Shown in pieces: positions 1 to 64,000 of a DNA stretch of 64,000 nt (position 1 is the stretch's first letter; every line of letters starts with the position of its first letter). The DNA comes from Amia ocellicauda. Lineage: Eukaryota > Chordata > Actinopteri > Amiiformes > Amiidae. Under the pieces are notes generated by a model. It made no database searches. It had not been told where the DNA came from and saw only the letters and a list, made by a program, of their open reading frames with translations. The stretch covers positions 49,618,318 through 49,682,317 of the forward strand of contig NC_089855.1 in NCBI RefSeq assembly GCF_036373705.1. Reading direction: 5' to 3'. The position numbers and the translations under genes were made by a program.

Positions 1-996
1 TGCACAACCTTGGAGCCTTCAAACCAGTGGAAAATCTGTTTGGAAACGACTCTACTTTCGCGAAACCCCAACTTCCAGGTGTATCGACTGAGTGGAAGTT
101 CTTGGACAAAGCCGAACCAGACTGCCTTTGTTCCAAACCACACGGACCTCGTGCCGTGTGCTGTTATCTGAGCCCGAAGCCAGAGAGGCCTCTCTGCGAC
201 GAAGTTCAGATAAGTTTAACAGTTTGGAGTTCATGATTCATGACATTTGAGAAATCAATTAGAAATGTTAATCTGTGATTCATAACTCTAGAATGTGTAA
301 TATCATTTAGTTTTCTTAAATATAAATGTGTGTTGCATTAAACTGTTTTGTTGATCATTTTAGAAATAAAATCTGTCAACGCCGAGAAATATCTTCTCAT
401 TCCTGTTTAACTGTTTAGTCTGAAATTGACACAAGTTAATAGACATTAGATTATTGGTGGCCCTGCCTATCCTTAATCATTGAATAATAATCAGTTAAGG
501 GAAATTGTGGTAACAAGTAATGATAGGATCTTTCTCGGCACCTAAACGTGAATGAGACTGATATATATATAATGAGAAGTTACCTGACATAAATACTAAC
601 CTGCGTAGTTATTTAATGTCTGACTAATAATACTAACGAGAGACTCACCTTCGTCTTACTAACCGGTATTGTAGTCAATGTGTTTATAACCTTTTTTGTT
701 TAACGATTTGTGTTATCATATGTGATCCCATGGTCTTTGATTTGGTCACGGAAGTGATTTGTCTTCGATTTGTTGATCTAGAGTTGAATTGTAATTAGTT
801 TTTCCCTTTTGTATAATTAGTGTAGTGCTACATTTAGTTTTTGTTTTGAATACATTTGACAATTTATATCTTTGGAATTGGTGTCTGCGTCCAATTATTA
901 CAGAAATTGAGTTCTACAAGATTCCAGGATTCGTGATAAGGTGATACTATAAATTCACTTCTTTAATTGAAATGTATAAGTGTACCTTACGCTACA
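1..996 (+). mobile_element. Solo-LTR-like insertion, right part (unit 1)
   Basis: The right 996 bp of the same 1.83-kb element that is complete at 19159-20988. It ends CGCTACA followed by the duplicated GCAT (997-1000) and the 3' half of a tRNA-Ala gene. No retroviral coding sequence is seen. The left part lies outside the window. Confidence 0.6.
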
Positions 997-1035
997 GCAT
1001 GCGAGAGGCGGCGGGATCGATGCCCGCATTCTCCA
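997..1035 (+). pseudogene. tRNA-Ala (AGC) 3' half, cut by LTR insertion
   Basis: This is the anticodon-stem 3' strand, variable region, T arm (GGGATCGATGCCC) and acceptor 3' strand ending TTCTCCA of an alanine tRNA. The 5' half lies on the far side of the LTR-like insertion, outside the window here. It cannot make a tRNA. Confidence 0.7.
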
Positions 1036-2049
1036 AGGCCTCAGGCGCTCGTGCCCCGGTTTCGGGGCAGAGTCGCTCACTTTTCTTGCCGCAGACACAG
1101 GCGCAAGGCATTGCCTGTTTGCCGTAAGGTTATCAGACACAACGCGCCGGCGACGGCTGCAGCATTAGCACGCCGGCTGGCCCTTCCGAAGTTCCCCAAA
1201 AACGACCGAGATGCCGCTTCGACGTCGTAACCCCAGGAACGACCGCAAAGGCACTCCAACCCTCAATCTTCCGATCCGAAGTCAGACCGAAGAGACTGTA
1301 TGATGTTTTAGATTAAAGATAGTATGCAGACCGAGCAAGTTAGATTTATCGAGCTAGCAAACAGCCATTGAGGCACCTGTTCGGGACGTACCCTGTAGAA
1401 ATTCCTGTCAACGATAAAAGGATCAAACGGTGGAGAAAAAGCCCGCAGGATGTTTGTCAAAACTCTGTTTGTGGACTGAATGGCTTTCCCAGATTGGCAG
1501 GGACTGTTTTTGGTATTGACTGAGGGACAGTTGTAAAAGACAACCTCTCACCGGACCTCTGGCATACACCAAAGAAAGCCACCTCACCTCTCCCCCGGAT
1601 CTCACAAAACACAATCCCCCCCGCCCCCAGGGAAGACAGACCGCAATCGGACTCGGGCTTGCACCTTTTGATTGGATGAACGGCCGCAAACATTCTATGT
1701 CATTTTCTTTTAAAGCTTCACTCGTGCTTGTAAAAAACTGAGGTCTCACTGAAAGAATGTCCTGACGTGGTTGCTTCCAAGCTAGCTGGTTTACAAAGTT
1801 CCTTTTCGCTTTAACGATGATTTCCAAGAAGGGAAATAATCTATCTGTAATCTGTCAACACAGGCACCTTCTTCTCCGTTAAGCCACGCGGTCACCACCA
1901 GGAAGGTGAACGCACCAGGCCGACCCGGAGTTTTCGCCAATTCGTCTCCAAGCCTCCCAAGAGGGAACATAAACAGGCCTTATTCGCAGACACAGGCCCT
2001 CACGCAGGGAGACCACCGCTTCACCGCCGCTGCCCCTGCCAAGGGCCCC
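1036..2049. other. Host array spacer, no gene recognised
   Basis: About 1 kb between the tRNA-Ala fragment and tRNA-Gln. It is GC-richer than the LTR before it. The same spacer recurs at 21028-22028, 24538-25551, 28064-29077 and 47269-48273 with substitutions and small indels. Open frames of 60-134 codons occur on both strands, but they change length between copies and match no family I recognise. I treat it as non-coding. Confidence 0.6.
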
Positions 2050-2121
2050 AGGTCCCACCGAGACTTGAACTCGGATCGCTGGATTCAGAGTCCAGAGTGC
2101 TAACCATTACACCATGGAACC
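2050..2121 (-). tRNA. tRNA-Gln (CTG)
   Basis: 72 nt on the minus strand with the full cloverleaf. The acceptor GGTTCCA pairs with TGGGACC, the A-box region TGGTGTAATGG is present, the anticodon loop carries CTG, and the T loop contains GTTCAAG. No run of four T follows closely on the transcribed strand, so Pol III termination is unclear. Confidence 0.85.
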
Positions 2122-2155
2122 AAGCCCGCTGCCCACCTCTTGTCACTTCCGGAGC

Positions 2156-2216
2156 CTAGTGGTCAGGATTCGGCGCTCTCACCGCCGCGGCCCGGGTTCG
2201 ATTCCCGGTCAGGGAA
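2156..2216 (+). pseudogene. tRNA-Glu (CTC), 5' end deleted
   Basis: From TAGTGGTCAGG onward this matches the tRNA-Glu genes at 25758-25829 and 29285-29356, with the CTC anticodon and intact T arm. The first ~13 nt (acceptor 5' strand and start of the D arm) are missing, and a second deletion of ~90 bp lies just upstream. Without the 5' acceptor strand it should not fold. E1 starts shortly downstream. Confidence 0.75.
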
Positions 2217-2243
2217 AGTGGATCTGTTGCTCTTCCCCTAGGA

Positions 2244-2249
2244 CCTGTG
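2244..2249. repeat. Target-site duplication CCTGTG, left of E1
   Basis: CCTGTG directly precedes the terminal AGTAGATAG and is repeated at 18825-18830 after the right terminus. Six bases is the duplication length known for Maverick/Polinton integrases. The empty site with one CCTGTG is at 22335-22340. Confidence 0.9.
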
Positions 2250-2430
2250 AGTAGATAGTAGGGTTTTTTGGGCGCGGCCTATTTTGTTATGACGTATGCC
2301 CTAAGCTTATTAATATTCCTACGTCATAATTGGGGGGCGTGATTTTAGAGTTATTTCCTTAATTATTCCTACGTCATATCCGTCAGAAAGTGTACACCCC
2401 TAAAACCCTGAACAACAAGGCCACCCATAA
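2250..2430 (+). repeat. Left terminal inverted repeat of E1 (181 bp)
   Basis: The reverse complement is found at 18644-18824 without mismatch. It contains three CRE/ATF-like cores: TGACGTA at 2290-2296, and TACGTCA at 2320-2326 and 2370-2376. A 14-base string containing the last two is repeated 50 bp apart. A T6 run lies 14 bp in. Confidence 0.93.
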
Positions 2431-2475
2431 AGACCCCCCCCCCCCCTGAAGGCAACGCCCCGAAACTCTCCTCTC

Positions 2476-2483
2476 TATTTAAG
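2476..2483 (+). promoter_or_regulatory. TATA-like box, left-end promoter
   Basis: TATTTAAG lies 67 bp upstream of the 236-aa start codon and downstream of the CRE-like sites of the inverted repeat. A C-run of 14-15 bases (about 2435-2448) separates it from the repeat. The same arrangement precedes 29691 and 48838. Confidence 0.5.
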
Positions 2484-2549
2484 ACCCCGCGCTGCTTTTA
2501 GGCAATACCTCTTTAATTCTCAGCATCTGAAACATCCCGCTTCTTCAAC

Positions 2550-3260
2550 ATGTCTAGCGACATCAACATGAAACCCCGCAAGAAACAATCCCGGGCAAGG
2601 GTTCCTGTACTCACCAATTTGAAGATTGAACGCTCCTGGGTGTTGTTCTGGGGGGGTCGACGGGGTTACCGCTTTAAAAGGGATCCCAGCTATGTTGGAG
2701 TGGAGCTTTTTGCTTTGGGAGAGAAGGAGGGTACGTTGGAACCTTTTGAGACGGTGATTGAATACTCTTTTGAGGACTGGTTGAAGGTGATGGCATGGAG
2801 AGACCTGGGGCTTGTGGATAAGACTCTAGAAGGCTTGCAAGAGGGTCCAAGAGAAGGCGAAACGGAGTCTCCGACTCAGAGTTTTGAAAGGTGTGAATGG
2901 GAAAGCTTGCAGAACTACGGTACAGTGGTGAAGAGTCTATCTCTAACTACTGATCGTAAGGTTTTGTTTAGCAGTACCCTGATTACAAACCCTATTGAAG
3001 GGGTTGTGGAGGATCCAGAAAAACAGGTTACTGAAATTATGTTTGACGCCGTGGACTGGCCGTTCTTGAAAGAGGTCATAAACTGTATAAATGATGGTTT
3101 TGACATCTTGACCAAATGTTCACAACTGGATTCTGTTAGAAGGAGAATATGCTGGATTATGGATTATATATCCCCCTTGAATGACGACGACGATGATAAA
3201 ACAGACGACCTGTGGGGGGTTGGAGGGGGGTCTGACGGCTCAGGGTCTACTCTCTTCTAA
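2550..3260 (+). CDS. 236-aa left-end protein, function unknown
   Basis: First gene after the left inverted repeat, starting at the first ATG after a TATA-like box. It has a basic N-terminus (residues 8-17 rich in K/R, possible nuclear signal), a mixed central region with many Trp and aromatic residues (WVLFWGGRRGYRF at about 30-42), and a strongly acidic tail with DDDDD followed by a Gly/Ser-rich end. No signal peptide or membrane segment is seen, and I recognise no family. Position and CRE-like upstream sites suggest an early regulatory or host-interaction protein (inference). The predicted protein is identical in all three copies. Confidence 0.7.
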   Translation: MSSDINMKPRKKQSRARVPVLTNLKIERSWVLFWGGRRGYRFKRDPSYVGVELFALGEKEGTLEPFETVIEYSFEDWLKVMAWRDLGLVDKTLEGLQEGPREGETESPTQSFERCEWESLQNYGTVVKSLSLTTDRKVLFSSTLITNPIEGVVEDPEKQVTEIMFDAVDWPFLKEVINCINDGFDILTKCSQLDSVRRRICWIMDYISPLNDDDDDKTDDLWGVGGGSDGSGSTLF

Positions 3261-3275
3261 GAGGGCGGTGTGTCG

Positions 3276-3302
3276 TGACGTAGTGAAGAGATAGGATAAA
3301 AG
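3276..3302 (+). promoter_or_regulatory. CRE-like site and TATA-like box before the 282-aa gene
   Basis: TGACGTA at 3276-3282 and GATAAAAG at 3295-3302 lie in the 78-bp gap between the 236-aa stop and the next ATG (3339). The spacing from TATA to ATG is 44 bp. The CRE core matches those in the terminal repeat, suggesting shared control of the left-end genes. Confidence 0.5.
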
Positions 3303-3338
3303 GCGCAACAATTCATTCATGGTTTAAAATTAAAGAGA

Positions 3339-4176
3339 ATGTCTTACCCGAAAGCTGCGGACGTCGACAGGCTCTACAGGCCTCTTCAAACCCGGGATCA
3401 CCCCTGGTTCTATTCCCCAGATTTTGTATACACTCCGGAACCCTCTGACTGCGGTTACCCTCCAAGACCTCAGACCCCGGTCCCTCAGGACGAAACAACA
3501 TGCGGAGCGATGGATGTCCAAATGAGTCTCGGGGATCCCCAGCCTCTGGAGCTCATGGAGGGCCTCGATTTTGCCGAACTGTCTACCGTCTGTGCGTCTC
3601 AGTCCAATGGATGTAGAAACACCCCACAAACCACCAGGCGACCCAATGAGCATCGGACGGTCTCGGGGGCGTGATGAAGACGCAGGATTTATGCCCGGGG
3701 TAGGTGTCCAAGTAAGCAGAGTGGTTAAAAGCACCCTGGTGTATATTCTGAGTGCTCTCATCGACCGAGCTCTGAAAGAAGTCTGTCGGGGGTGTGAAGT
3801 GAATCACCCCAGTCAGTTGAGACACAGTTGTTTGTTTGAACCAGACCGTTACTATTTCCTGTTCTATTTCAACGTGTTTTACAGAAGACTGAACAAACCG
3901 TGGCTGAAACCGGCACTAATCAAGGCTCTGTCTTACTCCCACATACATGTCACTGCTGGACAAGTCCAGAAAATCATAGATGAGATTTTGCTGGAGCTGA
4001 AAAAGGAGCCGTTTATAATAGAGAAACTTGGGCAGCTGCTCAATGACCTGGATGAGCCAAGTAGAAAAACCGCTGGCAAGCTAAAAGCTTATTTCTTCCG
4101 TAAAGAAGTTAAAGCTGGGGGCAGCGACGAAGAATTCGACATCTACGCCACTGATTCAGACTCTGACCTGAACTAA
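3339..4176 (+). pseudogene. 282-aa Cys/His-cluster protein, frameshifted in E1
   Basis: Compared with the open copies at 30480 and 49627, eleven bases are missing at about 3599-3604, just after codon 87. The loss lies between two TCAG repeats. The reading frame shifts and ends at 3674. The downstream coding part (Cys/His cluster and C-terminal helical region) stays open in another frame to 4176 but has no matching start. This copy is therefore broken; the domain description is under 30480-31328. Confidence 0.85.
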
Positions 4177-4188
4177 GGGACTTTGAAC

Positions 4189-4695
4189 ATGGGGAATGTT
4201 CTGGACTGCTGCTGCAACTGGTTCTGTCATCAACACTCTGCAGCTAACCTGAGAGCGCTATTACACCATGTGCTTGACAGAAAAGTAGCCAACGCGAGCC
4301 TTTTCTCTACAGATTTAACCATCGATGAGGATCAACTTTCAAACCTGGAAAAGTTAATGGTTGCTGTAACAAAGACCGGGGGGTACGAACACTGGGATGA
4401 AGCGCTCAAGGGGGCCAAGAATGATATTAGGCCATTTCATCAACATCTGTATGACCTTTTACTGAGCATGTTTAATACCCCTCTGTTTACTTTTAAAATA
4501 GGTCATATTGTTGTTTTATTTACATATGTAACTGAGGTGTGTGCCTACAAGATAAAGAAACAGGTATTTGTTGATATAGATCAAGTAACCAATCATCTGA
4601 TTTCTTTTTGTCTGGACCGTAGAAAAAATTGTTGTGTATGTTATACTTTTCTCAAATGTCTAAAAAGGGGTATCTGCTCTCCTGAAGTTGAATAA
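4189..4695 (+). CDS. Bcl-2-like protein (168 aa)
   Basis: Start taken at ATG 4189, giving an MGNVLDCCC N-terminus; the frame is open a little further upstream but only with non-ATG codons. Residues 100-120 (FTFKIGHIVVLFTYVTEVCA) fit the BH1 helix pattern of the Bcl-2 family: a Gly, then IV-x-LF, then VC. The rest is predicted mostly helical. BH2 is not clear and no C-terminal membrane anchor is visible. The Gly2 and Cys7-9 cluster could allow N-terminal acylation instead (inference). Bcl-2 homologues are known in adintoviruses and would act on mitochondrial apoptosis of the host cell. The stop codon overlaps an AATAAA (4691-4696). Identical in all copies. Confidence 0.6.
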   Translation: MGNVLDCCCNWFCHQHSAANLRALLHHVLDRKVANASLFSTDLTIDEDQLSNLEKLMVAVTKTGGYEHWDEALKGAKNDIRPFHQHLYDLLLSMFNTPLFTFKIGHIVVLFTYVTEVCAYKIKKQVFVDIDQVTNHLISFCLDRRKNCCVCYTFLKCLKRGICSPEVE

Positions 4696-4704
4696 AAAAC
4701 CTTG

Positions 4705-4712
4705 TATAAAAA
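4705..4712 (+). promoter_or_regulatory. TATA box before integrase
   Basis: TATAAAAA lies 47 bp upstream of the integrase ATG and just after the poly(A) signal of the Bcl-2-like gene. This suggests a transcript boundary here and a separate promoter for the integrase and capsid block. Confidence 0.55.
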
Positions 4713-4751
4713 CTTTGCGCATAGTGTGGGTCTGTGTGTTTATTTGGCAGA

Positions 4752-5843
4752 ATGACTCAGCAAGCTCCCCAAATGCATGAACTATACTACAACCCAGCCA
4801 AGATTGGGGGTTTGGCGGGTAAGAAGGGTTTTCAAAGAGGACTCGCTGAGGCCGGCGTGAAGGTTAATGATGTGGTTGTTTCAGAATGGTTACGGGAACA
4901 AGACGCCTATACCTTACATAAACCTCTCAGGATTAACTTTAAAAGAAACCGTGTATATGCAACTGACATAGACTCACAATGGCAAATGGATCTAGTCGAT
5001 ATGTCAAATTTATCAAAACATAACAATGGTCACAAATTTATGTTGATGTGTATCGATGTGTTATCAAAATATGCCTGGGCTCGCATTCTACATAATAAAA
5101 CAGGTCGGGCGGTGACAAGGGCCTTTGAGGATATATTGTCCCAGGGACGATGTCCTAAAAAACTGCAGACTGATAAAGGAAAAGAGTTTCTCAACAGAGA
5201 ATTTCAGAATCTACTGAAGAGACACAAAATACATCATTTCACCACCGGTAATGAGCTTAAGGCATCGGTGGTGGAGAGGTTTAACCGCACCATAAAGACC
5301 AAAATGTGGAGATATTTTACAGCGGTCAACACGTTCAAGTATTTTGATAAAGTTCAGGATTTTATCGATGCTTACAACCAAGGGTATCACGCCAGTATTA
5401 AAATGAAGCCTATAGATGTTGATCAAAGTAATTCTTTTAAGGTCTATAAAAAATTATATGGCCCATTTATTAAGAAGGGGAAAACTACTTATAAGTTCAA
5501 CATCGGTGATGTGGTTCGCGTTTCAAAGCTAAGGAGTACTTTTGCCAAAGGTTATGAACAAACATTTTCTGACGAATATTTTACAGTTACCGAACAGGTG
5601 GCTAGAGACCCCCCCGTGTACCGGTTAAAAGACTATGACGGGGAGGATATAGAAGGAACGTTTTACGAAGCCGAGTTACAAAAAATTATTGTGGGTAAAG
5701 ACATTGTATACAGAGTTGAAAAGATATTAGCTGAGAAAACCCAGAACCGGAAAAAATATGTGTCGGTGAAATGGCTTGGATGGCCTGAAAAGTTCAATAG
5801 TTGGGTCCCGGAACAACAGGTTTGTGATATTCAAGCCTTATAA
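4752..5843 (+). CDS. DDE integrase with C-terminal chromodomain (363 aa)
   Basis: Retrovirus-type integrase that would cut and join the element ends to host DNA, making the 6-bp duplication. The start is the first ATG; upstream codons in frame are non-ATG. Catalytic residues visible are D80 (QMDLVDM), D141 (LQTDKGKEF) and E175 (ASVVERFNRT). The C-terminal chromodomain spans about 318-359 with probable methyl-lysine cage residues Y320, W341 and W344, suggesting targeting to modified histones. E1 differs from E2 and E3 at residue 3 (Q versus R) and 338 (S versus L). Ser338 lies in a chromodomain strand that is normally hydrophobic, so this copy may be slightly impaired. The stop is 4 bp before the penton-like ATG. 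Confidence 0.93.
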   Translation: MTQQAPQMHELYYNPAKIGGLAGKKGFQRGLAEAGVKVNDVVVSEWLREQDAYTLHKPLRINFKRNRVYATDIDSQWQMDLVDMSNLSKHNNGHKFMLMCIDVLSKYAWARILHNKTGRAVTRAFEDILSQGRCPKKLQTDKGKEFLNREFQNLLKRHKIHHFTTGNELKASVVERFNRTIKTKMWRYFTAVNTFKYFDKVQDFIDAYNQGYHASIKMKPIDVDQSNSFKVYKKLYGPFIKKGKTTYKFNIGDVVRVSKLRSTFAKGYEQTFSDEYFTVTEQVARDPPVYRLKDYDGEDIEGTFYEAELQKIIVGKDIVYRVEKILAEKTQNRKKYVSVKWLGWPEKFNSWVPEQQVCDIQAL

Positions 5844-5847
5844 CAAC

Positions 5848-6645
5848 ATGCCCGCTGGTGTGATGGGGTCATTACTTTCGATACTCAAGATGGAATCAGG
5901 AGGCTTCTACGTGACTCTACCCAGTAACGCCTCTCTCGATATATACCCTAAAAATGAAATATCCAGTTACACGGTACAATTTGGAAAATCTATAGATCTA
6001 AGGGGGTCGTGGGAAGTGGGGTTGGCGGAAATACAGTATCCTTACACTTGGGCTGTTTTACAAGATAAGGATGCCACCTTCGCCATTTTTGACGATGTTA
6101 AAAAGAGTCAATGGACATTCACGATGCAAGGAGGTTATTATGACAATGTGGATACAATATTAGATGAGATGCATAAACAGTTCTCAGAAGGCACCCCCAA
6201 CATCAAGCTATATTACAACCCTATTAAAAACAGAGTGTACAAGGTGTCAAAACCTGGTATTAGCATTCAAACCAAAGGACAACTGGGGCGTATATTAGGG
6301 TTCTATTCTGACACAGAGAGCAGGTTCTCAGAAGTGGTGGCACCCTTCCCGGCTGACATCAGTGGCGGCTTTTACACTCTTTATGTGTATACGGATATCA
6401 TAACACACCAGAGGGTCGGGGATAGCTATGTCCCCCTTTTGAGAAATGTACTTATTAAAGGTAAAAGCAATGACATGGTCACAATTACTTATGACAAGCC
6501 ACACTACGTACCAGTCTCAAAGACCCACTTTGACAACATCACGATCGAAGTAAAATCGGATCAGAATATCAACGTACCCTTCCGCTTCGGTAAAGTTATT
6601 GTCAAACTACATTTTCGACCCCTGAAACAGTGTGTACATTATTAA
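5848..6645 (+). CDS. Penton-like minor capsid protein (265 aa)
   Basis: Single jelly-roll type vertex protein of the Maverick/adintovirus capsid. The region from MESGGFYVTLPSNASL onward, with the GSWEVGLAEIQYPYTW stretch, is the recognisable family signature; the remainder is beta-rich. The first ATG after the integrase stop is 5848. A downstream ATG at 5890 (MESGG) is an equally good start by family length. The reading frame is also open back into the integrase gene but without ATG. The stop is followed directly by the next gene. Confidence 0.85.
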   Translation: MPAGVMGSLLSILKMESGGFYVTLPSNASLDIYPKNEISSYTVQFGKSIDLRGSWEVGLAEIQYPYTWAVLQDKDATFAIFDDVKKSQWTFTMQGGYYDNVDTILDEMHKQFSEGTPNIKLYYNPIKNRVYKVSKPGISIQTKGQLGRILGFYSDTESRFSEVVAPFPADISGGFYTLYVYTDIITHQRVGDSYVPLLRNVLIKGKSNDMVTITYDKPHYVPVSKTHFDNITIEVKSDQNINVPFRFGKVIVKLHFRPLKQCVHY

Positions 6646-6646
6646 A

Positions 6647-7135
6647 ATGGCTACCTCGAGGGGTTATGTAGATCCTAGCGCCTATGTGGATTATTACAAG
6701 ATGCAAGCCGTGAACGGCTTGCCCGGTTTTGTAGGAGCCCCCACAATGTATGGAGCCGGTCTAGGAGGACTCTTTCGTGGTCTCTTTAGAATGGCCGTAC
6801 CCCTGCTTAAGAGAGGCTCTGCTATAGCCAGACCCCACTTGAAATCAGCGGCTAAAAATATTGTTAGTGACGTGTTCACCAATGTTATGAACCGGGCAGC
6901 TAGCCATGAGCAGCAGGAGGGTTCGGGTCTCATGGTAATGGCGAGGAGGGGGGGTAAAAGAAGAAACAGTATGTGTCCACCAGGGCGACGAAGATCCGTG
7001 GCTAACAAAAAACGAAGAAGCTCTCATTCTCCAACATATCGTGGAAACACTCGGAGAAGGAAGCAGCACAAGAAAAAACCTGCAAAAAGAAAGTCTCAAA
7101 GAAAGACAAATAGAGCCTCAGGATACATCTTTTAA
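6647..7135 (+). CDS. pVI/core-like minor virion protein (162 aa)
   Basis: Start at ATG 6647, right after the penton-like stop. The N-terminal half has a glycine-rich hydrophobic/amphipathic stretch (GLGGLFRGLFRMAVPLL, about residues 43-59), as in the membrane-active minor capsid protein of Mavericks and adenovirus pVI. The C-terminal half is very rich in Lys/Arg, like a DNA-condensing core protein. A role combining capsid-interior binding, membrane disruption and DNA contact is inferred from composition and position between penton and hexon. Missing altogether from E2. Confidence 0.7.
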   Translation: MATSRGYVDPSAYVDYYKMQAVNGLPGFVGAPTMYGAGLGGLFRGLFRMAVPLLKRGSAIARPHLKSAAKNIVSDVFTNVMNRAASHEQQEGSGLMVMARRGGKRRNSMCPPGRRRSVANKKRRSSHSPTYRGNTRRRKQHKKKPAKRKSQRKTNRASGYIF

Positions 7136-7137
7136 AA

Positions 7138-8445
7138 ATGTCTTTTGTCCACAGTCTATCGGAAGAATGCGTCAAATCAGAACTGGATCTGTTTACAGTT
7201 CCATACACTCAAACGAGTATAGATAAGAGCATATATGTAGAGATACCCCCTCTTTCCGCAATTTCAGATACGGCCCCTCTGGAGTTTTTTATTGCTGGCA
7301 ATGGCGAGGATTATATTGATTTGAATAACACATTTATTTTAATGAACTGTAAAGTGACTGATGAGGATGGCGATGCAATCGAGAAGACGGCCAACGCTGG
7401 GGTCATCAATTACCCGGTGGCCACCATGTTTTCACAGGTGGATGTGACCCTGGGAGATCGGCTCATTAGTCAAAGCAGCAATACTTACCCCTATAGGGCC
7501 ATGATGGAGTGTATCCTTAATTATAGTGAGGAGACCCTAAGCAAACAGTTCAGCCCCGGCCTTTTCTTCAAAGACACCCCGGAAGCTATGGACGACCAGG
7601 ATCCAGAGGGACTCAATAAGGGTTTGCAAAAAAGAACGGCCTTTTCAACAGAAGGGAGGACCTTTGAGCTAATGGGACATATTCATGCAGACATATTTTT
7701 CCAAGAAAAACTCATGCTCAACGGGGTAGACATTAAAATTAAAATGATCCGTAGTAAAAGTGCTTTTTGTCTGATGACCCCTGATACTGAAAAATATAAA
7801 CTGACCATATTATCGGCCTCGCTGTTTGTGAAAAAAGTATCCGTCTCCCCGGCGGTTAAACTAGGACATGCGCAGGCTTTAATGACGGCAAACGCCAAGT
7901 ACCCGATCGAAAGAGTCTATATGAAAGTCCACAGTATCCCCGCAGGGACACGGGTGATGAACCAGGAAAATCTGTTTCTAGGCCAGCTCCCAAAACAGGT
8001 TATTATAGGTCTCGTGGATAATGATGCATTTACCGGGGTTTACAACAAGAACCCCTTTAACTTTAAACATTATAACGCGGAATTTATAGCACTGTACGTC
8101 GATGGTGTGCAGGTTCCATCCAGACCTTTTCAACCTGACTTTGAAAACGGCAACGCGGTTCGTGAATATTACAGTCTAGTACTGGCTACGGGTCGCCATC
8201 TCAAGGATCAACCTCTGCTGATCGATCGCCGGGAATACTGCAGCGGTTACACCCTGTACGGTTTCAACCTGACCCCTGACGAAGAGTGTGGACAACATTT
8301 TTCACTGATGAAGACGGGCAATATGCGTTTGGAGATGCGTTTCAAGCAGCCTCTACCACGCACTGTAAATATGGTCGTGTATGCTGTGTTTGACAACATT
8401 ATTGAGGTGAATCAGAGGAGAAACGTTCTGTATGATTATTATTAA
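7138..8445 (+). CDS. Hexon-like double jelly-roll major capsid protein (435 aa)
   Basis: Main shell protein. It starts 3 bp after the core-like gene stop and ends overlapping the possible upstream start of the protease. Length and order (integrase, penton-like, core-like, hexon-like, protease) match adintovirus-type Mavericks. Recognisable stretches are the N-terminal LFTVPYTQTSIDKS, the FSQVDVTLGDRLI strand near residue 98, and the C-terminal YYSLVLATGRH region. No signal peptide, as expected for an intracellular capsid. Identical to the E3 protein; E2 retains only the part from about residue 98. Confidence 0.88.
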   Translation: MSFVHSLSEECVKSELDLFTVPYTQTSIDKSIYVEIPPLSAISDTAPLEFFIAGNGEDYIDLNNTFILMNCKVTDEDGDAIEKTANAGVINYPVATMFSQVDVTLGDRLISQSSNTYPYRAMMECILNYSEETLSKQFSPGLFFKDTPEAMDDQDPEGLNKGLQKRTAFSTEGRTFELMGHIHADIFFQEKLMLNGVDIKIKMIRSKSAFCLMTPDTEKYKLTILSASLFVKKVSVSPAVKLGHAQALMTANAKYPIERVYMKVHSIPAGTRVMNQENLFLGQLPKQVIIGLVDNDAFTGVYNKNPFNFKHYNAEFIALYVDGVQVPSRPFQPDFENGNAVREYYSLVLATGRHLKDQPLLIDRREYCSGYTLYGFNLTPDEECGQHFSLMKTGNMRLEMRFKQPLPRTVNMVVYAVFDNIIEVNQRRNVLYDYY

Positions 8446-8446
8446 A

Positions 8447-9004
8447 ATGAACACCAGAGAGCTCAACCACATCATGAATGCCCTGGACGGCTCACGGAAA
8501 GTGTTTCAAGGAGTCTACGCCTGCGACCAGCTGCCTAAATTTAAGATCAAGAATTTACCTGCAATGTACATAATCAACACACACCCTAAAAATATGCCCG
8601 GAGAACATTGGCTGGCTATTTATCTAAGGGAGGACCGCCGTGGGGAATTTTTTGATTCCTATGGAAACCCCCCGGATTTCAGACCTTTCCCTCGGAAGAT
8701 CAATAACTTTCTGCTCAACAACTGTCAAGAAACCATTTACAGCGGTCGTCAAGTACAAAGTCTTCAGACCTTCACTTGTGGTCAACACTGTGTGTTTTTC
8801 TTATATCATAGATCTAAAGGAAGGTCATACCCCGATATTATGTCCTTGTACAGTGAGGATTTAGGCCAAAATGATAAAAAAGTGGCAGAGTTTGTCAGGA
8901 CACTGTGGACCCCCCCTTATAACACAATTACTTACGACCCTAGCCAGCCATGTATACAGATGGGGTGTTCTTGTGAGGATTTTAAAAGATGTCATGCGTG
9001 TTAA
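8447..9004 (+). CDS. Adenain-like cysteine protease (185 aa)
   Basis: Maturation protease (C5 family type) that would cut capsid precursors. Start set at ATG 8447 (MNTRELNHI); an ATG 15 bp upstream inside the capsid gene is possible. Catalytic residues visible: H54 in GEHWLAIYL, D70 in EFFDSYG, Q107 and C115 in the CGQHC motif, close to the numbering and spacing of adenovirus protease. The Cys-rich C-terminus (GCSCEDFKRCHAC) is unusual and may bind metal or form disulfides. Identical in all three copies. Confidence 0.92.
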   Translation: MNTRELNHIMNALDGSRKVFQGVYACDQLPKFKIKNLPAMYIINTHPKNMPGEHWLAIYLREDRRGEFFDSYGNPPDFRPFPRKINNFLLNNCQETIYSGRQVQSLQTFTCGQHCVFFLYHRSKGRSYPDIMSLYSEDLGQNDKKVAEFVRTLWTPPYNTITYDPSQPCIQMGCSCEDFKRCHAC

Positions 9005-9182
9005 AGTGAAAAAATAATGAAAACAGCCTTTGAATCATTAGTTTTGTTTTTATTCAACACAAATCTTATACAAAGCAGGGTTATGTTATAAATAAATGTA
9101 CAACATTTGAAAATAAAAATAAAAAATAAAAAAATTGTTTGTCGGTTCCTTATTTACAGGGGAGACAAATAAAAACATGAGA
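9005..9182. terminator. Convergent 3' ends with overlapping poly(A) signals
   Basis: AT-rich gap between the plus-strand protease stop and the minus-strand 247-aa frame end. Plus-strand AATAAA occurs at 9091-9096 among others; minus-strand AATAAA (TTTATT on the plus strand) occurs at 9049-9054. The two transcript groups would overlap tail to tail. The same gap is at 35267-35444 and 55304-55481. Confidence 0.6.
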
Positions 9183-9926
9183 TTAATAAGCTTCCCAACG
9201 ATGGATAGATCCTGAGGAGGGTTGCTCAACACGGTCAGAGTAATGAGATATCGGCGTCAGATCAGTCACCACCTCTTTACACAGACGGATTTTTTGTCAC
9301 GTTTCCTGGTTAGGGACTGTTGATTGGGGCATGTTCAGACAGGCCATCGCCTGTAGGAAAGCATTCCAGCCTACAGGTCGGCGACTATCGGGTACCTTAT
9401 TAGTGCTAGTGACACTCTTCAACAAATCAAACATGTGTGAACCTTTGATCAGTTGTCCTTTAAAAACAAATTCACCCTGTTCATTCCAAGTCGTTACCCG
9501 CGGTTTCTGAACCATTTTGTGCAGAATATATTCTGCATGTCTTTTGCTTCTGGCCGGCATGTTTCTCAAAACATCCGTTACAACATCTCCCTCTGAACTC
9601 TCAACAGGTTCGGGCACCGCAACATCTTTATCAACCGTACCCCCCGCATCAGTCCCAGAACCATTTTCTTGAGAGGCCATGGTTAAAGTTAAAATGTTTT
9701 GATCTTTTTCACCCTGTCTAACCAGACGGAGGTAGCACTGTAACGTGTTGCTATACATCTGGGCTTTGGAATACTGATTTAAATCGGCCCTGGCCAGTAT
9801 AGCTTTCATTTCAGAGTCCAGGTTGTTTTCGGCCGTTTGTCTAATGGGCTCTGGCCCGACAACATTTTTTCTCAGTTTCTCAAGCTGCTCCTGAGGGATC
9901 AAAAACATTTTCTGAGCATATTCCAT
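9183..9926 (-). pseudogene. 247-aa conserved Maverick protein, truncated by nonsense in E1
   Basis: In E2 and E3 this frame codes 247 aa. Here CGA has become TGA (9297-9299), a C-to-T change at a CpG, leaving 209 aa and removing the last 38 codons, which stay open to 9183. Two other changes are specific to this copy: an R-to-C in LQRYLR and an M-to-T in IRQMAEN. The folded-looking part (N-terminal helices and the region around GQLIKGSHMFDLL) lies before the stop, so residual function cannot be excluded. Confidence 0.75.
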
Positions 9927-9928
9927 TA

Positions 9929-10264
9929 TTAACCCACTCTGGAAGCTAGAAGACTGGTTAGGAAAGGCACGGCTATGCTCAACAGCGGTCCTATAAAACC
10001 TCCGGTTTGATTAATCTTCTTTCTTTTTCTTTTAATAGAATACTTCTTATTAGCGATGATCTTGATAACCGCTTTTTGTTTTTTGAGTTTAGAATGTTGA
10101 GAAGGGGTTAGGGGTATATTACCGCGTAAGATGTTAAAAGCTATTTCACACAGGGTCTCGATCAAATCCGAGGGGGCCCCTGCCAGCACAGCTTTCCTAT
10201 GGCGCGGGCTCCCCTCAAATAACATTTGCAAAAGCGGCAGATTTCTTTTAATCCGAACAGACAT
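9929..10264 (-). CDS. 111-aa basic protein with hydrophobic tail
   Basis: Small conserved Maverick-type protein, 2 bp upstream of the 247-aa gene on the minus strand. The N-terminal half is helical and includes the GAPSDLIETLCEIA stretch. Next comes a Lys/Arg-rich block (about residues 68-84, KKYSIKRKRKK) and a C-terminal glycine/hydrophobic segment (GGFIGPLLSIAVPFLTSLLA) that could be membrane-active or amphipathic. A minor virion/core role is inferred from composition; no function is proven by the sequence. Confidence 0.7.
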   Translation of the reverse strand: MSVRIKRNLPLLQMLFEGSPRHRKAVLAGAPSDLIETLCEIAFNILRGNIPLTPSQHSKLKKQKAVIKIIANKKYSIKRKRKKINQTGGFIGPLLSIAVPFLTSLLASRVG

Positions 10265-10270
10265 TCTTAT

Positions 10271-10942
10271 TTATTTCCTTTTCTTTAGCACATACACTGC
10301 CGGCCAATCGGGCGGGCACAAACCTGTTCTGAGGCGAAAGTCTTCTGGGGTTTGTGCTTTTAAGTCCACAATCAAGTACCCGTAGGGTTTTTTGGTGGCA
10401 TCCTCAAATGCCTCCAAAAAGAATTTGGTCTGGTTAGGGTACATTTGACGAGCCAAGACGGTGACCTGTAGTTTATCTCTGGGGTTTTTAAAAAGAATTA
10501 TATAATTGGCATTTAAATTAATAGTGCGGCTTTTTTTACCTTGAAAAAATAGATTTTGAACTAAATAAATAATACTTAAATTCCTATGATGAGTGTACTT
10601 TGTGAAAGCTTTTTCCACTTCACTGTTGTCACCGGCCTGCTCCATCAGGTCATCAAGGATCACTAGATTAGTTTGTCCGGGCGGGAACAGGTCATCGTCA
10701 CACAACGAGGCGGGGAGACCTTGCACAAATTTCAGATTATTTTTTTTTGATGCCAAATCATCGTAGAGAGGTTGCCAGCAAGAGTAACACCACACTATGT
10801 TGTCAAGAGCTTGGGACACGGTTGCGTCCACATCTTCTATGATGTTCTTTATAAGATAGCTCTTACCCGAATTGGAGGGACCGGCTATAATACAGGAGAA
10901 AGGGTGTTGAAGTCTGTTATCAAAACCACTGCTAATATCCAT
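10271..10942 (-). CDS. A32/FtsK-type DNA packaging ATPase (223 aa)
   Basis: Genome-packaging motor ATPase. Walker A GPSNSGKS at residues 21-28; Walker B LVILDD at 93-98; LVQN at 127-130 fits the sensor motif after the third strand. The length is usual for Maverick ATPases. The start overlaps the polymerase 3' end by 11 bp, so both are probably on overlapping minus-strand transcripts. All key residues are present in this copy. Confidence 0.92.
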   Translation of the reverse strand: MDISSGFDNRLQHPFSCIIAGPSNSGKSYLIKNIIEDVDATVSQALDNIVWCYSCWQPLYDDLASKKNNLKFVQGLPASLCDDDLFPPGQTNLVILDDLMEQAGDNSEVEKAFTKYTHHRNLSIIYLVQNLFFQGKKSRTINLNANYIILFKNPRDKLQVTVLARQMYPNQTKFFLEAFEDATKKPYGYLIVDLKAQTPEDFRLRTGLCPPDWPAVYVLKKRK

Positions 10943-13900
10943 AAGGCAGAGTGGTATAATCAGTCTTCAACACTCTTTTATTGTACACCACCCTGAACCG
11001 TTTGTTTAGTGATCTATTTTCCAATGTGTACCCCTTTTTATTGTGATAGATCTGATTTCCGGCTGTAATAATCTCGCGAGGAGGCGCGTCTTTCTCGGTT
11101 ACAAAACTTTGTACCAGGGTCGTCAGAGACTTGATGTTAATGAGCTTGTTGTTACAATGGTTCAGAGTGAAACCCTTAACTTTCATACAGGTCTTACCCG
11201 CAGCCGTTCTGTATGCGTAAGTCTTAGGACCCCCTGAAACAAACTCCACTATGTGGTCCTGAGGATCTAGCTCGCTCGTTAACTCCCCAAGGTAGTCCCC
11301 GAGGGGAGGGACCCAATCCCCTGGCCTGGTGACAAAGATTACAGAGTCAGTATCATGATAGAGCGTGCGTTCCTGCAGCTGATCCATTAAGTTGTACAGT
11401 TCAAGCCGGGCGTAAGCCGTGGTAAAAACCGCTATGAAAACATTAACGTTTCCCTGTTTGGTGGGGAAATCTTTAGGGGCCCTCCACTGGACCTGTGCCA
11501 CGTGGTCATTTAAGAATTGAAAGTGTGATACTGCATGTTGTTTGGAAAAGATAAATTCTATAAACTGTTCAGGGGTTTTAATCAAGGTTGTGTTTAGACG
11601 GTTATTTCTTTCCCCAAACTTACCCCACAGACTGTTTAAAATCAGTTTGGACATTTGTCTCTTGGCGGGGTTTACAGTTATGTTCCCCGGCTCTAGACGG
11701 ATCCCTTCCTTTTCAAAATATTGCTGAACGTACCGCTCTTTGGCAGCGGAGTCAACACACCATGAGGGATAGCCCGATGCCTCCTGTTTCCCTATCAGAT
11801 GGGTCATAATGTACTCAGCAAAAAGAGTATCAGATTTTTCAGAAAAATGCCAAACCTCATACACCTTACCGACTCTGTAACCTTTCTCCACCGCCTTGTC
11901 AAGCTCAATGCTACACCAGACACCCGTCAGCGCTCTCTCGTCATCACTGTGCAGACAAGAGGTATTTTGATTTTCAGTTTCCACACACGTTCTACACAGA
12001 GGGAACATCAATTTTCCCGAACACCTGTAAGGCAACACGGGTAGGAACAGCTCACGAGGAGGGTACATGGTGACTTTGATCAAACCAAAGTACTGTCCGA
12101 TTTCGAGAAAGTCACGATAAACAATGGTTGGATGCCCCACCGGGTACATTTTGGTCTTGTTGACATAAGGGTACAGACTGGTGAAATCATAGTAATCTAC
12201 TCTCTCACCCTCCTTTACCTCATAATGTAAACAGAGGGCGTTGGTACGACCCCCAAATAACGCATCCCTGGGCTCTAGACGTTCAGGAAAGTCCAAGGTT
12301 TCCATAAACCGTTGTACCCCCACATCCTGTTGCTTCAGGGTCGTCCACGCGTGTTCCCAAATCACCAGTACATTCAAACCATAGGTGTTTTTTAAAGTTT
12401 CAATTCGTTCCTGGAAATCATAGTACATATCACCGCAGAGTTTTTGTGTTACGGGGTTAAAGGTGTTTGGGTCGAAGCACTGAGGACAGCCATGGTAAAT
12501 ACAACCAGCAAACTCATAAGCGGTACGCCGCCCGGACACGTCGCTAAAACCGTCTAAGTAGTAAGGACCCATTTTGACTTCCCCTTGATTTAAAGCATGT
12601 CTGATGAAGATGTTATCCCGGGCACTCAGATATTCCAGCCACTGTATGGAGACAGTCGAAAAGTTCTTTTGTCTAGCACGATAGTTGTCAGAAGTGGTGT
12701 CCGCTATAGTGTTTTTCTGCAAGAAATTGGATCGATACATTTTCATGCAGAGAGACGCTATGGTCACACTTTGCAAAGGGTCGAGACCCGACGTGTTGAT
12801 AACCTCGGTGCGGAAACGCAAACAGGCTTCTTTAAGGATCACCACATCATTTTTACAATAAGCGGCCATCTCTTCTCGGAAATCAAAAACACCCCCCTTA
12901 ACCGTATTGTACCATTTAAAGAATTCCTCCCTCTCATGAGACATCATAGTATCAACCCCATAATAAGAGGCGGGCGGGTAGGACCCTCGATAATTTTGAG
13001 TGTCCTTAGTATTAAAAAAATGGCAGAACCAACCTTTCTTCTGAGCCTCAAAACCCAGAGCTTTAGGCAAAGCGCTCAATTTCATGGGGAGGAAATTTAA
13101 CGAGTCTATGTAACGTTGGTTGAAAGCCTCGTCGGTGAAACACATGATCTTGCTACCCTGAGCTATTATTTTTGGGGTCACCCCATTTTCCACCAGATAC
13201 TTCATCAATATGTAAGAATCATAACCCTTAGCATTGTGGGCAATAAATGTGTAATTGAGGTATTTTGGACCGCGATACCGCGTAAAGAAATCCCTGACAC
13301 AACTCTCACCGCTAGCTGACCACTCACAATCCAACATGTCAATACAGTGTATATAATTAGCAACATGGACCCCGTTTTCTTGCCGGCATTCAAAATCAAA
13401 AAAGACATACCGGTTGTGCGGCGGCTCCTTTTTAACCGGCTGAATAAAGCACTGGTGTTCAGACCCCGGGGTTAAATCCGCATTACAGATCCTACATCTC
13501 GGTTCCAGACATTTGTGTGGTTTAACCTCATGAAAACGGTACTGGAGGCAACACTGCGGGCAATATTTAGTTTGATCACAATAACTCCGTTTTTTAACCC
13601 CCTCAGCAGCGGCCCTCTGCACCTTATGTTCGGAAAAACAGAACGCGGAGAGACAAATCCTTAAGCAATCTTTACATCGGATGGTAGGGGCCAAACCCTT
13701 ACGACATTGCGGATTGAAACAGACGTTACAGTAACCGTCACAGCGGTGCTTAAGCTTATCATTGAAGGCCTTATAACACCAATGACAAACATACGAACAA
13801 CCCAAAAAAGCCGTCAAACTCTTTATTCCAAAGTAATGACTATCACTTAGGAAGAGAAACAGTGTCTGTGTATGGGTTTCAGGATGTGTCTGAAATTTCA

Positions 13901-14948
13901 CAAATACTTCCTTTACCTCACAACGGTACCACACAACAATTTTTAAAGACAACAACTCCTCAAACATGGCAATGTCTGAAAAGGCAACCATCTGTTGAGA
14001 GTTTAAGCCGGCCCTCTGATGAAGCATTAAAGCCTCTTGCATAGCTTGGGGTTCAGGCATGTCGGGGGTGAGTAGTTTTATTAAACTGTAAGCAAAACAG
14101 AGCTTATTGTCCCCATTGGAACTCACCACTAATTGCCTGAGCTTGTTCCTAATTATGTCGTTCTTCAAGCATTTCGACAGTCTTCTAAGCGCCCCACCCT
14201 CAGGGTTAGGAACCACATTCATTACCAGAGACAGACTTTCATCAGCTAAGATGGATGCGTTACTTTGCAATAACGCTTCGATTTTAGCCAGAAATTCATC
14301 AACATCTAAATTATCTCCACTCAGCATTACAGATAGGTTGCTAAACAAATCATCCCCTCTGAGTTCTAACTGTACAACATCTCGAGGTCTGACCCTTTCA
14401 GCAACCTGTTCAAGCATGTTTTGCAAGGCCTCGTGTATGTTGACAAATATTTCTGCATAATTGTCACAATTTAAAAGTTCTGCAAAATTAAAACGCTGAA
14501 TCATTTCAAAATTGTTATAGGCCGGTCTATCTATAATCACGGGATCACTGGTACTTTTGGACACATCATCATTTTGAACAAAGCCTTCAACCCCTACATT
14601 CTCACAGAGCATGTCATCCACAGCCTTATCAGTCTCAGAACCCTCCACATTCCGAACACCCCCACCGCTGACATCTACAAAACCCCCTTTTTGAGGAGGC
14701 TCATTTAAAGCCTGTAAAAGTCCTTCAAAGATATCCACCCGGTTAATGTCAAGACCCTCCTCTATAGTGACGGCTGCTTCTGCCGCCGTACTGTGTTCTA
14801 ATTGTCTCAAATCATTTATAATAGGGGCAGAATTTGGTCGGGGTAGCGTCTCCAAAGCCTCCACCATTTCAAACAAATCGGGGTGAACTAGGGGTTGAAC
14901 CTCTATAAGCGCTACCGTTGGGAGGTGGTTATTTAGATCATTGACCAT
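10932..14948 (-). CDS. Protein-primed family B DNA polymerase with N-terminal OTU-like and Zn-rich regions
   Basis: The frame is open from 14969 but begins there with GTG; the first ATG is at 14948 (codon 8), used here. Numbering below counts from 14969. Residues 285-390 look like the OTU-like domain of Maverick polymerases (C291 in KLCFAYSLIKLL, H378 in SDSHYFGI). Residues 391-507 are a Cys/His-rich zinc-binding region. Exonuclease motifs: FDFE (524-527), HNAKGYD (578-584), YCKND (704-708). An AYEFAGCIYHGCPQC...WEHAW segment lies at 817-874. Polymerase motifs: DFTSLYP (928-934), KLILNSLWGK (1108-1117), YHDTDS (1204-1209), then GPKTY. It would replicate the linear element from its ends. K1059 is I in this copy only. 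Confidence 0.92.
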   Translation of the reverse strand: MVNDLNNHLPTVALIEVQPLVHPDLFEMVEALETLPRPNSAPIINDLRQLEHSTAAEAAVTIEEGLDINRVDIFEGLLQALNEPPQKGGFVDVSGGGVRNVEGSETDKAVDDMLCENVGVEGFVQNDDVSKSTSDPVIIDRPAYNNFEMIQRFNFAELLNCDNYAEIFVNIHEALQNMLEQVAERVRPRDVVQLELRGDDLFSNLSVMLSGDNLDVDEFLAKIEALLQSNASILADESLSLVMNVVPNPEGGALRRLSKCLKNDIIRNKLRQLVVSSNGDNKLCFAYSLIKLLTPDMPEPQAMQEALMLHQRAGLNSQQMVAFSDIAMFEELLSLKIVVWYRCEVKEVFVKFQTHPETHTQTLFLFLSDSHYFGIKSLTAFLGCSYVCHWCYKAFNDKLKHRCDGYCNVCFNPQCRKGLAPTIRCKDCLRICLSAFCFSEHKVQRAAAEGVKKRSYCDQTKYCPQCCLQYRFHEVKPHKCLEPRCRICNADLTPGSEHQCFIQPVKKEPPHNRYVFFDFECRQENGVHVANYIHCIDMLDCEWSASGESCVRDFFTRYRGPKYLNYTFIAHNAKGYDSYILMKYLVENGVTPKIIAQGSKIMCFTDEAFNQRYIDSLNFLPMKLSALPKALGFEAQKKGWFCHFFNTKDTQNYRGSYPPASYYGVDTMMSHEREEFFKWYNTVKGGVFDFREEMAAYCKNDVVILKEACLRFRTEVINTSGLDPLQSVTIASLCMKMYRSNFLQKNTIADTTSDNYRARQKNFSTVSIQWLEYLSARDNIFIRHALNQGEVKMGPYYLDGFSDVSGRRTAYEFAGCIYHGCPQCFDPNTFNPVTQKLCGDMYYDFQERIETLKNTYGLNVLVIWEHAWTTLKQQDVGVQRFMETLDFPERLEPRDALFGGRTNALCLHYEVKEGERVDYYDFTSLYPYVNKTKMYPVGHPTIVYRDFLEIGQYFGLIKVTMYPPRELFLPVLPYRCSGKLMFPLCRTCVETENQNTSCLHSDDERALTGVWCSIELDKAVEKGYRVGKVYEVWHFSEKSDTLFAEYIMTHLIGKQEASGYPSWCVDSAAKERYVQQYFEKEGIRLEPGNITVNPAKRQMSKLILNSLWGKFGERNNRLNTTLIKTPEQFIEFIFSKQHAVSHFQFLNDHVAQVQWRAPKDFPTKQGNVNVFIAVFTTAYARLELYNLMDQLQERTLYHDTDSVIFVTRPGDWVPPLGDYLGELTSELDPQDHIVEFVSGGPKTYAYRTAAGKTCMKVKGFTLNHCNNKLINIKSLTTLVQSFVTEKDAPPREIITAGNQIYHNKKGYTLENRSLNKRFRVVYNKRVLKTDYTTLPYGY

Positions 14949-14965
14949 CTGTAACAGGTCGGGGT

Positions 14966-15169
14966 TCACGGTAAGTCTGGTAATTCACATTCTATCGGTG
15001 GTGATTGGGGGTTATTTAAATCATTTATCATTTGTAATAGTTCCTGGTTCATTGGGACATCAGAGGAGTTCACAACAGGGCCGAGGGTGTTCTCTCGGGA
15101 AGGTCTTTTTGGGGCCCTAACTTGTTCATAATCCTTTAGTTTGTGAGTTCTTTTACCAAGTCCGGACAT
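14966..15169 (-). CDS. 67-aa ORF directly upstream of polymerase
   Basis: ATG-initiated frame with a basic N-terminus (KRTHKLKDYEQVRAPKRP) whose stop codon overlaps the first codon of the open polymerase frame (GTGA). Its end carries MNQELLQMINDLNN, nearly repeated as NPDLLQMVNDLNN at the start of the polymerase frame. It may be a 5' part of the polymerase reached by splicing, frameshifting or reinitiation, or a small separate protein. Conserved in all three copies (one D-to-Y change in E2). A start shared with the spliced gene (ATGTCCGGA) is notable. Confidence 0.5.
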   Translation of the reverse strand: MSGLGKRTHKLKDYEQVRAPKRPSRENTLGPVVNSSDVPMNQELLQMINDLNNPQSPPIECELPDLP

Positions 15170-15173
15170 TTTT

Positions 15174-15186
15174 TTTATTTTTTATT
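15174..15186 (-). terminator. Poly(A) signals of the spliced gene
   Basis: Two AATAAA signals on the minus strand (15174-15179 and 15181-15186), about 50 nt after the stop of the six-exon gene and just before the ATG of the 67-aa ORF. The transcript probably ends here. Confidence 0.5.
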
Positions 15187-15232
15187 TTTCCAACAACCCA
15201 CAATAGTAAGGCGTTTTGTATCTATTAAAACA

Positions 15233-17268
15233 TTAAATACGGTACAATTCGTTAGTAAGGGTATTAATAAGGGTGTTTTGGCTCTCTATCACAAGGTTTT
15301 GCCCCACTAACACAAGTCTTTGATTTAGTAACAAGGTATGTAGCAACTCATGCCGACCTTCAGGAAGTAGCTCCGGGGGATGGTGTCCTGGCTCAGCTGC
15401 AAAGGATGGTCGCTCCGGTAAATCTCGGTCGAAGGAGGCAGGGAGCGAGCGTATACTCACGGACGGAGACCAAGAAGGCCTTTGCGGTGACACCCTGGCC
15501 AATCGCGGTGTACTGTTCAGCGTTTCTGTAGCCAAGAAACGGGGCTGGGGGGACGATGTTGAAACCAGTCCGTCGTTGGGTGGTGTGTCAACCCTGACTG
15601 ACGGCGACCCCTGAGGTTGTTGGTTGCCTGTATTTGTTCCGCCCGACAATGCGGCGGGCTGAATCTGGATTGTTGAATTACCCCCAGAAGGCTGTGGCCT
15701 GAGTAGATGTTGGGGGGTCTCCAAGACCACCGTGGGGGATCCTCTCGGTGATCTCTCCGGGGAAGATGTTTGATCCCACTTAGACGGGGTAATTGTCCTC
15801 AATAGCTCATCCACAGAATGACTATCCCAAGAGTCTTGGGAAGAATAAAAATATACATTACATTTACATCTTTAAACGGCGACAGAAATCAAACTTAAAA
15901 CAGCATGTCCAGGAACTTCAAAACCTTTAGCTTTTTTAGACCTTTGAAAATAGGCTTAGACATTCACTACAACGCCTTATTATTTACAGACAATATATTT
16001 ATTAGGACTTGATAATAAATGTAAAACAGAGAAGCCTCTGTAAATAAACTGTTTCTTAAATGTAATATTGTTAATAAAACACTTTTTATACACACACACA
16101 CCACATTTCATTTTTAAACGAACCTTCCAAGTGTAAACGCTTCCTGATCCCGGGACTTCCTGTTTCACAAACGTTTTCACGATCTGTTTAAATATTAAAT
16201 ACAATGAACACCTTCAAGCCTTTTCCTACAGCCACTTTAAAACAGAAGTATAATTGCGGGAGATAAGCCAAACAACTTACTAAAACCTTTCGGACAGCTT
16301 TACTTCCTAACCAGATGGTCGGGCAATCGGTCATTTCTAAACACATGCCCCAGAAACAAGCCTAGACCTGTCCGGACTTCTAAAGATCTTTCCCAGAACC
16401 CCCAAGACCTACAGGAAATGGGCACCCCTCGCTTAAATATTAGCCCTCAACGGGCAAACAAAACCCTTTTAAAAACATTAAAGTTTGAAAGATCTTACTT
16501 ACCTCCAAAGAATAATCGTTTCTTATGTTTTTCAGCTGGTTTAGCTTTTTGCACTTCTGTGAAGGTAAGAGACATGTTTAACCTTTAACCACCCCGCTTT
16601 ATAAAAAGCTTTAACCTCTTACAAGCGGCAGATATATACTCACCGCTATCAGATACAGGGGCTGACGGCCTTTCAGATTCTTGAAAGGTTACGGTTCTCG
16701 AAGGTAAAACTAAACAAGCCCTCGATGTGGAAGGCCTTTCGTTGTCTCGAACCACGTTTCTTAATACTGTTAGAAAGGATATTTTTTTAAATTAACAAAA
16801 CGGGCCTCAAACATCTTACAGAAACGTTATACAAACAAACAGGGGTTTAGTTCTTACCCGGTCGGCAGACAGCCTGTCTAGGGACAACCACTTCTCTTGG
16901 TTGATCCTCGGAGACATTAATCACAGGCCTTTCGATAGTTTCTGTGTAATTAAAGAGACCGCCATTAATATATATTAAAACGTTTTCATAACTCTAATGA
17001 GCCGCTTCAAAACACAACCACACACCCATACATAAGAACCCTTGAGCGCAAACACAAAAATCTTACCGTCGTTGTTCCAGATGATCTCCTCAGCATTGGG
17101 AATTAACTCCTGTTGACTGGCTGAAAAATAATTTTACAGAACTTAAAACAGATGTTATAACCTTATTTACAATACATGCCCACAACCCGCTCTGGGTCAA
17201 TGAAAATAATCTGAAGACTTACCTAAAAACTCGTTTAAATCAAAGTCGTTGATGTTGTTTCCGGACAT
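15233..17268 (-). CDS. Six-exon spliced gene (about 320 aa), function unknown
   Basis: Read from splice sites. Exons on the minus strand: 17223-17268 (ATG at 17268), 17067-17120, 16858-16941, 16644-16766, 16503-16556, 15233-15834. Every intron starts GTAAG or GTGAG and ends AG after a pyrimidine-rich tract. All five introns are phase 1 (sizes 102, 125, 91, 87 and 668 nt) and the joined frame is open to the stop at 15233. The last exon has no ATG of its own. The product is low-complexity and Ser/Pro-rich with repeated ERP/PER motifs, a basic KHKKRL patch in exon 5 (possible nuclear signal), an acidic Asn/Asp N-terminus, and a C-terminal helical LLHTLLLNQRLVLVGQNLV stretch suitable for oligomerisation. 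The place upstream of the polymerase resembles the adenovirus E2 unit. No terminal-protein similarity is seen; a regulatory or replication-accessory role is inference. Confidence 0.72.
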
Positions 17269-17296
17269 TGTTGATCTTTAGGCTTAAATCGAAAGG

Positions 17297-17345
17297 TCAG
17301 TATGAGTCTGTCGAGCTGAAGACCAGACCTTCATACTTATACTGA
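17297..17345 (-). promoter_or_regulatory. Palindromic core promoter of the spliced gene
   Basis: TATAAGTA on the minus strand (17334-17341) lies about 66 nt upstream of the exon-1 ATG. It is inside one arm of an inverted repeat: TCAGTATGAG (17297-17306) against CTTATACTGA (17336-17345), 9 of 10 pairing, with an inner GTCTG/CAGAC pair. The loop would cover the expected start site. The same sequence is at 43527-43575 and 63596-63644. Confidence 0.55.
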
Positions 17346-18643
17346 TGGCCGGATGCCGGATCTGCTTGTAAGGCATTGTTCTGGGCTGGCCTTTGTGCCG
17401 TCCTGTTACCAATTAACATATCAAAACCAACCAATAAAATGACCCTGCATCAATTTCAAATAGAAACCAAGATGGCGACGATCTCTCTCCTCTCTACTCT
17501 AAACTTTTATTAGAACCTTTTGGTCTCTCAAAAAAACATTTTTAAGCATCAAGACCTATAGTCAATAAACACTAAGAATATTTCAGGCCTTTATACGCGC
17601 TAAAAAACAACCTGAGCCAAGAAAATAACTATAAAGATCTAAAATAAGTAGCGCTTTTACAGTGATTTTTTTTTTTTTTTTAATAGCGATGCTTTCTTTG
17701 GTATTAAACAAGTCACAAACTACTCAGAACAGCGTTTATCCCCACAAAAGAGATATTTGGGTTTATTTTACAAAGCTTATAAATTATATAGTTTAAAAGT
17801 ATTCTGAATGTTTTGAGACCACACGCCATGCCTACGTTTGTCTGAGCCCACCCCCGTCCCCCGTGGTGTGAGTGATTTAGCCTTGAGTGTTGTGATCTAT
17901 TTAGCATTGAGTGATCAGTTGTTTTTATTTTTTAAATGATTCCTTATCATCAGGGATTGAGCCTGCTAAAATACCTTAAAAACATATCCTTATCTTAAGT
18001 CTAACTCTTATGAGCTTTAAGACCCTAGAATGTATTTAAGTAAAACGAATGAACACATTATGTGTGAGATAAAATATAACCATAGCTTTTTTTTTTTTTT
18101 TTTTTTTTTTACAAAAACAATTAACCTATACCGACAAACACCCACACACACACACACTCTCTTTTTTTAAATTTTATTTTTAATTAAATTTGAGGGGAGA
18201 GACAGAGCCATATACATTGGGGTTAACATAAGTACCCTATGCAAAACAGGAATTGTTAGGACCTGTGACCATTACAGACAACAGAACTTGTTGATCTTAT
18301 AAAATGATTGGGCGAGAGAGAGAGATATAGAGACAGACAGAGACAGAGCCAGTGTGAATATGATAAACGCACTATTCAAAATGGCATTGTTAAGACCTGG
18401 GACCATTACAGACAACAGAACTTGTTGATCTTATAAAATGCTTGGGCGAGAGAGACAGAGAGAGAGAGACAGACAGAGACAGAGACAGAGACAGTGTGAA
18501 TATGATAAACGCACTATTCAAAATGGCATTGTTAAGACCTGGGCCCCTTACATGTATATTTAAAAAAGACCCCCAACCACTACAGGAAGAGCCGACCCAT
18601 TCACACTCTACAGTTGACCAACAAGAACAACAAGAACAACCGG
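17346..18643. other. Right-arm non-coding region of E1
   Basis: 1.3 kb between the spliced-gene promoter and the right inverted repeat. It holds AT-rich sequence, T-runs at about 17667-17681 and 18087-18110, a CA run at 18142-18158, and the tandem repeat at 18252-18527. Short open frames here are low complexity and not believable genes. It could hold enhancer or packaging elements, but none is recognised. Confidence 0.55.
18252..18527 (+). repeat. Tandem duplication (134- and 142-bp units) with GA-rich core
   Basis: Units start at 18252 and 18386, and a third partial unit begins at 18528. Each has a conserved part (ACCATTACAGACAACAGAAC, then CTTATAAAATG) and a GAGACA-type simple repeat that varies in length. 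E2 has the same at 44480-44767 with a longer first unit. Confidence 0.75.
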
Positions 18644-18824
18644 TTATGGGTGGCCTTGTTGTTCAGGGTTTTAGGGGTGTACACTTTCTGACGGATATGA
18701 CGTAGGAATAATTAAGGAAATAACTCTAAAATCACGCCCCCCAATTATGACGTAGGAATATTAATAAGCTTAGGGCATACGTCATAACAAAATAGGCCGC
18801 GCCCAAAAAACCCTACTATCTACT
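18644..18824 (-). repeat. Right terminal inverted repeat of E1 (181 bp)
   Basis: Exact reverse complement of 2250-2430, ending CTATCTACT. It carries the same three CRE-like cores. Confidence 0.93.
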
Positions 18825-18830
18825 CCTGTG
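18825..18830. repeat. Target-site duplication CCTGTG, right of E1
   Basis: Matches 2244-2249. It continues into TGGTGCATTTTC exactly as the unoccupied units at 22335 and 25857 do. Confidence 0.9.
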
Positions 18831-19120
18831 TGGTGCATTTTCTCTCTCTCTATCTGTGATTAAATCCTTACTTATATACATATGTCCATGAACGTTTCTG
18901 GAGCTCATGTACATCACATCACACGACGGGCCGTGATCTTTTCGGTCACTTTGATAGTTTTGCTCATGACAATCCTTTTCTATTGCGGCACGATGGCTGC
19001 CACCGAGGAAGGAAAGTCGTCCGCAGTTGGCTGCAAGCTTGCCTGAAGCGCAGGAAAGGACTTACTCGCGACGTGCCACTTAAAGACTGAAGAAGTGGGG
19101 GTCGGCCTCACCGAGAGCCC

Positions 19121-19158
19121 TGAGGATTAGCTCACGTGGTAGAGCGCTCGCTTAGCAT
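19121..19158 (+). pseudogene. tRNA-Ala (AGC) 5' half
   Basis: D arm TAGCTCACGTGGTAGAGC and anticodon stem up to CTTAGCAT, i.e. cut just after anticodon AGC. The 3' half is at 20989-21027. The acceptor start (TGAGGAT) has drifted, with the usual G at position 3 now A. Confidence 0.7.
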
Positions 19159-20988
19159 TGTAGCGTTATGTTGGGTGTATTTGGATAAGAGCATTTGGGC
19201 TCTGAGCTAAAGCACTGATCTAAAGAAAACCTCTCCCCCCCAAAGTTATCAGATTCCCTTAGCTCATCAGCTTGGAACTGGTTTGCATCAAAGTGACAGT
19301 TTTGGGGAGGATGGCACCAAGAAGAGGCCAAATAGTTTGGAATTCTGCTATGAGATGTCTGGACAAAGGGGCCTGTAGGTGATAAAAACTCTTTGAAGTG
19401 GACGAGAGCCGAAATCCCGACATAGAGCTACGAACCCAGGCCAACCGGCATTTCCAAAAGATGGCATGGATTGACATCAGTCATAAATCAAGCCCCCCTC
19501 CAATAGGACACTGGGGGCTGAAACCGAAATCCAATCTCAAAAACTCAAGAACCAATCACCTCTTGATCTGACAGACTATAAGGAACAGCGGACAGTCTTT
19601 ATCGCTCTCTCTCACCTGAACCAGTAACTCGCTGCCACAGCTCAACCTGTAGCTCTGTTGCCAGAACCGGAACCAGAAACCAACTAAGTCTTTGCCGGCA
19701 ACAGAAGAGTTAAACTGGGAGAAGGAGATTGAGCCGTACGAAGAATTCTTTTAAAGGACTTTATTAAATAAAGAACTTTACAGACTGCGCTGCCCGCCTG
19801 TGCCCACCTGATCAGTGGAGTTTTACAGCTGGACAATTGACTAAGTCGACTGTATACGAAAGTGTCAGTCATTTAAATAGCTATTTGAGTCTTAAGAAAC
19901 TTGACCCTTGGAACAAACACGGCCCTGCTTTCCTCAAAGACTTTGTCTTCAAATAAGTACGGTGAGAGACCCTGCTTGCCAAGAAGATTTTGTGCAAAAC
20001 CTTGGAGCCTTCAAACCAGTGGAAAATCTGTTTGGAAACGACTCTACTTTCGCGAAACCCCAACTTCCAGGTGTATCGACTGAGTGGAAGTTCTTGGACA
20101 AAGCCGAACTGGACTGCCTTTGTTCCAAACCACACGGACCTCGTGCCGTGTGCTGTTATCTGAGCCCGAAGCCAGAGAGGCCTCTCTGCGACGAAGTTCA
20201 GATAAGTTTAACAGTTTGGAGTTCATGATTCATGACATTTGAGAAATCAATTAGAAATGTTAATCTGTGATTCATAACTCTAGAATGTGTAATATCATTT
20301 AGTTTTCTTAAATATAAATGTGTGTTGCATTAAACTGTTTTGTTGATAATTTTAGAAATAAAATCTGTCAACGCCGAGAAATATCTTCTCATTCCTGTTT
20401 AACTGTTTAGTCTGAAATTGACACAAGTTAATAGACATTAGATTATTGGTGGCCCTGCCTATCCTTAATCATTGAATAATAATCAGTTAAGGGAAATTGT
20501 GGTAACAAGTAATGATAGGATCTTTCTCGGCACCTAAACGTGAATGAGACTGATATATATATAACGAGAAGTTACCTGACATAAATACTAACCTGCGTAG
20601 TTATTTAATGTCTGACTAATAATACTAACGAGAGACTCACCTTCGTCTTACTAACCGGTATTGTAGTCAATGTGTTTATAACCTTTTTTATTTAACGATT
20701 TGTGTTATCATATGTGATCCCATGGTCTTTGATTTGGTCACGGAAGTGATTTGTTTTCGATTTGTTGATCTAGAGTTGAATTGTAATTAGTTTTTCCCTT
20801 TTGTATAATTAGTGTAGTGCTACATTTAGTCTTTGTTTTGAATACATTTGACAATTTATATCTTTGGAATTGGTGTCTGCGTCCAATTATTACAGAAATT
20901 GAGTTCTACAAGATTCCAGGATTCGTGATAAGGTGATACTCTAAATTCACTTCTTTAATTGAAATGTATAAGTGTACCTTACGCTACA
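19159..20988 (+). mobile_element. Solo-LTR-like insertion in tRNA-Ala (1830 bp)
   Basis: Termini TGTAGCGTTA and TTACGCTACA form a 10-bp imperfect inverted repeat starting TG and ending CA. The flanking 4-bp duplication is GCAT (19155-19158 and 20989-20992). Joining the flanks across one GCAT gives a normal tRNA-Ala anticodon arm. Internal TATAAGG (19577) and AATAAA (19767) suit a U3-R-U5 layout. There are no open reading frames of retroviral type. A solo LTR of an endogenous retrovirus or other LTR element is the best reading; a DNA transposon is less likely. Confidence 0.65.
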
Positions 20989-21027
20989 GCATGCGAGAGG
21001 CAGCGGGATCGATGCCCGCATTCTCCA
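20989..21027 (+). pseudogene. tRNA-Ala (AGC) 3' half
   Basis: GCATGCGAGAGG, the T arm and the acceptor 3' strand to TTCTCCA; partner of 19121-19158 across the LTR. Confidence 0.7.
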
Positions 21028-22028
21028 AGGCCTCAGGCGCTCGTGCCCCGGTTTCGGGGGAGAGTCGCTCACTTTTCTTGCCGCAGACACAGGCGCAAGG
21101 CATTGCCTGTTTGCCGTAAGGTTATCAGACACAACGCGCCGGCGACGGCTGCAGCATTAGCACGCCGGCTGGCCCTTCCGAAGTTCCCCAAAAACGACCG
21201 AGATGCCGCTTCGACGTCGTAACCCCAGGAACGACCGCAAAGGCACTCCAACCCTCAATCTTCCGATCCGAAGTCAGACCGAAGAGACTGTATGATGTTT
21301 TAGATTAAAGATAGTATGCAGACCGAGCAAGTTAGATTTATCGAGCTAGCAAACAGCCATTGAGGCACCTGTTCGGGACGTACCCTGTAGACATTCCTGT
21401 CAACGATAAAAGGATCAAACGGTGGAGAAAAAGCCCGCAGGATGTTTGTCAAAACTCTGTTTGTGGACTGAATGGCTTTCCCAGATTGGCAGGGACTGTT
21501 TTTGGTATTGACTGAGGGACAGTTGTAAAAGACAACCTCTCACCGGACCTCTGGCATACACCAAAGAAAGCCACCCCACCTCTCCCCCGGATCTCACAAA
21601 ACACAATCCCCCCCGCCCCCAGGGAAGACAGACCGCAATCGGACTCGGGCTTGCACCTTTTGATTGGATGAACGGCCGCAAACATTCTATGTCATTTTCT
21701 TTTAAAGCTTCACTCGTGCTTGTAAAAAACCGAGGTCTCACTGAAAGAATGCCCTGACGTGGTTGCTTCCAAGCTAGCTGGTTAACAAAGTTCCTTTTCG
21801 CTTTAACGATGATTTCCAAGAAGGGAAATAATCTATCTGTAATCTGTCAACACAGGCACCTTCTTCTCCGTTAAGCCACGCGGTCACCACCAGGAAGATG
21901 AACGCACCAGGCCGACCCGGAGTTTTCACCAATTCGTCTCCAAGCCTCCCAAGAGGGAACATAGACAGACACAGGCCCTCAGGCAGGGAGACCACCGGGT
22001 CACCGCTGCTGCCCCTGCCAAGGGCCCC
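21028..22028. other. Host array spacer, no gene recognised
   Basis: Same spacer as 1036-2049, with local changes near 21960-21985 where a stretch present in other units is shortened. No supported feature. Confidence 0.6.
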
Positions 22029-22100
22029 AGGTCCCACCGAGACTTGAACTCAGATCGCTGGATTCAGAGTCCAGAGTGCTAACCATTACACCATGGAACC
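22029..22100 (-). tRNA. tRNA-Gln (CTG)
   Basis: 72 nt with CTG anticodon. One T-stem C has become T, giving a tolerated G-U pair. The B-box GTTCAAG is kept. Confidence 0.82.
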
Positions 22101-22235
22101 AAGCCCGCTGCCCACCTCTTGCCCGTGATGAAGGTTTCTGCTCTACGCACACGTCTCGCTCTGTCGCACGGCCAAGTCCAGAGTGAGCCAAGTTGCGCCC
22201 AGAGTGCTGCGTGTGGCGGGTCACTTCCGGAGCCG

Positions 22236-22307
22236 TCTCTGGTGGTATAGTGGTCAGGATTCGGTGCTCTCACCGCTGCGGCCCGGGTTCGATTCCTGGT
22301 CAGGGAA
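22236..22307 (+). tRNA. tRNA-Glu (CTC), somewhat diverged
   Basis: 72 nt with CTC anticodon. Several C-to-T changes relative to the copies at 25758 and 29285 turn stem pairs into G-U wobbles, so it may be decaying. It ends 27 bp before the empty target site at 22335. Confidence 0.72.
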
Positions 22308-22630
22308 AGTGGATCTGTTGCTCTTCCCCTAGGACCTGTGTGGTGCATTTTCTCTCTCTCTATCTGTGATTAAATCCTTACTTATATACATATGTCCATG
22401 AACGTTTCTGGAGCTCATGTAAATCACATCACACGACAGGCGGTGTTCTTTTCGGTCACTTTGAAAGTTTTGCTCATGACAATCCTTTTCTATTGCGGCA
22501 CGATGGCTGCCACCGAGGAAGGAAAGTCGTCCGCAGTTGGCTGCAAGCTTGCCTGAAGCGCAGGAAAGGACTTACTCGCGACGTGCCACTTAAAGACTGA
22601 AGAAGTGGGGGTCGGCCTCACCGAGAGCCC

Positions 22631-22668
22631 TGAGGATTAGCTCACGTGGTAGAGTGCTCGCTTAGCAT
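22631..22668 (+). pseudogene. tRNA-Ala (AGC) 5' half
   Basis: As at 19121, with GAGTGC instead of GAGCGC in the stem; cut after CTTAGCAT by the LTR. Confidence 0.7.
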
Positions 22669-24498
22669 TGTAGCGTTATGTTGGGTGTATTTGGATAAGA
22701 GCATTTGGGCTCTGAGCTGAAGCACTGATCTAAAGAAAACCTCTCCCCCCGAAAGTTATCAGATTCCCTTAGCTCATCAGCTTGGAACTGGTTTGCATCA
22801 AAGTGACAGTTTTGGGGAGGATGGCACCAAGAAGAGGCCAAATAGTTTGGAATTCTGCTATGAGATGTCTGGAGAAAGGGGCCTGTAGGTGATAAAAACT
22901 CTTTGAAGTGGACGAGAGCCGAAATCCCGACATAGAGCTACGAACCCAGGCCAACCGGCATTTCCAAAAGATGGCATGGATTGACATCAGTCATAAATCA
23001 AGCCCCCCTCCAATAGGACACTGGGGGCTGAAACCGAAATCCAATCTCAAAAACTCAAGAACCAATCACCTCTTGATCTGACAGACTATAAGGAACAGCG
23101 GACAGTCTTTCTCGCTCTCTCTCACCTGAACCAGTAACTCGCTGCCACAGCTCAACCTGTAGCTCTGTTGCCAGAACCGGAACCAGAAACCAACTAAGTC
23201 TTTGCCGGCAACAGAAGAGTTAAACTGGGAGAAGGAGATTGAGCCGTACGAAGAATTCTTTTAAAGGACTTTATTAAATAAAGAACTTTACAGACTGCGC
23301 TGCCCGCCTGTGCCCACCTGATCAGTGGAGTTTTACAGCTGGACAATTGACTAAGTCGACTGTATACGAAAGTGTCAGTCATTTAAATAGCTATTTGAGT
23401 CTTAAGAAACTTGACCCTTGGAACAAACACGGCCCTGCTTTCCTCAAAGACTTTGTCTCCAAATAAGTACGGTGAGAGACCCTGCTTGCCAAGAAGATTT
23501 TGTGCACAACCTTGGAGCCTTCAAACCAGTGGAAAATCTGTTTGGAAATGACTCTACTTTCGCGAAACCCCAACTTCCAGGTGTATCGACTGAGTGGAAG
23601 TTCTTGGACAAAGCCGAACCGGACTGCCTTTGTTCCAAACCACACGGACCTCGTGCCGTGTGCTGTTATCTGAGCCCGAAGCCAGAGAGGCCTCTCTGCG
23701 ACGAAGTTCAGATAAGTTTAACAGTTTGGAGTTCATGATTCATGACATTTGAGAAATCAATTAGAAATGTTAATCTGTGATTCATAACTCTAGAATGTGT
23801 AATATCATTTAGTTTTCTTAAATATAAATGTGTGTTGCATTAAACTGTTTTGTTGATCATTTTAGAAATAAAATCTGTCAACGCCGAGAAATATCTTCTC
23901 ATTCCTGTTTAACTGTTTAGTCTGAAATTGACACAAGTTAATAGACATTAGATTATTGGTGGCCCTGCCAATCCTTAATCATTGAATAATAATCAGTTAA
24001 GGGAAATTGTGGTAACAAGTAATGATAGGATCTTTCTCGGCACCTAAACGTGAATGAGACTGATATATATGTAACGAGAAGTTACCTGACATAAATACTA
24101 ACCTGCGTAGTTATTTAATGTCTGACTAATAATACTAACGAGAGACTCACCTTCGTCTTACTAACCGGTATTGTAGTCAATGTGTTTATAACCTTTTTTG
24201 TTTAACGATTTGTGTTATCATATGTGATCCCATGGTCTTTGATTTGGTCACGGAAGTGATTTGTCTTCGATTTGTTGATCTAGAGTTGAATTGTAATTAG
24301 TTTTTCCCTTTTGTATAATTAGTGTAGTGCTACATTTAGTCTTTGTTTTGAATACATTTGACAATTAATATCTTTGGAATTGGTGTCTGCGTCCAATTAT
24401 TACAGAAATTGAGTTCTACAAGATTCCAGGATTCGTGATAAGGTGATACTTTAAATTCACTTCTTTAATTGAAATGTATAAGTGTACCTTACGCTACA
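22669..24498 (+). mobile_element. Solo-LTR-like insertion (1830 bp), unit 3
   Basis: Same position, termini and GCAT duplication (22665-22668, 24499-24502) as the copy at 19159. Inherited through unit duplication. Confidence 0.65.
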
Positions 24499-24537
24499 GC
24501 ATGCGAGAGGCAGCGGGATCGATGCCCGCATTCTCCA
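24499..24537 (+). pseudogene. tRNA-Ala (AGC) 3' half
   Basis: Partner of 22631-22668 across the LTR. Confidence 0.7.
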
Positions 24538-25551
24538 AGGCCTCAGGCGCTCGTGCCCCGGTTTCGGGGGAGAGTCGCTCACTTTTCTTGCCGCAGACAC
24601 AGGCGCAAGGCATTGCCTGTTTGCCGTAAGGTTATCAGACACAACGCGCCGGCGACGGCTGCAGCATTAGCACGCCGGCTGGCCCTTCCGAAGTTCCCCA
24701 AAAACGACCGAGATGCCGCTTCGACGTCGTAACCCCAGGAACGACCGCAAAGGCACTCCAACCCTCAATCTTCCGATCCGAAGTCAGACCGAAGAGACTG
24801 TATGATGTTTTAGATTAAAGATAGTATGCAGACCGAGCAAGTTAGATTTATCGAGCTAGCAAACAGCCATTGAGGCACCTGTTCGGGACGTACCGTGTAG
24901 AAATTCCTGTCAACGATAAAAGGATCAAACGGTGGAGAAAAGCCCGCAGGATGTTTGTCAAAACTCTGTTTGTGGACTGAATGGCTTTCCCAGATTGGCA
25001 GGGACTGTTTTTGGTATTGACTGAGGGACAGTTGTAAAAGACAACCTCTCACCGGACCTCTGGCATACACCAAAGAAAGCCACCTCACCTCTCCCCCGGA
25101 TCTCACAAAACACAATCCCCCCCGCCCCCAGGGAAGACAGACCGCAATCGGACTCGGGCTTGCACCTTTTGATTGGATGAACGGCCGCAAACATTCTATG
25201 TCATTTTCTTTTAAAGCTTCACTCGTGCTTGTAAAAAACCGAGGTCTCACTGAAAGAATGCCCTGACGTGGTTGCTTCCAAGCTAGCTGGTTTACAAAGT
25301 TCCTTTTCGCTTTAACGATGATTTCCAAGAAGGGAAATAAATCTATCTGTAATCTGTCAACACAGGCACCTTCTTCTCCGTTAAGCCACGCGGTCACCAC
25401 CAGGAAGATGAACGCACCAGGCCGACCCGGAGTTTTCGCCAATTCGTCTCCAAGCCTCCCAAGAGGGAACATAAACAGGCCTTATTCGCAGACACAGGCC
25501 CTCACGCAGGGAGACCACCGCTTCACCGCCGCTGCCCCTGCCAAGGGCCCC
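24538..25551. other. Host array spacer, no gene recognised
   Basis: Same spacer as 1036-2049. A one-base loss near 24941 opens a longer minus-strand frame here than in the other units. This shows those frames are not conserved and argues against coding. Confidence 0.6.
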
Positions 25552-25623
25552 AGGTCCCATCGAGACTTAAACTCGGATCGCTGGATTCAGAGTCCAGAGT
25601 GCTAACCATTACTCCATGGGACC
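25552..25623 (-). pseudogene. tRNA-Gln (CTG), probably degenerate
   Basis: The cloverleaf is still visible with anticodon CTG, but the T-loop GTTCAAG is GTTTAAG and a T-stem pair is lost. The B box of the internal promoter is therefore damaged. The acceptor stem carries matching changes on both strands. Confidence 0.6.
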
Positions 25624-25757
25624 AAGCCCGCTGCCCTCCTCTTGCCCGTGACGAAGGTTTCTGCTCTACGCACACGTCTCATCTGTTGCACAGCCAAGTC
25701 CAGATTGAGCCAAGTTGCGCCCAGAGTGCTGCGTGTGGCGGGTCACTTCCGGAGCCG

Positions 25758-25829
25758 TCCCTGGTGGTCTAGTGGTCAGGATTCGGCGCTCTCACCGCCG
25801 CGGCCCGGGTTCGATTCCCGGTCAGGGAA
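25758..25829 (+). tRNA. tRNA-Glu (CTC)
   Basis: 72 nt, TCCCTGG acceptor pairing with TCAGGGA, A-box TGGTCTAGTGG, CTC anticodon, T arm GGGTTCGATTCCC. It has the structure expected of an active animal tRNA-Glu. Confidence 0.88.
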
Positions 25830-26152
25830 GGTGGATCTGTTGCTCTTCCCATAGGACCTGTGTGGTGCATTTTCTCTCTCTCTATCTGTGATTAAATCCT
25901 TACTTATATACATATGTCCATGAACGTTTCTGGAGCTCATGTAAATCACATCACACGACGGGCCGTGATCTTTTCGGTCACTTTGAAAGTTTTGCTCATG
26001 ACAATCCTTTTCTATTGCGGCACGATGGCTGCCACTGAGGAAGGAAAGTCGTCCGCAGTTGGCTGCAAGCTTGCCTGAAGCGCAGGAAAGGACTTACTCG
26101 CGACGTGCCACTTAAAGACTGAAGAAGTGGGGGTCGGCCTCACCGAGAGCCC

Positions 26153-26190
26153 TGAGGATCAGCTCACGTGGTAGAGTGCTCGCTTAGCAT
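26153..26190 (+). pseudogene. tRNA-Ala (AGC) 5' half
   Basis: As at 19121, with an A-box change (GATCAGCTC instead of GATTAGCTC). Confidence 0.68.
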
Positions 26191-28024
26191 TGTAGCGTTA
26201 TGTTGGGTGTATTTGGATAAGAGCATTTGGGCTCTGAGCTGAAGCACTGATCTAAAGAAAACCTCAACCCCCCAAAGTTATCAGATTCCCTTAGCTCATC
26301 AGCTTGGAACTGGTTTGCATCAAAGTGACAGTTTTGGGGAGGATGGCACCAAGAAGAGGCCAAATAGTTTGGAATTCTGCTATGAGATGTCTGGAGAAAG
26401 GGGCCTGTAGGTGATAAAAACTCTTTGAAGTGGACGAGAGCCGAAATCCCGACATAGAGCTACGAACCCAGGCCAACCGGCATTTCCAAAAGATGGCATG
26501 GATTGACATCAGTCATAAATCAAGCCCCCCTCCAATAGGACACTGGGGGCTGAAACCGAAATCCAATCTCAAAAACTCAAGAACAAATCACCTCTTGATC
26601 TGACAGACTATAAGCAACAGCAGACAGTCTTTCTCGCTCTCTCTCACCTGAACCAGTAACTCGCTTCCACAGCTCAACCTGTAGCTCTGTTGCCAGAACC
26701 GGAACCAGAAACCAACTAAGTCTTTGCCGGCAACAGAAGAGTTAAACTGGGAGAAGGAGATTGAGCCGTACGAAGAATTCTTTTAAAGGACTTTATTAAA
26801 TAAAGAACTTTACAGACTGCGCTGCCCGCCTGTGCCCACCTGATCAGTGGAGTTTTACAGCTGGACAATTGACTAAGTCGACTGTATACGAAAGTGTCAG
26901 TCATTTAAATAGCTATTTGAGTCTTAAGAAACTTGACCCTTGGAACAAACACGGCCCTGCTTTCCCCAAAGACTTTGTCTTCAAATAAGTACGGTGAGAG
27001 ACCCTGCTTGCCAAGAAGATTTTGTGCACAACCTTGGAGCCTTCAAACCAGTGGAAAATCTGTTTGGAAACGACTCTACTTTCGCGAAACCCCAACTTCC
27101 AGGTGTATCGACTGAGTGGAAGTTCTTGGACAAAGCCGAACCGGACTGCCTTTGTTCCAAACCACACGGACCTCGTGCCGTGTGCTGTTATCTGAGCCCG
27201 AAGCCAGAGAGGCCTCTCTGCGACGAAGTTCAGATAAGTTTAACAGTTTGGAGTTCATGATTCATGACATTTGAGAAATCAATTAGAAATGTTAATCTGT
27301 GATTCATAACTCTAGAATGTGTAATATCATTTAGTTTTTTTAAATATAAATGTGTGTTGCATTAAACTGTTTTGTTGATCATTTTAGAAATAAAATCTGT
27401 CAACGCCGAGAAATATCTTCTCATTCCTGTTTAACTGTTTAGTCTGAAATTGACACAAGTTAATAGACATTAGATTATTGGTGGCCCTGCCTATCCTTAA
27501 TCATTGAATAATAATCAGTTAAGGGAAATTGTGGTAACAAGTAATGATAGGATCTTTCTCGGCACCTAAACGTGAATGAGACTGATATATATATATATAA
27601 CGAGAAGTTACCTGACATAAATACTAACCTGCGTAGTTATTTAATGTCTGACTAATAATACTAACGAGAGACTCACCTTCGTCTTACTAACCGGTATTGT
27701 AGTCAATGTGTTTATAACCTTTTTTGTTTAACGATTTGTGTTATCATATGTGATCCCATGGTCTTTGATTTGGTCACGGAAGTGATTTGTCTTCGATTTG
27801 TTGATCTAGAGTTGAATTGTAATTAGTTTTTCCCTTTTGTATAATTAGTGTAGTGCTACATTTAGTCTTTGTTTAGAATACATTTGACAATTTATATCTT
27901 TGGAATTGGTGTCTTCGTCCAATTATTACAGAAATTGACTTCTACAAGATTCCAGGATTCGTGATAAGGTGATACTATAAATTCACTTCTTTAATTGAAA
28001 TGTATAAGTGTACCTTACGCTACA
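26191..28024 (+). mobile_element. Solo-LTR-like insertion (1834 bp), unit 4
   Basis: Same insertion. It is 4 bp longer because of a TA dinucleotide run near 27586-27598. Confidence 0.65.
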
Positions 28025-28063
28025 GCATGCGAGAGGCAGCGGGATCGATGCCCGCATTCTCCA
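28025..28063 (+). pseudogene. tRNA-Ala (AGC) 3' half
   Basis: Partner of 26153-26190 across the LTR. Confidence 0.7.
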
Positions 28064-29077
28064 AGGCCTCAGGCGCTCGTGCCCCGGTTTCGGGGGAGAG
28101 TCGCTCACTTTTCTTGCCGCAGACACAGGCGCAAGGCATTGCCTGTTTGCCGTAAGGTTATCAGACACAACGCGCCGGCGACGGCTGCAGCATTAGCACG
28201 CCGGCTGGCCCTTCCGAAGTTCCCCAAAAACGACCGAGATGCCGCTTCGACGTCGTAACCCCAGGAACGACCGCAAAGGCACTCCAACCCTCAATCTTCC
28301 GATCCGAAGTCAGACCGAAGAGACTGTATGATGTTTTAGATTAAAGATAGTATGCAGACCGAGCAAGTTAGATTTATCGAGCTAGCAAACAGCCATTGAG
28401 GCACCTGTTCGGGACGTACCCTGTAGAAATTCCTGTCAACGATAAAAGGATCAAAAGGTGGAGAAAAAGCCCGCAGGATGTTTGTCAAAACTCTGTTTGT
28501 GGACTGAATGGCTTTCCCAGATTGGCAGGGACTGTTTTTGGTATTGACTGAGGGACAGTTGTAAAAGACAACCTCTCACCGGACCTCTGGCATACACCAA
28601 AGAAAGCCACCTCACCTCTCCCCCGGATCTCACAAAACACAATCCCCCGCGCCCCCAGGGAAGACAGACCGCAATCGGACTCGGGCTTGCACCTTTTGAT
28701 TGGATGAACGGCCGCAAACATTCTATGTCATTTTCTTTTAAAGCTTCACTCGTGCTTGTAAAAAACCGAGGTCTCACTGAAAGAATGCCCTGACGTGGTT
28801 GCTTCCAAGCTAGCTGGTTTACAAAGTTCCTTTTCGCTTTAACGATGATTTCCAAGAAGGGAAATAATCTCTCTGTAATCTGTCAACACAGGCACCTTCT
28901 TCTCCGTTAAGCCACACGGTCACCACCAGGAAGGTGAACGCACCAGGCCGACCCGGAGTTTTCGCCAATTCGTCTCCAAGCCTCCCAAGAGGGAACATAA
29001 ACAGGCCTTATTCGCAGACACAAGCCCTCACGCAGGGAGACCACCGCTTCACCGCCGCTGCCCCTGCCAAGGGCCCC
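28064..29077. other. Host array spacer, no gene recognised
   Basis: Same spacer as 1036-2049; no supported feature. Confidence 0.6.
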
Positions 29078-29149
29078 AGGTCCCACCGAGACTTGAACTC
29101 GGATCGCTGGATTCAGAGTCCAGAGTGCTAACCATTACACCATGGAACC
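29078..29149 (-). tRNA. tRNA-Gln (CTG)
   Basis: 72 nt, same sequence as 2050-2121, intact boxes and anticodon CTG. Confidence 0.87.
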
Positions 29150-29284
29150 AAGCCCGCTGCCCACCTCTTGCCCGTGACGAAGGTTTCTGCTCTACGCACA
29201 CGTCTCGCTCTGTCGCACGGCCAAGTCCAGAGTGAGCCAAGTTGCGCCCAGAGTGCTGCGTGTGGCGGGTCACTTCCGGAGCCG

Positions 29285-29356
29285 TCCCTGGTGGTCTAGT
29301 GGTCAGGATTCGGCGCTCTCACCGCCGCGGCCCGGGTTCGATTCCCGGTCAGGGAA
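29285..29356 (+). tRNA. tRNA-Glu (CTC)
   Basis: Same as 25758-25829. It is the only whole tRNA-Glu directly next to an element in this window; its 3' end is 27 bp from the CCTGTG duplication. The first T-run downstream is the T6 inside the element's inverted repeat. Confidence 0.88.
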
Positions 29357-29383
29357 GGTGGATCTGTTGCTCTTCCCCTAGGA

Positions 29384-29389
29384 CCTGTG
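29384..29389. repeat. Target-site duplication CCTGTG, left of E2
   Basis: Pairs with 45065-45070; same site as for E1 and E3. Confidence 0.9.
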
Positions 29390-29570
29390 AGTAGATAGTA
29401 GGGTTTTTTGGGCGCGGCCTATTTTGTTATGACGTATGCCCTAAGCTTATTAATATTCCTACGTCATAATTGGGGGGCGTGATTTTAGAGTTATTTCCTT
29501 AATTATTCCTACGTCATATCCGTCAGAAAGTGTACACCCCTAAAACCCTGAACAACAAGGCCACCCATAA
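29390..29570 (+). repeat. Left terminal inverted repeat of E2
   Basis: 181 bp, same as 2250-2430, with three CRE-like cores. Confidence 0.93.
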
Positions 29571-29690
29571 AGACCCCCCCCCCCCCCTGAAGGCAACGCC
29601 CCGAAACTCTCCTCTCTATTTAAGACCCCGCGCTGCTTTTAGGCAATACCTCTTTAATTCTCAGCATCTGAAACATCCCGCTTCTTCAAC

Positions 29691-30401
29691 ATGTCCAGCG
29701 ACATCAACATGAAACCCCGCAAGAAACAATCCCGGGCAAGGGTTCCTGTACTCACCAATTTGAAGATTGAACGCTCCTGGGTGTTGTTCTGGGGGGGTCG
29801 ACGGGGTTACCGCTTTAAAAGGGATCCCAGCTATGTTGGAGTGGAGCTTTTTGCTTTGGGAGAGAAGGAGGGTACGTTGGAACCTTTTGAGACGGTGATT
29901 GAATACTCTTTTGAGGACTGGTTGAAGGTGATGGCATGGAGAGACCTGGGGCTTGTGGATAAGACTCTAGAAGGCTTGCAAGAGGGTCCAAGAGAAGGCG
30001 AAACGGAGTCTCCGACTCAGAGTTTTGAAAGGTGTGAATGGGAAAGCTTGCAGAACTACGGTACAGTGGTGAAGAGTCTATCTCTAACTACTGATCGTAA
30101 GGTTTTGTTTAGCAGTACCCTGATTACAAACCCTATTGAAGGGGTTGTGGAGGATCCAGAAAAACAGGTTACTGAAATTATGTTTGACGCCGTGGACTGG
30201 CCGTTCTTGAAAGAGGTCATAAACTGTATAAATGATGGTTTTGACATCTTGACCAAATGTTCACAACTGGATTCTGTTAGAAGGAGAATATGCTGGATTA
30301 TGGATTATATATCCCCCTTGAATGACGACGACGATGATAAAACAGACGACCTGTGGGGGGTTGGAGGGGGGTCTGACGGCTCAGGGTCTACTCTCTTCTA
30401 A
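29691..30401 (+). CDS. 236-aa left-end protein, function unknown
   Basis: Predicted protein identical to that at 2550-3260 (silent change at codon 2). The TATA-like TATTTAAG lies the same distance upstream. Confidence 0.7.
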   Translation: MSSDINMKPRKKQSRARVPVLTNLKIERSWVLFWGGRRGYRFKRDPSYVGVELFALGEKEGTLEPFETVIEYSFEDWLKVMAWRDLGLVDKTLEGLQEGPREGETESPTQSFERCEWESLQNYGTVVKSLSLTTDRKVLFSSTLITNPIEGVVEDPEKQVTEIMFDAVDWPFLKEVINCINDGFDILTKCSQLDSVRRRICWIMDYISPLNDDDDDKTDDLWGVGGGSDGSGSTLF

Positions 30402-30479
30402 GAGGGCGGTGTGTCGTGACGTAGTGAAGAGATAGGATAAAAGGCGCAACAATTCATTCATGGTTTAAAATTAAAGAGA

Positions 30480-31328
30480 ATGTCTTACCCGAAAGCTGCG
30501 GACGTCGACAGGCTCTACAGGCCTCTTCAAACCCGGGATCACCCCTGGTTCTATTCCCCAGATTTTGTATACACTCCGGAACCCTCTGACTGCGGTTACC
30601 CTCCAAGACCTCAGACCCCGGTCCCTCAGGACGAAACAACATGCGGAGCGATGGATGTCCAAATGAGTCTCGGGGATCCCCAGCCTCTGGAGCTCATGGA
30701 GGGCCTCGATTTTGCCGAACTGTCTACCGTCTGTGCGTCTCAGGAGGGGGTCAGTCCAATGGATGTAGAAACACCCCACAAACCACCAGGCGACCCAATG
30801 AGCATCGGACGGTCTCGGGGGCGTGATGAAGACGCAGGATTTATGCCCGGGGTAGGTGTCCAAGTAAGCAGAGTGGTTAAAAGCACCCTGGTGTATATTC
30901 TGAGTGCTCTCATCGACCGAGCTCTGAAAGAAGTCTGTCGGGGGTGTGAAGTGAATCACCCCAGTCAGTTGAGACACAGTTGTTTGTTTGAACCAGACCG
31001 TTACTATTTCCTGTTCTATTTCAACGTGTTTTACAGAAGACTGAACAAACCGTGGCTGAAACCGGCACTAATCAAGGCTCTGTCTTACTCCCACATACAT
31101 GTCACTGCTGGACAAGTCCAGAAAATCATAGATGAGATTTTGCTGGAGCTGAAAAAGGAGCCGTTTATAATAGAGAAACTTGGGCAGCTGCTCAATGACC
31201 TGGATGAGCCAAGTAGAAAAACCGCTGGCAAGCTAAAAGCTTATTTCTTCCGTAAAGAAGTTAAAGCTGGGGGCAGCGACGAAGAATTCGACATCTACGC
31301 CACTGATTCAGACTCTGACCTGAACTAA
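30480..31328 (+). CDS. 282-aa Cys/His-cluster protein
   Basis: Intact form of the gene broken in E1. The first ~130 residues are Pro/Asp-rich and probably disordered. A folded C-terminal part follows with a cluster C153-x2-C156-x3-H160-x5-H166-x-C168 (CRGCEVNHPSQLRHSC), a plausible zinc site, then an aromatic stretch (DRYYFLFYFNVFYRRL) and two helical segments to about residue 260. The C-terminus is acidic with Ser/Asp repeats. I have an impression that similar HPSQ-x-x-H-x-C sequences occur in other animal Maverick-type elements but cannot confirm it. Its place next to the Bcl-2-like gene and behind a CRE/TATA promoter suggests an early accessory protein. No enzyme motif is seen. Confidence 0.75.
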   Translation: MSYPKAADVDRLYRPLQTRDHPWFYSPDFVYTPEPSDCGYPPRPQTPVPQDETTCGAMDVQMSLGDPQPLELMEGLDFAELSTVCASQEGVSPMDVETPHKPPGDPMSIGRSRGRDEDAGFMPGVGVQVSRVVKSTLVYILSALIDRALKEVCRGCEVNHPSQLRHSCLFEPDRYYFLFYFNVFYRRLNKPWLKPALIKALSYSHIHVTAGQVQKIIDEILLELKKEPFIIEKLGQLLNDLDEPSRKTAGKLKAYFFRKEVKAGGSDEEFDIYATDSDSDLN

Positions 31329-31340
31329 GGGACTTTGAAC

Positions 31341-31847
31341 ATGGGGAATGTTCTGGACTGCTGCTGCAACTGGTTCTGTCATCAACACTCTGCAGCTAAC
31401 CTGAGAGCGCTATTACACCATGTGCTTGACAGAAAAGTAGCCAACGCGAGCCTTTTCTCTACAGATTTAACCATCGATGAGGATCAACTTTCAAACCTGG
31501 AAAAGTTAATGGTTGCTGTAACAAAGACCGGGGGGTACGAACACTGGGATGAAGCGCTCAAGGGGGCCAAGAATGATATTAGGCCATTTCATCAACATCT
31601 GTATGACCTTTTACTGAGCATGTTTAATACCCCTCTGTTTACTTTTAAAATAGGTCATATTGTTGTTTTATTTACATATGTAACTGAGGTGTGTGCCTAC
31701 AAGATAAAGAAACAGGTATTTGTTGATATAGATCAAGTAACCAATCATCTGATTTCTTTTTGTCTGGACCGTAGAAAAAATTGTTGTGTATGTTATACTT
31801 TTCTCAAATGTCTAAAAAGGGGTATCTGCTCTCCTGAAGTTGAATAA
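31341..31847 (+). CDS. Bcl-2-like protein (168 aa)
   Basis: Protein identical to 4189-4695, including the BH1-like stretch and the MGN...CCC N-terminus; ATG 31341. It starts 12 bp after the stop of the 282-aa gene, so the two may share a transcript. Confidence 0.6.
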   Translation: MGNVLDCCCNWFCHQHSAANLRALLHHVLDRKVANASLFSTDLTIDEDQLSNLEKLMVAVTKTGGYEHWDEALKGAKNDIRPFHQHLYDLLLSMFNTPLFTFKIGHIVVLFTYVTEVCAYKIKKQVFVDIDQVTNHLISFCLDRRKNCCVCYTFLKCLKRGICSPEVE

Positions 31848-31903
31848 AAAACCTTGTATAAAAACTTTGCGCATAGTGTGGGTCTGTGTGTTTATTTGGC
31901 AGA

Positions 31904-32995
31904 ATGACTCGGCAAGCTCCCCAAATGCATGAACTATACTACAACCCAGCCAAGATTGGGGGTTTGGCGGGTAAGAAGGGTTTTCAAAGAGGACTCGCTG
32001 AGGCCGGCGTGAAGGTTAATGATGTGGTTGTTTCAGAATGGTTACGGGAACAAGACGCCTATACCTTACATAAACCTCTCAGGATTAACTTTAAAAGAAA
32101 CCGTGTATATGCAACTGACATAGACTCACAATGGCAAATGGATCTAGTCGATATGTCAAATTTATCAAAACATAACAATGGTCACAAATTTATGTTGATG
32201 TGTATCGATGTGTTATCAAAATATGCCTGGGCTCGCATTCTACATAATAAAACAGGTCGGGCGGTGACAAGGGCCTTTGAGGATATATTGTCCCAGGGAC
32301 GATGTCCTAAAAAACTGCAGACTGATAAAGGAAAAGAGTTTCTCAACAGAGAATTTCAGAATCTACTGAAGAGACACAAAATACATCATTTCACCACCGG
32401 TAATGAGCTTAAGGCATCGGTGGTGGAGAGGTTTAACCGCACCATAAAGACCAAAATGTGGAGATATTTTACAGCGGTCAACACGTTCAAGTATTTTGAT
32501 AAAGTTCAGGATTTTATCGATGCTTACAACCAAGGGTATCACGCCAGTATTAAAATGAAGCCTATAGATGTTGATCAAAGTAATTCTTTTAAGGTCTATA
32601 AAAAATTATACGGCCCATTTATTAAGAAGGGGAAAACTACTTATAAGTTCAACATCGGTGATGTGGTTCGCGTTTCAAAGCTAAGGAGTACTTTTGCCAA
32701 AGGTTATGAACAAACATTTTCTGACGAATATTTTACAGTTACCGAACAGGTGGCTAGAGACCCCCCCGTGTACCGGTTAAAAGACTATGACGGGGAGGAT
32801 ATAGAAGGAACGTTTTATGAAGCCGAGTTACAAAAAATTATTGTGGGTAAAGACATTGTATACAGAGTTGAAAAGATATTAGCTGAGAAAACCCAGAACC
32901 GGAAAAAATATGTGTTGGTGAAATGGCTTGGATGGCCTGAAAAGTTCAATAGTTGGGTCCCGGAACAACAGGTTTGTGATATTCAAGCCTTATAA
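31904..32995 (+). CDS. DDE integrase with chromodomain (363 aa)
   Basis: Intact. D80, D141, E175 and chromodomain residues Y320, W341, W344 are all present. Residue 338 is Leu, the expected hydrophobic type, unlike Ser in E1. A TATAAAAA box lies 47 bp before the ATG. Confidence 0.93.
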   Translation: MTRQAPQMHELYYNPAKIGGLAGKKGFQRGLAEAGVKVNDVVVSEWLREQDAYTLHKPLRINFKRNRVYATDIDSQWQMDLVDMSNLSKHNNGHKFMLMCIDVLSKYAWARILHNKTGRAVTRAFEDILSQGRCPKKLQTDKGKEFLNREFQNLLKRHKIHHFTTGNELKASVVERFNRTIKTKMWRYFTAVNTFKYFDKVQDFIDAYNQGYHASIKMKPIDVDQSNSFKVYKKLYGPFIKKGKTTYKFNIGDVVRVSKLRSTFAKGYEQTFSDEYFTVTEQVARDPPVYRLKDYDGEDIEGTFYEAELQKIIVGKDIVYRVEKILAEKTQNRKKYVLVKWLGWPEKFNSWVPEQQVCDIQAL

Positions 32996-32999
32996 CAAC

Positions 33000-33686
33000 A
33001 TGCCCGCTGGTGTGATGGGGTCATTACTTTCGATACTCAAGATGGAATCAGGAGGCTTCTACGTGACTCTACCCAGTAACGCCTCTCTCGATATATACCC
33101 TAAAAATGAAATATCCAGTTACACGGTACAATTTGGAAAATCTATAGATCTAAGGGGGTCGTGGGAAGTGGGGTTGGCGGAAATACAGTATCCTTACACT
33201 TGGGCTGTTTTACAAGATAAGGATGCCACCTTCGCCATTTTTGACGATGTTAAAAAGAGTCAATGGACATTCACGATGCAAGGAGGTTATTATGACAATG
33301 TGGATACAATATTAGATGAGATGCATAAACAGTTCTCAGAAGGCACCCCCAACATCAAGCTATATTACAACCCTATTAAAAACAGAGTGTACAAGGTGTC
33401 AAAACCTGGTATTAGCATTCAAACCAAAGGACAACTGGGGCGTATATTAGGGTTCTATTCTGACACAGAGAGCAGGTTCTCAGAAGTGGTGGCACCCTTC
33501 CCGGCTGACATCAGTGGCGGCTTTTACACTCTTTATGTGTATACGGATATCATAACACACCAGAGGGTCGGGGATAGCTATGTCCCCCTTTTGAGAAATG
33601 TACTTATTAAAGGTAAAAGCAATGACATGGTCACAATTACTTATGACAAGCCACACTACGTACCAGTCTCAAAGACCCACTTTGAC
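33000..33686 (+). pseudogene. Penton-like capsid protein, 3' end deleted
   Basis: Coding matches 5848-6534. An 890-bp deletion then joins it to the inside of the hexon-like gene in a different frame, so the ribosome reads 15 unrelated codons and stops at 33729-33731. The last ~37 residues of the normal protein are missing. Confidence 0.9.
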
Positions 33687-34707
33687 CATGTTTTCACAGG
33701 TGGATGTGACCCTGGGAGATCGGCTCATTAGTCAAAGCAGCAATACTTACCCCTATAGGGCCATGATGGAGTGTATCCTTAATTATAGTGAGGAGACCCT
33801 AAGCAAACAGTTCAGCCCCGGCCTTTTCTTCAAAGACACCCCGGAAGCTATGGACGACCAGGATCCAGAGGGACTCAATAAGGGTTTGCAAAAAAGAACG
33901 GCCTTTTCAACAGAAGGGAGGACCTTTGAGCTAATGGGACATATTCATGCAGACATATTTTTCCAAGAAAAACTCATGCTCAACCGGGTAGACATTAAAA
34001 TTAAAATGATCCGTAGTAAAAGTGCTTTTTGTCTGATGACCCCTGATACTGAAAAATATAAACTGACCATATTATCGGCCTCGCTGTTTGTGAAAAAAGT
34101 ATCCGTCTCCCCGGCGGTTAAACTAGGACATGCGCAGGCTTTAATGACGGCAAACGCCAAGTACCCGATCGAAAGAGTCTATATGAAAGTCCACAGTATC
34201 CCCGCAGGGACACGGGTGATGAACCAGGAAAATCTGTTTCTAGGCCAGCTCCCAAAACAGGTTATTATAGGTCTCGTGGATAATGATGCATTTACCGGGG
34301 TTTACAACAAGAACCCCTTTAACTTTAAACATTATAACGCGGAATTTATAGCACTGTACGTCGATGGTGTGCAGGTTCCATCCAGACCTTTTCAACCTGA
34401 CTTTGAAAACGGCAACGCGGTTCGTGAATATTACAGTCTAGTACTGGCTACGGGTCGCCATCTCAAGGATCAACCTCTGCTGATCGATCGCCGGGAATAC
34501 TGCAGCGGTTACACCCTGTACGGTTTCAACCTGACCCCTGACGAAGAGTGTGGACAACATTTTTCACTGATGAAGACGGGCAATATGCGTTTGGAGATGC
34601 GTTTCAAGCAGCCTCTACCACGCACTGTAAATATGGTCGTGTATGCTGTGTTTGACAACATTATTGAGGTGAATCAGAGGAGAAACGTTCTGTATGATTA
34701 TTATTAA
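33687..34707 (+). pseudogene. Hexon-like major capsid protein, 5' end deleted
   Basis: Coding matches 7425-8445, so about the first 97 residues are gone. The first in-frame ATG of the remaining coding sequence (33688) sits right at the junction, so a shortened protein could be made, but without the start of the first jelly roll. A Gly-to-Arg change (LMLNRVDIK) is also unique to this copy. Confidence 0.9.
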
Positions 34708-34708
34708 A

Positions 34709-35266
34709 ATGAACACCAGAGAGCTCAACCACATCATGAATGCCCTGGACGGCTCACGGAAAGTGTTTCAAGGAGTCTACGCCTGCGACCAGCTGCCTAA
34801 ATTTAAGATCAAGAATTTACCTGCAATGTACATAATCAACACACACCCTAAAAATATGCCCGGAGAACATTGGCTGGCTATTTATCTAAGGGAGGACCGC
34901 CGTGGGGAATTTTTTGATTCCTATGGAAACCCCCCGGATTTCAGACCTTTCCCTCGGAAGATCAATAACTTTCTGCTCAACAACTGTCAAGAAACCATTT
35001 ACAGCGGTCGTCAAGTACAAAGTCTTCAGACCTTCACTTGTGGTCAACACTGTGTGTTTTTCTTATATCATAGATCTAAAGGAAGGTCATACCCCGATAT
35101 TATGTCCTTGTACAGTGAGGATTTAGGCCAAAATGATAAAAAAGTGGCAGAGTTTGTCAGGACACTGTGGACCCCCCCTTATAACACAATTACTTACGAC
35201 CCTAGCCAGCCATGTATACAGATGGGGTGTTCTTGTGAGGATTTTAAAAGATGTCATGCGTGTTAA
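34709..35266 (+). CDS. Adenain-like cysteine protease (185 aa)
   Basis: Identical protein to 8447-9004 with H54, D70, Q107 and C115. It remains intact although its capsid substrates are damaged in this copy. Confidence 0.92.
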   Translation: MNTRELNHIMNALDGSRKVFQGVYACDQLPKFKIKNLPAMYIINTHPKNMPGEHWLAIYLREDRRGEFFDSYGNPPDFRPFPRKINNFLLNNCQETIYSGRQVQSLQTFTCGQHCVFFLYHRSKGRSYPDIMSLYSEDLGQNDKKVAEFVRTLWTPPYNTITYDPSQPCIQMGCSCEDFKRCHAC

Positions 35267-35444
35267 AGTGAAAAAATAATGAAAACAGCCTTTGAATCAT
35301 TAGTTTTGTTTTTATTCAACACAAATCTTATACAAAGCAGGGTTATGTTATAAATAAATGTACAACATTTGAAAATAAAAATAAAAAATAAAAAAATTGT
35401 TTGTCGGTTCCTTATTTACAGGGGAGACAAATAAAAACATGAGA
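35267..35444. terminator. Convergent 3' ends with overlapping poly(A) signals
   Basis: Same AT-rich arrangement as 9005-9182. Confidence 0.6.
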
Positions 35445-36188
35445 TTAATAAGCTTCCCAACGATGGATAGATCCTGAGGAGGGTTGCTCAACACGGTCAG
35501 AGTAATGAGATATCGGCGTCAGATCAGTCACCACCTCTTTACACAGACGGATTTTTTGTCGCGTTTCCTGGTTAGGGACTGTTGATTGGGGCATGTTCAG
35601 ACAGGCCATCGCCTGTAGGAAAGCATTCCAGCCTACAGGTCGGCGACTATCGGGTACCTTATTAGTGCTAGTGACACTCTTCAACAAATCAAACATGTGT
35701 GAACCTTTGATCAGTTGTCCTTTAAAAACAAATTCACCCTGTTCATTCCAAGTCGTTACCCGCGGTTTCTGAACCATTTTGTGCAGAATATATTCTGCAT
35801 GTCTTTTGCTTCTGGCCGGCATGTTTCTCAAAACATCCGTTACAACATCTCCCTCTGAACTCTCAACAGGTTCGGGCACCGCAACATCTTTATCAACCGT
35901 ACCCCCCGCATCAGTCCCAGAACCATTTTCTTGAGAGGCCATGGTTAAAGTTAAAATGTTTTGATCTTTTTCACCCTGTCTAACCAGACGGAGGTAGCGC
36001 TGTAACGTGTTGCTATACATCTGGGCTTTGGAATACTGATTTAAATCGGCCCTGGCCAGTATAGCTTTCATTTCAGAGTCCAGGTTGTTTTCGGCCATTT
36101 GTCTAATGGGCTCTGGCCCGACAACATTTTTTCTCAGTTTCTCAAGCTGCTCCTGAGGGATCAAAAACATTTTCTGAGCATATTCCAT
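35445..36188 (-). CDS. 247-aa conserved Maverick-type protein, function unknown
   Basis: Intact form of the gene truncated in E1. The N-terminus MEYAQKMFLIPQEQLEKLR and the helical region to about residue 75 are followed by a Gly/Ser/Asp/Glu-rich linker (85-115). A second conserved region then spans about 118-205, with RSKRHAEYILHKM, TWNEQGEFVFKGQLIKGSHM and PVGWNAFLQAM. This kind of two-part protein recurs next to the ATPase in animal Mavericks (recalled, not checked). No catalytic motif is seen. A role in virion assembly is guessed from position beside the 111-aa and ATPase genes. Confidence 0.72.
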   Translation of the reverse strand: MEYAQKMFLIPQEQLEKLRKNVVGPEPIRQMAENNLDSEMKAILARADLNQYSKAQMYSNTLQRYLRLVRQGEKDQNILTLTMASQENGSGTDAGGTVDKDVAVPEPVESSEGDVVTDVLRNMPARSKRHAEYILHKMVQKPRVTTWNEQGEFVFKGQLIKGSHMFDLLKSVTSTNKVPDSRRPVGWNAFLQAMACLNMPQSTVPNQETRQKIRLCKEVVTDLTPISHYSDRVEQPSSGSIHRWEAY

Positions 36189-36190
36189 TA

Positions 36191-36526
36191 TTAACCCACT
36201 CTGGAAGCTAGAAGACTGGTTAGGAAAGGCACGGCTATGCTCAACAGCGGTCCTATAAAACCTCCGGTTTGATTAATCTTCTTTCTTTTTCTTTTAATAG
36301 AATACTTCTTATTAGCGATGATCTTGATAACCGCTTTTTGTTTTTTGAGTTTAGAATGTTGAGAAGGGGTTAGGGGTATATTACCGCGTAAGATGTTAAA
36401 AGCTATTTCACACAGGGTCTCGATCAAATCCGAGGGGGCCCCTGCCAGCACAGCTTTCCTATGGCGCGGGCTCCCCTCAAATAACATTTGCAAAAGCGGC
36501 AGATTTCTTTTAATCCGAACAGACAT
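36191..36526 (-). CDS. 111-aa basic protein with hydrophobic tail
   Basis: Same protein as 9929-10264; intact. Confidence 0.7.
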   Translation of the reverse strand: MSVRIKRNLPLLQMLFEGSPRHRKAVLAGAPSDLIETLCEIAFNILRGNIPLTPSQHSKLKKQKAVIKIIANKKYSIKRKRKKINQTGGFIGPLLSIAVPFLTSLLASRVG

Positions 36527-36532
36527 TCTTAT

Positions 36533-37204
36533 TTATTTCCTTTTCTTTAGCACATACACTGCCGGCCAATCGGGCGGGCACAAACCTGTTCTGAGGCGAA
36601 AGTCTTCTGGGGTTTGTGCTTTTAAGTCCACAATCAAGTACCCGTAGGGTTTTTTGGTGGCATCCTCAAATGCCTCCAAAAAGAATTTGGTCTGGTTAGG
36701 GTACATTTGACGAGCCAAGACGGTGACCTGTAGTTTATCTCTGGGGTTTTTAAAAAGAATTATATAATTGGCATTTAAATTAATAGTGCGGCTTTTTTTA
36801 CCTTGAAAAAATAGATTTTGAACTAAATAAATAATACTTAAATTCCTATGATGAGTGTACTTTGTGAAAGCTTTTTCCACTTCACTGTTGTCACCGGCCT
36901 GCTCCATCAGGTCATCAAGGATCACTAGATTAGTTTGTCCGGGCGGGAACAGGTCATCGTCACACAACGAGGCGGGGAGACCTTGCACAAATTTCAGATT
37001 ATTTTTTTTTGATGCCAAATCATCGTAGAGAGGTTGCCAGCAAGAGTAACACCACACTATGTTGTCAAGAGCTTGGGACACGGTTGCGTCCACATCTTCT
37101 ATGATGTTCTTTATAAGATAGCTCTTACTCGAATTGGAGGGACCGGCTATAATACAGGAGAAAGGGTGTTGAAGTCTGTTATCAAAACCACTGCTAATAT
37201 CCAT
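36533..37204 (-). CDS. Packaging ATPase with altered Walker A (223 aa)
   Basis: Full-length, but GGT-to-AGT at 37127-37129 changes the invariant Gly26 before the catalytic Lys (GPSNSSKS). Walker B (LVILDD) is unchanged. P-loop ATPases usually need this Gly for nucleotide binding, so the product is probably inactive. Confidence 0.88.
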   Translation of the reverse strand: MDISSGFDNRLQHPFSCIIAGPSNSSKSYLIKNIIEDVDATVSQALDNIVWCYSCWQPLYDDLASKKNNLKFVQGLPASLCDDDLFPPGQTNLVILDDLMEQAGDNSEVEKAFTKYTHHRNLSIIYLVQNLFFQGKKSRTINLNANYIILFKNPRDKLQVTVLARQMYPNQTKFFLEAFEDATKKPYGYLIVDLKAQTPEDFRLRTGLCPPDWPAVYVLKKRK

Positions 37205-40200
37205 AAGGCAGAGTGGTATAATCAGTCTTCAACACTCTTTTATTGTACACCACCCTGAACCGTTTGTTTAGTGATCTATTTTCCAATGTGTACCCCTTTT
37301 TATTGTGATAGATCTGATTTCCGGCTGTAATAATCTCGCGAGGAGGCGCGTCTTTCTCGGTTACAAAACTTTGTACCAGGGTCGTCAGAGACTTGATGTT
37401 AATGAGCTTGTTGTTACAATGGTTCAGAGTGAAACCCTTAACTTTCATACAGGTCTTACCCGCAGCCGTTCTGTATGCGTAAGTCTTAGGACCCCCTGAA
37501 ACAAACTCCACTATGTGGTCCTGAGGATCTAGCTCGCTCGTTAACTCCCCAAGGTAGTCCCCGAGGGGAGGGACCCAATCCCCTGGCCTGGTGACAAAGA
37601 TTACAGAGTCAGTATCATGATAGAGCGTGCGTTCCTGCAGCTGATCCATTAAGTTGTACAGATCAAGCCGGGCGTAAGCCGTGGTAAAAACCGCTATGAA
37701 AACATTAACGTTTCCCTGTTTGGTGGGGAAATCTTTAGGGGCCCTCCACTGGACCTGTGCCACGTGGTCATTTAAGAATTGAAAGTGTGATACTGCATGT
37801 TGTTTGGAAAAGATAAATTCTATAAACTGTTCAGGGGTTTTAATCAAGGTTGTGTTTAGACGGTTATTTCTTTCCCCAAACTTACCCCACAGACTGTTTA
37901 AAATCAGTTTGGACATTTGTCTCTTGGCGGGGTTTACAGTTATGTTCCCCGGCTCTAGACGGATCCCTTCCTTTTCAAAATATTGCTGAACGTACCGCTC
38001 TTTGGCAGCGGAGTCAACACACCATGAGGGATAGCCCGATGCCTCCTGTTTCCCTTTCAGATGGGTCATAATGTACTCAGCAAAAAGAGTATCAGATTTT
38101 TCAGAAAAATGCCAAACCTCATACACCTTACCGACTCTGTAACCTTTCTCCACCGCCTTGTCAAGCTCAATGCTACACCAGACACCCGTCAGCGCTCTCT
38201 CGTCATCACTGTGCAGACAAGAGGTATTTTGATTTTCAGTTTCCACACACGTTCTACACAGAGGGAACATCAATTTTCCCGAACACCTGTAAGGCAACAC
38301 GGGTAGGAACAGCTCACGAGGAGGGTACATGGTGACTTTGATCAAACCAAAGTACTGTCCGATTTCGAGAAAGTCACGATAAACAATGGTTGGATGCCCC
38401 ACCGGGTACATTTTGGTCTTGTTGACATAAGGGTACAGACTGGTGAAATCATAGTAATCTACTCTCTCACCCTCCTTTACCTCATAATGTAAACAGAGGG
38501 CGTTGGTACGACCCCCAAATAACGCATCCCTGGGCTCTAGACGTTCAGGAAAGTCCAAGGTTTCCATAAACCGTTGTACCCCCACATCCTGTTGCTTCAG
38601 GGTCGTCCACGCGTGTTCCCAAATCACCAGTACATTCAAACCATAGGTGTTTTTTAAAGTTTCAATTCGTTCCTGGAAATCATAGTACATATCACCGCAG
38701 AGTTTTTGTGTTACGGGGTTAAAGGTGTTTGGGTCGAAGCACTGAGGACAGCCATGGTAAATACAACCAGCAAACTCATAAGCGGTACGCCGCCCGGACA
38801 CGTCGCTAAAACCGTCTAAGTAGTAAGGACCCATTTTGACTTCCTCTTGATTTAAAGCATGTCTGATGAAGATGTTATCCCGGGCACTCAGATATTCCAG
38901 CCACTGTATGGAGACAGTCGAAAAGTTCTTTTGTCTAGCACGATAGTTGTCAGAAGTGGTGTCCGCTATAGTGTTTTTCTGCAAGAAATTGGATCGATAC
39001 ATTTTCATGCAGAGAGACGCTATGGTCACACTTTGCAAAGGGTCGAGACCCGACGTGTTGATAACCTCGGTGCGGAAACGCAAACAGGCTTCTTTAAGGA
39101 TCACCACATCATTTTTACAATAAGCGGCCATCTCTTCTCGGAAATCAAAAACACTCCTCCCTCTCATGAGACATCATAGTATCAACCCCATAATAAGAGG
39201 CGGGCGGGTAGGACCCTCGATAATTTTGAGTGTCCTTAGTATTAAAAAAATGGCAGAACCAACCTTTCTTCTGAGCCTCAAAACCCAGAGCTTTAGGCAA
39301 AGCGCTCAATTTCATGGGGAGGAAATTTAACGAGTCTATGTAACGTTGGTTGAAAGCCTCGTCGGTGAAACACATGATCTTGCTACCCTGAGCTATTATT
39401 TTTGGGGTCACCCCATTTTCCACCAGATACTTCATCAATATGTAAGAATCATAACCCTTAGCATTGTGGGCAATAAATGTGTAATTGAGGTATTTTGGAC
39501 CGCGATACCGCGTAAAGAAATCCCTGACACAACTCTCACCGCTAGCTGACCACTCACAATCCAACATGTCAATACAGTGTATATAATTAGCAACATGGAC
39601 CCCGTTTTCTTGCCGGCATTCAAAATCAAAAAGGACATACCGGTTGTGCGGCGGCTCCTTTTTAACCGGCTGAATAAAGCACTGGTGTTCAGACCCCGGG
39701 GTTAAATCCGCATTACAGATCCTACATCTCGGTTCCAGACATTTGTGTGGTTTAACCTCATGAAAACGGTACTGGAGGCAACACTGCGGGCAATATTTAG
39801 TTTGATCACAATAACTCAGTTTTTTAACCCCCTCAGCAGCGGCCCTCTGCACCTTATGTTCGGAAAAACAGAATGCGGAGAGACAAATCCTTAAGCAATC
39901 TTTACATCGGATGGTAGGGGCCAAACCCTTACGACATTGCGGATTGAAACAGACGTTACAGTAACCGTCACAGCGGTGCTTAAGCTTATCATTGAAGGCC
40001 TTATAACACCAATGACAAACATACGAACAACCCAAAAAAGCCGTCAAACTCTTTATTCCAAAGTAATGAGTATCACTTAGGAAGAGAAACAGTGTCTGTG
40101 TATGGGTTTCAGGATGTGTCTGAAATTTCACAAATACTTCCTTTACCTCACAACGGTACCACACAACAATTTTTAAAGACAACAACTCCTCAAACATGGC

Positions 40201-41178
40201 AATGTCTGAAAAGGCAACCATCTGTTGAGAGTTTAAGCCGGCCCTCTGATGAAGCATTAAAGCCTCTTGCATAGCTTGGGGTTCAGGCATGTCGGGGGTG
40301 AGTAGTTTTATTAAACTGTAAGCAAAACAGAGCTTATTGTCCCCATTGGAACTCACCACTAATTGCCTGAGCTTGTTCCTAATTATGTCATTCTTCAAGC
40401 ATTTCGACAGTCTTCTAAGCGCCCTACCCTCAGGGTTAGGAACCACATTCATTACCAGAGACAGACTTTCATCAGCTAAGATGGATGCGTTACTTTGCAA
40501 TAACGCTTCGATTTTAGCCAGAAATTCATCAACATCTAAATTATCTCCACTCAGCATTACAGATAGGTTGCTAAACAAATCATCCCCTCTGAGTTCTAAC
40601 TGTACAACATCTCGAGGTCTGACCCTTTCAGCAACCTGTTCAAGCATGTTTTGCAAGGCCTCGTGTATGTTGACAAATATTTCTGCATAATTGTCACAAT
40701 TTAAAAGTTCTGCAAAATTAAAACGCTGAATCATTTCAAAATTGTTATAGGCCGGTCTATCTATAATCACGGGATCACTGGTACTTTTGGACACATCATC
40801 ATTTTGAACAAAGCCTTCAACCCCTACATTCTCACAGAGCATGTCATCCACAGCCTTATCAGTCTCAGAACCCTCCACATTCCGAACACCCCCACCGCTG
40901 ACATCTACAAAACCCCCTTTTTGAGGAGGCTCATTTAAAGCCTGTAAAAGTCCTTCAAAGATATCCACCCGGTTAATGTCAAAACCCTCCTCTTTAGTGA
41001 CGGCTGCTTCTGCCGCCGTACTGTGTTCTAATTGTCTCAAATCATTTATAATAGGGGCAGAATTTGGTCGGGGTAGCGTCTCCAAAGCCTCCACCATTTC
41101 AAACAAATCGGGGTGAACTAGGGGTTGAACCTCTATAAGCGCTACCGTTGGGAGGTGGTTATTTAGATCATTGACCAT
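37194..41178 (-). pseudogene. Family B DNA polymerase, frameshifted
   Basis: Matches 10932-14948 except for a 32-bp deletion near 39153 (bases equivalent to 12893-12924 of E1). The deletion falls between the second and third exonuclease motifs, after HEREE. The upstream part (OTU-like, Zn-rich, first two exonuclease motifs) ends with two foreign codons. The downstream part with all polymerase motifs is out of frame. Also E1190D in the TAYARL region. Confidence 0.93.
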
Positions 41179-41195
41179 CTGTAACAGGTCGGGGT

Positions 41196-41399
41196 TCACG
41201 GTAAGTCTGGTAATTCACATTCTATCGGTGGTGATTGGGGGTTATTTAAATAATTTATCATTTGTAATAGTTCCTGGTTCATTGGGACATCAGAGGAGTT
41301 CACAACAGGGCCGAGGGTGTTCTCTCGGGAAGGTCTTTTTGGGGCCCTAACTTGTTCATAATCCTTTAGTTTGTGAGTTCTTTTACCAAGTCCGGACAT
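41196..41399 (-). CDS. 67-aa ORF directly upstream of polymerase
   Basis: Same as 14966-15169 with one D-to-Y change in the repeated MINDLNN motif. The GTGA overlap with the polymerase frame is kept. Confidence 0.48.
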   Translation of the reverse strand: MSGLGKRTHKLKDYEQVRAPKRPSRENTLGPVVNSSDVPMNQELLQMINYLNNPQSPPIECELPDLP

Positions 41400-41462
41400 T
41401 TTTTTTATTTTTTATTTTTCCAACAACCCACAATAGTAAGGCGTTTTGTATCTATTAAAACA

Positions 41463-43498
41463 TTAAATACGGTACAATTCGTTAGTAAGGGTATTAATAA
41501 GGGTGTTTTGGCTCTCTATCACAAGGTTTTGCCCCACTAACACAAGTCTTTGATTTAGTAACAAGGTATGTAGCAACTCATGCCGACCTTCAGGAAGTAG
41601 CTCCGGGGGATGGTGTCCTGGCTCAGCTGCAAAGGATGGTCGCTCCGGTAAATCTCGGTCGAAGGAGGCAGGGAGCGAGCGTATACTCACGGACGGAGAC
41701 CAAGAAGGCCTTTGCGGTGACACCCTGGCCAATCGCGGTGTACTGTTCAGCGTTTCTGTAGCCAAGAAACGGGGCTGGGGGGACGATGTTGAAACCAGTC
41801 CGTCGTTGGGTGGTGTGTCAACCCTGACTGACGGCGACCCCTGAGGTTGTTGGTTGCCTGTATTTGTTCCGCCCGACAATGCGGCGGGCTGAATCTGGAT
41901 TGTTGAATTACCCCCAGAAGGCTGTGGCCTGAGTAGATGTTGGGGGGTCTCCAAGACCACCGTGGGGGATCCTCTCAGTGATCTCTCCGGGGAAGATGTT
42001 TGATCCCACTTAGACGGGGTAATTGTCCTCAATAGCTCATCCACAGAATGACTATCCCAAGAGTCTTGGGAAGAATAAAAATATACATTACATTTACATC
42101 TTTAAACGGCGACAGAAATCAAACTTAAAACAACATGCCCAGGACCTTCAAAACCTTTAGCTTTTTTAGACCTTTGAAAATAGGCTTAGACATTCACTAC
42201 AACGCCTTATTATTTACAGACAATATATTTATTAGGACTTGATAATAAATGTAAAACAGAGAAGCCTCTGTAAATAAACTGTTTCTTAAATGTAATATTG
42301 TTAATAAAACACTTTTTATACACACACACACCACATTTCATTTTTAAACGAACCTTCCAAGTGTAAACGCTTCCTGATCCCGGGACTTCCTGTTTCACAA
42401 ACGTTTTCACGATCTGTTTAAATATTAAATACAATGAACACCTTCAAGCCTTTTCCTACAGCCACTTTAAAACAGAAGTATAATTGCGGGAGATAAGCCA
42501 AACAACTTACTAAAACCTTTCGGACAGCTTTACTTCCTAACCAGACGGTCGGGCAATCGGTCATTTCTAAACACATGCCCCAGAAACAAGCCTAGACCTG
42601 TCCGGACTTCTAAAGATCTTTCCCAGAACCCCCAAGACCTACAGGAAATGGGCACCCCTCGCTTAAATATTAGCCCTCAACGGGCAAACAAAACCCTTTT
42701 AAAAACATTAAAGTTTGAAAGATCTTACTTACCTCCAAAGAATAATCGTTTCTTATGTTTTTCAGCTGGTTTAGCTTTTTGCACTTCTGTGAAGGTAAGA
42801 GACATGTTTAACCTTTAACCACCCCGCTTTATAAAAAGCTTTAACCTCTTACAAGCGGCAGATATATACTCACCGCTATCAGATACAGGGGCTGACGGCC
42901 TTTCAGATTCTTGAAAGGTTACGGTTCTCGAAGGTAAAACTAAACAAGCCCTCGATGTGGAAGGCCTTTCGTTGTCTCGAACCACGTTTCTTAATACTGT
43001 TAGAAAGGATATTTTTTAAAATTAACAAAACGGGCCTCAAACATTTTACAGAAACGTTATACAAACAAACAGGGGTTTAGTTCTTACCCGGTCGGCAGAC
43101 AGCCTGTCTAGGGACAACCACTTCTCTTGGTTGATCCTCGGAGACATTAATCACAGGCCTTTCGATAGTTTCTGTGTAATTAAAGAGACCGCCATTAATA
43201 TATATTAAAACGTTTTCATAACTCTAATGAGCCGCTTCAAAACACAACCACACACCCATACATAAGAACCCTTGAGCGCAAACACAAAAATCTTACCGTC
43301 GTTGTTCCAGATGATCTCCTCAGCGTTGGGAATTAACTCCTGTTGACTGGCTGAAAAATAATTTTACAGAACTTAAAACAGATGTTATAACCTTATTTAC
43401 AATACATGCCCACAACCCGCTCTGAGTCAATGAAAATAATCTGAAGACTTACCTAAAAACTCGTTTAAATCGAAGTCGTTGATGTTGTTTCCGGACAT
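41463..43498 (-). CDS. Six-exon spliced gene (about 320 aa), function unknown
   Basis: Exons on the minus strand: 43453-43498, 43297-43350, 43088-43171, 42874-42996, 42733-42786, 41463-42064. All splice sites and the phase-1 pattern seen in E1 are kept; one P-to-L change is in the last exon and a silent change in exon 1. Confidence 0.72.
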
Positions 43499-43526
43499 TG
43501 TTGATCTTTAGGCTTAAATCGAAAGG

Positions 43527-43575
43527 TCAGTATGAGTCTGTCGAGCTGAAGACCAGACCTTCATACTTATACTGA
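43527..43575 (-). promoter_or_regulatory. Palindromic core promoter of the spliced gene
   Basis: Same inverted repeat and TATAAGTA as 17297-17345. Confidence 0.55.
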
Positions 43576-44883
43576 TGGCCGGATGCCGGATCTGCTTGTA
43601 AGGCATTGTTCTGGGCTGGCCTTTGTGCCGTCCTGTTACCAATTAACATATCAAAACCAACCAATAAAATGACCCTGCATCAATTTCAAATAGAAACCAG
43701 ATGGCGACGATCTCTCTCCTCTCTACTCTAAACTTTTATTAGAACCTTTTGGTCTCTCAAAAAAACATTTTTAAGCATCAAGACCTATAGTCAATAAACA
43801 CTAAGAATATTTCAGGCCTTTATACGCGCTAAAAAACAACCTGAGCCAAGAAAATAACTATAAAGATCTAAAATAAGTAGCGCTTTTACAGTGATTTTTT
43901 TTTTTTTTTAATAGCGATGCTTTCTTTGGTATTAAACAAGTCACAAACTACTCAGAACAGCGTTTATCCCCACAAAAGAGATATTTGGGTTTATTTTACA
44001 AAGCTTATAAATTATATAGTTTAAAAGTATTCTGAATGTTTTGAGACCACACGCCATGCCTACGTTTGTCTGAGCCCACCCCCGTCCCCCGTGGTGTGAG
44101 TGATTTAGCCTTGAGTGTTGTGATCTATTTAGCATTGAGTGATCAGTTGTTTTTATTTTTTAAATGATTCCTTATCATCAGGGATTGAGCCTGCTAAAAT
44201 ACCTTAAAAACATATCCTTATCTTAAGTCTAACTCTTATGAGCTTTAAGACCCTAGAATGTATTTAAGTAAAACGAATGAACACATTATGTGTGAGATAA
44301 AATATAACCACAGCTTTTTTTTTTTTTTTTTTTTTTTTACAAAAACAATTAACCTATACCGACAAACACCCACACACACACACACCCTCTTTTTTTTAAT
44401 TTTATTTTTAATTAAATTTGAGGGGAGAGACAGAGCCATATACATTGGGGTTAACATAAGTACCCTATGCAAAACAGGAATTGTTAGGACCTGTGACCAT
44501 TACAGACAACAGAACTTGTTGATCTTATAAAATGATTGGGCGAGAGAGACAGAGAGAGAGAGACAGACAGAGACAGACAGAGACAGAGCCAGTGTGAATA
44601 TGATAAACGCACTATTCAAAATGGCATTGTTAAGACCTGGGACCATTACAGACAACAGAACTTGTTGATCTTATAAAATGCTTGGGCGAGAGAGACAGAG
44701 AGAGAGAGACAGACAGAGACAGAGACAGAGACAGTGTGAATATGATAAACGCACTATTCAAAATGGCATTGTTAAGACCTGGGCCCCTTACATGTATATT
44801 TAAAAAAGACCCCCAACCACTACAGGAAGAGCCGACCCATTCACACTCTACAGTTGACCAACAAGAACAACAAGAACAACCGG
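43576..44883. other. Right-arm non-coding region of E2
   Basis: Same content as 17346-18643: T24 at 44315-44338, a CA run near 44371-44386, and the tandem repeat 44480-44767. No gene is supported. Confidence 0.55.
44480..44767 (+). repeat. Tandem duplication (146- and 142-bp units)
   Basis: Same repeat as 18252-18527; the first unit is longer because of extra GAGACA repeats. Useful as a copy-specific length marker. Confidence 0.75.
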
Positions 44884-45064
44884 TTATGGGTGGCCTTGTT
44901 GTTCAGGGTTTTAGGGGTGTACACTTTCTGACGGATATGACGTAGGAATAATTAAGGAAATAACTCTAAAATCACGCCCCCCAATTATGACGTAGGAATA
45001 TTAATAAGCTTAGGGCATACGTCATAACAAAATAGGCCGCGCCCAAAAAACCCTACTATCTACT
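44884..45064 (-). repeat. Right terminal inverted repeat of E2
   Basis: Reverse complement of 29390-29570. Confidence 0.93.
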
Positions 45065-45070
45065 CCTGTG
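45065..45070. repeat. Target-site duplication CCTGTG, right of E2
   Basis: Followed by TGGTGCATTTTC as at the empty sites. Confidence 0.9.
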
Positions 45071-45361
45071 TGGTGCATTTTCTCTCTCTCTATCTGTGAT
45101 TAAATCCTTACTTATATACATATGTCCATGAACGTTTCTGGAGCTCATTGTACATCACATCACACGACGGGCCGTGATCTTTTCGGTCACTTTGAAAGTT
45201 TTGCTCATGACAATCCTTTTCTATTGCGGCACGATGGCTGCCACCGAGGAAGGAAAGTCGTCCGCAGTTGCCTGCAAGCTTGCCTGAAGCGCAGGAAAGG
45301 ACTTACTCGCGACGTGCCACTTAAAGACTGAAGAAGTGGGGGTCGGCCTCACCGAGAGCCC

Positions 45362-45399
45362 TGAGGATTAGCTCACGTGGTAGAGCGCTCGCTTAGCAT
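45362..45399 (+). pseudogene. tRNA-Ala (AGC) 5' half
   Basis: As at 19121, cut after CTTAGCAT. Confidence 0.7.
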
Positions 45400-47229
45400 T
45401 ATAGCGTTATGTTGGGTGTATTTGGATAAGAGCATTTGGGCTCTGAGCTGAAGCACTGATCTAAAGAAAACCTCTCCCCCCCAAAGTTATCAGATTCCCT
45501 TAGCTCATCAGCTTGGAAGTGGTTTGCATCAAAGTGACAGTTTTGGGGAGGATGGCACCAAGAAGAGGCCAAATAGTTTGGAATTCTGCTATGAGATGTC
45601 TGGAGAAAGGGGCCTGTAGGTGATAAAAACTCTTTGAAGTGGACGAGAGCCGAAATCCCGACATAGAGCTACGAACCCAGGCCAACCGGCATTTCCAAAA
45701 GATGGCATGGATTGACATCAGTCATAAATCAAGCCCCCCTCCAATAGGACACTGGGGGCTGAAACCGAAATACAATCTCAAAAACTCAAGAACCAATCAC
45801 CTCTTGATCTGACAGACTATAAGGAACAGCGGACAGTCTTTCTCGCTCTCTCTCACCTGAACCAGTAACTCGCTGCCACAGCTCAACCTGTAGCTCTGTT
45901 GCCAGAACCGGAACCAGAAACCAACTAAGTCTTTGCCGGCAACAGAAGAGTTAAACTGGGAGAAGGAGATTGAGCCGTACGAAGAATTCTTTTAAAGGAC
46001 TTTATTAAATAAGGAACTTTACAGACTGCGCTGCCCGCCTGTGCCCACCTGATCAGTGGAGTTTTACAGCTGGACAATTGACTAAGTCGACTGTATACGA
46101 AAGTGTCAGTCATTTAAATAGCTATTTGAGTCTTAAGAAACTTGACCCTTGGAACAAACACGGCCCTGCTTTCCTCAAAGACTTTGTCTCCAAATAAGTA
46201 TGGTGAGAGACCCTGCTTGCCAAGAAGATTTTGTGCACAACCTTGGAGCCTTCAAACCAGTGGAAAATCTGTTTGGAAACGACTCTACTTTCGCGAAACC
46301 CCAACTTCCAGGTGTATCGACTGAGTGGAAGTTCTTGGACAAAGCCGAACCGGACTGCCTTTGTTCCAAACCACACGGACCTCGTGCCGTGTGCTGTTAT
46401 CTGAGCCCGAAGCCAGAGAGGCCTCTCTGCGACGAAGTTCAGATAAGTTTAACAGTTTGGAGTTCATGATTCATGACATTTGAGAAATCAATTAGAAATG
46501 TTAATCTGTGATTCATAACTCTAGAATGTGTAATATCATTTAGTTTTCTTAAATATAAATGTGTGTTGCATTAAACTGTTTTGTTGATAATTTTAGAAAT
46601 AAAATCTGTCAACGCCGAGAAATATCTTCTCATTCCTGTTTAACTGTTTAGTCTGAAATTGACACAAGTTAATAGACATTAGATTATTGGTGGCTCTGCC
46701 TATCCTTAATCATTGAATAATAATCAGTTAAGAGAAATTGTGGTAACAAGTAATGATAGGATCTTTCTCGGCACCTAAACGTGAATGAGACTGATATATA
46801 TATAACGAGAAGTTACCTGACATAAATACTAACCTGCGTAGTTATTTAATGTCTGACTAATAATACTAACGAGAGACTCACCTTCGTCTTACTAACCGGT
46901 ATTGTAGTCAATGTGTTTATAACCTTTTTTGTTTAACGATTTGTGTTATCATATGTGATCCCATGGTCTTTGATTTGGTCACGGAAGTGATTTGTCTTCG
47001 ATTTGTTGATCTAGAGTTGAATTGTAATTAGTTTTTCCCTTTTGTATAATTAGTGTAGTGCTACATTTAGTCTTTGTTTTGAATACATTTGACAATTTAT
47101 ATCTTTGGAATTGGTGTCTGCGTCCAATTATTACAGAAATTGAGTTCTACAAGATTCCAGGATTCGTGATAAGGTGATACTATAAATTCACTTCTTTAAT
47201 TGAAATGTATAAGTGTACCTTACGCTACA
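45400..47229 (+). mobile_element. Solo-LTR-like insertion (1830 bp), unit 5
   Basis: Same insertion. The terminal TGTAGCG is TATAGCG here, a point change in the conserved TG end, and the internal AATAAA is changed to AATAAG. Confidence 0.65.
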
Positions 47230-47268
47230 GCATGCGAGAGGCAGCGGGATCGATGCCTGCATTCTCCA
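47230..47268 (+). pseudogene. tRNA-Ala (AGC) 3' half
   Basis: Partner of 45362-45399; one T-stem C is now T. Confidence 0.68.
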
Positions 47269-48273
47269 AGGCCTCAGGCGCTCGTGCCCCGGTTTCGGGG
47301 GAGAGTCGCTCACTTTTCTTGCCGCAGACACAGGCGCAAGGCATTGCCTGTTTGCCGTAAGGTTATCAGACACAACGCGCCGGCGACGGCTGCAGCATTA
47401 GCACGCCGGCTGGCCCTTCCGAAGTTCCCCAAAAACGACCGAGATGCCGCTTCGACGTCGTAACCCCAGGAACGACCGCAAAGGCACTCCAACCCTCAAT
47501 CTTCCGATCCGAAGTCAGACCGAAGAGACTGTATGATGTTTTAGATTAAAGATAGTATGCAGACCGAGCAAGTTAGATTTATCGAGCTAGCAAACAGCCA
47601 TTGAGGCACCTGTTCGGGACGTACCCTGTAGAAATTCCTGTCAACGATAAAAGGATCAAACGGTGGAGAAAAAGCCCGCAGGATGTTTGTCAAAACTCTG
47701 TTTGTGGACTGAATGGCTTTCCCAGATTGGCAGGGACTGTTTTTGGTATTGACTGAGGGACAGTTGTAAAAGACAACCTCTCACCGGACCTCTGGCATAC
47801 ACCAAAGAAAGCCACCTCACCTCTCCCTCGGATCTCACAAAACACAATCCCCCCCGCCCCCAGGGAAGACAGACCGCAATCGGACTCGGGCTTGATTGGA
47901 TGAACGGCCGCAAACATTCTATGTCATTTTCTTTTAAAGCTTCACTCGTGTTTGTAAAAAACCCAGGTCTCACTGAAAGAATGCCCTGACGTGGTTGCTT
48001 CCAAGCTAGCTGGTTTACAAAGTTCCTTTTCGCTTTAACGATGATTTCCAAGAAGGGAAATAATCTATCTGTAATCTGTCAACACAGGCACCTTCTTCTC
48101 CGTTAAGCCACGCGGTCACCACCAGGAAGATGAACGCACCAGGCCGACCCAGAGTTTTCGCCAATTCGTCTCCAAGCCTCCCAAGAGGGAACATAAACAG
48201 GCCTTATTCGCAGACACAGGCCCTCACGCAGGGAGACCACCGGGTCACCGCTGCTGCCCCTGCCAAGGGCCCC
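47269..48273. other. Host array spacer, no gene recognised
   Basis: Same spacer as 1036-2049; no supported feature. Confidence 0.6.
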
Positions 48274-48345
48274 AGGTCCCACCGAGACTTGAACTCGGAT
48301 CGCTGGATTCAGAGTCCAGAGTGCTAACCATTACACCTTGGAACC
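48274..48345 (-). tRNA. tRNA-Gln (CTG), position 8 changed
   Basis: Anticodon CTG and T arm intact, but the usually invariant U8 is A (GGTTCCAAGG). It may be impaired. Confidence 0.72.
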
Positions 48346-48447
48346 AAGCCCGCTGCCCACCTCTTGCCCGTGACGAAGGTTTCTGCTCTACGCACACGTC
48401 TCGCTCTGTCGCACGGCCAAGTCCAGAGTGAGCCAAGTTGCGCCCAG

Positions 48448-48507
48448 TAGTGGTCAGGATTTGGCGCTCTCACCGCCGCGGCCCGGGTTCGATTCCCGGT
48501 CAGGGAA
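48448..48507 (+). pseudogene. tRNA-Glu (CTC), 5' end deleted
   Basis: Begins at TAGTGGTCAGG after a deletion running from GCGCCCAG in the spacer into the D arm. This is a different left breakpoint from the truncated copy at 2156. One anticodon-arm C is now T. Confidence 0.75.
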
Positions 48508-48534
48508 GGTGGATCTGTTGCTCTTCCCCTAGGA

Positions 48535-48540
48535 CCTGTG
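48535..48540. repeat. Target-site duplication CCTGTG, left of E3
   Basis: Same site as for E1 and E2; the right partner lies outside the window. Confidence 0.88.
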
Positions 48541-48721
48541 AGTAGATAGTAGGGTTTTTTGGGCGCGGCCTATTTTGTTATGACGTATGCCCTAAGCTTA
48601 TTAATATTCCTACGTCATAATTGGGGGGCGTGATTTTAGAGTTATTTCCTTAATTATTCCTACGTCATATCCGTCAGAAAGTGTACACCCCTAAAACCCT
48701 GAACAACAAGGCCACCCATAA
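48541..48721 (+). repeat. Left terminal inverted repeat of E3
   Basis: 181 bp, same as 2250-2430. The C-run that follows is shorter here than in E1 and E2. Confidence 0.9.
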
Positions 48722-48837
48722 AGACCCCCCCCCCCGAAGGCAACGCCCCGAAACTCTCCTCTCTATTTAAGACCCCGCGCTGCTTTTAGGCAATACCTCT
48801 TTAATTCTCAGCATCTGAAACATCCCGCTTCTTCAAC

Positions 48838-49548
48838 ATGTCCAGCGACATCAACATGAAACCCCGCAAGAAACAATCCCGGGCAAGGGTTCCTGTACTC
48901 ACCAATTTGAAGATTGAACGCTCCTGGGTGTTGTTCTGGGGGGGTCGACGGGGTTACCGCTTTAAAAGGGATCCCAGCTATGTTGGAGTGGAGCTTTTTG
49001 CTTTGGGAGAGAAGGAGGGTACGTTGGAACCTTTTGAGACGGTGATTGAATACTCTTTTGAGGACTGGTTGAAGGTGATGGCATGGAGAGACCTGGGGCT
49101 TGTGGATAAGACTCTAGAAGGCTTGCAAGAGGGTCCAAGAGAAGGCGAAACGGAGTCTCCTACTCAGAGTTTTGAAAGGTGTGAATGGGAAAGCTTGCAG
49201 AACTACGGTACAGTGGTGAAGAGTCTATCTCTAACTACTGATCGTAAGGTTTTGTTTAGCAGTACCCTGATTACAAACCCTATTGAAGGGGTTGTGGAGG
49301 ATCCAGAAAAACAGGTTACTGAAATTATGTTTGACGCCGTGGACTGGCCGTTCTTGAAAGAGGTCATAAACTGTATAAATGATGGTTTTGACATCTTGAC
49401 CAAATGTTCACAACTGGATTCTGTTAGAAGGAGAATATGCTGGATTATGGATTATATATCCCCCTTGAATGACGACGACGATGATAAAACAGACGACCTG
49501 TGGGGGGTTGGAGGGGGGTCTGACGGCTCAGGGTCTACTCTCTTCTAA
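48838..49548 (+). CDS. 236-aa left-end protein, function unknown
   Basis: Identical predicted protein to 2550-3260, with one silent change in the SPTQS codons. Confidence 0.7.
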   Translation: MSSDINMKPRKKQSRARVPVLTNLKIERSWVLFWGGRRGYRFKRDPSYVGVELFALGEKEGTLEPFETVIEYSFEDWLKVMAWRDLGLVDKTLEGLQEGPREGETESPTQSFERCEWESLQNYGTVVKSLSLTTDRKVLFSSTLITNPIEGVVEDPEKQVTEIMFDAVDWPFLKEVINCINDGFDILTKCSQLDSVRRRICWIMDYISPLNDDDDDKTDDLWGVGGGSDGSGSTLF

Positions 49549-49626
49549 GAGGGCGGTGTGTCGTGACGTAGTGAAGAGATAGGATAAAAGGCGCAACAAT
49601 TCATTCATGGTTTAAAATTAAAGAGA

Positions 49627-50475
49627 ATGTCTTACCCGAAAGCTGCGGACGTCGACAGGCTCTACAGGCCTCTTCAAACCCGGGATCACCCCTGGTTCTA
49701 TTCCCCAGATTTTGTATACACTCCGGAACCCTCTGACTGCGGTTACCCTCCAAGACCTCAGACCCCGGTCCCTCAGGACGAAACAACATGCGGAGCGATG
49801 GATGTCCAAATGAGTCTCGGGGATCCCCAGCCTCTGGAGCTCATGGAGGGCCTCGATTTTGCCGAACTGTCTACCGTCTGTGCGTCTCAGGAGGGGGTCA
49901 GTCCAATGGATGTAGAAACACCCCACAAACCACCAGGCGACCCAATGAGCATCGGACGGTCTCGGGGGCGTGATGAAGACGCAGGATTTATGCCCGGGGT
50001 AGGTGTCCAAGTAAGCAGAGTGGTTAAAAGCACCCTGGTGTATATTCTGAGTGCTCTCATCGACCGAGCTCTGAAAGAAGTCTGTCGGGGGTGTGAAGTG
50101 AATCACCCCAGTCAGTTGAGACACAGTTGTTTGTTTGAACCAGACCGTTACTATTTCCTGTTCTATTTCAACGTGTTTTACAGAAGACTGAACAAACCGT
50201 GGCTGAAACCGGCACTAATCAAGGCTCTGTCTTACTCCCACATACATGTCACTGCTGGACAAGTCCAGAAAATCATAGATGAGATTTTGCTGGAGCTGAA
50301 AAAGGAGCCGTTTATAATAGAGAAACTTGGGCAGCTGCTCAATGACCTGGATGAGCCAAGTAGAAAAACCGCTGGCAAGCTAAAAGCTTATTTCTTCCGT
50401 AAAGAAGTTAAAGCTGGGGGCAGCGACGAAGAATTCGACATCTACGCCACTGATTCAGACTCTGACCTGAACTAA
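49627..50475 (+). CDS. 282-aa Cys/His-cluster protein
   Basis: Identical protein to 30480-31328, Cys/His cluster intact, CRE and TATA-like sites in the same upstream places. Confidence 0.75.
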   Translation: MSYPKAADVDRLYRPLQTRDHPWFYSPDFVYTPEPSDCGYPPRPQTPVPQDETTCGAMDVQMSLGDPQPLELMEGLDFAELSTVCASQEGVSPMDVETPHKPPGDPMSIGRSRGRDEDAGFMPGVGVQVSRVVKSTLVYILSALIDRALKEVCRGCEVNHPSQLRHSCLFEPDRYYFLFYFNVFYRRLNKPWLKPALIKALSYSHIHVTAGQVQKIIDEILLELKKEPFIIEKLGQLLNDLDEPSRKTAGKLKAYFFRKEVKAGGSDEEFDIYATDSDSDLN

Positions 50476-50487
50476 GGGACTTTGAAC

Positions 50488-50994
50488 ATGGGGAATGTTC
50501 TGGACTGCTGCTGCAACTGGTTCTGTCATCAACACTCTGCAGCTAACCTGAGAGCGCTATTACACCATGTGCTTGACAGAAAAGTAGCCAACGCGAGCCT
50601 TTTCTCTACAGATTTAACCATCGATGAGGATCAACTTTCAAACCTGGAAAAGTTAATGGTTGCTGTAACAAAGACCGGGGGGTACGAACACTGGGATGAA
50701 GCGCTCAAGGGGGCCAAGAATGATATTAGGCCATTTCATCAACATCTGTATGACCTTTTACTGAGCATGTTTAATACCCCTCTGTTTACTTTTAAAATAG
50801 GTCATATTGTTGTTTTATTTACATATGTAACTGAGGTGTGTGCCTACAAGATAAAGAAACAGGTATTTGTTGATATAGATCAAGTAACCAATCATCTGAT
50901 TTCTTTTTGTCTGGACCGTAGAAAAAATTGTTGTGTATGTTATACTTTTCTCAAATGTCTAAAAAGGGGTATCTGCTCTCCTGAAGTTGAATAA
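50488..50994 (+). CDS. Bcl-2-like protein (168 aa)
   Basis: Identical protein to 4189-4695; the AATAAA overlapping the stop codon is kept. Confidence 0.6.
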   Translation: MGNVLDCCCNWFCHQHSAANLRALLHHVLDRKVANASLFSTDLTIDEDQLSNLEKLMVAVTKTGGYEHWDEALKGAKNDIRPFHQHLYDLLLSMFNTPLFTFKIGHIVVLFTYVTEVCAYKIKKQVFVDIDQVTNHLISFCLDRRKNCCVCYTFLKCLKRGICSPEVE

Positions 50995-51050
50995 AAAACC
51001 TTGTATAAAAACTTTGCGCATAGTGTGGGTCTGTGTGTTTATTTGGCAGA

Positions 51051-52142
51051 ATGACTCGGCAAGCTCCCCAAATGCATGAACTATACTACAACCCAGCCAA
51101 GATTGGGGGTTTGGCGGGTAAGAAGGGTTTTCAAAGAGGACTCGCTGAGGCCGGCGTGAAGGTTAATGATGTGGTTGTTTCAGAATGGTTACGGGAACAA
51201 GACGCCTATACCTTACATAAACCTCTCAGGATTAACTTTAAAAGAAACCGTGTATATGCAACTGACATAGACTCACAATGGCAAATGGATCTAGTCGATA
51301 TGTCAAATTTATCAAAACATAACAATGGTCACAAATTTATGTTGATGTGTATCGATGTGTTATCAAAATATGCCTGGGCTCGCATTCTACATAATAAAAC
51401 AGGTCGGGCGGTGACAAGGGCCTTTGAGGATATATTGTCCCAGGGACGATGTCCTAAAAAACTGCAGACTGATAAAGGAAAAGAGTTTCTCAACAGAGAA
51501 TTTCAGAATCTACTGAAGAGACACAAAATACATCATTTCACCACCGGTAATGAGCTTAAGGCATCGGTGGTGGAGAGGTTTAACCGCACCATAAAGACCA
51601 AAATGTGGAGATATTTTACAGCGGTCAACACGTTCAAGTATTTTGATAAAGTTCAGGATTTTATCGATGCTTACAACCAAGGGTATCACGCCAGTATTAA
51701 AATGAAGCCTATAGATGTTGATCAAAGTAATTCTTTTAAGGTCTATAAAAAATTATACGGCCCATTTATTAAGAAGGGGAAAACTACTTATAAGTTCAAC
51801 ATCGGTGATGTGGTTCGCGTTTCAAAGCTAAGGAGTACTTTTGCCAAAGGTTATGAACAAACATTTTCTGACGAATATTTTACAGTTACCGAACAGGTGG
51901 CTAGAGACCCCCCCGTGTACCGGTTAAAAGACTATGACGGGGAGGATATAGAAGGAACGTTTTACGAAGCCGAGTTACAAAAAATTATTGTGGGTAAAGA
52001 CATTGTATACAGAGTTGAAAAGATATTAGCTGAGAAAACCCAGAACCGGAAAAAATATGTGTTGGTGAAATGGCTTGGATGGCCTGAAAAGTTCAATAGT
52101 TGGGTCCCGGAACAACAGGTTTGTGATATTCAAGCCTTATAA
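51051..52142 (+). CDS. DDE integrase with chromodomain (363 aa)
   Basis: Same protein as E2 (R3, L338), with the catalytic triad and chromodomain cage residues present. Confidence 0.93.
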   Translation: MTRQAPQMHELYYNPAKIGGLAGKKGFQRGLAEAGVKVNDVVVSEWLREQDAYTLHKPLRINFKRNRVYATDIDSQWQMDLVDMSNLSKHNNGHKFMLMCIDVLSKYAWARILHNKTGRAVTRAFEDILSQGRCPKKLQTDKGKEFLNREFQNLLKRHKIHHFTTGNELKASVVERFNRTIKTKMWRYFTAVNTFKYFDKVQDFIDAYNQGYHASIKMKPIDVDQSNSFKVYKKLYGPFIKKGKTTYKFNIGDVVRVSKLRSTFAKGYEQTFSDEYFTVTEQVARDPPVYRLKDYDGEDIEGTFYEAELQKIIVGKDIVYRVEKILAEKTQNRKKYVLVKWLGWPEKFNSWVPEQQVCDIQAL

Positions 52143-52146
52143 CAAC

Positions 52147-52944
52147 ATGCCCGCTGGTGTGATGGGGTCATTACTTTCGATACTCAAGATGGAATCAGGA
52201 GGCTTCTACGTGACTCTACCCAGTAACGCCTCTCTCGATATATACCCTAAAAATGAAATATCCAGTTACACGGTACAATTTGGAAAATCTATAGATCTAA
52301 GGGGGTCGTGGGAAGTGGGGTTGGCGGAAATACAGTATCCTTACACTTGGGCTGTTTTACAAGATAAGGATGCCACCTTCGCCATTTTTGACGATGTTAA
52401 AAAGAGTCAATGGACATTCACGATGCAAGGAGGTTATTATGACAATGTGGATACAATATTAGATGAGATGCATAAACAGTTCTCAGAAGGCACCCCCAAC
52501 ATCAAGCTATATTACAACCCTATTAAAAACAGAGTGTACAAGGTGTCAAAACCTGGTATTAGCATTCAAACCAAAGGACAACTGGGGCGTATATTAGGGT
52601 TCTATTCTGACACAGAGAGCAGGTTCTCAGAAGTGGTGGCACCCTTCCCGGCTGACATCAGTGGCGGCTTTTACACTCTTTATGTGTATACGGATATCAT
52701 AACACACCAGAGGGTCGGGGATAGCTATGTCCCCCTTTTGAGAAATGTACTTATTAAAGGTAAAAGCAATGACATGGTCACAATTACTTATGACAAGCCA
52801 CACTACGTACCAGTCTCAAAGACCCACTTTGACAACATCACGATCGAAGTAAAATCGGATCAGAATATCAACGTACCCTTCCGCTTCGGGAAAGTTATTG
52901 TCAAACTACATTTTCGACCCCTGAAACAGTGTGTACATTATTAA
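52147..52944 (+). CDS. Penton-like minor capsid protein (265 aa)
   Basis: Identical protein to 5848-6645; alternative start at the MESGG codon (52189). Confidence 0.85.
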   Translation: MPAGVMGSLLSILKMESGGFYVTLPSNASLDIYPKNEISSYTVQFGKSIDLRGSWEVGLAEIQYPYTWAVLQDKDATFAIFDDVKKSQWTFTMQGGYYDNVDTILDEMHKQFSEGTPNIKLYYNPIKNRVYKVSKPGISIQTKGQLGRILGFYSDTESRFSEVVAPFPADISGGFYTLYVYTDIITHQRVGDSYVPLLRNVLIKGKSNDMVTITYDKPHYVPVSKTHFDNITIEVKSDQNINVPFRFGKVIVKLHFRPLKQCVHY

Positions 52945-52945
52945 A

Positions 52946-53434
52946 ATGGCTACCTCGAGGGGTTATGTAGATCCTAGCGCCTATGTGGATTATTACAAGA
53001 TGCAAGCCGTGAACGGCTTGCCCGGTTTTGTAGGAGCCCCCACAATGTATGGAGCCGGTCTAGGAGGACTCTTTCGTGGTCTCTTTAGAATGGCCGTACC
53101 CCTGCTTAAGAGAGGCTCTGCTATAGCCAGACCCCACTTGAAATCAGCGGCTAAAAATATTGTTAGTGACGTGTTCACCAATGTTATGAACCGGGCAGCT
53201 AGCCATGAGCAGCAGGAGGGTTCGGGTCTCATGGTAATGGCGAGGAGGGGGGGTAAAAGAAGAAACAGTATGTGTCCACCAGGGCGACGAAGATCCGTGG
53301 CTAACAAAAAACGAAGAAGCTCTCATTCTCCAACATATCGTGGAAACACTCGGAGAAGGAAGCAGCACAAGAAAAAACCTGCAAAAAGAAAGTCTCAAAG
53401 AAAGACAAATAGAGCCTCAGGATACATCTTTTAA
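52946..53434 (+). CDS. pVI/core-like minor virion protein (162 aa)
   Basis: Identical protein to 6647-7135: hydrophobic Gly-rich N-terminal segment and Arg/Lys-rich C-terminal half. Confidence 0.7.
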   Translation: MATSRGYVDPSAYVDYYKMQAVNGLPGFVGAPTMYGAGLGGLFRGLFRMAVPLLKRGSAIARPHLKSAAKNIVSDVFTNVMNRAASHEQQEGSGLMVMARRGGKRRNSMCPPGRRRSVANKKRRSSHSPTYRGNTRRRKQHKKKPAKRKSQRKTNRASGYIF

Positions 53435-53436
53435 AA

Positions 53437-54744
53437 ATGTCTTTTGTCCACAGTCTATCGGAAGAATGCGTCAAATCAGAACTGGATCTGTTTACAGTTC
53501 CATACACTCAAACGAGTATAGATAAGAGCATATATGTAGAGATACCCCCTCTTTCCGCAATTTCAGATACGGCCCCTCTGGAGTTTTTTATTGCTGGCAA
53601 TGGCGAGGATTATATTGATTTGAATAACACATTTATTTTAATGAACTGTAAAGTGACTGATGAGGATGGCGATGCAATCGAGAAGACGGCCAACGCTGGG
53701 GTCATCAATTACCCGGTGGCCACCATGTTTTCACAGGTGGATGTGACCCTGGGAGATCGGCTCATTAGTCAAAGCAGCAATACTTACCCCTATAGGGCCA
53801 TGATGGAGTGTATCCTTAATTATAGTGAGGAGACCCTAAGCAAACAGTTCAGCCCCGGCCTTTTCTTCAAAGACACCCCGGAAGCTATGGACGACCAGGA
53901 TCCAGAGGGACTCAATAAGGGTTTGCAAAAAAGAACGGCCTTTTCAACAGAAGGGAGGACCTTTGAGCTAATGGGACATATTCATGCAGACATATTTTTC
54001 CAAGAAAAACTCATGCTCAACGGGGTAGACATTAAAATTAAAATGATCCGTAGTAAAAGTGCTTTTTGTCTGATGACCCCTGATACTGAAAAATATAAAC
54101 TGACCATATTATCGGCCTCGCTGTTTGTGAAAAAAGTATCCGTCTCCCCGGCGGTTAAACTAGGACATGCGCAGGCTTTAATGACGGCAAACGCCAAGTA
54201 CCCGATCGAAAGAGTCTATATGAAAGTCCACAGTATCCCCGCAGGGACACGGGTGATGAACCAGGAAAATCTGTTTCTAGGCCAGCTCCCAAAACAGGTT
54301 ATTATAGGTCTCGTGGATAATGATGCATTTACCGGGGTTTACAACAAGAACCCCTTTAACTTTAAACATTATAACGCGGAATTTATAGCACTGTACGTCG
54401 ATGGTGTGCAGGTTCCATCCAGACCTTTTCAACCTGACTTTGAAAACGGCAACGCGGTTCGTGAATATTACAGTCTAGTACTGGCTACGGGTCGCCATCT
54501 CAAGGATCAACCTCTGCTGATCGATCGCCGGGAATACTGCAGCGGTTACACCCTGTACGGTTTCAACCTGACCCCTGACGAAGAGTGTGGACAACATTTT
54601 TCACTGATGAAGACGGGCAATATGCGTTTGGAGATGCGTTTCAAGCAGCCTCTACCACGCACTGTAAATATGGTCGTGTATGCTGTGTTTGACAACATTA
54701 TTGAGGTGAATCAGAGGAGAAACGTTCTGTATGATTATTATTAA
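53437..54744 (+). CDS. Hexon-like major capsid protein (435 aa)
   Basis: Identical protein to 7138-8445; intact, with the same tight spacing to its neighbours. Confidence 0.88.
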   Translation: MSFVHSLSEECVKSELDLFTVPYTQTSIDKSIYVEIPPLSAISDTAPLEFFIAGNGEDYIDLNNTFILMNCKVTDEDGDAIEKTANAGVINYPVATMFSQVDVTLGDRLISQSSNTYPYRAMMECILNYSEETLSKQFSPGLFFKDTPEAMDDQDPEGLNKGLQKRTAFSTEGRTFELMGHIHADIFFQEKLMLNGVDIKIKMIRSKSAFCLMTPDTEKYKLTILSASLFVKKVSVSPAVKLGHAQALMTANAKYPIERVYMKVHSIPAGTRVMNQENLFLGQLPKQVIIGLVDNDAFTGVYNKNPFNFKHYNAEFIALYVDGVQVPSRPFQPDFENGNAVREYYSLVLATGRHLKDQPLLIDRREYCSGYTLYGFNLTPDEECGQHFSLMKTGNMRLEMRFKQPLPRTVNMVVYAVFDNIIEVNQRRNVLYDYY

Positions 54745-54745
54745 A

Positions 54746-55303
54746 ATGAACACCAGAGAGCTCAACCACATCATGAATGCCCTGGACGGCTCACGGAAAG
54801 TGTTTCAAGGAGTCTACGCCTGCGACCAGCTGCCTAAATTTAAGATCAAGAATTTACCTGCAATGTACATAATCAACACACACCCTAAAAATATGCCCGG
54901 AGAACATTGGCTGGCTATTTATCTAAGGGAGGACCGCCGTGGGGAATTTTTTGATTCCTATGGAAACCCCCCGGATTTCAGACCTTTCCCTCGGAAGATC
55001 AATAACTTTCTGCTCAACAACTGTCAAGAAACCATTTACAGCGGTCGTCAAGTACAAAGTCTTCAGACCTTCACTTGTGGTCAACACTGTGTGTTTTTCT
55101 TATATCATAGATCTAAAGGAAGGTCATACCCCGATATTATGTCCTTGTACAGTGAGGATTTAGGCCAAAATGATAAAAAAGTGGCAGAGTTTGTCAGGAC
55201 ACTGTGGACCCCCCCTTATAACACAATTACTTACGACCCTAGCCAGCCATGTATACAGATGGGGTGTTCTTGTGAGGATTTTAAAAGATGTCATGCGTGT
55301 TAA
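54746..55303 (+). CDS. Adenain-like cysteine protease (185 aa)
   Basis: Identical protein to 8447-9004. Confidence 0.92.
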   Translation: MNTRELNHIMNALDGSRKVFQGVYACDQLPKFKIKNLPAMYIINTHPKNMPGEHWLAIYLREDRRGEFFDSYGNPPDFRPFPRKINNFLLNNCQETIYSGRQVQSLQTFTCGQHCVFFLYHRSKGRSYPDIMSLYSEDLGQNDKKVAEFVRTLWTPPYNTITYDPSQPCIQMGCSCEDFKRCHAC

Positions 55304-55481
55304 AGTGAAAAAATAATGAAAACAGCCTTTGAATCATTAGTTTTGTTTTTATTCAACACAAATCTTATACAAAGCAGGGTTATGTTATAAATAAATGTAC
55401 AACATTTGAAAATAAAAATAAAAAATAAAAAAATTGTTTGTCGGTTCCTTATTTACAGGGGAGACAAATAAAAACATGAGA
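55304..55481. terminator. Convergent 3' ends with overlapping poly(A) signals
   Basis: Same AT-rich arrangement as 9005-9182. Confidence 0.6.
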
Positions 55482-56225
55482 TTAATAAGCTTCCCAACGA
55501 TGGATAGATCCTGAGGAGGGTTGCTCAACACGGTCAGAGTAATGAGATATCGGCGTCAGATCAGTCACCACCTCTTTACACAGACGGATTTTTTGTCGCG
55601 TTTCCTGGTTAGGGACTGTTGATTGGGGCATGTTCAGACAGGCCATCGCCTGTAGGAAAGCATTCCAGCCTACAGGTCGGCGACTATCGGGTACCTTATT
55701 AGTGCTAGTGACACTCTTCAACAAATCAAACATGTGTGAACCTTTGATCAGTTGTCCTTTAAAAACAAATTCACCCTGTTCATTCCAAGTCGTTACCCGC
55801 GGTTTCTGAACCATTTTGTGCAGAATATATTCTGCATGTCTTTTGCTTCTGGCCGGCATGTTTCTCAAAACATCCGTTACAACATCTCCCTCTGAACTCT
55901 CAACAGGTTCGGGCACCGCAACATCTTTATCAACCGTACCCCCCGCATCAGTCCCAGAACCATTTTCTTGAGAGGCCATGGTTAAAGTTAAAATGTTTTG
56001 ATCTTTTTCACCCTGTCTAACCAGACGGAGGTAGCGCTGTAACGTGTTGCTATACATCTGGGCTTTGGAATACTGATTTAAATCGGCCCTGGCCAGTATA
56101 GCTTTCATTTCAGAGTCCAGGTTGTTTTCGGCCATTTGTCTAATGGGCTCTGGCCCGACAACATTTTTTCTCAGTTTCTCAAGCTGCTCCTGAGGGATCA
56201 AAAACATTTTCTGAGCATATTCCAT
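55482..56225 (-). CDS. 247-aa conserved Maverick-type protein, function unknown
   Basis: Identical protein to 35445-36188; full length. Confidence 0.72.
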   Translation of the reverse strand: MEYAQKMFLIPQEQLEKLRKNVVGPEPIRQMAENNLDSEMKAILARADLNQYSKAQMYSNTLQRYLRLVRQGEKDQNILTLTMASQENGSGTDAGGTVDKDVAVPEPVESSEGDVVTDVLRNMPARSKRHAEYILHKMVQKPRVTTWNEQGEFVFKGQLIKGSHMFDLLKSVTSTNKVPDSRRPVGWNAFLQAMACLNMPQSTVPNQETRQKIRLCKEVVTDLTPISHYSDRVEQPSSGSIHRWEAY

Positions 56226-56227
56226 TA

Positions 56228-56563
56228 TTAACCCACTCTGGAAGCTAGAAGACTGGTTAGGAAAGGCACGGCTATGCTCAACAGCGGTCCTATAAAACCT
56301 CCGGTTTGATTAATCTTCTTTCTTTTTCTTTTAATAGAATACTTCTTATTAGCGATGATCTTGATAACCGCTTTTTGTTTTTTGAGTTTAGAATGTTGAG
56401 AAGGGGTTAGGGGTATATTACTGCGTAAGATGTTAAAAGCTATTTCACACAGGGTCTCGATCAAATCCGAGGGGGCCCCTGCCAGCACAGCTTTCCTATG
56501 GCGCGGGCTCCCCTCAAATAACATTTGCAAAAGCGGCAGATTTCTTTTAATCCGAACAGACAT
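56228..56563 (-). CDS. 111-aa basic protein with hydrophobic tail
   Basis: As at 9929-10264 except for one Gly-to-Ser change (ILRSNIPL). Confidence 0.7.
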   Translation of the reverse strand: MSVRIKRNLPLLQMLFEGSPRHRKAVLAGAPSDLIETLCEIAFNILRSNIPLTPSQHSKLKKQKAVIKIIANKKYSIKRKRKKINQTGGFIGPLLSIAVPFLTSLLASRVG

Positions 56564-56569
56564 TCTTAT

Positions 56570-57241
56570 TTATTTCCTTTTCTTTAGCACATACACTGCC
56601 GGCCAATCGGGCGGGCACAAACCTGTTCTGAGGCAAAAGTCTTCTGGGGTTTGTGCTTTTAAGTCCACAATCAAGTACCCGTAGGGTTTTTTGGTGGCAT
56701 CCTCAAATGCCTCCAAAAAGAATTTGGTCTGGTTAGGGTACATTTGACGAGCCAAGACGGTGACCTGTAGTTTATCTCTGGGGTTTTTAAAAAGAATTAT
56801 ATATTTGGCATTTAAATTAATAGTGCGGCTTTTTTTACCTTGAAAAAATAGATTTTGAACTAAATAAATAATACTTAAATTCCTATGATGAGTGTACTTT
56901 GTGAAAGCTTTTTCCACTTCACTGTTGTCACCGGCCTGCTCCATCAGGTCATCAAGGATCACTAGATTAGTTTGTCCGGGCGGGAACAGGTCATCGTCAC
57001 ACAACGAGGCGGGGAGACCTTGCACAAATTTCAGATTATTTTTTTTTGATGCCAAATCATCGTAGAGAGGTTGCCAGCAAGAGTAACACCACACTATGTT
57101 GTCAAGAGCTTGGGACACGGTTGCGTCCACATCTTCTATGATGTTCTTTATAAGATAGCTCTTACCCGAATTGGAGGGACCGGCTATAATACAGGAGAAA
57201 GGGTGTTGAAGTCTGTTATCAAAACCACTGCTAATATCCAT
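56570..57241 (-). CDS. A32/FtsK-type packaging ATPase (223 aa)
   Basis: Walker A GPSNSGKS and Walker B LVILDD intact. Two substitutions are unique to this copy: N146K and R203C, neither in a known motif. Confidence 0.91.
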   Translation of the reverse strand: MDISSGFDNRLQHPFSCIIAGPSNSGKSYLIKNIIEDVDATVSQALDNIVWCYSCWQPLYDDLASKKNNLKFVQGLPASLCDDDLFPPGQTNLVILDDLMEQAGDNSEVEKAFTKYTHHRNLSIIYLVQNLFFQGKKSRTINLNAKYIILFKNPRDKLQVTVLARQMYPNQTKFFLEAFEDATKKPYGYLIVDLKAQTPEDFCLRTGLCPPDWPAVYVLKKRK

Positions 57242-60200
57242 AAGGCAGAGTGGTATAATCAGTCTTCAACACTCTTTTATTGTACACCACCCTGAACCGT
57301 TTGTTTAGTGATCTATTTTCCAATGTGTACCCCTTTTTATTGTGATAGATCTGATTTCCGGCTGTAATAATCTCGCGAGGAGGCGCGTCTTTCTCGGTTA
57401 CAAAACTTTGTACCAGGGTCGTCAGAGACTTGATGTTAATGAGCTTGTTGTTACAATGGTTCAGAGTGAAACCCTTAACTTTCATACAGGTCTTACCCGC
57501 AGCCGTTCTGTATGCGTAAGTCTTAGGACCCCTTGAAACAAACTCCACTATGTGGTCCTGAGGATCTAGCTCGCTCGTTAACTCCCCAAGGTAGTCCCCG
57601 AGGGGAGGGACCCAATCCCCTGGCCTGGTGACAAAGATTACAGAGTCAGTATCATGATAGAGCGTGCGTTCCTGCAGCTGATCCATTAAGTTGTACAGTT
57701 CAAGCTGGGCGTAAGCCGTGGTAAAAACCGCTATGAAAACATTAACGTTTCCCTGTTTGGTGGGGAAATCTTTAGGGGCCCTCCACTGGACCTGTGCCAC
57801 GTGGTCATTTAAGAATTGAAAGTGTGATACTGCATGTTGTTTGGAAAAGATAAATTCTATAAACTGTTCAGGGGTTTTAATCAAGGTTGTGTTTAGACGG
57901 TTATTTCTTTCCCCAAACTTACCCCACAGACTGTTTAAAATCAGTTTGGACATTTGTCTCTTGGCGGGGTTTACAGTTATGTTCCCCGGCTCTAGACGGA
58001 TCCCTTCCTTTTCAAAATATTGCTGAACGTACCGCTCTTTGGCAGCGGAGTCAACACACCATGAGGGATAGCCCGATGCCTCCTGTTTCCCTTTCAGATG
58101 GGTCATAATGTACTCAGCAAAAAGAGTATCAGATTTTTCAGAAAAATGCCAAACCTCATACACCTTACCGACTCTGTAACCTTTCTCCACCGCCTTGTCA
58201 AGCTCAATGCTACACCAGACACCCGTCAGCGCTCTCTCGTCATCACTGTGCAGACAAGAGGTATTTTGATTTTCAGTTTCCACACACGTTCTACACAGAG
58301 GGAACATCAATTTTCCCGAACACCTGTAAGGCAACACGGGTAGGAACAGCTCACGAGGAGGGTACATGGTGACTTTGATCAAACCAAAGTACTGTCCGAT
58401 TTCGAGAAAGTCACGATAAACAATGGTTGGATGCCCCACCGGGTACATTTTGGTCTTGTTGACATAAGGGTACAGACTGGTGAAATCATAGTAATCTACT
58501 CTCTCACCCTCCTTTACCTCATAATGTAAACAGAGGGCGTTGGTACGACCCCCAAATAACGCATCCCTGGGCTCTAGACGTTCAGGAAAGTCCAAGGTTT
58601 CCATAAACCGTTGTACCCCCACATCCTGTTGCTTCAGGGTCGTCCACGCGTGTTCCCAAATCACCAGTACATTCAAACCATAGGTGTTTTTTAAAGTTTC
58701 AATTCGTTCCTGGAAATCATAGTACATATCACCGCAGAGTTTTTGTGTTACGGGGTTAAAGGTGTTTGGGTCGAAGCACTGAGGACAGCCATGGTAAATA
58801 CAACCAGCAAACTCATAAGCGGTACGCCGCCCGGACACGTCGCTAAAACCGTCTAAGTAGTAAGGACCCATTTTGACTTCCCCTTGATTTAAAGCATGTC
58901 TGATGAAGATGTTATCCCGGGCACTCAGATATTCCAGCCACTGTATGGAGACAGTCGAAAAGTTCTTTTGTCTAGCACGATAGTTGTCAGAAGTGGTTTC
59001 CGCTATAGTGTTTTTCTGCAAGAAATTGGATCGATACATTTTCATGCAGAGAGACGCTATGGTCACACTTTGCAAAGGGTCGAGACCCGACGTGTTGATA
59101 ACCTCGGTGCGGAAACGCAAACAGGCTTCTATAAGGATCACCACATCATTTTTACAATAAGCGGCCATCTCTTCTCGGAAATCAAAAACACCCCCCTTAA
59201 CCGTATTGTACCATTTAAAGAATTCCTCCCTCTCATGAGACATCATAGTATCAACCCCATAATAAGAGGCGGGCGGGTAGGACCCTCGATAATTTTGAGT
59301 GTCCTTAGTATTAAAAAAATGGCAGAACCAACCTTTCTTCTGAGCCTCAAAACCCAGAGCTTTAGGCAAAGCGCTCAATTTCATGGGGAGGAAATTTAAC
59401 AAGTCTATGTAACGTTGGTTGAAAGCCTCGTCGGTGAAACACATGATCTTGCTACCCTGAGCTATTATTTTTGGGGTCACCCCATTTTCCACCAGATACT
59501 TCATCAATATGTAAGAATCATAACCCTTAGCATTGTGGGCAATAAATGTGTAATTGAGGTATTTTGGACCGCGATACCGCGTAAAGAAATCCCTGACACA
59601 ACTCTCACCGCTAGCTGACCACTCACAATCCAACATGTCAATACAGTGTATATAATTAGCAACATGGACCCCGTTTTCTTGCCGGCATTCAAAATCAAAA
59701 AAGACATACCGGTTGTGCGGCGGCTCCTTTTTAACCGGCTGAATAAAGCACTGGTGTTCAGACCCCGGGGTTAAATCCGCATTACAGATCCTACATCTCG
59801 GTTCCAGACATTTGTGTGGTTTTACCTCATGAAAACGGTACTGGAGGCAACACTGCGGGCAATATTTAGTTTGATCACAATAACTCCGTTTTTTAACCCC
59901 CTCAGCAGCGGCCCTCTGCACCTTATGTTCGGAAAAACAGAACGCGGAGAGACAAATCCTTAAGCAATCTTTACATCGGATGGTAGGGGCCAAACCCTTA
60001 CGACATTGCGGATTGAAACAGACGTTACAGTAACCGTCACAGCGGTGCTTAAGCTTATCATTGAAGGCCTTATAACACCAATGACAAACATACGAACAAC
60101 CCAAAAAAGCCGTCAAACTCTTTATTCCAAAGTAATGACTATCACTTAGGAAGAGAAACAGTGTCTGTGTATGGGTTTCAGGATGTGTCTGAAATTTCAC

Positions 60201-61247
60201 AAATACTTCCTTTACCTCACAACGGTACCACACAACAATTTTTAAAGACAACAACTCCTCAAACATGGCAATGTCTGAAAAGGCAACCATCTGTTGAGAG
60301 TTTAAGCCGGCCCTCTGATGAAGCATTAAAGCCTCTTGCATAGCTTGGGGTTCAGGCATGTCGGGGGTGAGTAGTTTTATTAAACTGTAAGCAAAACAGA
60401 GCTTATTGTCCCCATTGGAACTCACCACTAATTGCCTGAGCTTGTTCCTAATTATGTCGTTCTTCAAGCATTTCGACAGTCTTCTAAGCGCCCCACCCTC
60501 AGGGTTAGGAACCACATTCATTACCAGAGACAGACTTTCATCAGCTAAGATGGATGCGTTACTTTGCAATAACGCTTCGATTTTAGCCAGAAATTCATCA
60601 ACATCTAAATTATCTCCACTCAGCATTACAGATAGGTTGCTAAACAAATCATCCCCTCTGAGTTCTAACTGTACAACATCTCGAGGTCTGACCCTTTCAG
60701 CAACCTGTTCAAGCATGTTTTGCAAGGCCTCGTGTATGTTGACAAATATTTCTGCATAATTGTCACAATTTAAAAGTTCTGCAAAATTAAAACGCTGAAT
60801 CATTTCAAAATTGTTATAGGCCGGTCTATCTATAATCACGGGATCACTGGTACTTTTGGACACATCATCATTTTGAACAAAGCCTTCAACCCCTACATTC
60901 TCACAGAGCATGTCATCCACAGCCTTATCAGTCTCAGAACCCTCCACATTCCGAACACCCCCACCGCTGACATCTACAAAACCCCCTTTTTGAGGAGGCT
61001 CATTTAAAGCCTGTAAAAGTCCTTCAAAGATATCCACCCGGTTAATGTCAAGACCCTCCTCTATAGTGACGGCTGCTTCTGCCGCCGTACTGTGTTCTAA
61101 TTGTCTCAAATCATTTATAATAGGGGCAGAATTTGGTCGGGGTAGCGTCTCCAAAGCCTCCACCATTTCAAACAAATCGGGGTGAACTAGGGGTTGAACC
61201 TCTATAAGCGCTACCGTTGGGAGGTGGTTATTTAGATCATTGACCAT
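57231..61247 (-). CDS. Protein-primed family B DNA polymerase, intact frame
   Basis: Open frame from 61268 (GTG); first ATG at 61247. All motifs listed for 10932-14948 are present. Differences from E1 in shared numbering: S623L, K713I (just after the third exonuclease motif), D757E, R1188Q in the conserved TAYARL stretch before motif C, and G1246R just before GPKTY. The last two are near the active site and may reduce activity although the frame is open. Confidence 0.9.
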   Translation of the reverse strand: MVNDLNNHLPTVALIEVQPLVHPDLFEMVEALETLPRPNSAPIINDLRQLEHSTAAEAAVTIEEGLDINRVDIFEGLLQALNEPPQKGGFVDVSGGGVRNVEGSETDKAVDDMLCENVGVEGFVQNDDVSKSTSDPVIIDRPAYNNFEMIQRFNFAELLNCDNYAEIFVNIHEALQNMLEQVAERVRPRDVVQLELRGDDLFSNLSVMLSGDNLDVDEFLAKIEALLQSNASILADESLSLVMNVVPNPEGGALRRLSKCLKNDIIRNKLRQLVVSSNGDNKLCFAYSLIKLLTPDMPEPQAMQEALMLHQRAGLNSQQMVAFSDIAMFEELLSLKIVVWYRCEVKEVFVKFQTHPETHTQTLFLFLSDSHYFGIKSLTAFLGCSYVCHWCYKAFNDKLKHRCDGYCNVCFNPQCRKGLAPTIRCKDCLRICLSAFCFSEHKVQRAAAEGVKKRSYCDQTKYCPQCCLQYRFHEVKPHKCLEPRCRICNADLTPGSEHQCFIQPVKKEPPHNRYVFFDFECRQENGVHVANYIHCIDMLDCEWSASGESCVRDFFTRYRGPKYLNYTFIAHNAKGYDSYILMKYLVENGVTPKIIAQGSKIMCFTDEAFNQRYIDLLNFLPMKLSALPKALGFEAQKKGWFCHFFNTKDTQNYRGSYPPASYYGVDTMMSHEREEFFKWYNTVKGGVFDFREEMAAYCKNDVVILIEACLRFRTEVINTSGLDPLQSVTIASLCMKMYRSNFLQKNTIAETTSDNYRARQKNFSTVSIQWLEYLSARDNIFIRHALNQGEVKMGPYYLDGFSDVSGRRTAYEFAGCIYHGCPQCFDPNTFNPVTQKLCGDMYYDFQERIETLKNTYGLNVLVIWEHAWTTLKQQDVGVQRFMETLDFPERLEPRDALFGGRTNALCLHYEVKEGERVDYYDFTSLYPYVNKTKMYPVGHPTIVYRDFLEIGQYFGLIKVTMYPPRELFLPVLPYRCSGKLMFPLCRTCVETENQNTSCLHSDDERALTGVWCSIELDKAVEKGYRVGKVYEVWHFSEKSDTLFAEYIMTHLKGKQEASGYPSWCVDSAAKERYVQQYFEKEGIRLEPGNITVNPAKRQMSKLILNSLWGKFGERNNRLNTTLIKTPEQFIEFIFSKQHAVSHFQFLNDHVAQVQWRAPKDFPTKQGNVNVFIAVFTTAYAQLELYNLMDQLQERTLYHDTDSVIFVTRPGDWVPPLGDYLGELTSELDPQDHIVEFVSRGPKTYAYRTAAGKTCMKVKGFTLNHCNNKLINIKSLTTLVQSFVTEKDAPPREIITAGNQIYHNKKGYTLENRSLNKRFRVVYNKRVLKTDYTTLPYGY

Positions 61248-61264
61248 CTGTAACAGGTCGGGGT

Positions 61265-61468
61265 TCACGGTAAGTCTGGTAATTCACATTCTATCGGTGG
61301 TGATTGGGGGTTATTTAAATCATTTATCATTTGTAATAGTTCCTGGTTCATTGGGACATCAGAGGAGTTCACAACAGGGCCGAGGGTGTTCTCTCGGGAA
61401 GGTCTTTTTGGGGCCCTAACTTGTTCATAATCCTTTAGTTTGTGAGTTCTTTTACCAAGTCCGGACAT
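61265..61468 (-). CDS. 67-aa ORF directly upstream of polymerase
   Basis: Same protein as 14966-15169; the same 4-base overlap (GTGA) with the polymerase frame. Confidence 0.5.
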   Translation of the reverse strand: MSGLGKRTHKLKDYEQVRAPKRPSRENTLGPVVNSSDVPMNQELLQMINDLNNPQSPPIECELPDLP

Positions 61469-61531
61469 TTTTTTTATTTTTTATTTTTCCAACAACCCAC
61501 AATAGTAAGGCGTTTTGTATCTATTAAAACA

Positions 61532-63567
61532 TTAAATACGGTACAATTCGTTAGTAAGGGTATTAATAAGGGTGTTTTGGCTCTCTATCACAAGGTTTTG
61601 CCCCACTAACACAAGTCTTTGATTTAGTAACAAGGTATGTAGCAACTCATGCCGACCTTCAGGAAGTAGCTCCGGGGGATGGTGTCCTGGCTCAGCTGCA
61701 AAGGATGGTCGCTCCGGTAAATCTCGGTCGAAGGAGGCAGGGAGCGAGCGTATACTCACGGACGGAGACCAAGAAGGCCTTTGCGGTGACACCCTGGCCA
61801 ATCGCGGTGTACTGTTCAGCGTTTCTGTAGCCAAGAAACGGGGCTGGGGGGACGATGTTGAAACCAGTCCGTCGTTGGGTGGTGTGTCAACCCTGACTGA
61901 CGGCGACCCCTGAGGTTGTTGGTTGCCTGTATTTGTTCCGCCCGACAATGCGGCGGGCTGAATCTGGATTGTTGAATTACCCCCAGAAGGCTGTGGCCTG
62001 AGTAGATGTTGGGGGGTCTCCAAGACCACCGTGGGGGATCCTCTCGGTGATCTCTCCGGGGAAGATGTTTGATCCCACTTAGACGGGGTAATTGTCCTCA
62101 ATAGCTCATCCACAGAATGACTATCCCAAGAGTCTTGGGAAGAATAAAAATATACATTACATTTACATCTTTAAACGGCGACAGAAATCAAACTTAAAAC
62201 AACATGTCCAGGACCTTCAAAACCTTTAGCTTTTTTAGACCTTTGAAAATAGGCTTAGACATTCACTACAACGCCTTATTATTTACAGACAATATATTTA
62301 TTAGGACTTGATAATAAATGTAAAACAGAGAAGCCTCTGTAAATAAACTGTTTCTTAAATGTAATATTGTTAATAAAACACTTTTTATACACACACACAC
62401 CACATTTCATTTTTAAACGAACCTTCCAAGTGTAAACGCTTCCTGATCCCGGGACTTCCTGTTTCACAAACGTTTTCACGATCTGTTTAAATATTAAATA
62501 CAATGAACACCTTCAAGCCTTTTCCTACAGCCACTTTAAAACAGAAGTATAATTGCGGGAGATAAGCCAAACAACTTACTAAAACCTTTCGGACAGCTTT
62601 ACTTCCTAACCAGACGGTCGGGCAATCGGTCATTTCTAAACACATGCCCCAGAAACAAGCCTAGACCTGTCCGGACTTCTAAAGATCTTTCCCAGAACCC
62701 CCAAGACCTACAGGAAATGGGCACCCCTCGCTTAAATATTAGCCCTCAACGGGCAAACAAAACCCTTTTAAAAACATTAAAGTTTGAAAGATCTTACTTA
62801 CCTCCAAAGAATAATCGTTTCTTATGTTTTTCAGCTGGTTTAGCTTTTTGCACTTCTGTGAAGGTAAGAGACATGTTTAACCTTTAACCACCCCGCTTTA
62901 TAAAAAGCTTTAACCTCTTACAAGCGGCAGATATATACTCACCGCTATCAGATACAGGGGCTGACGGCCTTTCAGATTCTTGAAAGGTTACGGTTCTCGA
63001 AGGTAAAACTAAACAAGCCCTCGCTGTGGAAGGCCTTTCGTTGTCTCGAACCACGTTTCTTAATACTGTTAGAAAGGATATTTTTTTAAATTAACAAGAC
63101 GGGCCTCAAACATCTTACAGAAACGTTATACAAACAAACAGGGGTTTAGTTCTTACCCGGTCGGCAGACAGCCTGTCTAGGGACAACCACTTCTCTTGGT
63201 TGATCCTCGGAGACATTAATCACAGGCCTTTCGATAGTTTCTGTGTAATTAAAGAGACCGCCATTAATATATATTAAAACGTTTTCATAACTCTAATGAG
63301 CCGCTTCAAAACACAACCACACACCCATACATAAGAACCCTTGAGCGCAAACACAAAAATCTTACCGTCGTTGTTCCAGATGATCTCCTCAGCGTTGGGA
63401 ATTAACTCCTGTTGACTGGCTGAAAAATAATTTTACAGAACCTAAAACAGATGTTATAACCTTATTTACAATACATGCCCACAACCCGCTCTGAGTCAAT
63501 GAAAATAATCTGAAGACTTACCTAAAAACTCGTTTAAATCGAAGTCGTTGATGTTGTTTCCGGACAT
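61532..63567 (-). CDS. Six-exon spliced gene (about 320 aa), function unknown
   Basis: Exons on the minus strand: 63522-63567, 63366-63419, 63157-63240, 62943-63065, 62802-62855, 61532-62133. Splice sites are intact and all introns are phase 1. One Ser-to-Ala change is in exon 4. Confidence 0.72.
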
Positions 63568-63595
63568 TGTTGATCTTTAGGCTTAAATCGAAAGG

Positions 63596-63644
63596 TCAGT
63601 ATGAGTCTGTCGAGCTGAAGACCAGACCTTCATACTTATACTGA
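63596..63644 (-). promoter_or_regulatory. Palindromic core promoter of the spliced gene
   Basis: Same inverted repeat and TATAAGTA as 17297-17345. The 356 bp to the window end is the start of the right-arm non-coding region, with no gene seen. Confidence 0.55.
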
Positions 63645-64000
63645 TGGCCGGATGCCGGATCTGCTTGTAAGGCATTGTTCTGGGCTGGCCTTTGTGCCGT
63701 CCTGTTACCAATTAACATATCAAAACCAACCAATAAAATGACCCTGCATCAATTTCAAATAGAAACCAAGATGGCGACGATCTCTCTCCTCTCTACTCTA
63801 AACTTTTATTAGAACCTTTTGGTCTCTCAAAAAAACATTTTTAAGCATCAAGACCTATAGTCAATAAACACTAAGAATATTTCAGGCCTTTATACGCGCT
63901 AAAAAACAACCTGAGCCAAGAAAATAACTATAAAGATCTAAAATAAGTAGCGCTTTTACAGTGATTTTTTTTTTTTTTTTAATAGCGATGCTTTCTTTGG

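Follow-up and report, generated by a model that had tools for sequence, protein, structure and literature searches.

A probable seven-exon accessory gene with uniform phase-1 introns in a Maverick/Polinton element of the bowfin

Introduction

According to the accessible portions of Barreat and Katzourakis (2021, PMC8097293), intact vertebrate Mavericks carry eight conserved intronless ORFs with flanking accessory regions, and these regions hold diverse proteins of unclear role. Here, we describe an element found in a stretch of 64,000 nucleotides of the bowfin (Amia ocellicauda) genome, referred to as the window. Compared with the vertebrate Mavericks/Polintons in those portions of PMC8097293, it has the same type of inverted repeats, 6-bp target duplication and AGT-like end, gene modules on opposite strands that face the centre, a matching size of 16.6 kb and an accessory region beside the terminal repeat. 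It differs in that the ORFs reported there are intronless, whereas the bowfin element has an accessory gene that appears to be divided into seven exons.

Adenovirus E1A is the type of a spliced early regulator at the genome end of a nuclear DNA virus, and such regulators are mostly disordered and carry short linear motifs. The bowfin gene is likewise near-terminal, with predicted splicing and a predicted, mostly disordered product that contains short linear motifs, whereas it differs in having no detected sequence similarity to E1A-type regulators, no LxCxE motif and seven exons of uniform phase. A second parallel is provided by basic NLS-RXL modules, which bind cyclin A in herpesvirus kinases and host cell-cycle proteins according to the accessible text of PMC7518283. 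In the beta-herpesvirus kinases and host modules covered there, as in the bowfin protein, a basic stretch runs into R-x-L and a hydrophobic residue; unlike those kinases, the bowfin protein has no kinase domain, and its docking motif is putative.

We found no vertebrate Maverick described as having a spliced accessory gene, either in the accessible parts of PMC8097293, PMC10328495, PMC9683012, PMC11071296, PMC6431247, PMC5718144 and PMC4028283 or in a wider literature search; this scope excludes the first Maverick and Polinton papers (2006-2007) and the one on adintoviruses, and we make no claim of priority. The words Maverick and Polinton are absent from the text of the bowfin genome paper (PMC8423624) in its accessible form.

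Results and Discussion

The host element and its copies

The host element bears the marks of a vertebrate Maverick/Polinton. Its inverted repeats (Table 1) are 182 nt long and 100% complementary, and the 6-bp target duplication CCTGTG flanks the first two elements in the window, while the third runs off its end. Repeat units without the element carry CCTGTG once. The element ends in AGTAGA, one base off AGTAGT, which is the most frequent 6-bp end motif of vertebrate Mavericks in the accessible part of PMC8097293. Pfam matches include an integrase (rve, 1.3e-12) with a Chromo domain (1.7e-08), an adenovirus-type protease (Peptidase_C5, 3.5e-05) and a family B polymerase (DNA_pol_B_2, 5.2e-45), and a 231-aa P-loop-like ORF matched Pox_A32 below the cut-off (4.4e-4). 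ORFs of capsid size stand in the expected order, but matched no capsid family of Pfam or PHROG. The predicted spliced gene is located in the accessory region on the right; it is transcribed inward and precedes the polymerase gene, which has the same orientation.

Table 1. Coordinates of the element, the predicted gene and its signals in the window
Feature	Position	Strand	Remarks
Left terminal inverted repeat	2249..2430	+	element proper 2250-18824
Right terminal inverted repeat	18644..18825	-	
TATA-like box TATAAG	17336..17341	-	upstream of start codon
Exon 1	17223..17268	-	46 nt; ATG at 17268; phase 1 at end
Exon 2	17067..17120	-	54 nt; phase 1-1
Exon 3	16858..16941	-	84 nt; phase 1-1
Exon 4	16644..16766	-	123 nt; phase 1-1
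Exon 5	16503..16556	-	54 nt; phase 1-1; first basic RxL-like motif
Exon 6	16124..16183	-	60 nt; phase 1-1; donor GTTCGT; second basic RxL-like motif
Exon 7	15233..15834	-	602 nt including stop; proline/serine-rich part and C-terminal helix
AATAAA polyadenylation-signal-like hexamer	15181..15186	-	3' of stop
Second gene copy	41463..43498	-	exon 6 equivalent at 42354-42413
Third gene copy	61532..63567	-	exon 6 equivalent at 62423-62482

The window contains three copies of the element (2249-18825, 29389-45065 and 48540-64000), each at the same site of a tandem repeat of roughly 3.5 kb that carries tRNA-Gln and tRNA-Glu genes. The first two lie 33 nt past tRNA-Glu (weakly scored in the first), and the third has the same flank. 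As 29 of the 40 matches listed in the genome fall within 1.2 Mb of the window's own contig (C6, 49.48-50.64 Mb), one insertion seems to have been amplified along with the tRNA array. The three gene copies in the window occupy the same place in this array and seemingly spread together, and are thus not independent support for the gene; dispersed copies are a better test. Several gene matches each were found on contigs C11-C17, C25, C42, C55, C78 and C372, many of the matches being on small contigs, which suggests further arrays of the element. That so many dispersed copies are nearly identical suggests that the element family was active recently.

Several other features of these copies were observed. 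In copy 1, the polymerase open frame (10932-14984, minus strand) starts without an ATG, and the same frame starts at 41214 and 61283 in the other copies. It is preceded, in another frame, by a 67-aa frame with an ATG (14966-15169, minus strand) that has a similar repeated motif; this may reflect a frame break or a splice. In the second element copy, two frames of the capsid region are fused and the polymerase frame is split; its predicted spliced gene keeps the structure of copy 1. A 295-aa accessory ORF on the plus strand (30441-31328 and 49588-50475) is present as two frames in copy 1 (3300-4176) and has one distant, unnamed relative in the protein database, with 35% identity over 68%. Another accessory ORF of 172 aa (4177-4695, plus strand) begins with a cysteine-rich stretch and, by impression only, looks helical and Bcl-2-like; it has no Pfam match above the cut-off. 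Two stretches that are similar by eye lie beside CT-rich repeats at 18230-18540, in the interval that separates the right inverted repeat from the gene; these are perhaps promoter-proximal repeats.

A frame-keeping chain of six predicted introns

A first-pass annotation, made from the letters of the window, had proposed a six-exon gene on the minus strand with five introns of uniform phase 1. We reproduced the lengths of its exons (exons 1 to 5 and the last exon in Table 1). Its five donors were recovered as GTAAGT, GTAAGA, GTAAGA, GTGAGT and GTAAGT, all acceptors are AG, and recomputation returned open exons and phase 1 for each of these introns. The statement that the frame at 15233-15814 has no ATG also holds, as the frame of the whole last exon contains no in-frame ATG. 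The TATA box is present as a TATA-like sequence and ends 67 nt before the ATG rather than 66. The exon count needed revision: a 60-nt exon had been overlooked within the supposed last intron of 668 nt, giving seven exons. This additional exon 6 lies between AAACAG and the weak donor GTTCGT in all three gene copies of the window. The two further copies, also predicted earlier, have an identical exon structure.

The chain was evaluated by searching the gene for the best frame-keeping series of introns, using vertebrate splice-site weights. The best chain of five introns consisted of exactly the sites proposed before, with a score of 86.0, whereas the best of 10,000 dinucleotide shuffles reached 77.0, so the earlier judgement that the junctions were unlikely to arise by chance stands (0 of 10,000 shuffles equalled the chain). 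The best chain of six introns, from the same search with no outside guidance, added exactly exon 6 and scored 95.4, a value reached by none of the 10,000 shuffles (best 88.9). An earlier run of 300 shuffles had the same outcome. In this scoring the donor of exon 6 is weak at 5.1, against 8.6-11.6 for the remaining donors, and acceptor 2 is weak as well (rank 16 of 109).

Partial models of other copies

A protein database search with exon 7 gave two matches among 415 candidates, both of them NCBI models of Amia ocellicauda: LOC136721633 (P0001) and LOC136717369 (P0002). The names of these uncharacterized proteins have no link to Maverick. An ORF scan would miss the gene, as the first-pass annotation stated, but it is already partly modelled by NCBI without its Maverick context. 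The two models are predictions from other copies of the same gene. In both, twenty residues between what had been taken as neighbouring exons 5 and 6 map to window positions 16183-16124, and a tblastn search with the two models found exons 4 to 7 joined identically (4/5, 5/6 and 6/7) in P0001, P0002 and the window copy. The models differ from the window gene in their 5' parts: exons 1 to 3 are absent from both, P0001 begins in intron 3, and P0002 begins in another upstream exon. In the copy from which P0002 was predicted, exon 3 is interrupted by a stop, which may account for the different start of this model. Junctions 1/2, 2/3 and 3/4 are predicted from the nucleotide sequence only.

Matches to both models are spread over many contigs of the bowfin genome, the best being on C49 for P0001 and on C27 for P0002. 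For P0001, 133 matches were scored of 2188 candidates, with an internal stop in 1 of the 133; for P0002, there were 131 from 2255 candidates, and 28 of the 131 have an internal stop. Beyond the bowfin, the search space yielded no relatives: an alignment of the two models, run against the protein database with E up to 1, retrieved only these two bowfin models among the best 7991 scored, and IMG/VR contained no relative of exon 7 or of a 443-aa putative capsid ORF.

Conservation across dispersed copies

As no relatives were found outside the bowfin, the conservation test is limited to one genome. We fetched 92 gene-sized stretches and set aside eight (L001-L008) whose exon 7 is identical to that of the window. 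The alignment consists of 73 rows, namely the window copy and 72 of the remaining 84 loci, with identities to the window copy down to about 86%. Twelve loci with N runs, missing parts or deletions were omitted (L045, L049, L065, L066, L069, L070, L071, L073, L074, L078, L085 and L089); this removes damaged copies and somewhat favours the model. Several rows come from arrays.

Indels are concentrated in the introns. Over the 73 rows, which are not independent, there were 19 distinct kinds of indel in 1023 exon nt against 80 in 1013 intron nt (binomial p 2e-10), the intron count being inflated by indels within repeat tracts. Of the kinds common to at least two rows, which again are not independent, 4 lie in exons and 36 in introns (binomial p 9e-8).

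The splice sites are largely kept. GC is a known minor donor type, and donor 1 is GT in 63 and GC in 10 of the 73 rows. Donors 2, 3, 5 and 6 are GT in 70, 72, 67 and 73 rows, respectively, and donor 4 is GT in 72 and GC in one. The acceptors of exons 2 to 7 are AG in 70, 73, 72, 73, 72 and 73 rows. Donor 5 is the least conserved; five of the six rows that lack it belong to one array on contig C1. In 49 of the 73 rows the complete seven-exon model carries no damage; the other 24 have some. The TATA-like box is kept in all 43 rows that cover it whole, and AATAAA occurs within 68 nt past the stop in 66 of the 73.

Among the 28 most diverged rows (L055 onward), exon 6 has the smallest mean divergence from the window (0.027), followed by exon 4 (0.034). 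Exons 1 (0.071), 5 (0.084) and 7 (0.059) fall within the range of the introns, 0.052-0.088, in which intron 5 stands at 0.0875 and intron 6 at 0.058. These values bear on the possibility that the main product lacks exon 6, in which case the chief mRNA would have six exons, and exon 6 would be a cassette exon or belong to a minor form. The weakness of its donor would fit such skipping, and forms with and without the exon both keep the frame because all introns are in phase 1. We nevertheless regard this as unlikely, given that exon 6 diverges least of all exons and introns, has not a single indel in 73 rows and is contained in both NCBI models.

A shorter gene, as NCBI predicts for one copy, would start at an ATG in intron 3 and comprise exons 4 to 7 only. 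This is the start of model P0001, and in 55 of the 73 rows the ATG, 49 nt ahead of exon 4, is open into that exon. In the window copy, however, its frame holds a stop. Across the 58 rows with the ATG, the segment has 14 replacement changes, 2 silent changes and 1 stop, at 0.354 changes per nt, compared with 0.382 for introns and 0.317 for exon 4 over the 73 rows. Because the segment evolves like an intron, the start within it is likely, though not proved, to be a prediction artefact. A gene of this length would also leave the conserved splice sites of exons 1 to 3 unexplained, and we consider it improbable.

We also looked for spliced retrocopies in the bowfin genome. Probes for junctions 6/7, 4/5 and 1/2 with at most 3 mismatches detected none. 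L085, in which exon 4 lies near exon 7, was considered as an intron-loss copy and rejected, as its gap runs from the interior of intron 4 to the interior of intron 6 and is a plain deletion. The gap in L089 extends from inside exon 2 to inside intron 6.

Coding constraint

Changes present in at least two rows show a silent excess in the predicted frame (54 of 153, p 0.0051), with no excess in either shifted frame. A single change present in at least three rows creates a stop in the predicted frame, compared with 9 and 13 such changes when the frame is shifted; 11.1 would be expected in the predicted frame at intron rates, or about 7.5 when scaled to the changes seen. The constraint on the predicted frame appears to be carried mostly by exon 7, which alone has silent-excess p values of 0.0038, 0.025 and 0.074 at three cut-offs. 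The corresponding values for exons 1-6 are 0.2, 0.057 and 0.16. In the 73 rows, exons 1-3, 4-6 and 1-6 had no significant silent excess (best p 0.057), and exons 4-6 had no excess at all when all changes were counted. An earlier set of 47 rows gave an excess for all changes (p 0.0035) that was absent for changes in at least 2 rows (p 0.16) and at least 5 rows (p 0.67). As codon statistics are weak in exons 1-6, the case that these are coding leans mainly on the indels, the splice sites and the chain test.

The frame of exon 7 has no ATG and still carries most of the coding signal, as would be seen if there were no splicing and exon 7 were a decayed gene fragment behind a coincidental upstream chain. 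The shuffle test, the conservation of splice sites and the distribution of indels over the copies, and the NCBI models all speak against this, and make it extremely improbable. The alignments document the predicted exon-intron anatomy and its conservation over dispersed copies of one genome. The earlier proposal of a multi-exon, phase-1 gene in a Maverick-type element is upheld on sequence evidence in all but its exon count: the accessory gene of this bowfin Maverick very probably has seven exons and six phase-1 introns.

The predicted protein and a possibly duplicated exon

AlphaFold2 predicts disorder and one C-terminal helix for both P0001 and P0002, with a mean pLDDT of 41.5. The helix of P0001 spans residues 254-294, with 10-residue pLDDT means of 59-79. 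P0001 and the frame of exon 7 have no Pfam or PHROG match, and P0002 has one, below the cut-off. Exon 7 encodes 11 S/T-P pairs, compared with a shuffle mean of 5.4 (p 0.0066).

Of the seven exons, only 5 and 6 encode [RK]xL plus a hydrophobic residue, each of them once and at the exon end. In both it is an R-x-L-hydrophobic stretch adjoining basic residues, a motif of the cyclin-docking type, and the basic x-R-L is kept in 71 of 73 rows for exon 5 and in 69 of 73 for exon 6. The last 22 nt of these two exons are identical at 15 positions. Of the 12,403 pairs formed by 22-mers that precede a GT anywhere in the gene, one other pair equals this value; it overlaps itself in a GT repeat, and the pair from exons 5 and 6 is the best that does not overlap. 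Global alignment of the 15 exon pairs gave a strong result for 5/6 (0 of 500 shuffles) and a weak one for 1/5 (p 0.034). This suggests that the predicted exons 5 and 6 are duplicates of a symmetric exon, and such a duplication would partly explain the uniform phase. LxCxE, the Rb-binding motif of E1A-like oncoproteins, was absent from the seven exon peptides, P0001 and P0002, in a scan of codons not split by introns.

Given the spliced seven-exon gene, we lean somewhat towards a nuclear regulatory role for the predicted protein. Docking to cyclin-CDK specifically can be proposed only tentatively and is rather doubtful. From the motifs and the analogy with NLS-RXL modules, we infer that the product could be a nuclear adaptor tied to the cell cycle.

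Proposed mode of action and origin

Taken as a whole, the locus is probably a spliceosome-dependent accessory gene of seven exons in a bowfin Maverick/Polinton, with a putative nuclear regulator as its product. Transcription by host RNA polymerase II would take place in the nucleus, driven by the TATA-like promoter, the seven exons would be joined by splicing, and the mRNA would end at the AATAAA ahead of the polymerase gene. The product, of about 340 residues, would be mostly disordered, nuclear and able to oligomerise through its C-terminal helix of about 40 residues. Its two basic RxL-like motifs (exons 5 and 6) may bind host cell-cycle factors, and exon 7 would offer many S/T-P phosphorylation sites. 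Expression or replication of the element would thereby be tied to the state of the host cell.

Because all internal exons are symmetric, leaving one out, most readily exon 6 given its weak donor, would keep the frame and produce isoforms that have one or two putative docking sites. This leads to a more speculative proposal, which we consider unlikely in its entirety: the gene may encode a modular regulator built by duplication of a phase-1 exon for nuclear import and cyclin docking, in which exon skipping switches the element between dormancy in the host chromosome and replication when cells are cycling, and it may be one of a class of spliced Maverick genes missed by ORF-based surveys.

The introns raise the question of origin. 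Host genomic DNA with its introns may have been taken up and then used, or merely carried, by the element, which would be compatible with the seven-exon gene rather than an exclusive alternative to it. Introns are usual in host genes, while the accessible portions of PMC8097293 describe core genes that lack introns in intact vertebrate Mavericks. As the protein database contains no similar protein besides the two bowfin models, we regard capture of a host gene as unlikely.

The accessory gene that we favour, spliced and conserved, would have to be transcribed in the nucleus and would depend on the host spliceosome. The bowfin genome has many closely similar copies on many contigs, so ordinary RNA data could address their expression and splicing. 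The interest of the locus lies in spliced genes in vertebrate Mavericks: since intact elements have been described by intronless frames, other Maverick accessory genes may be overlooked likewise.
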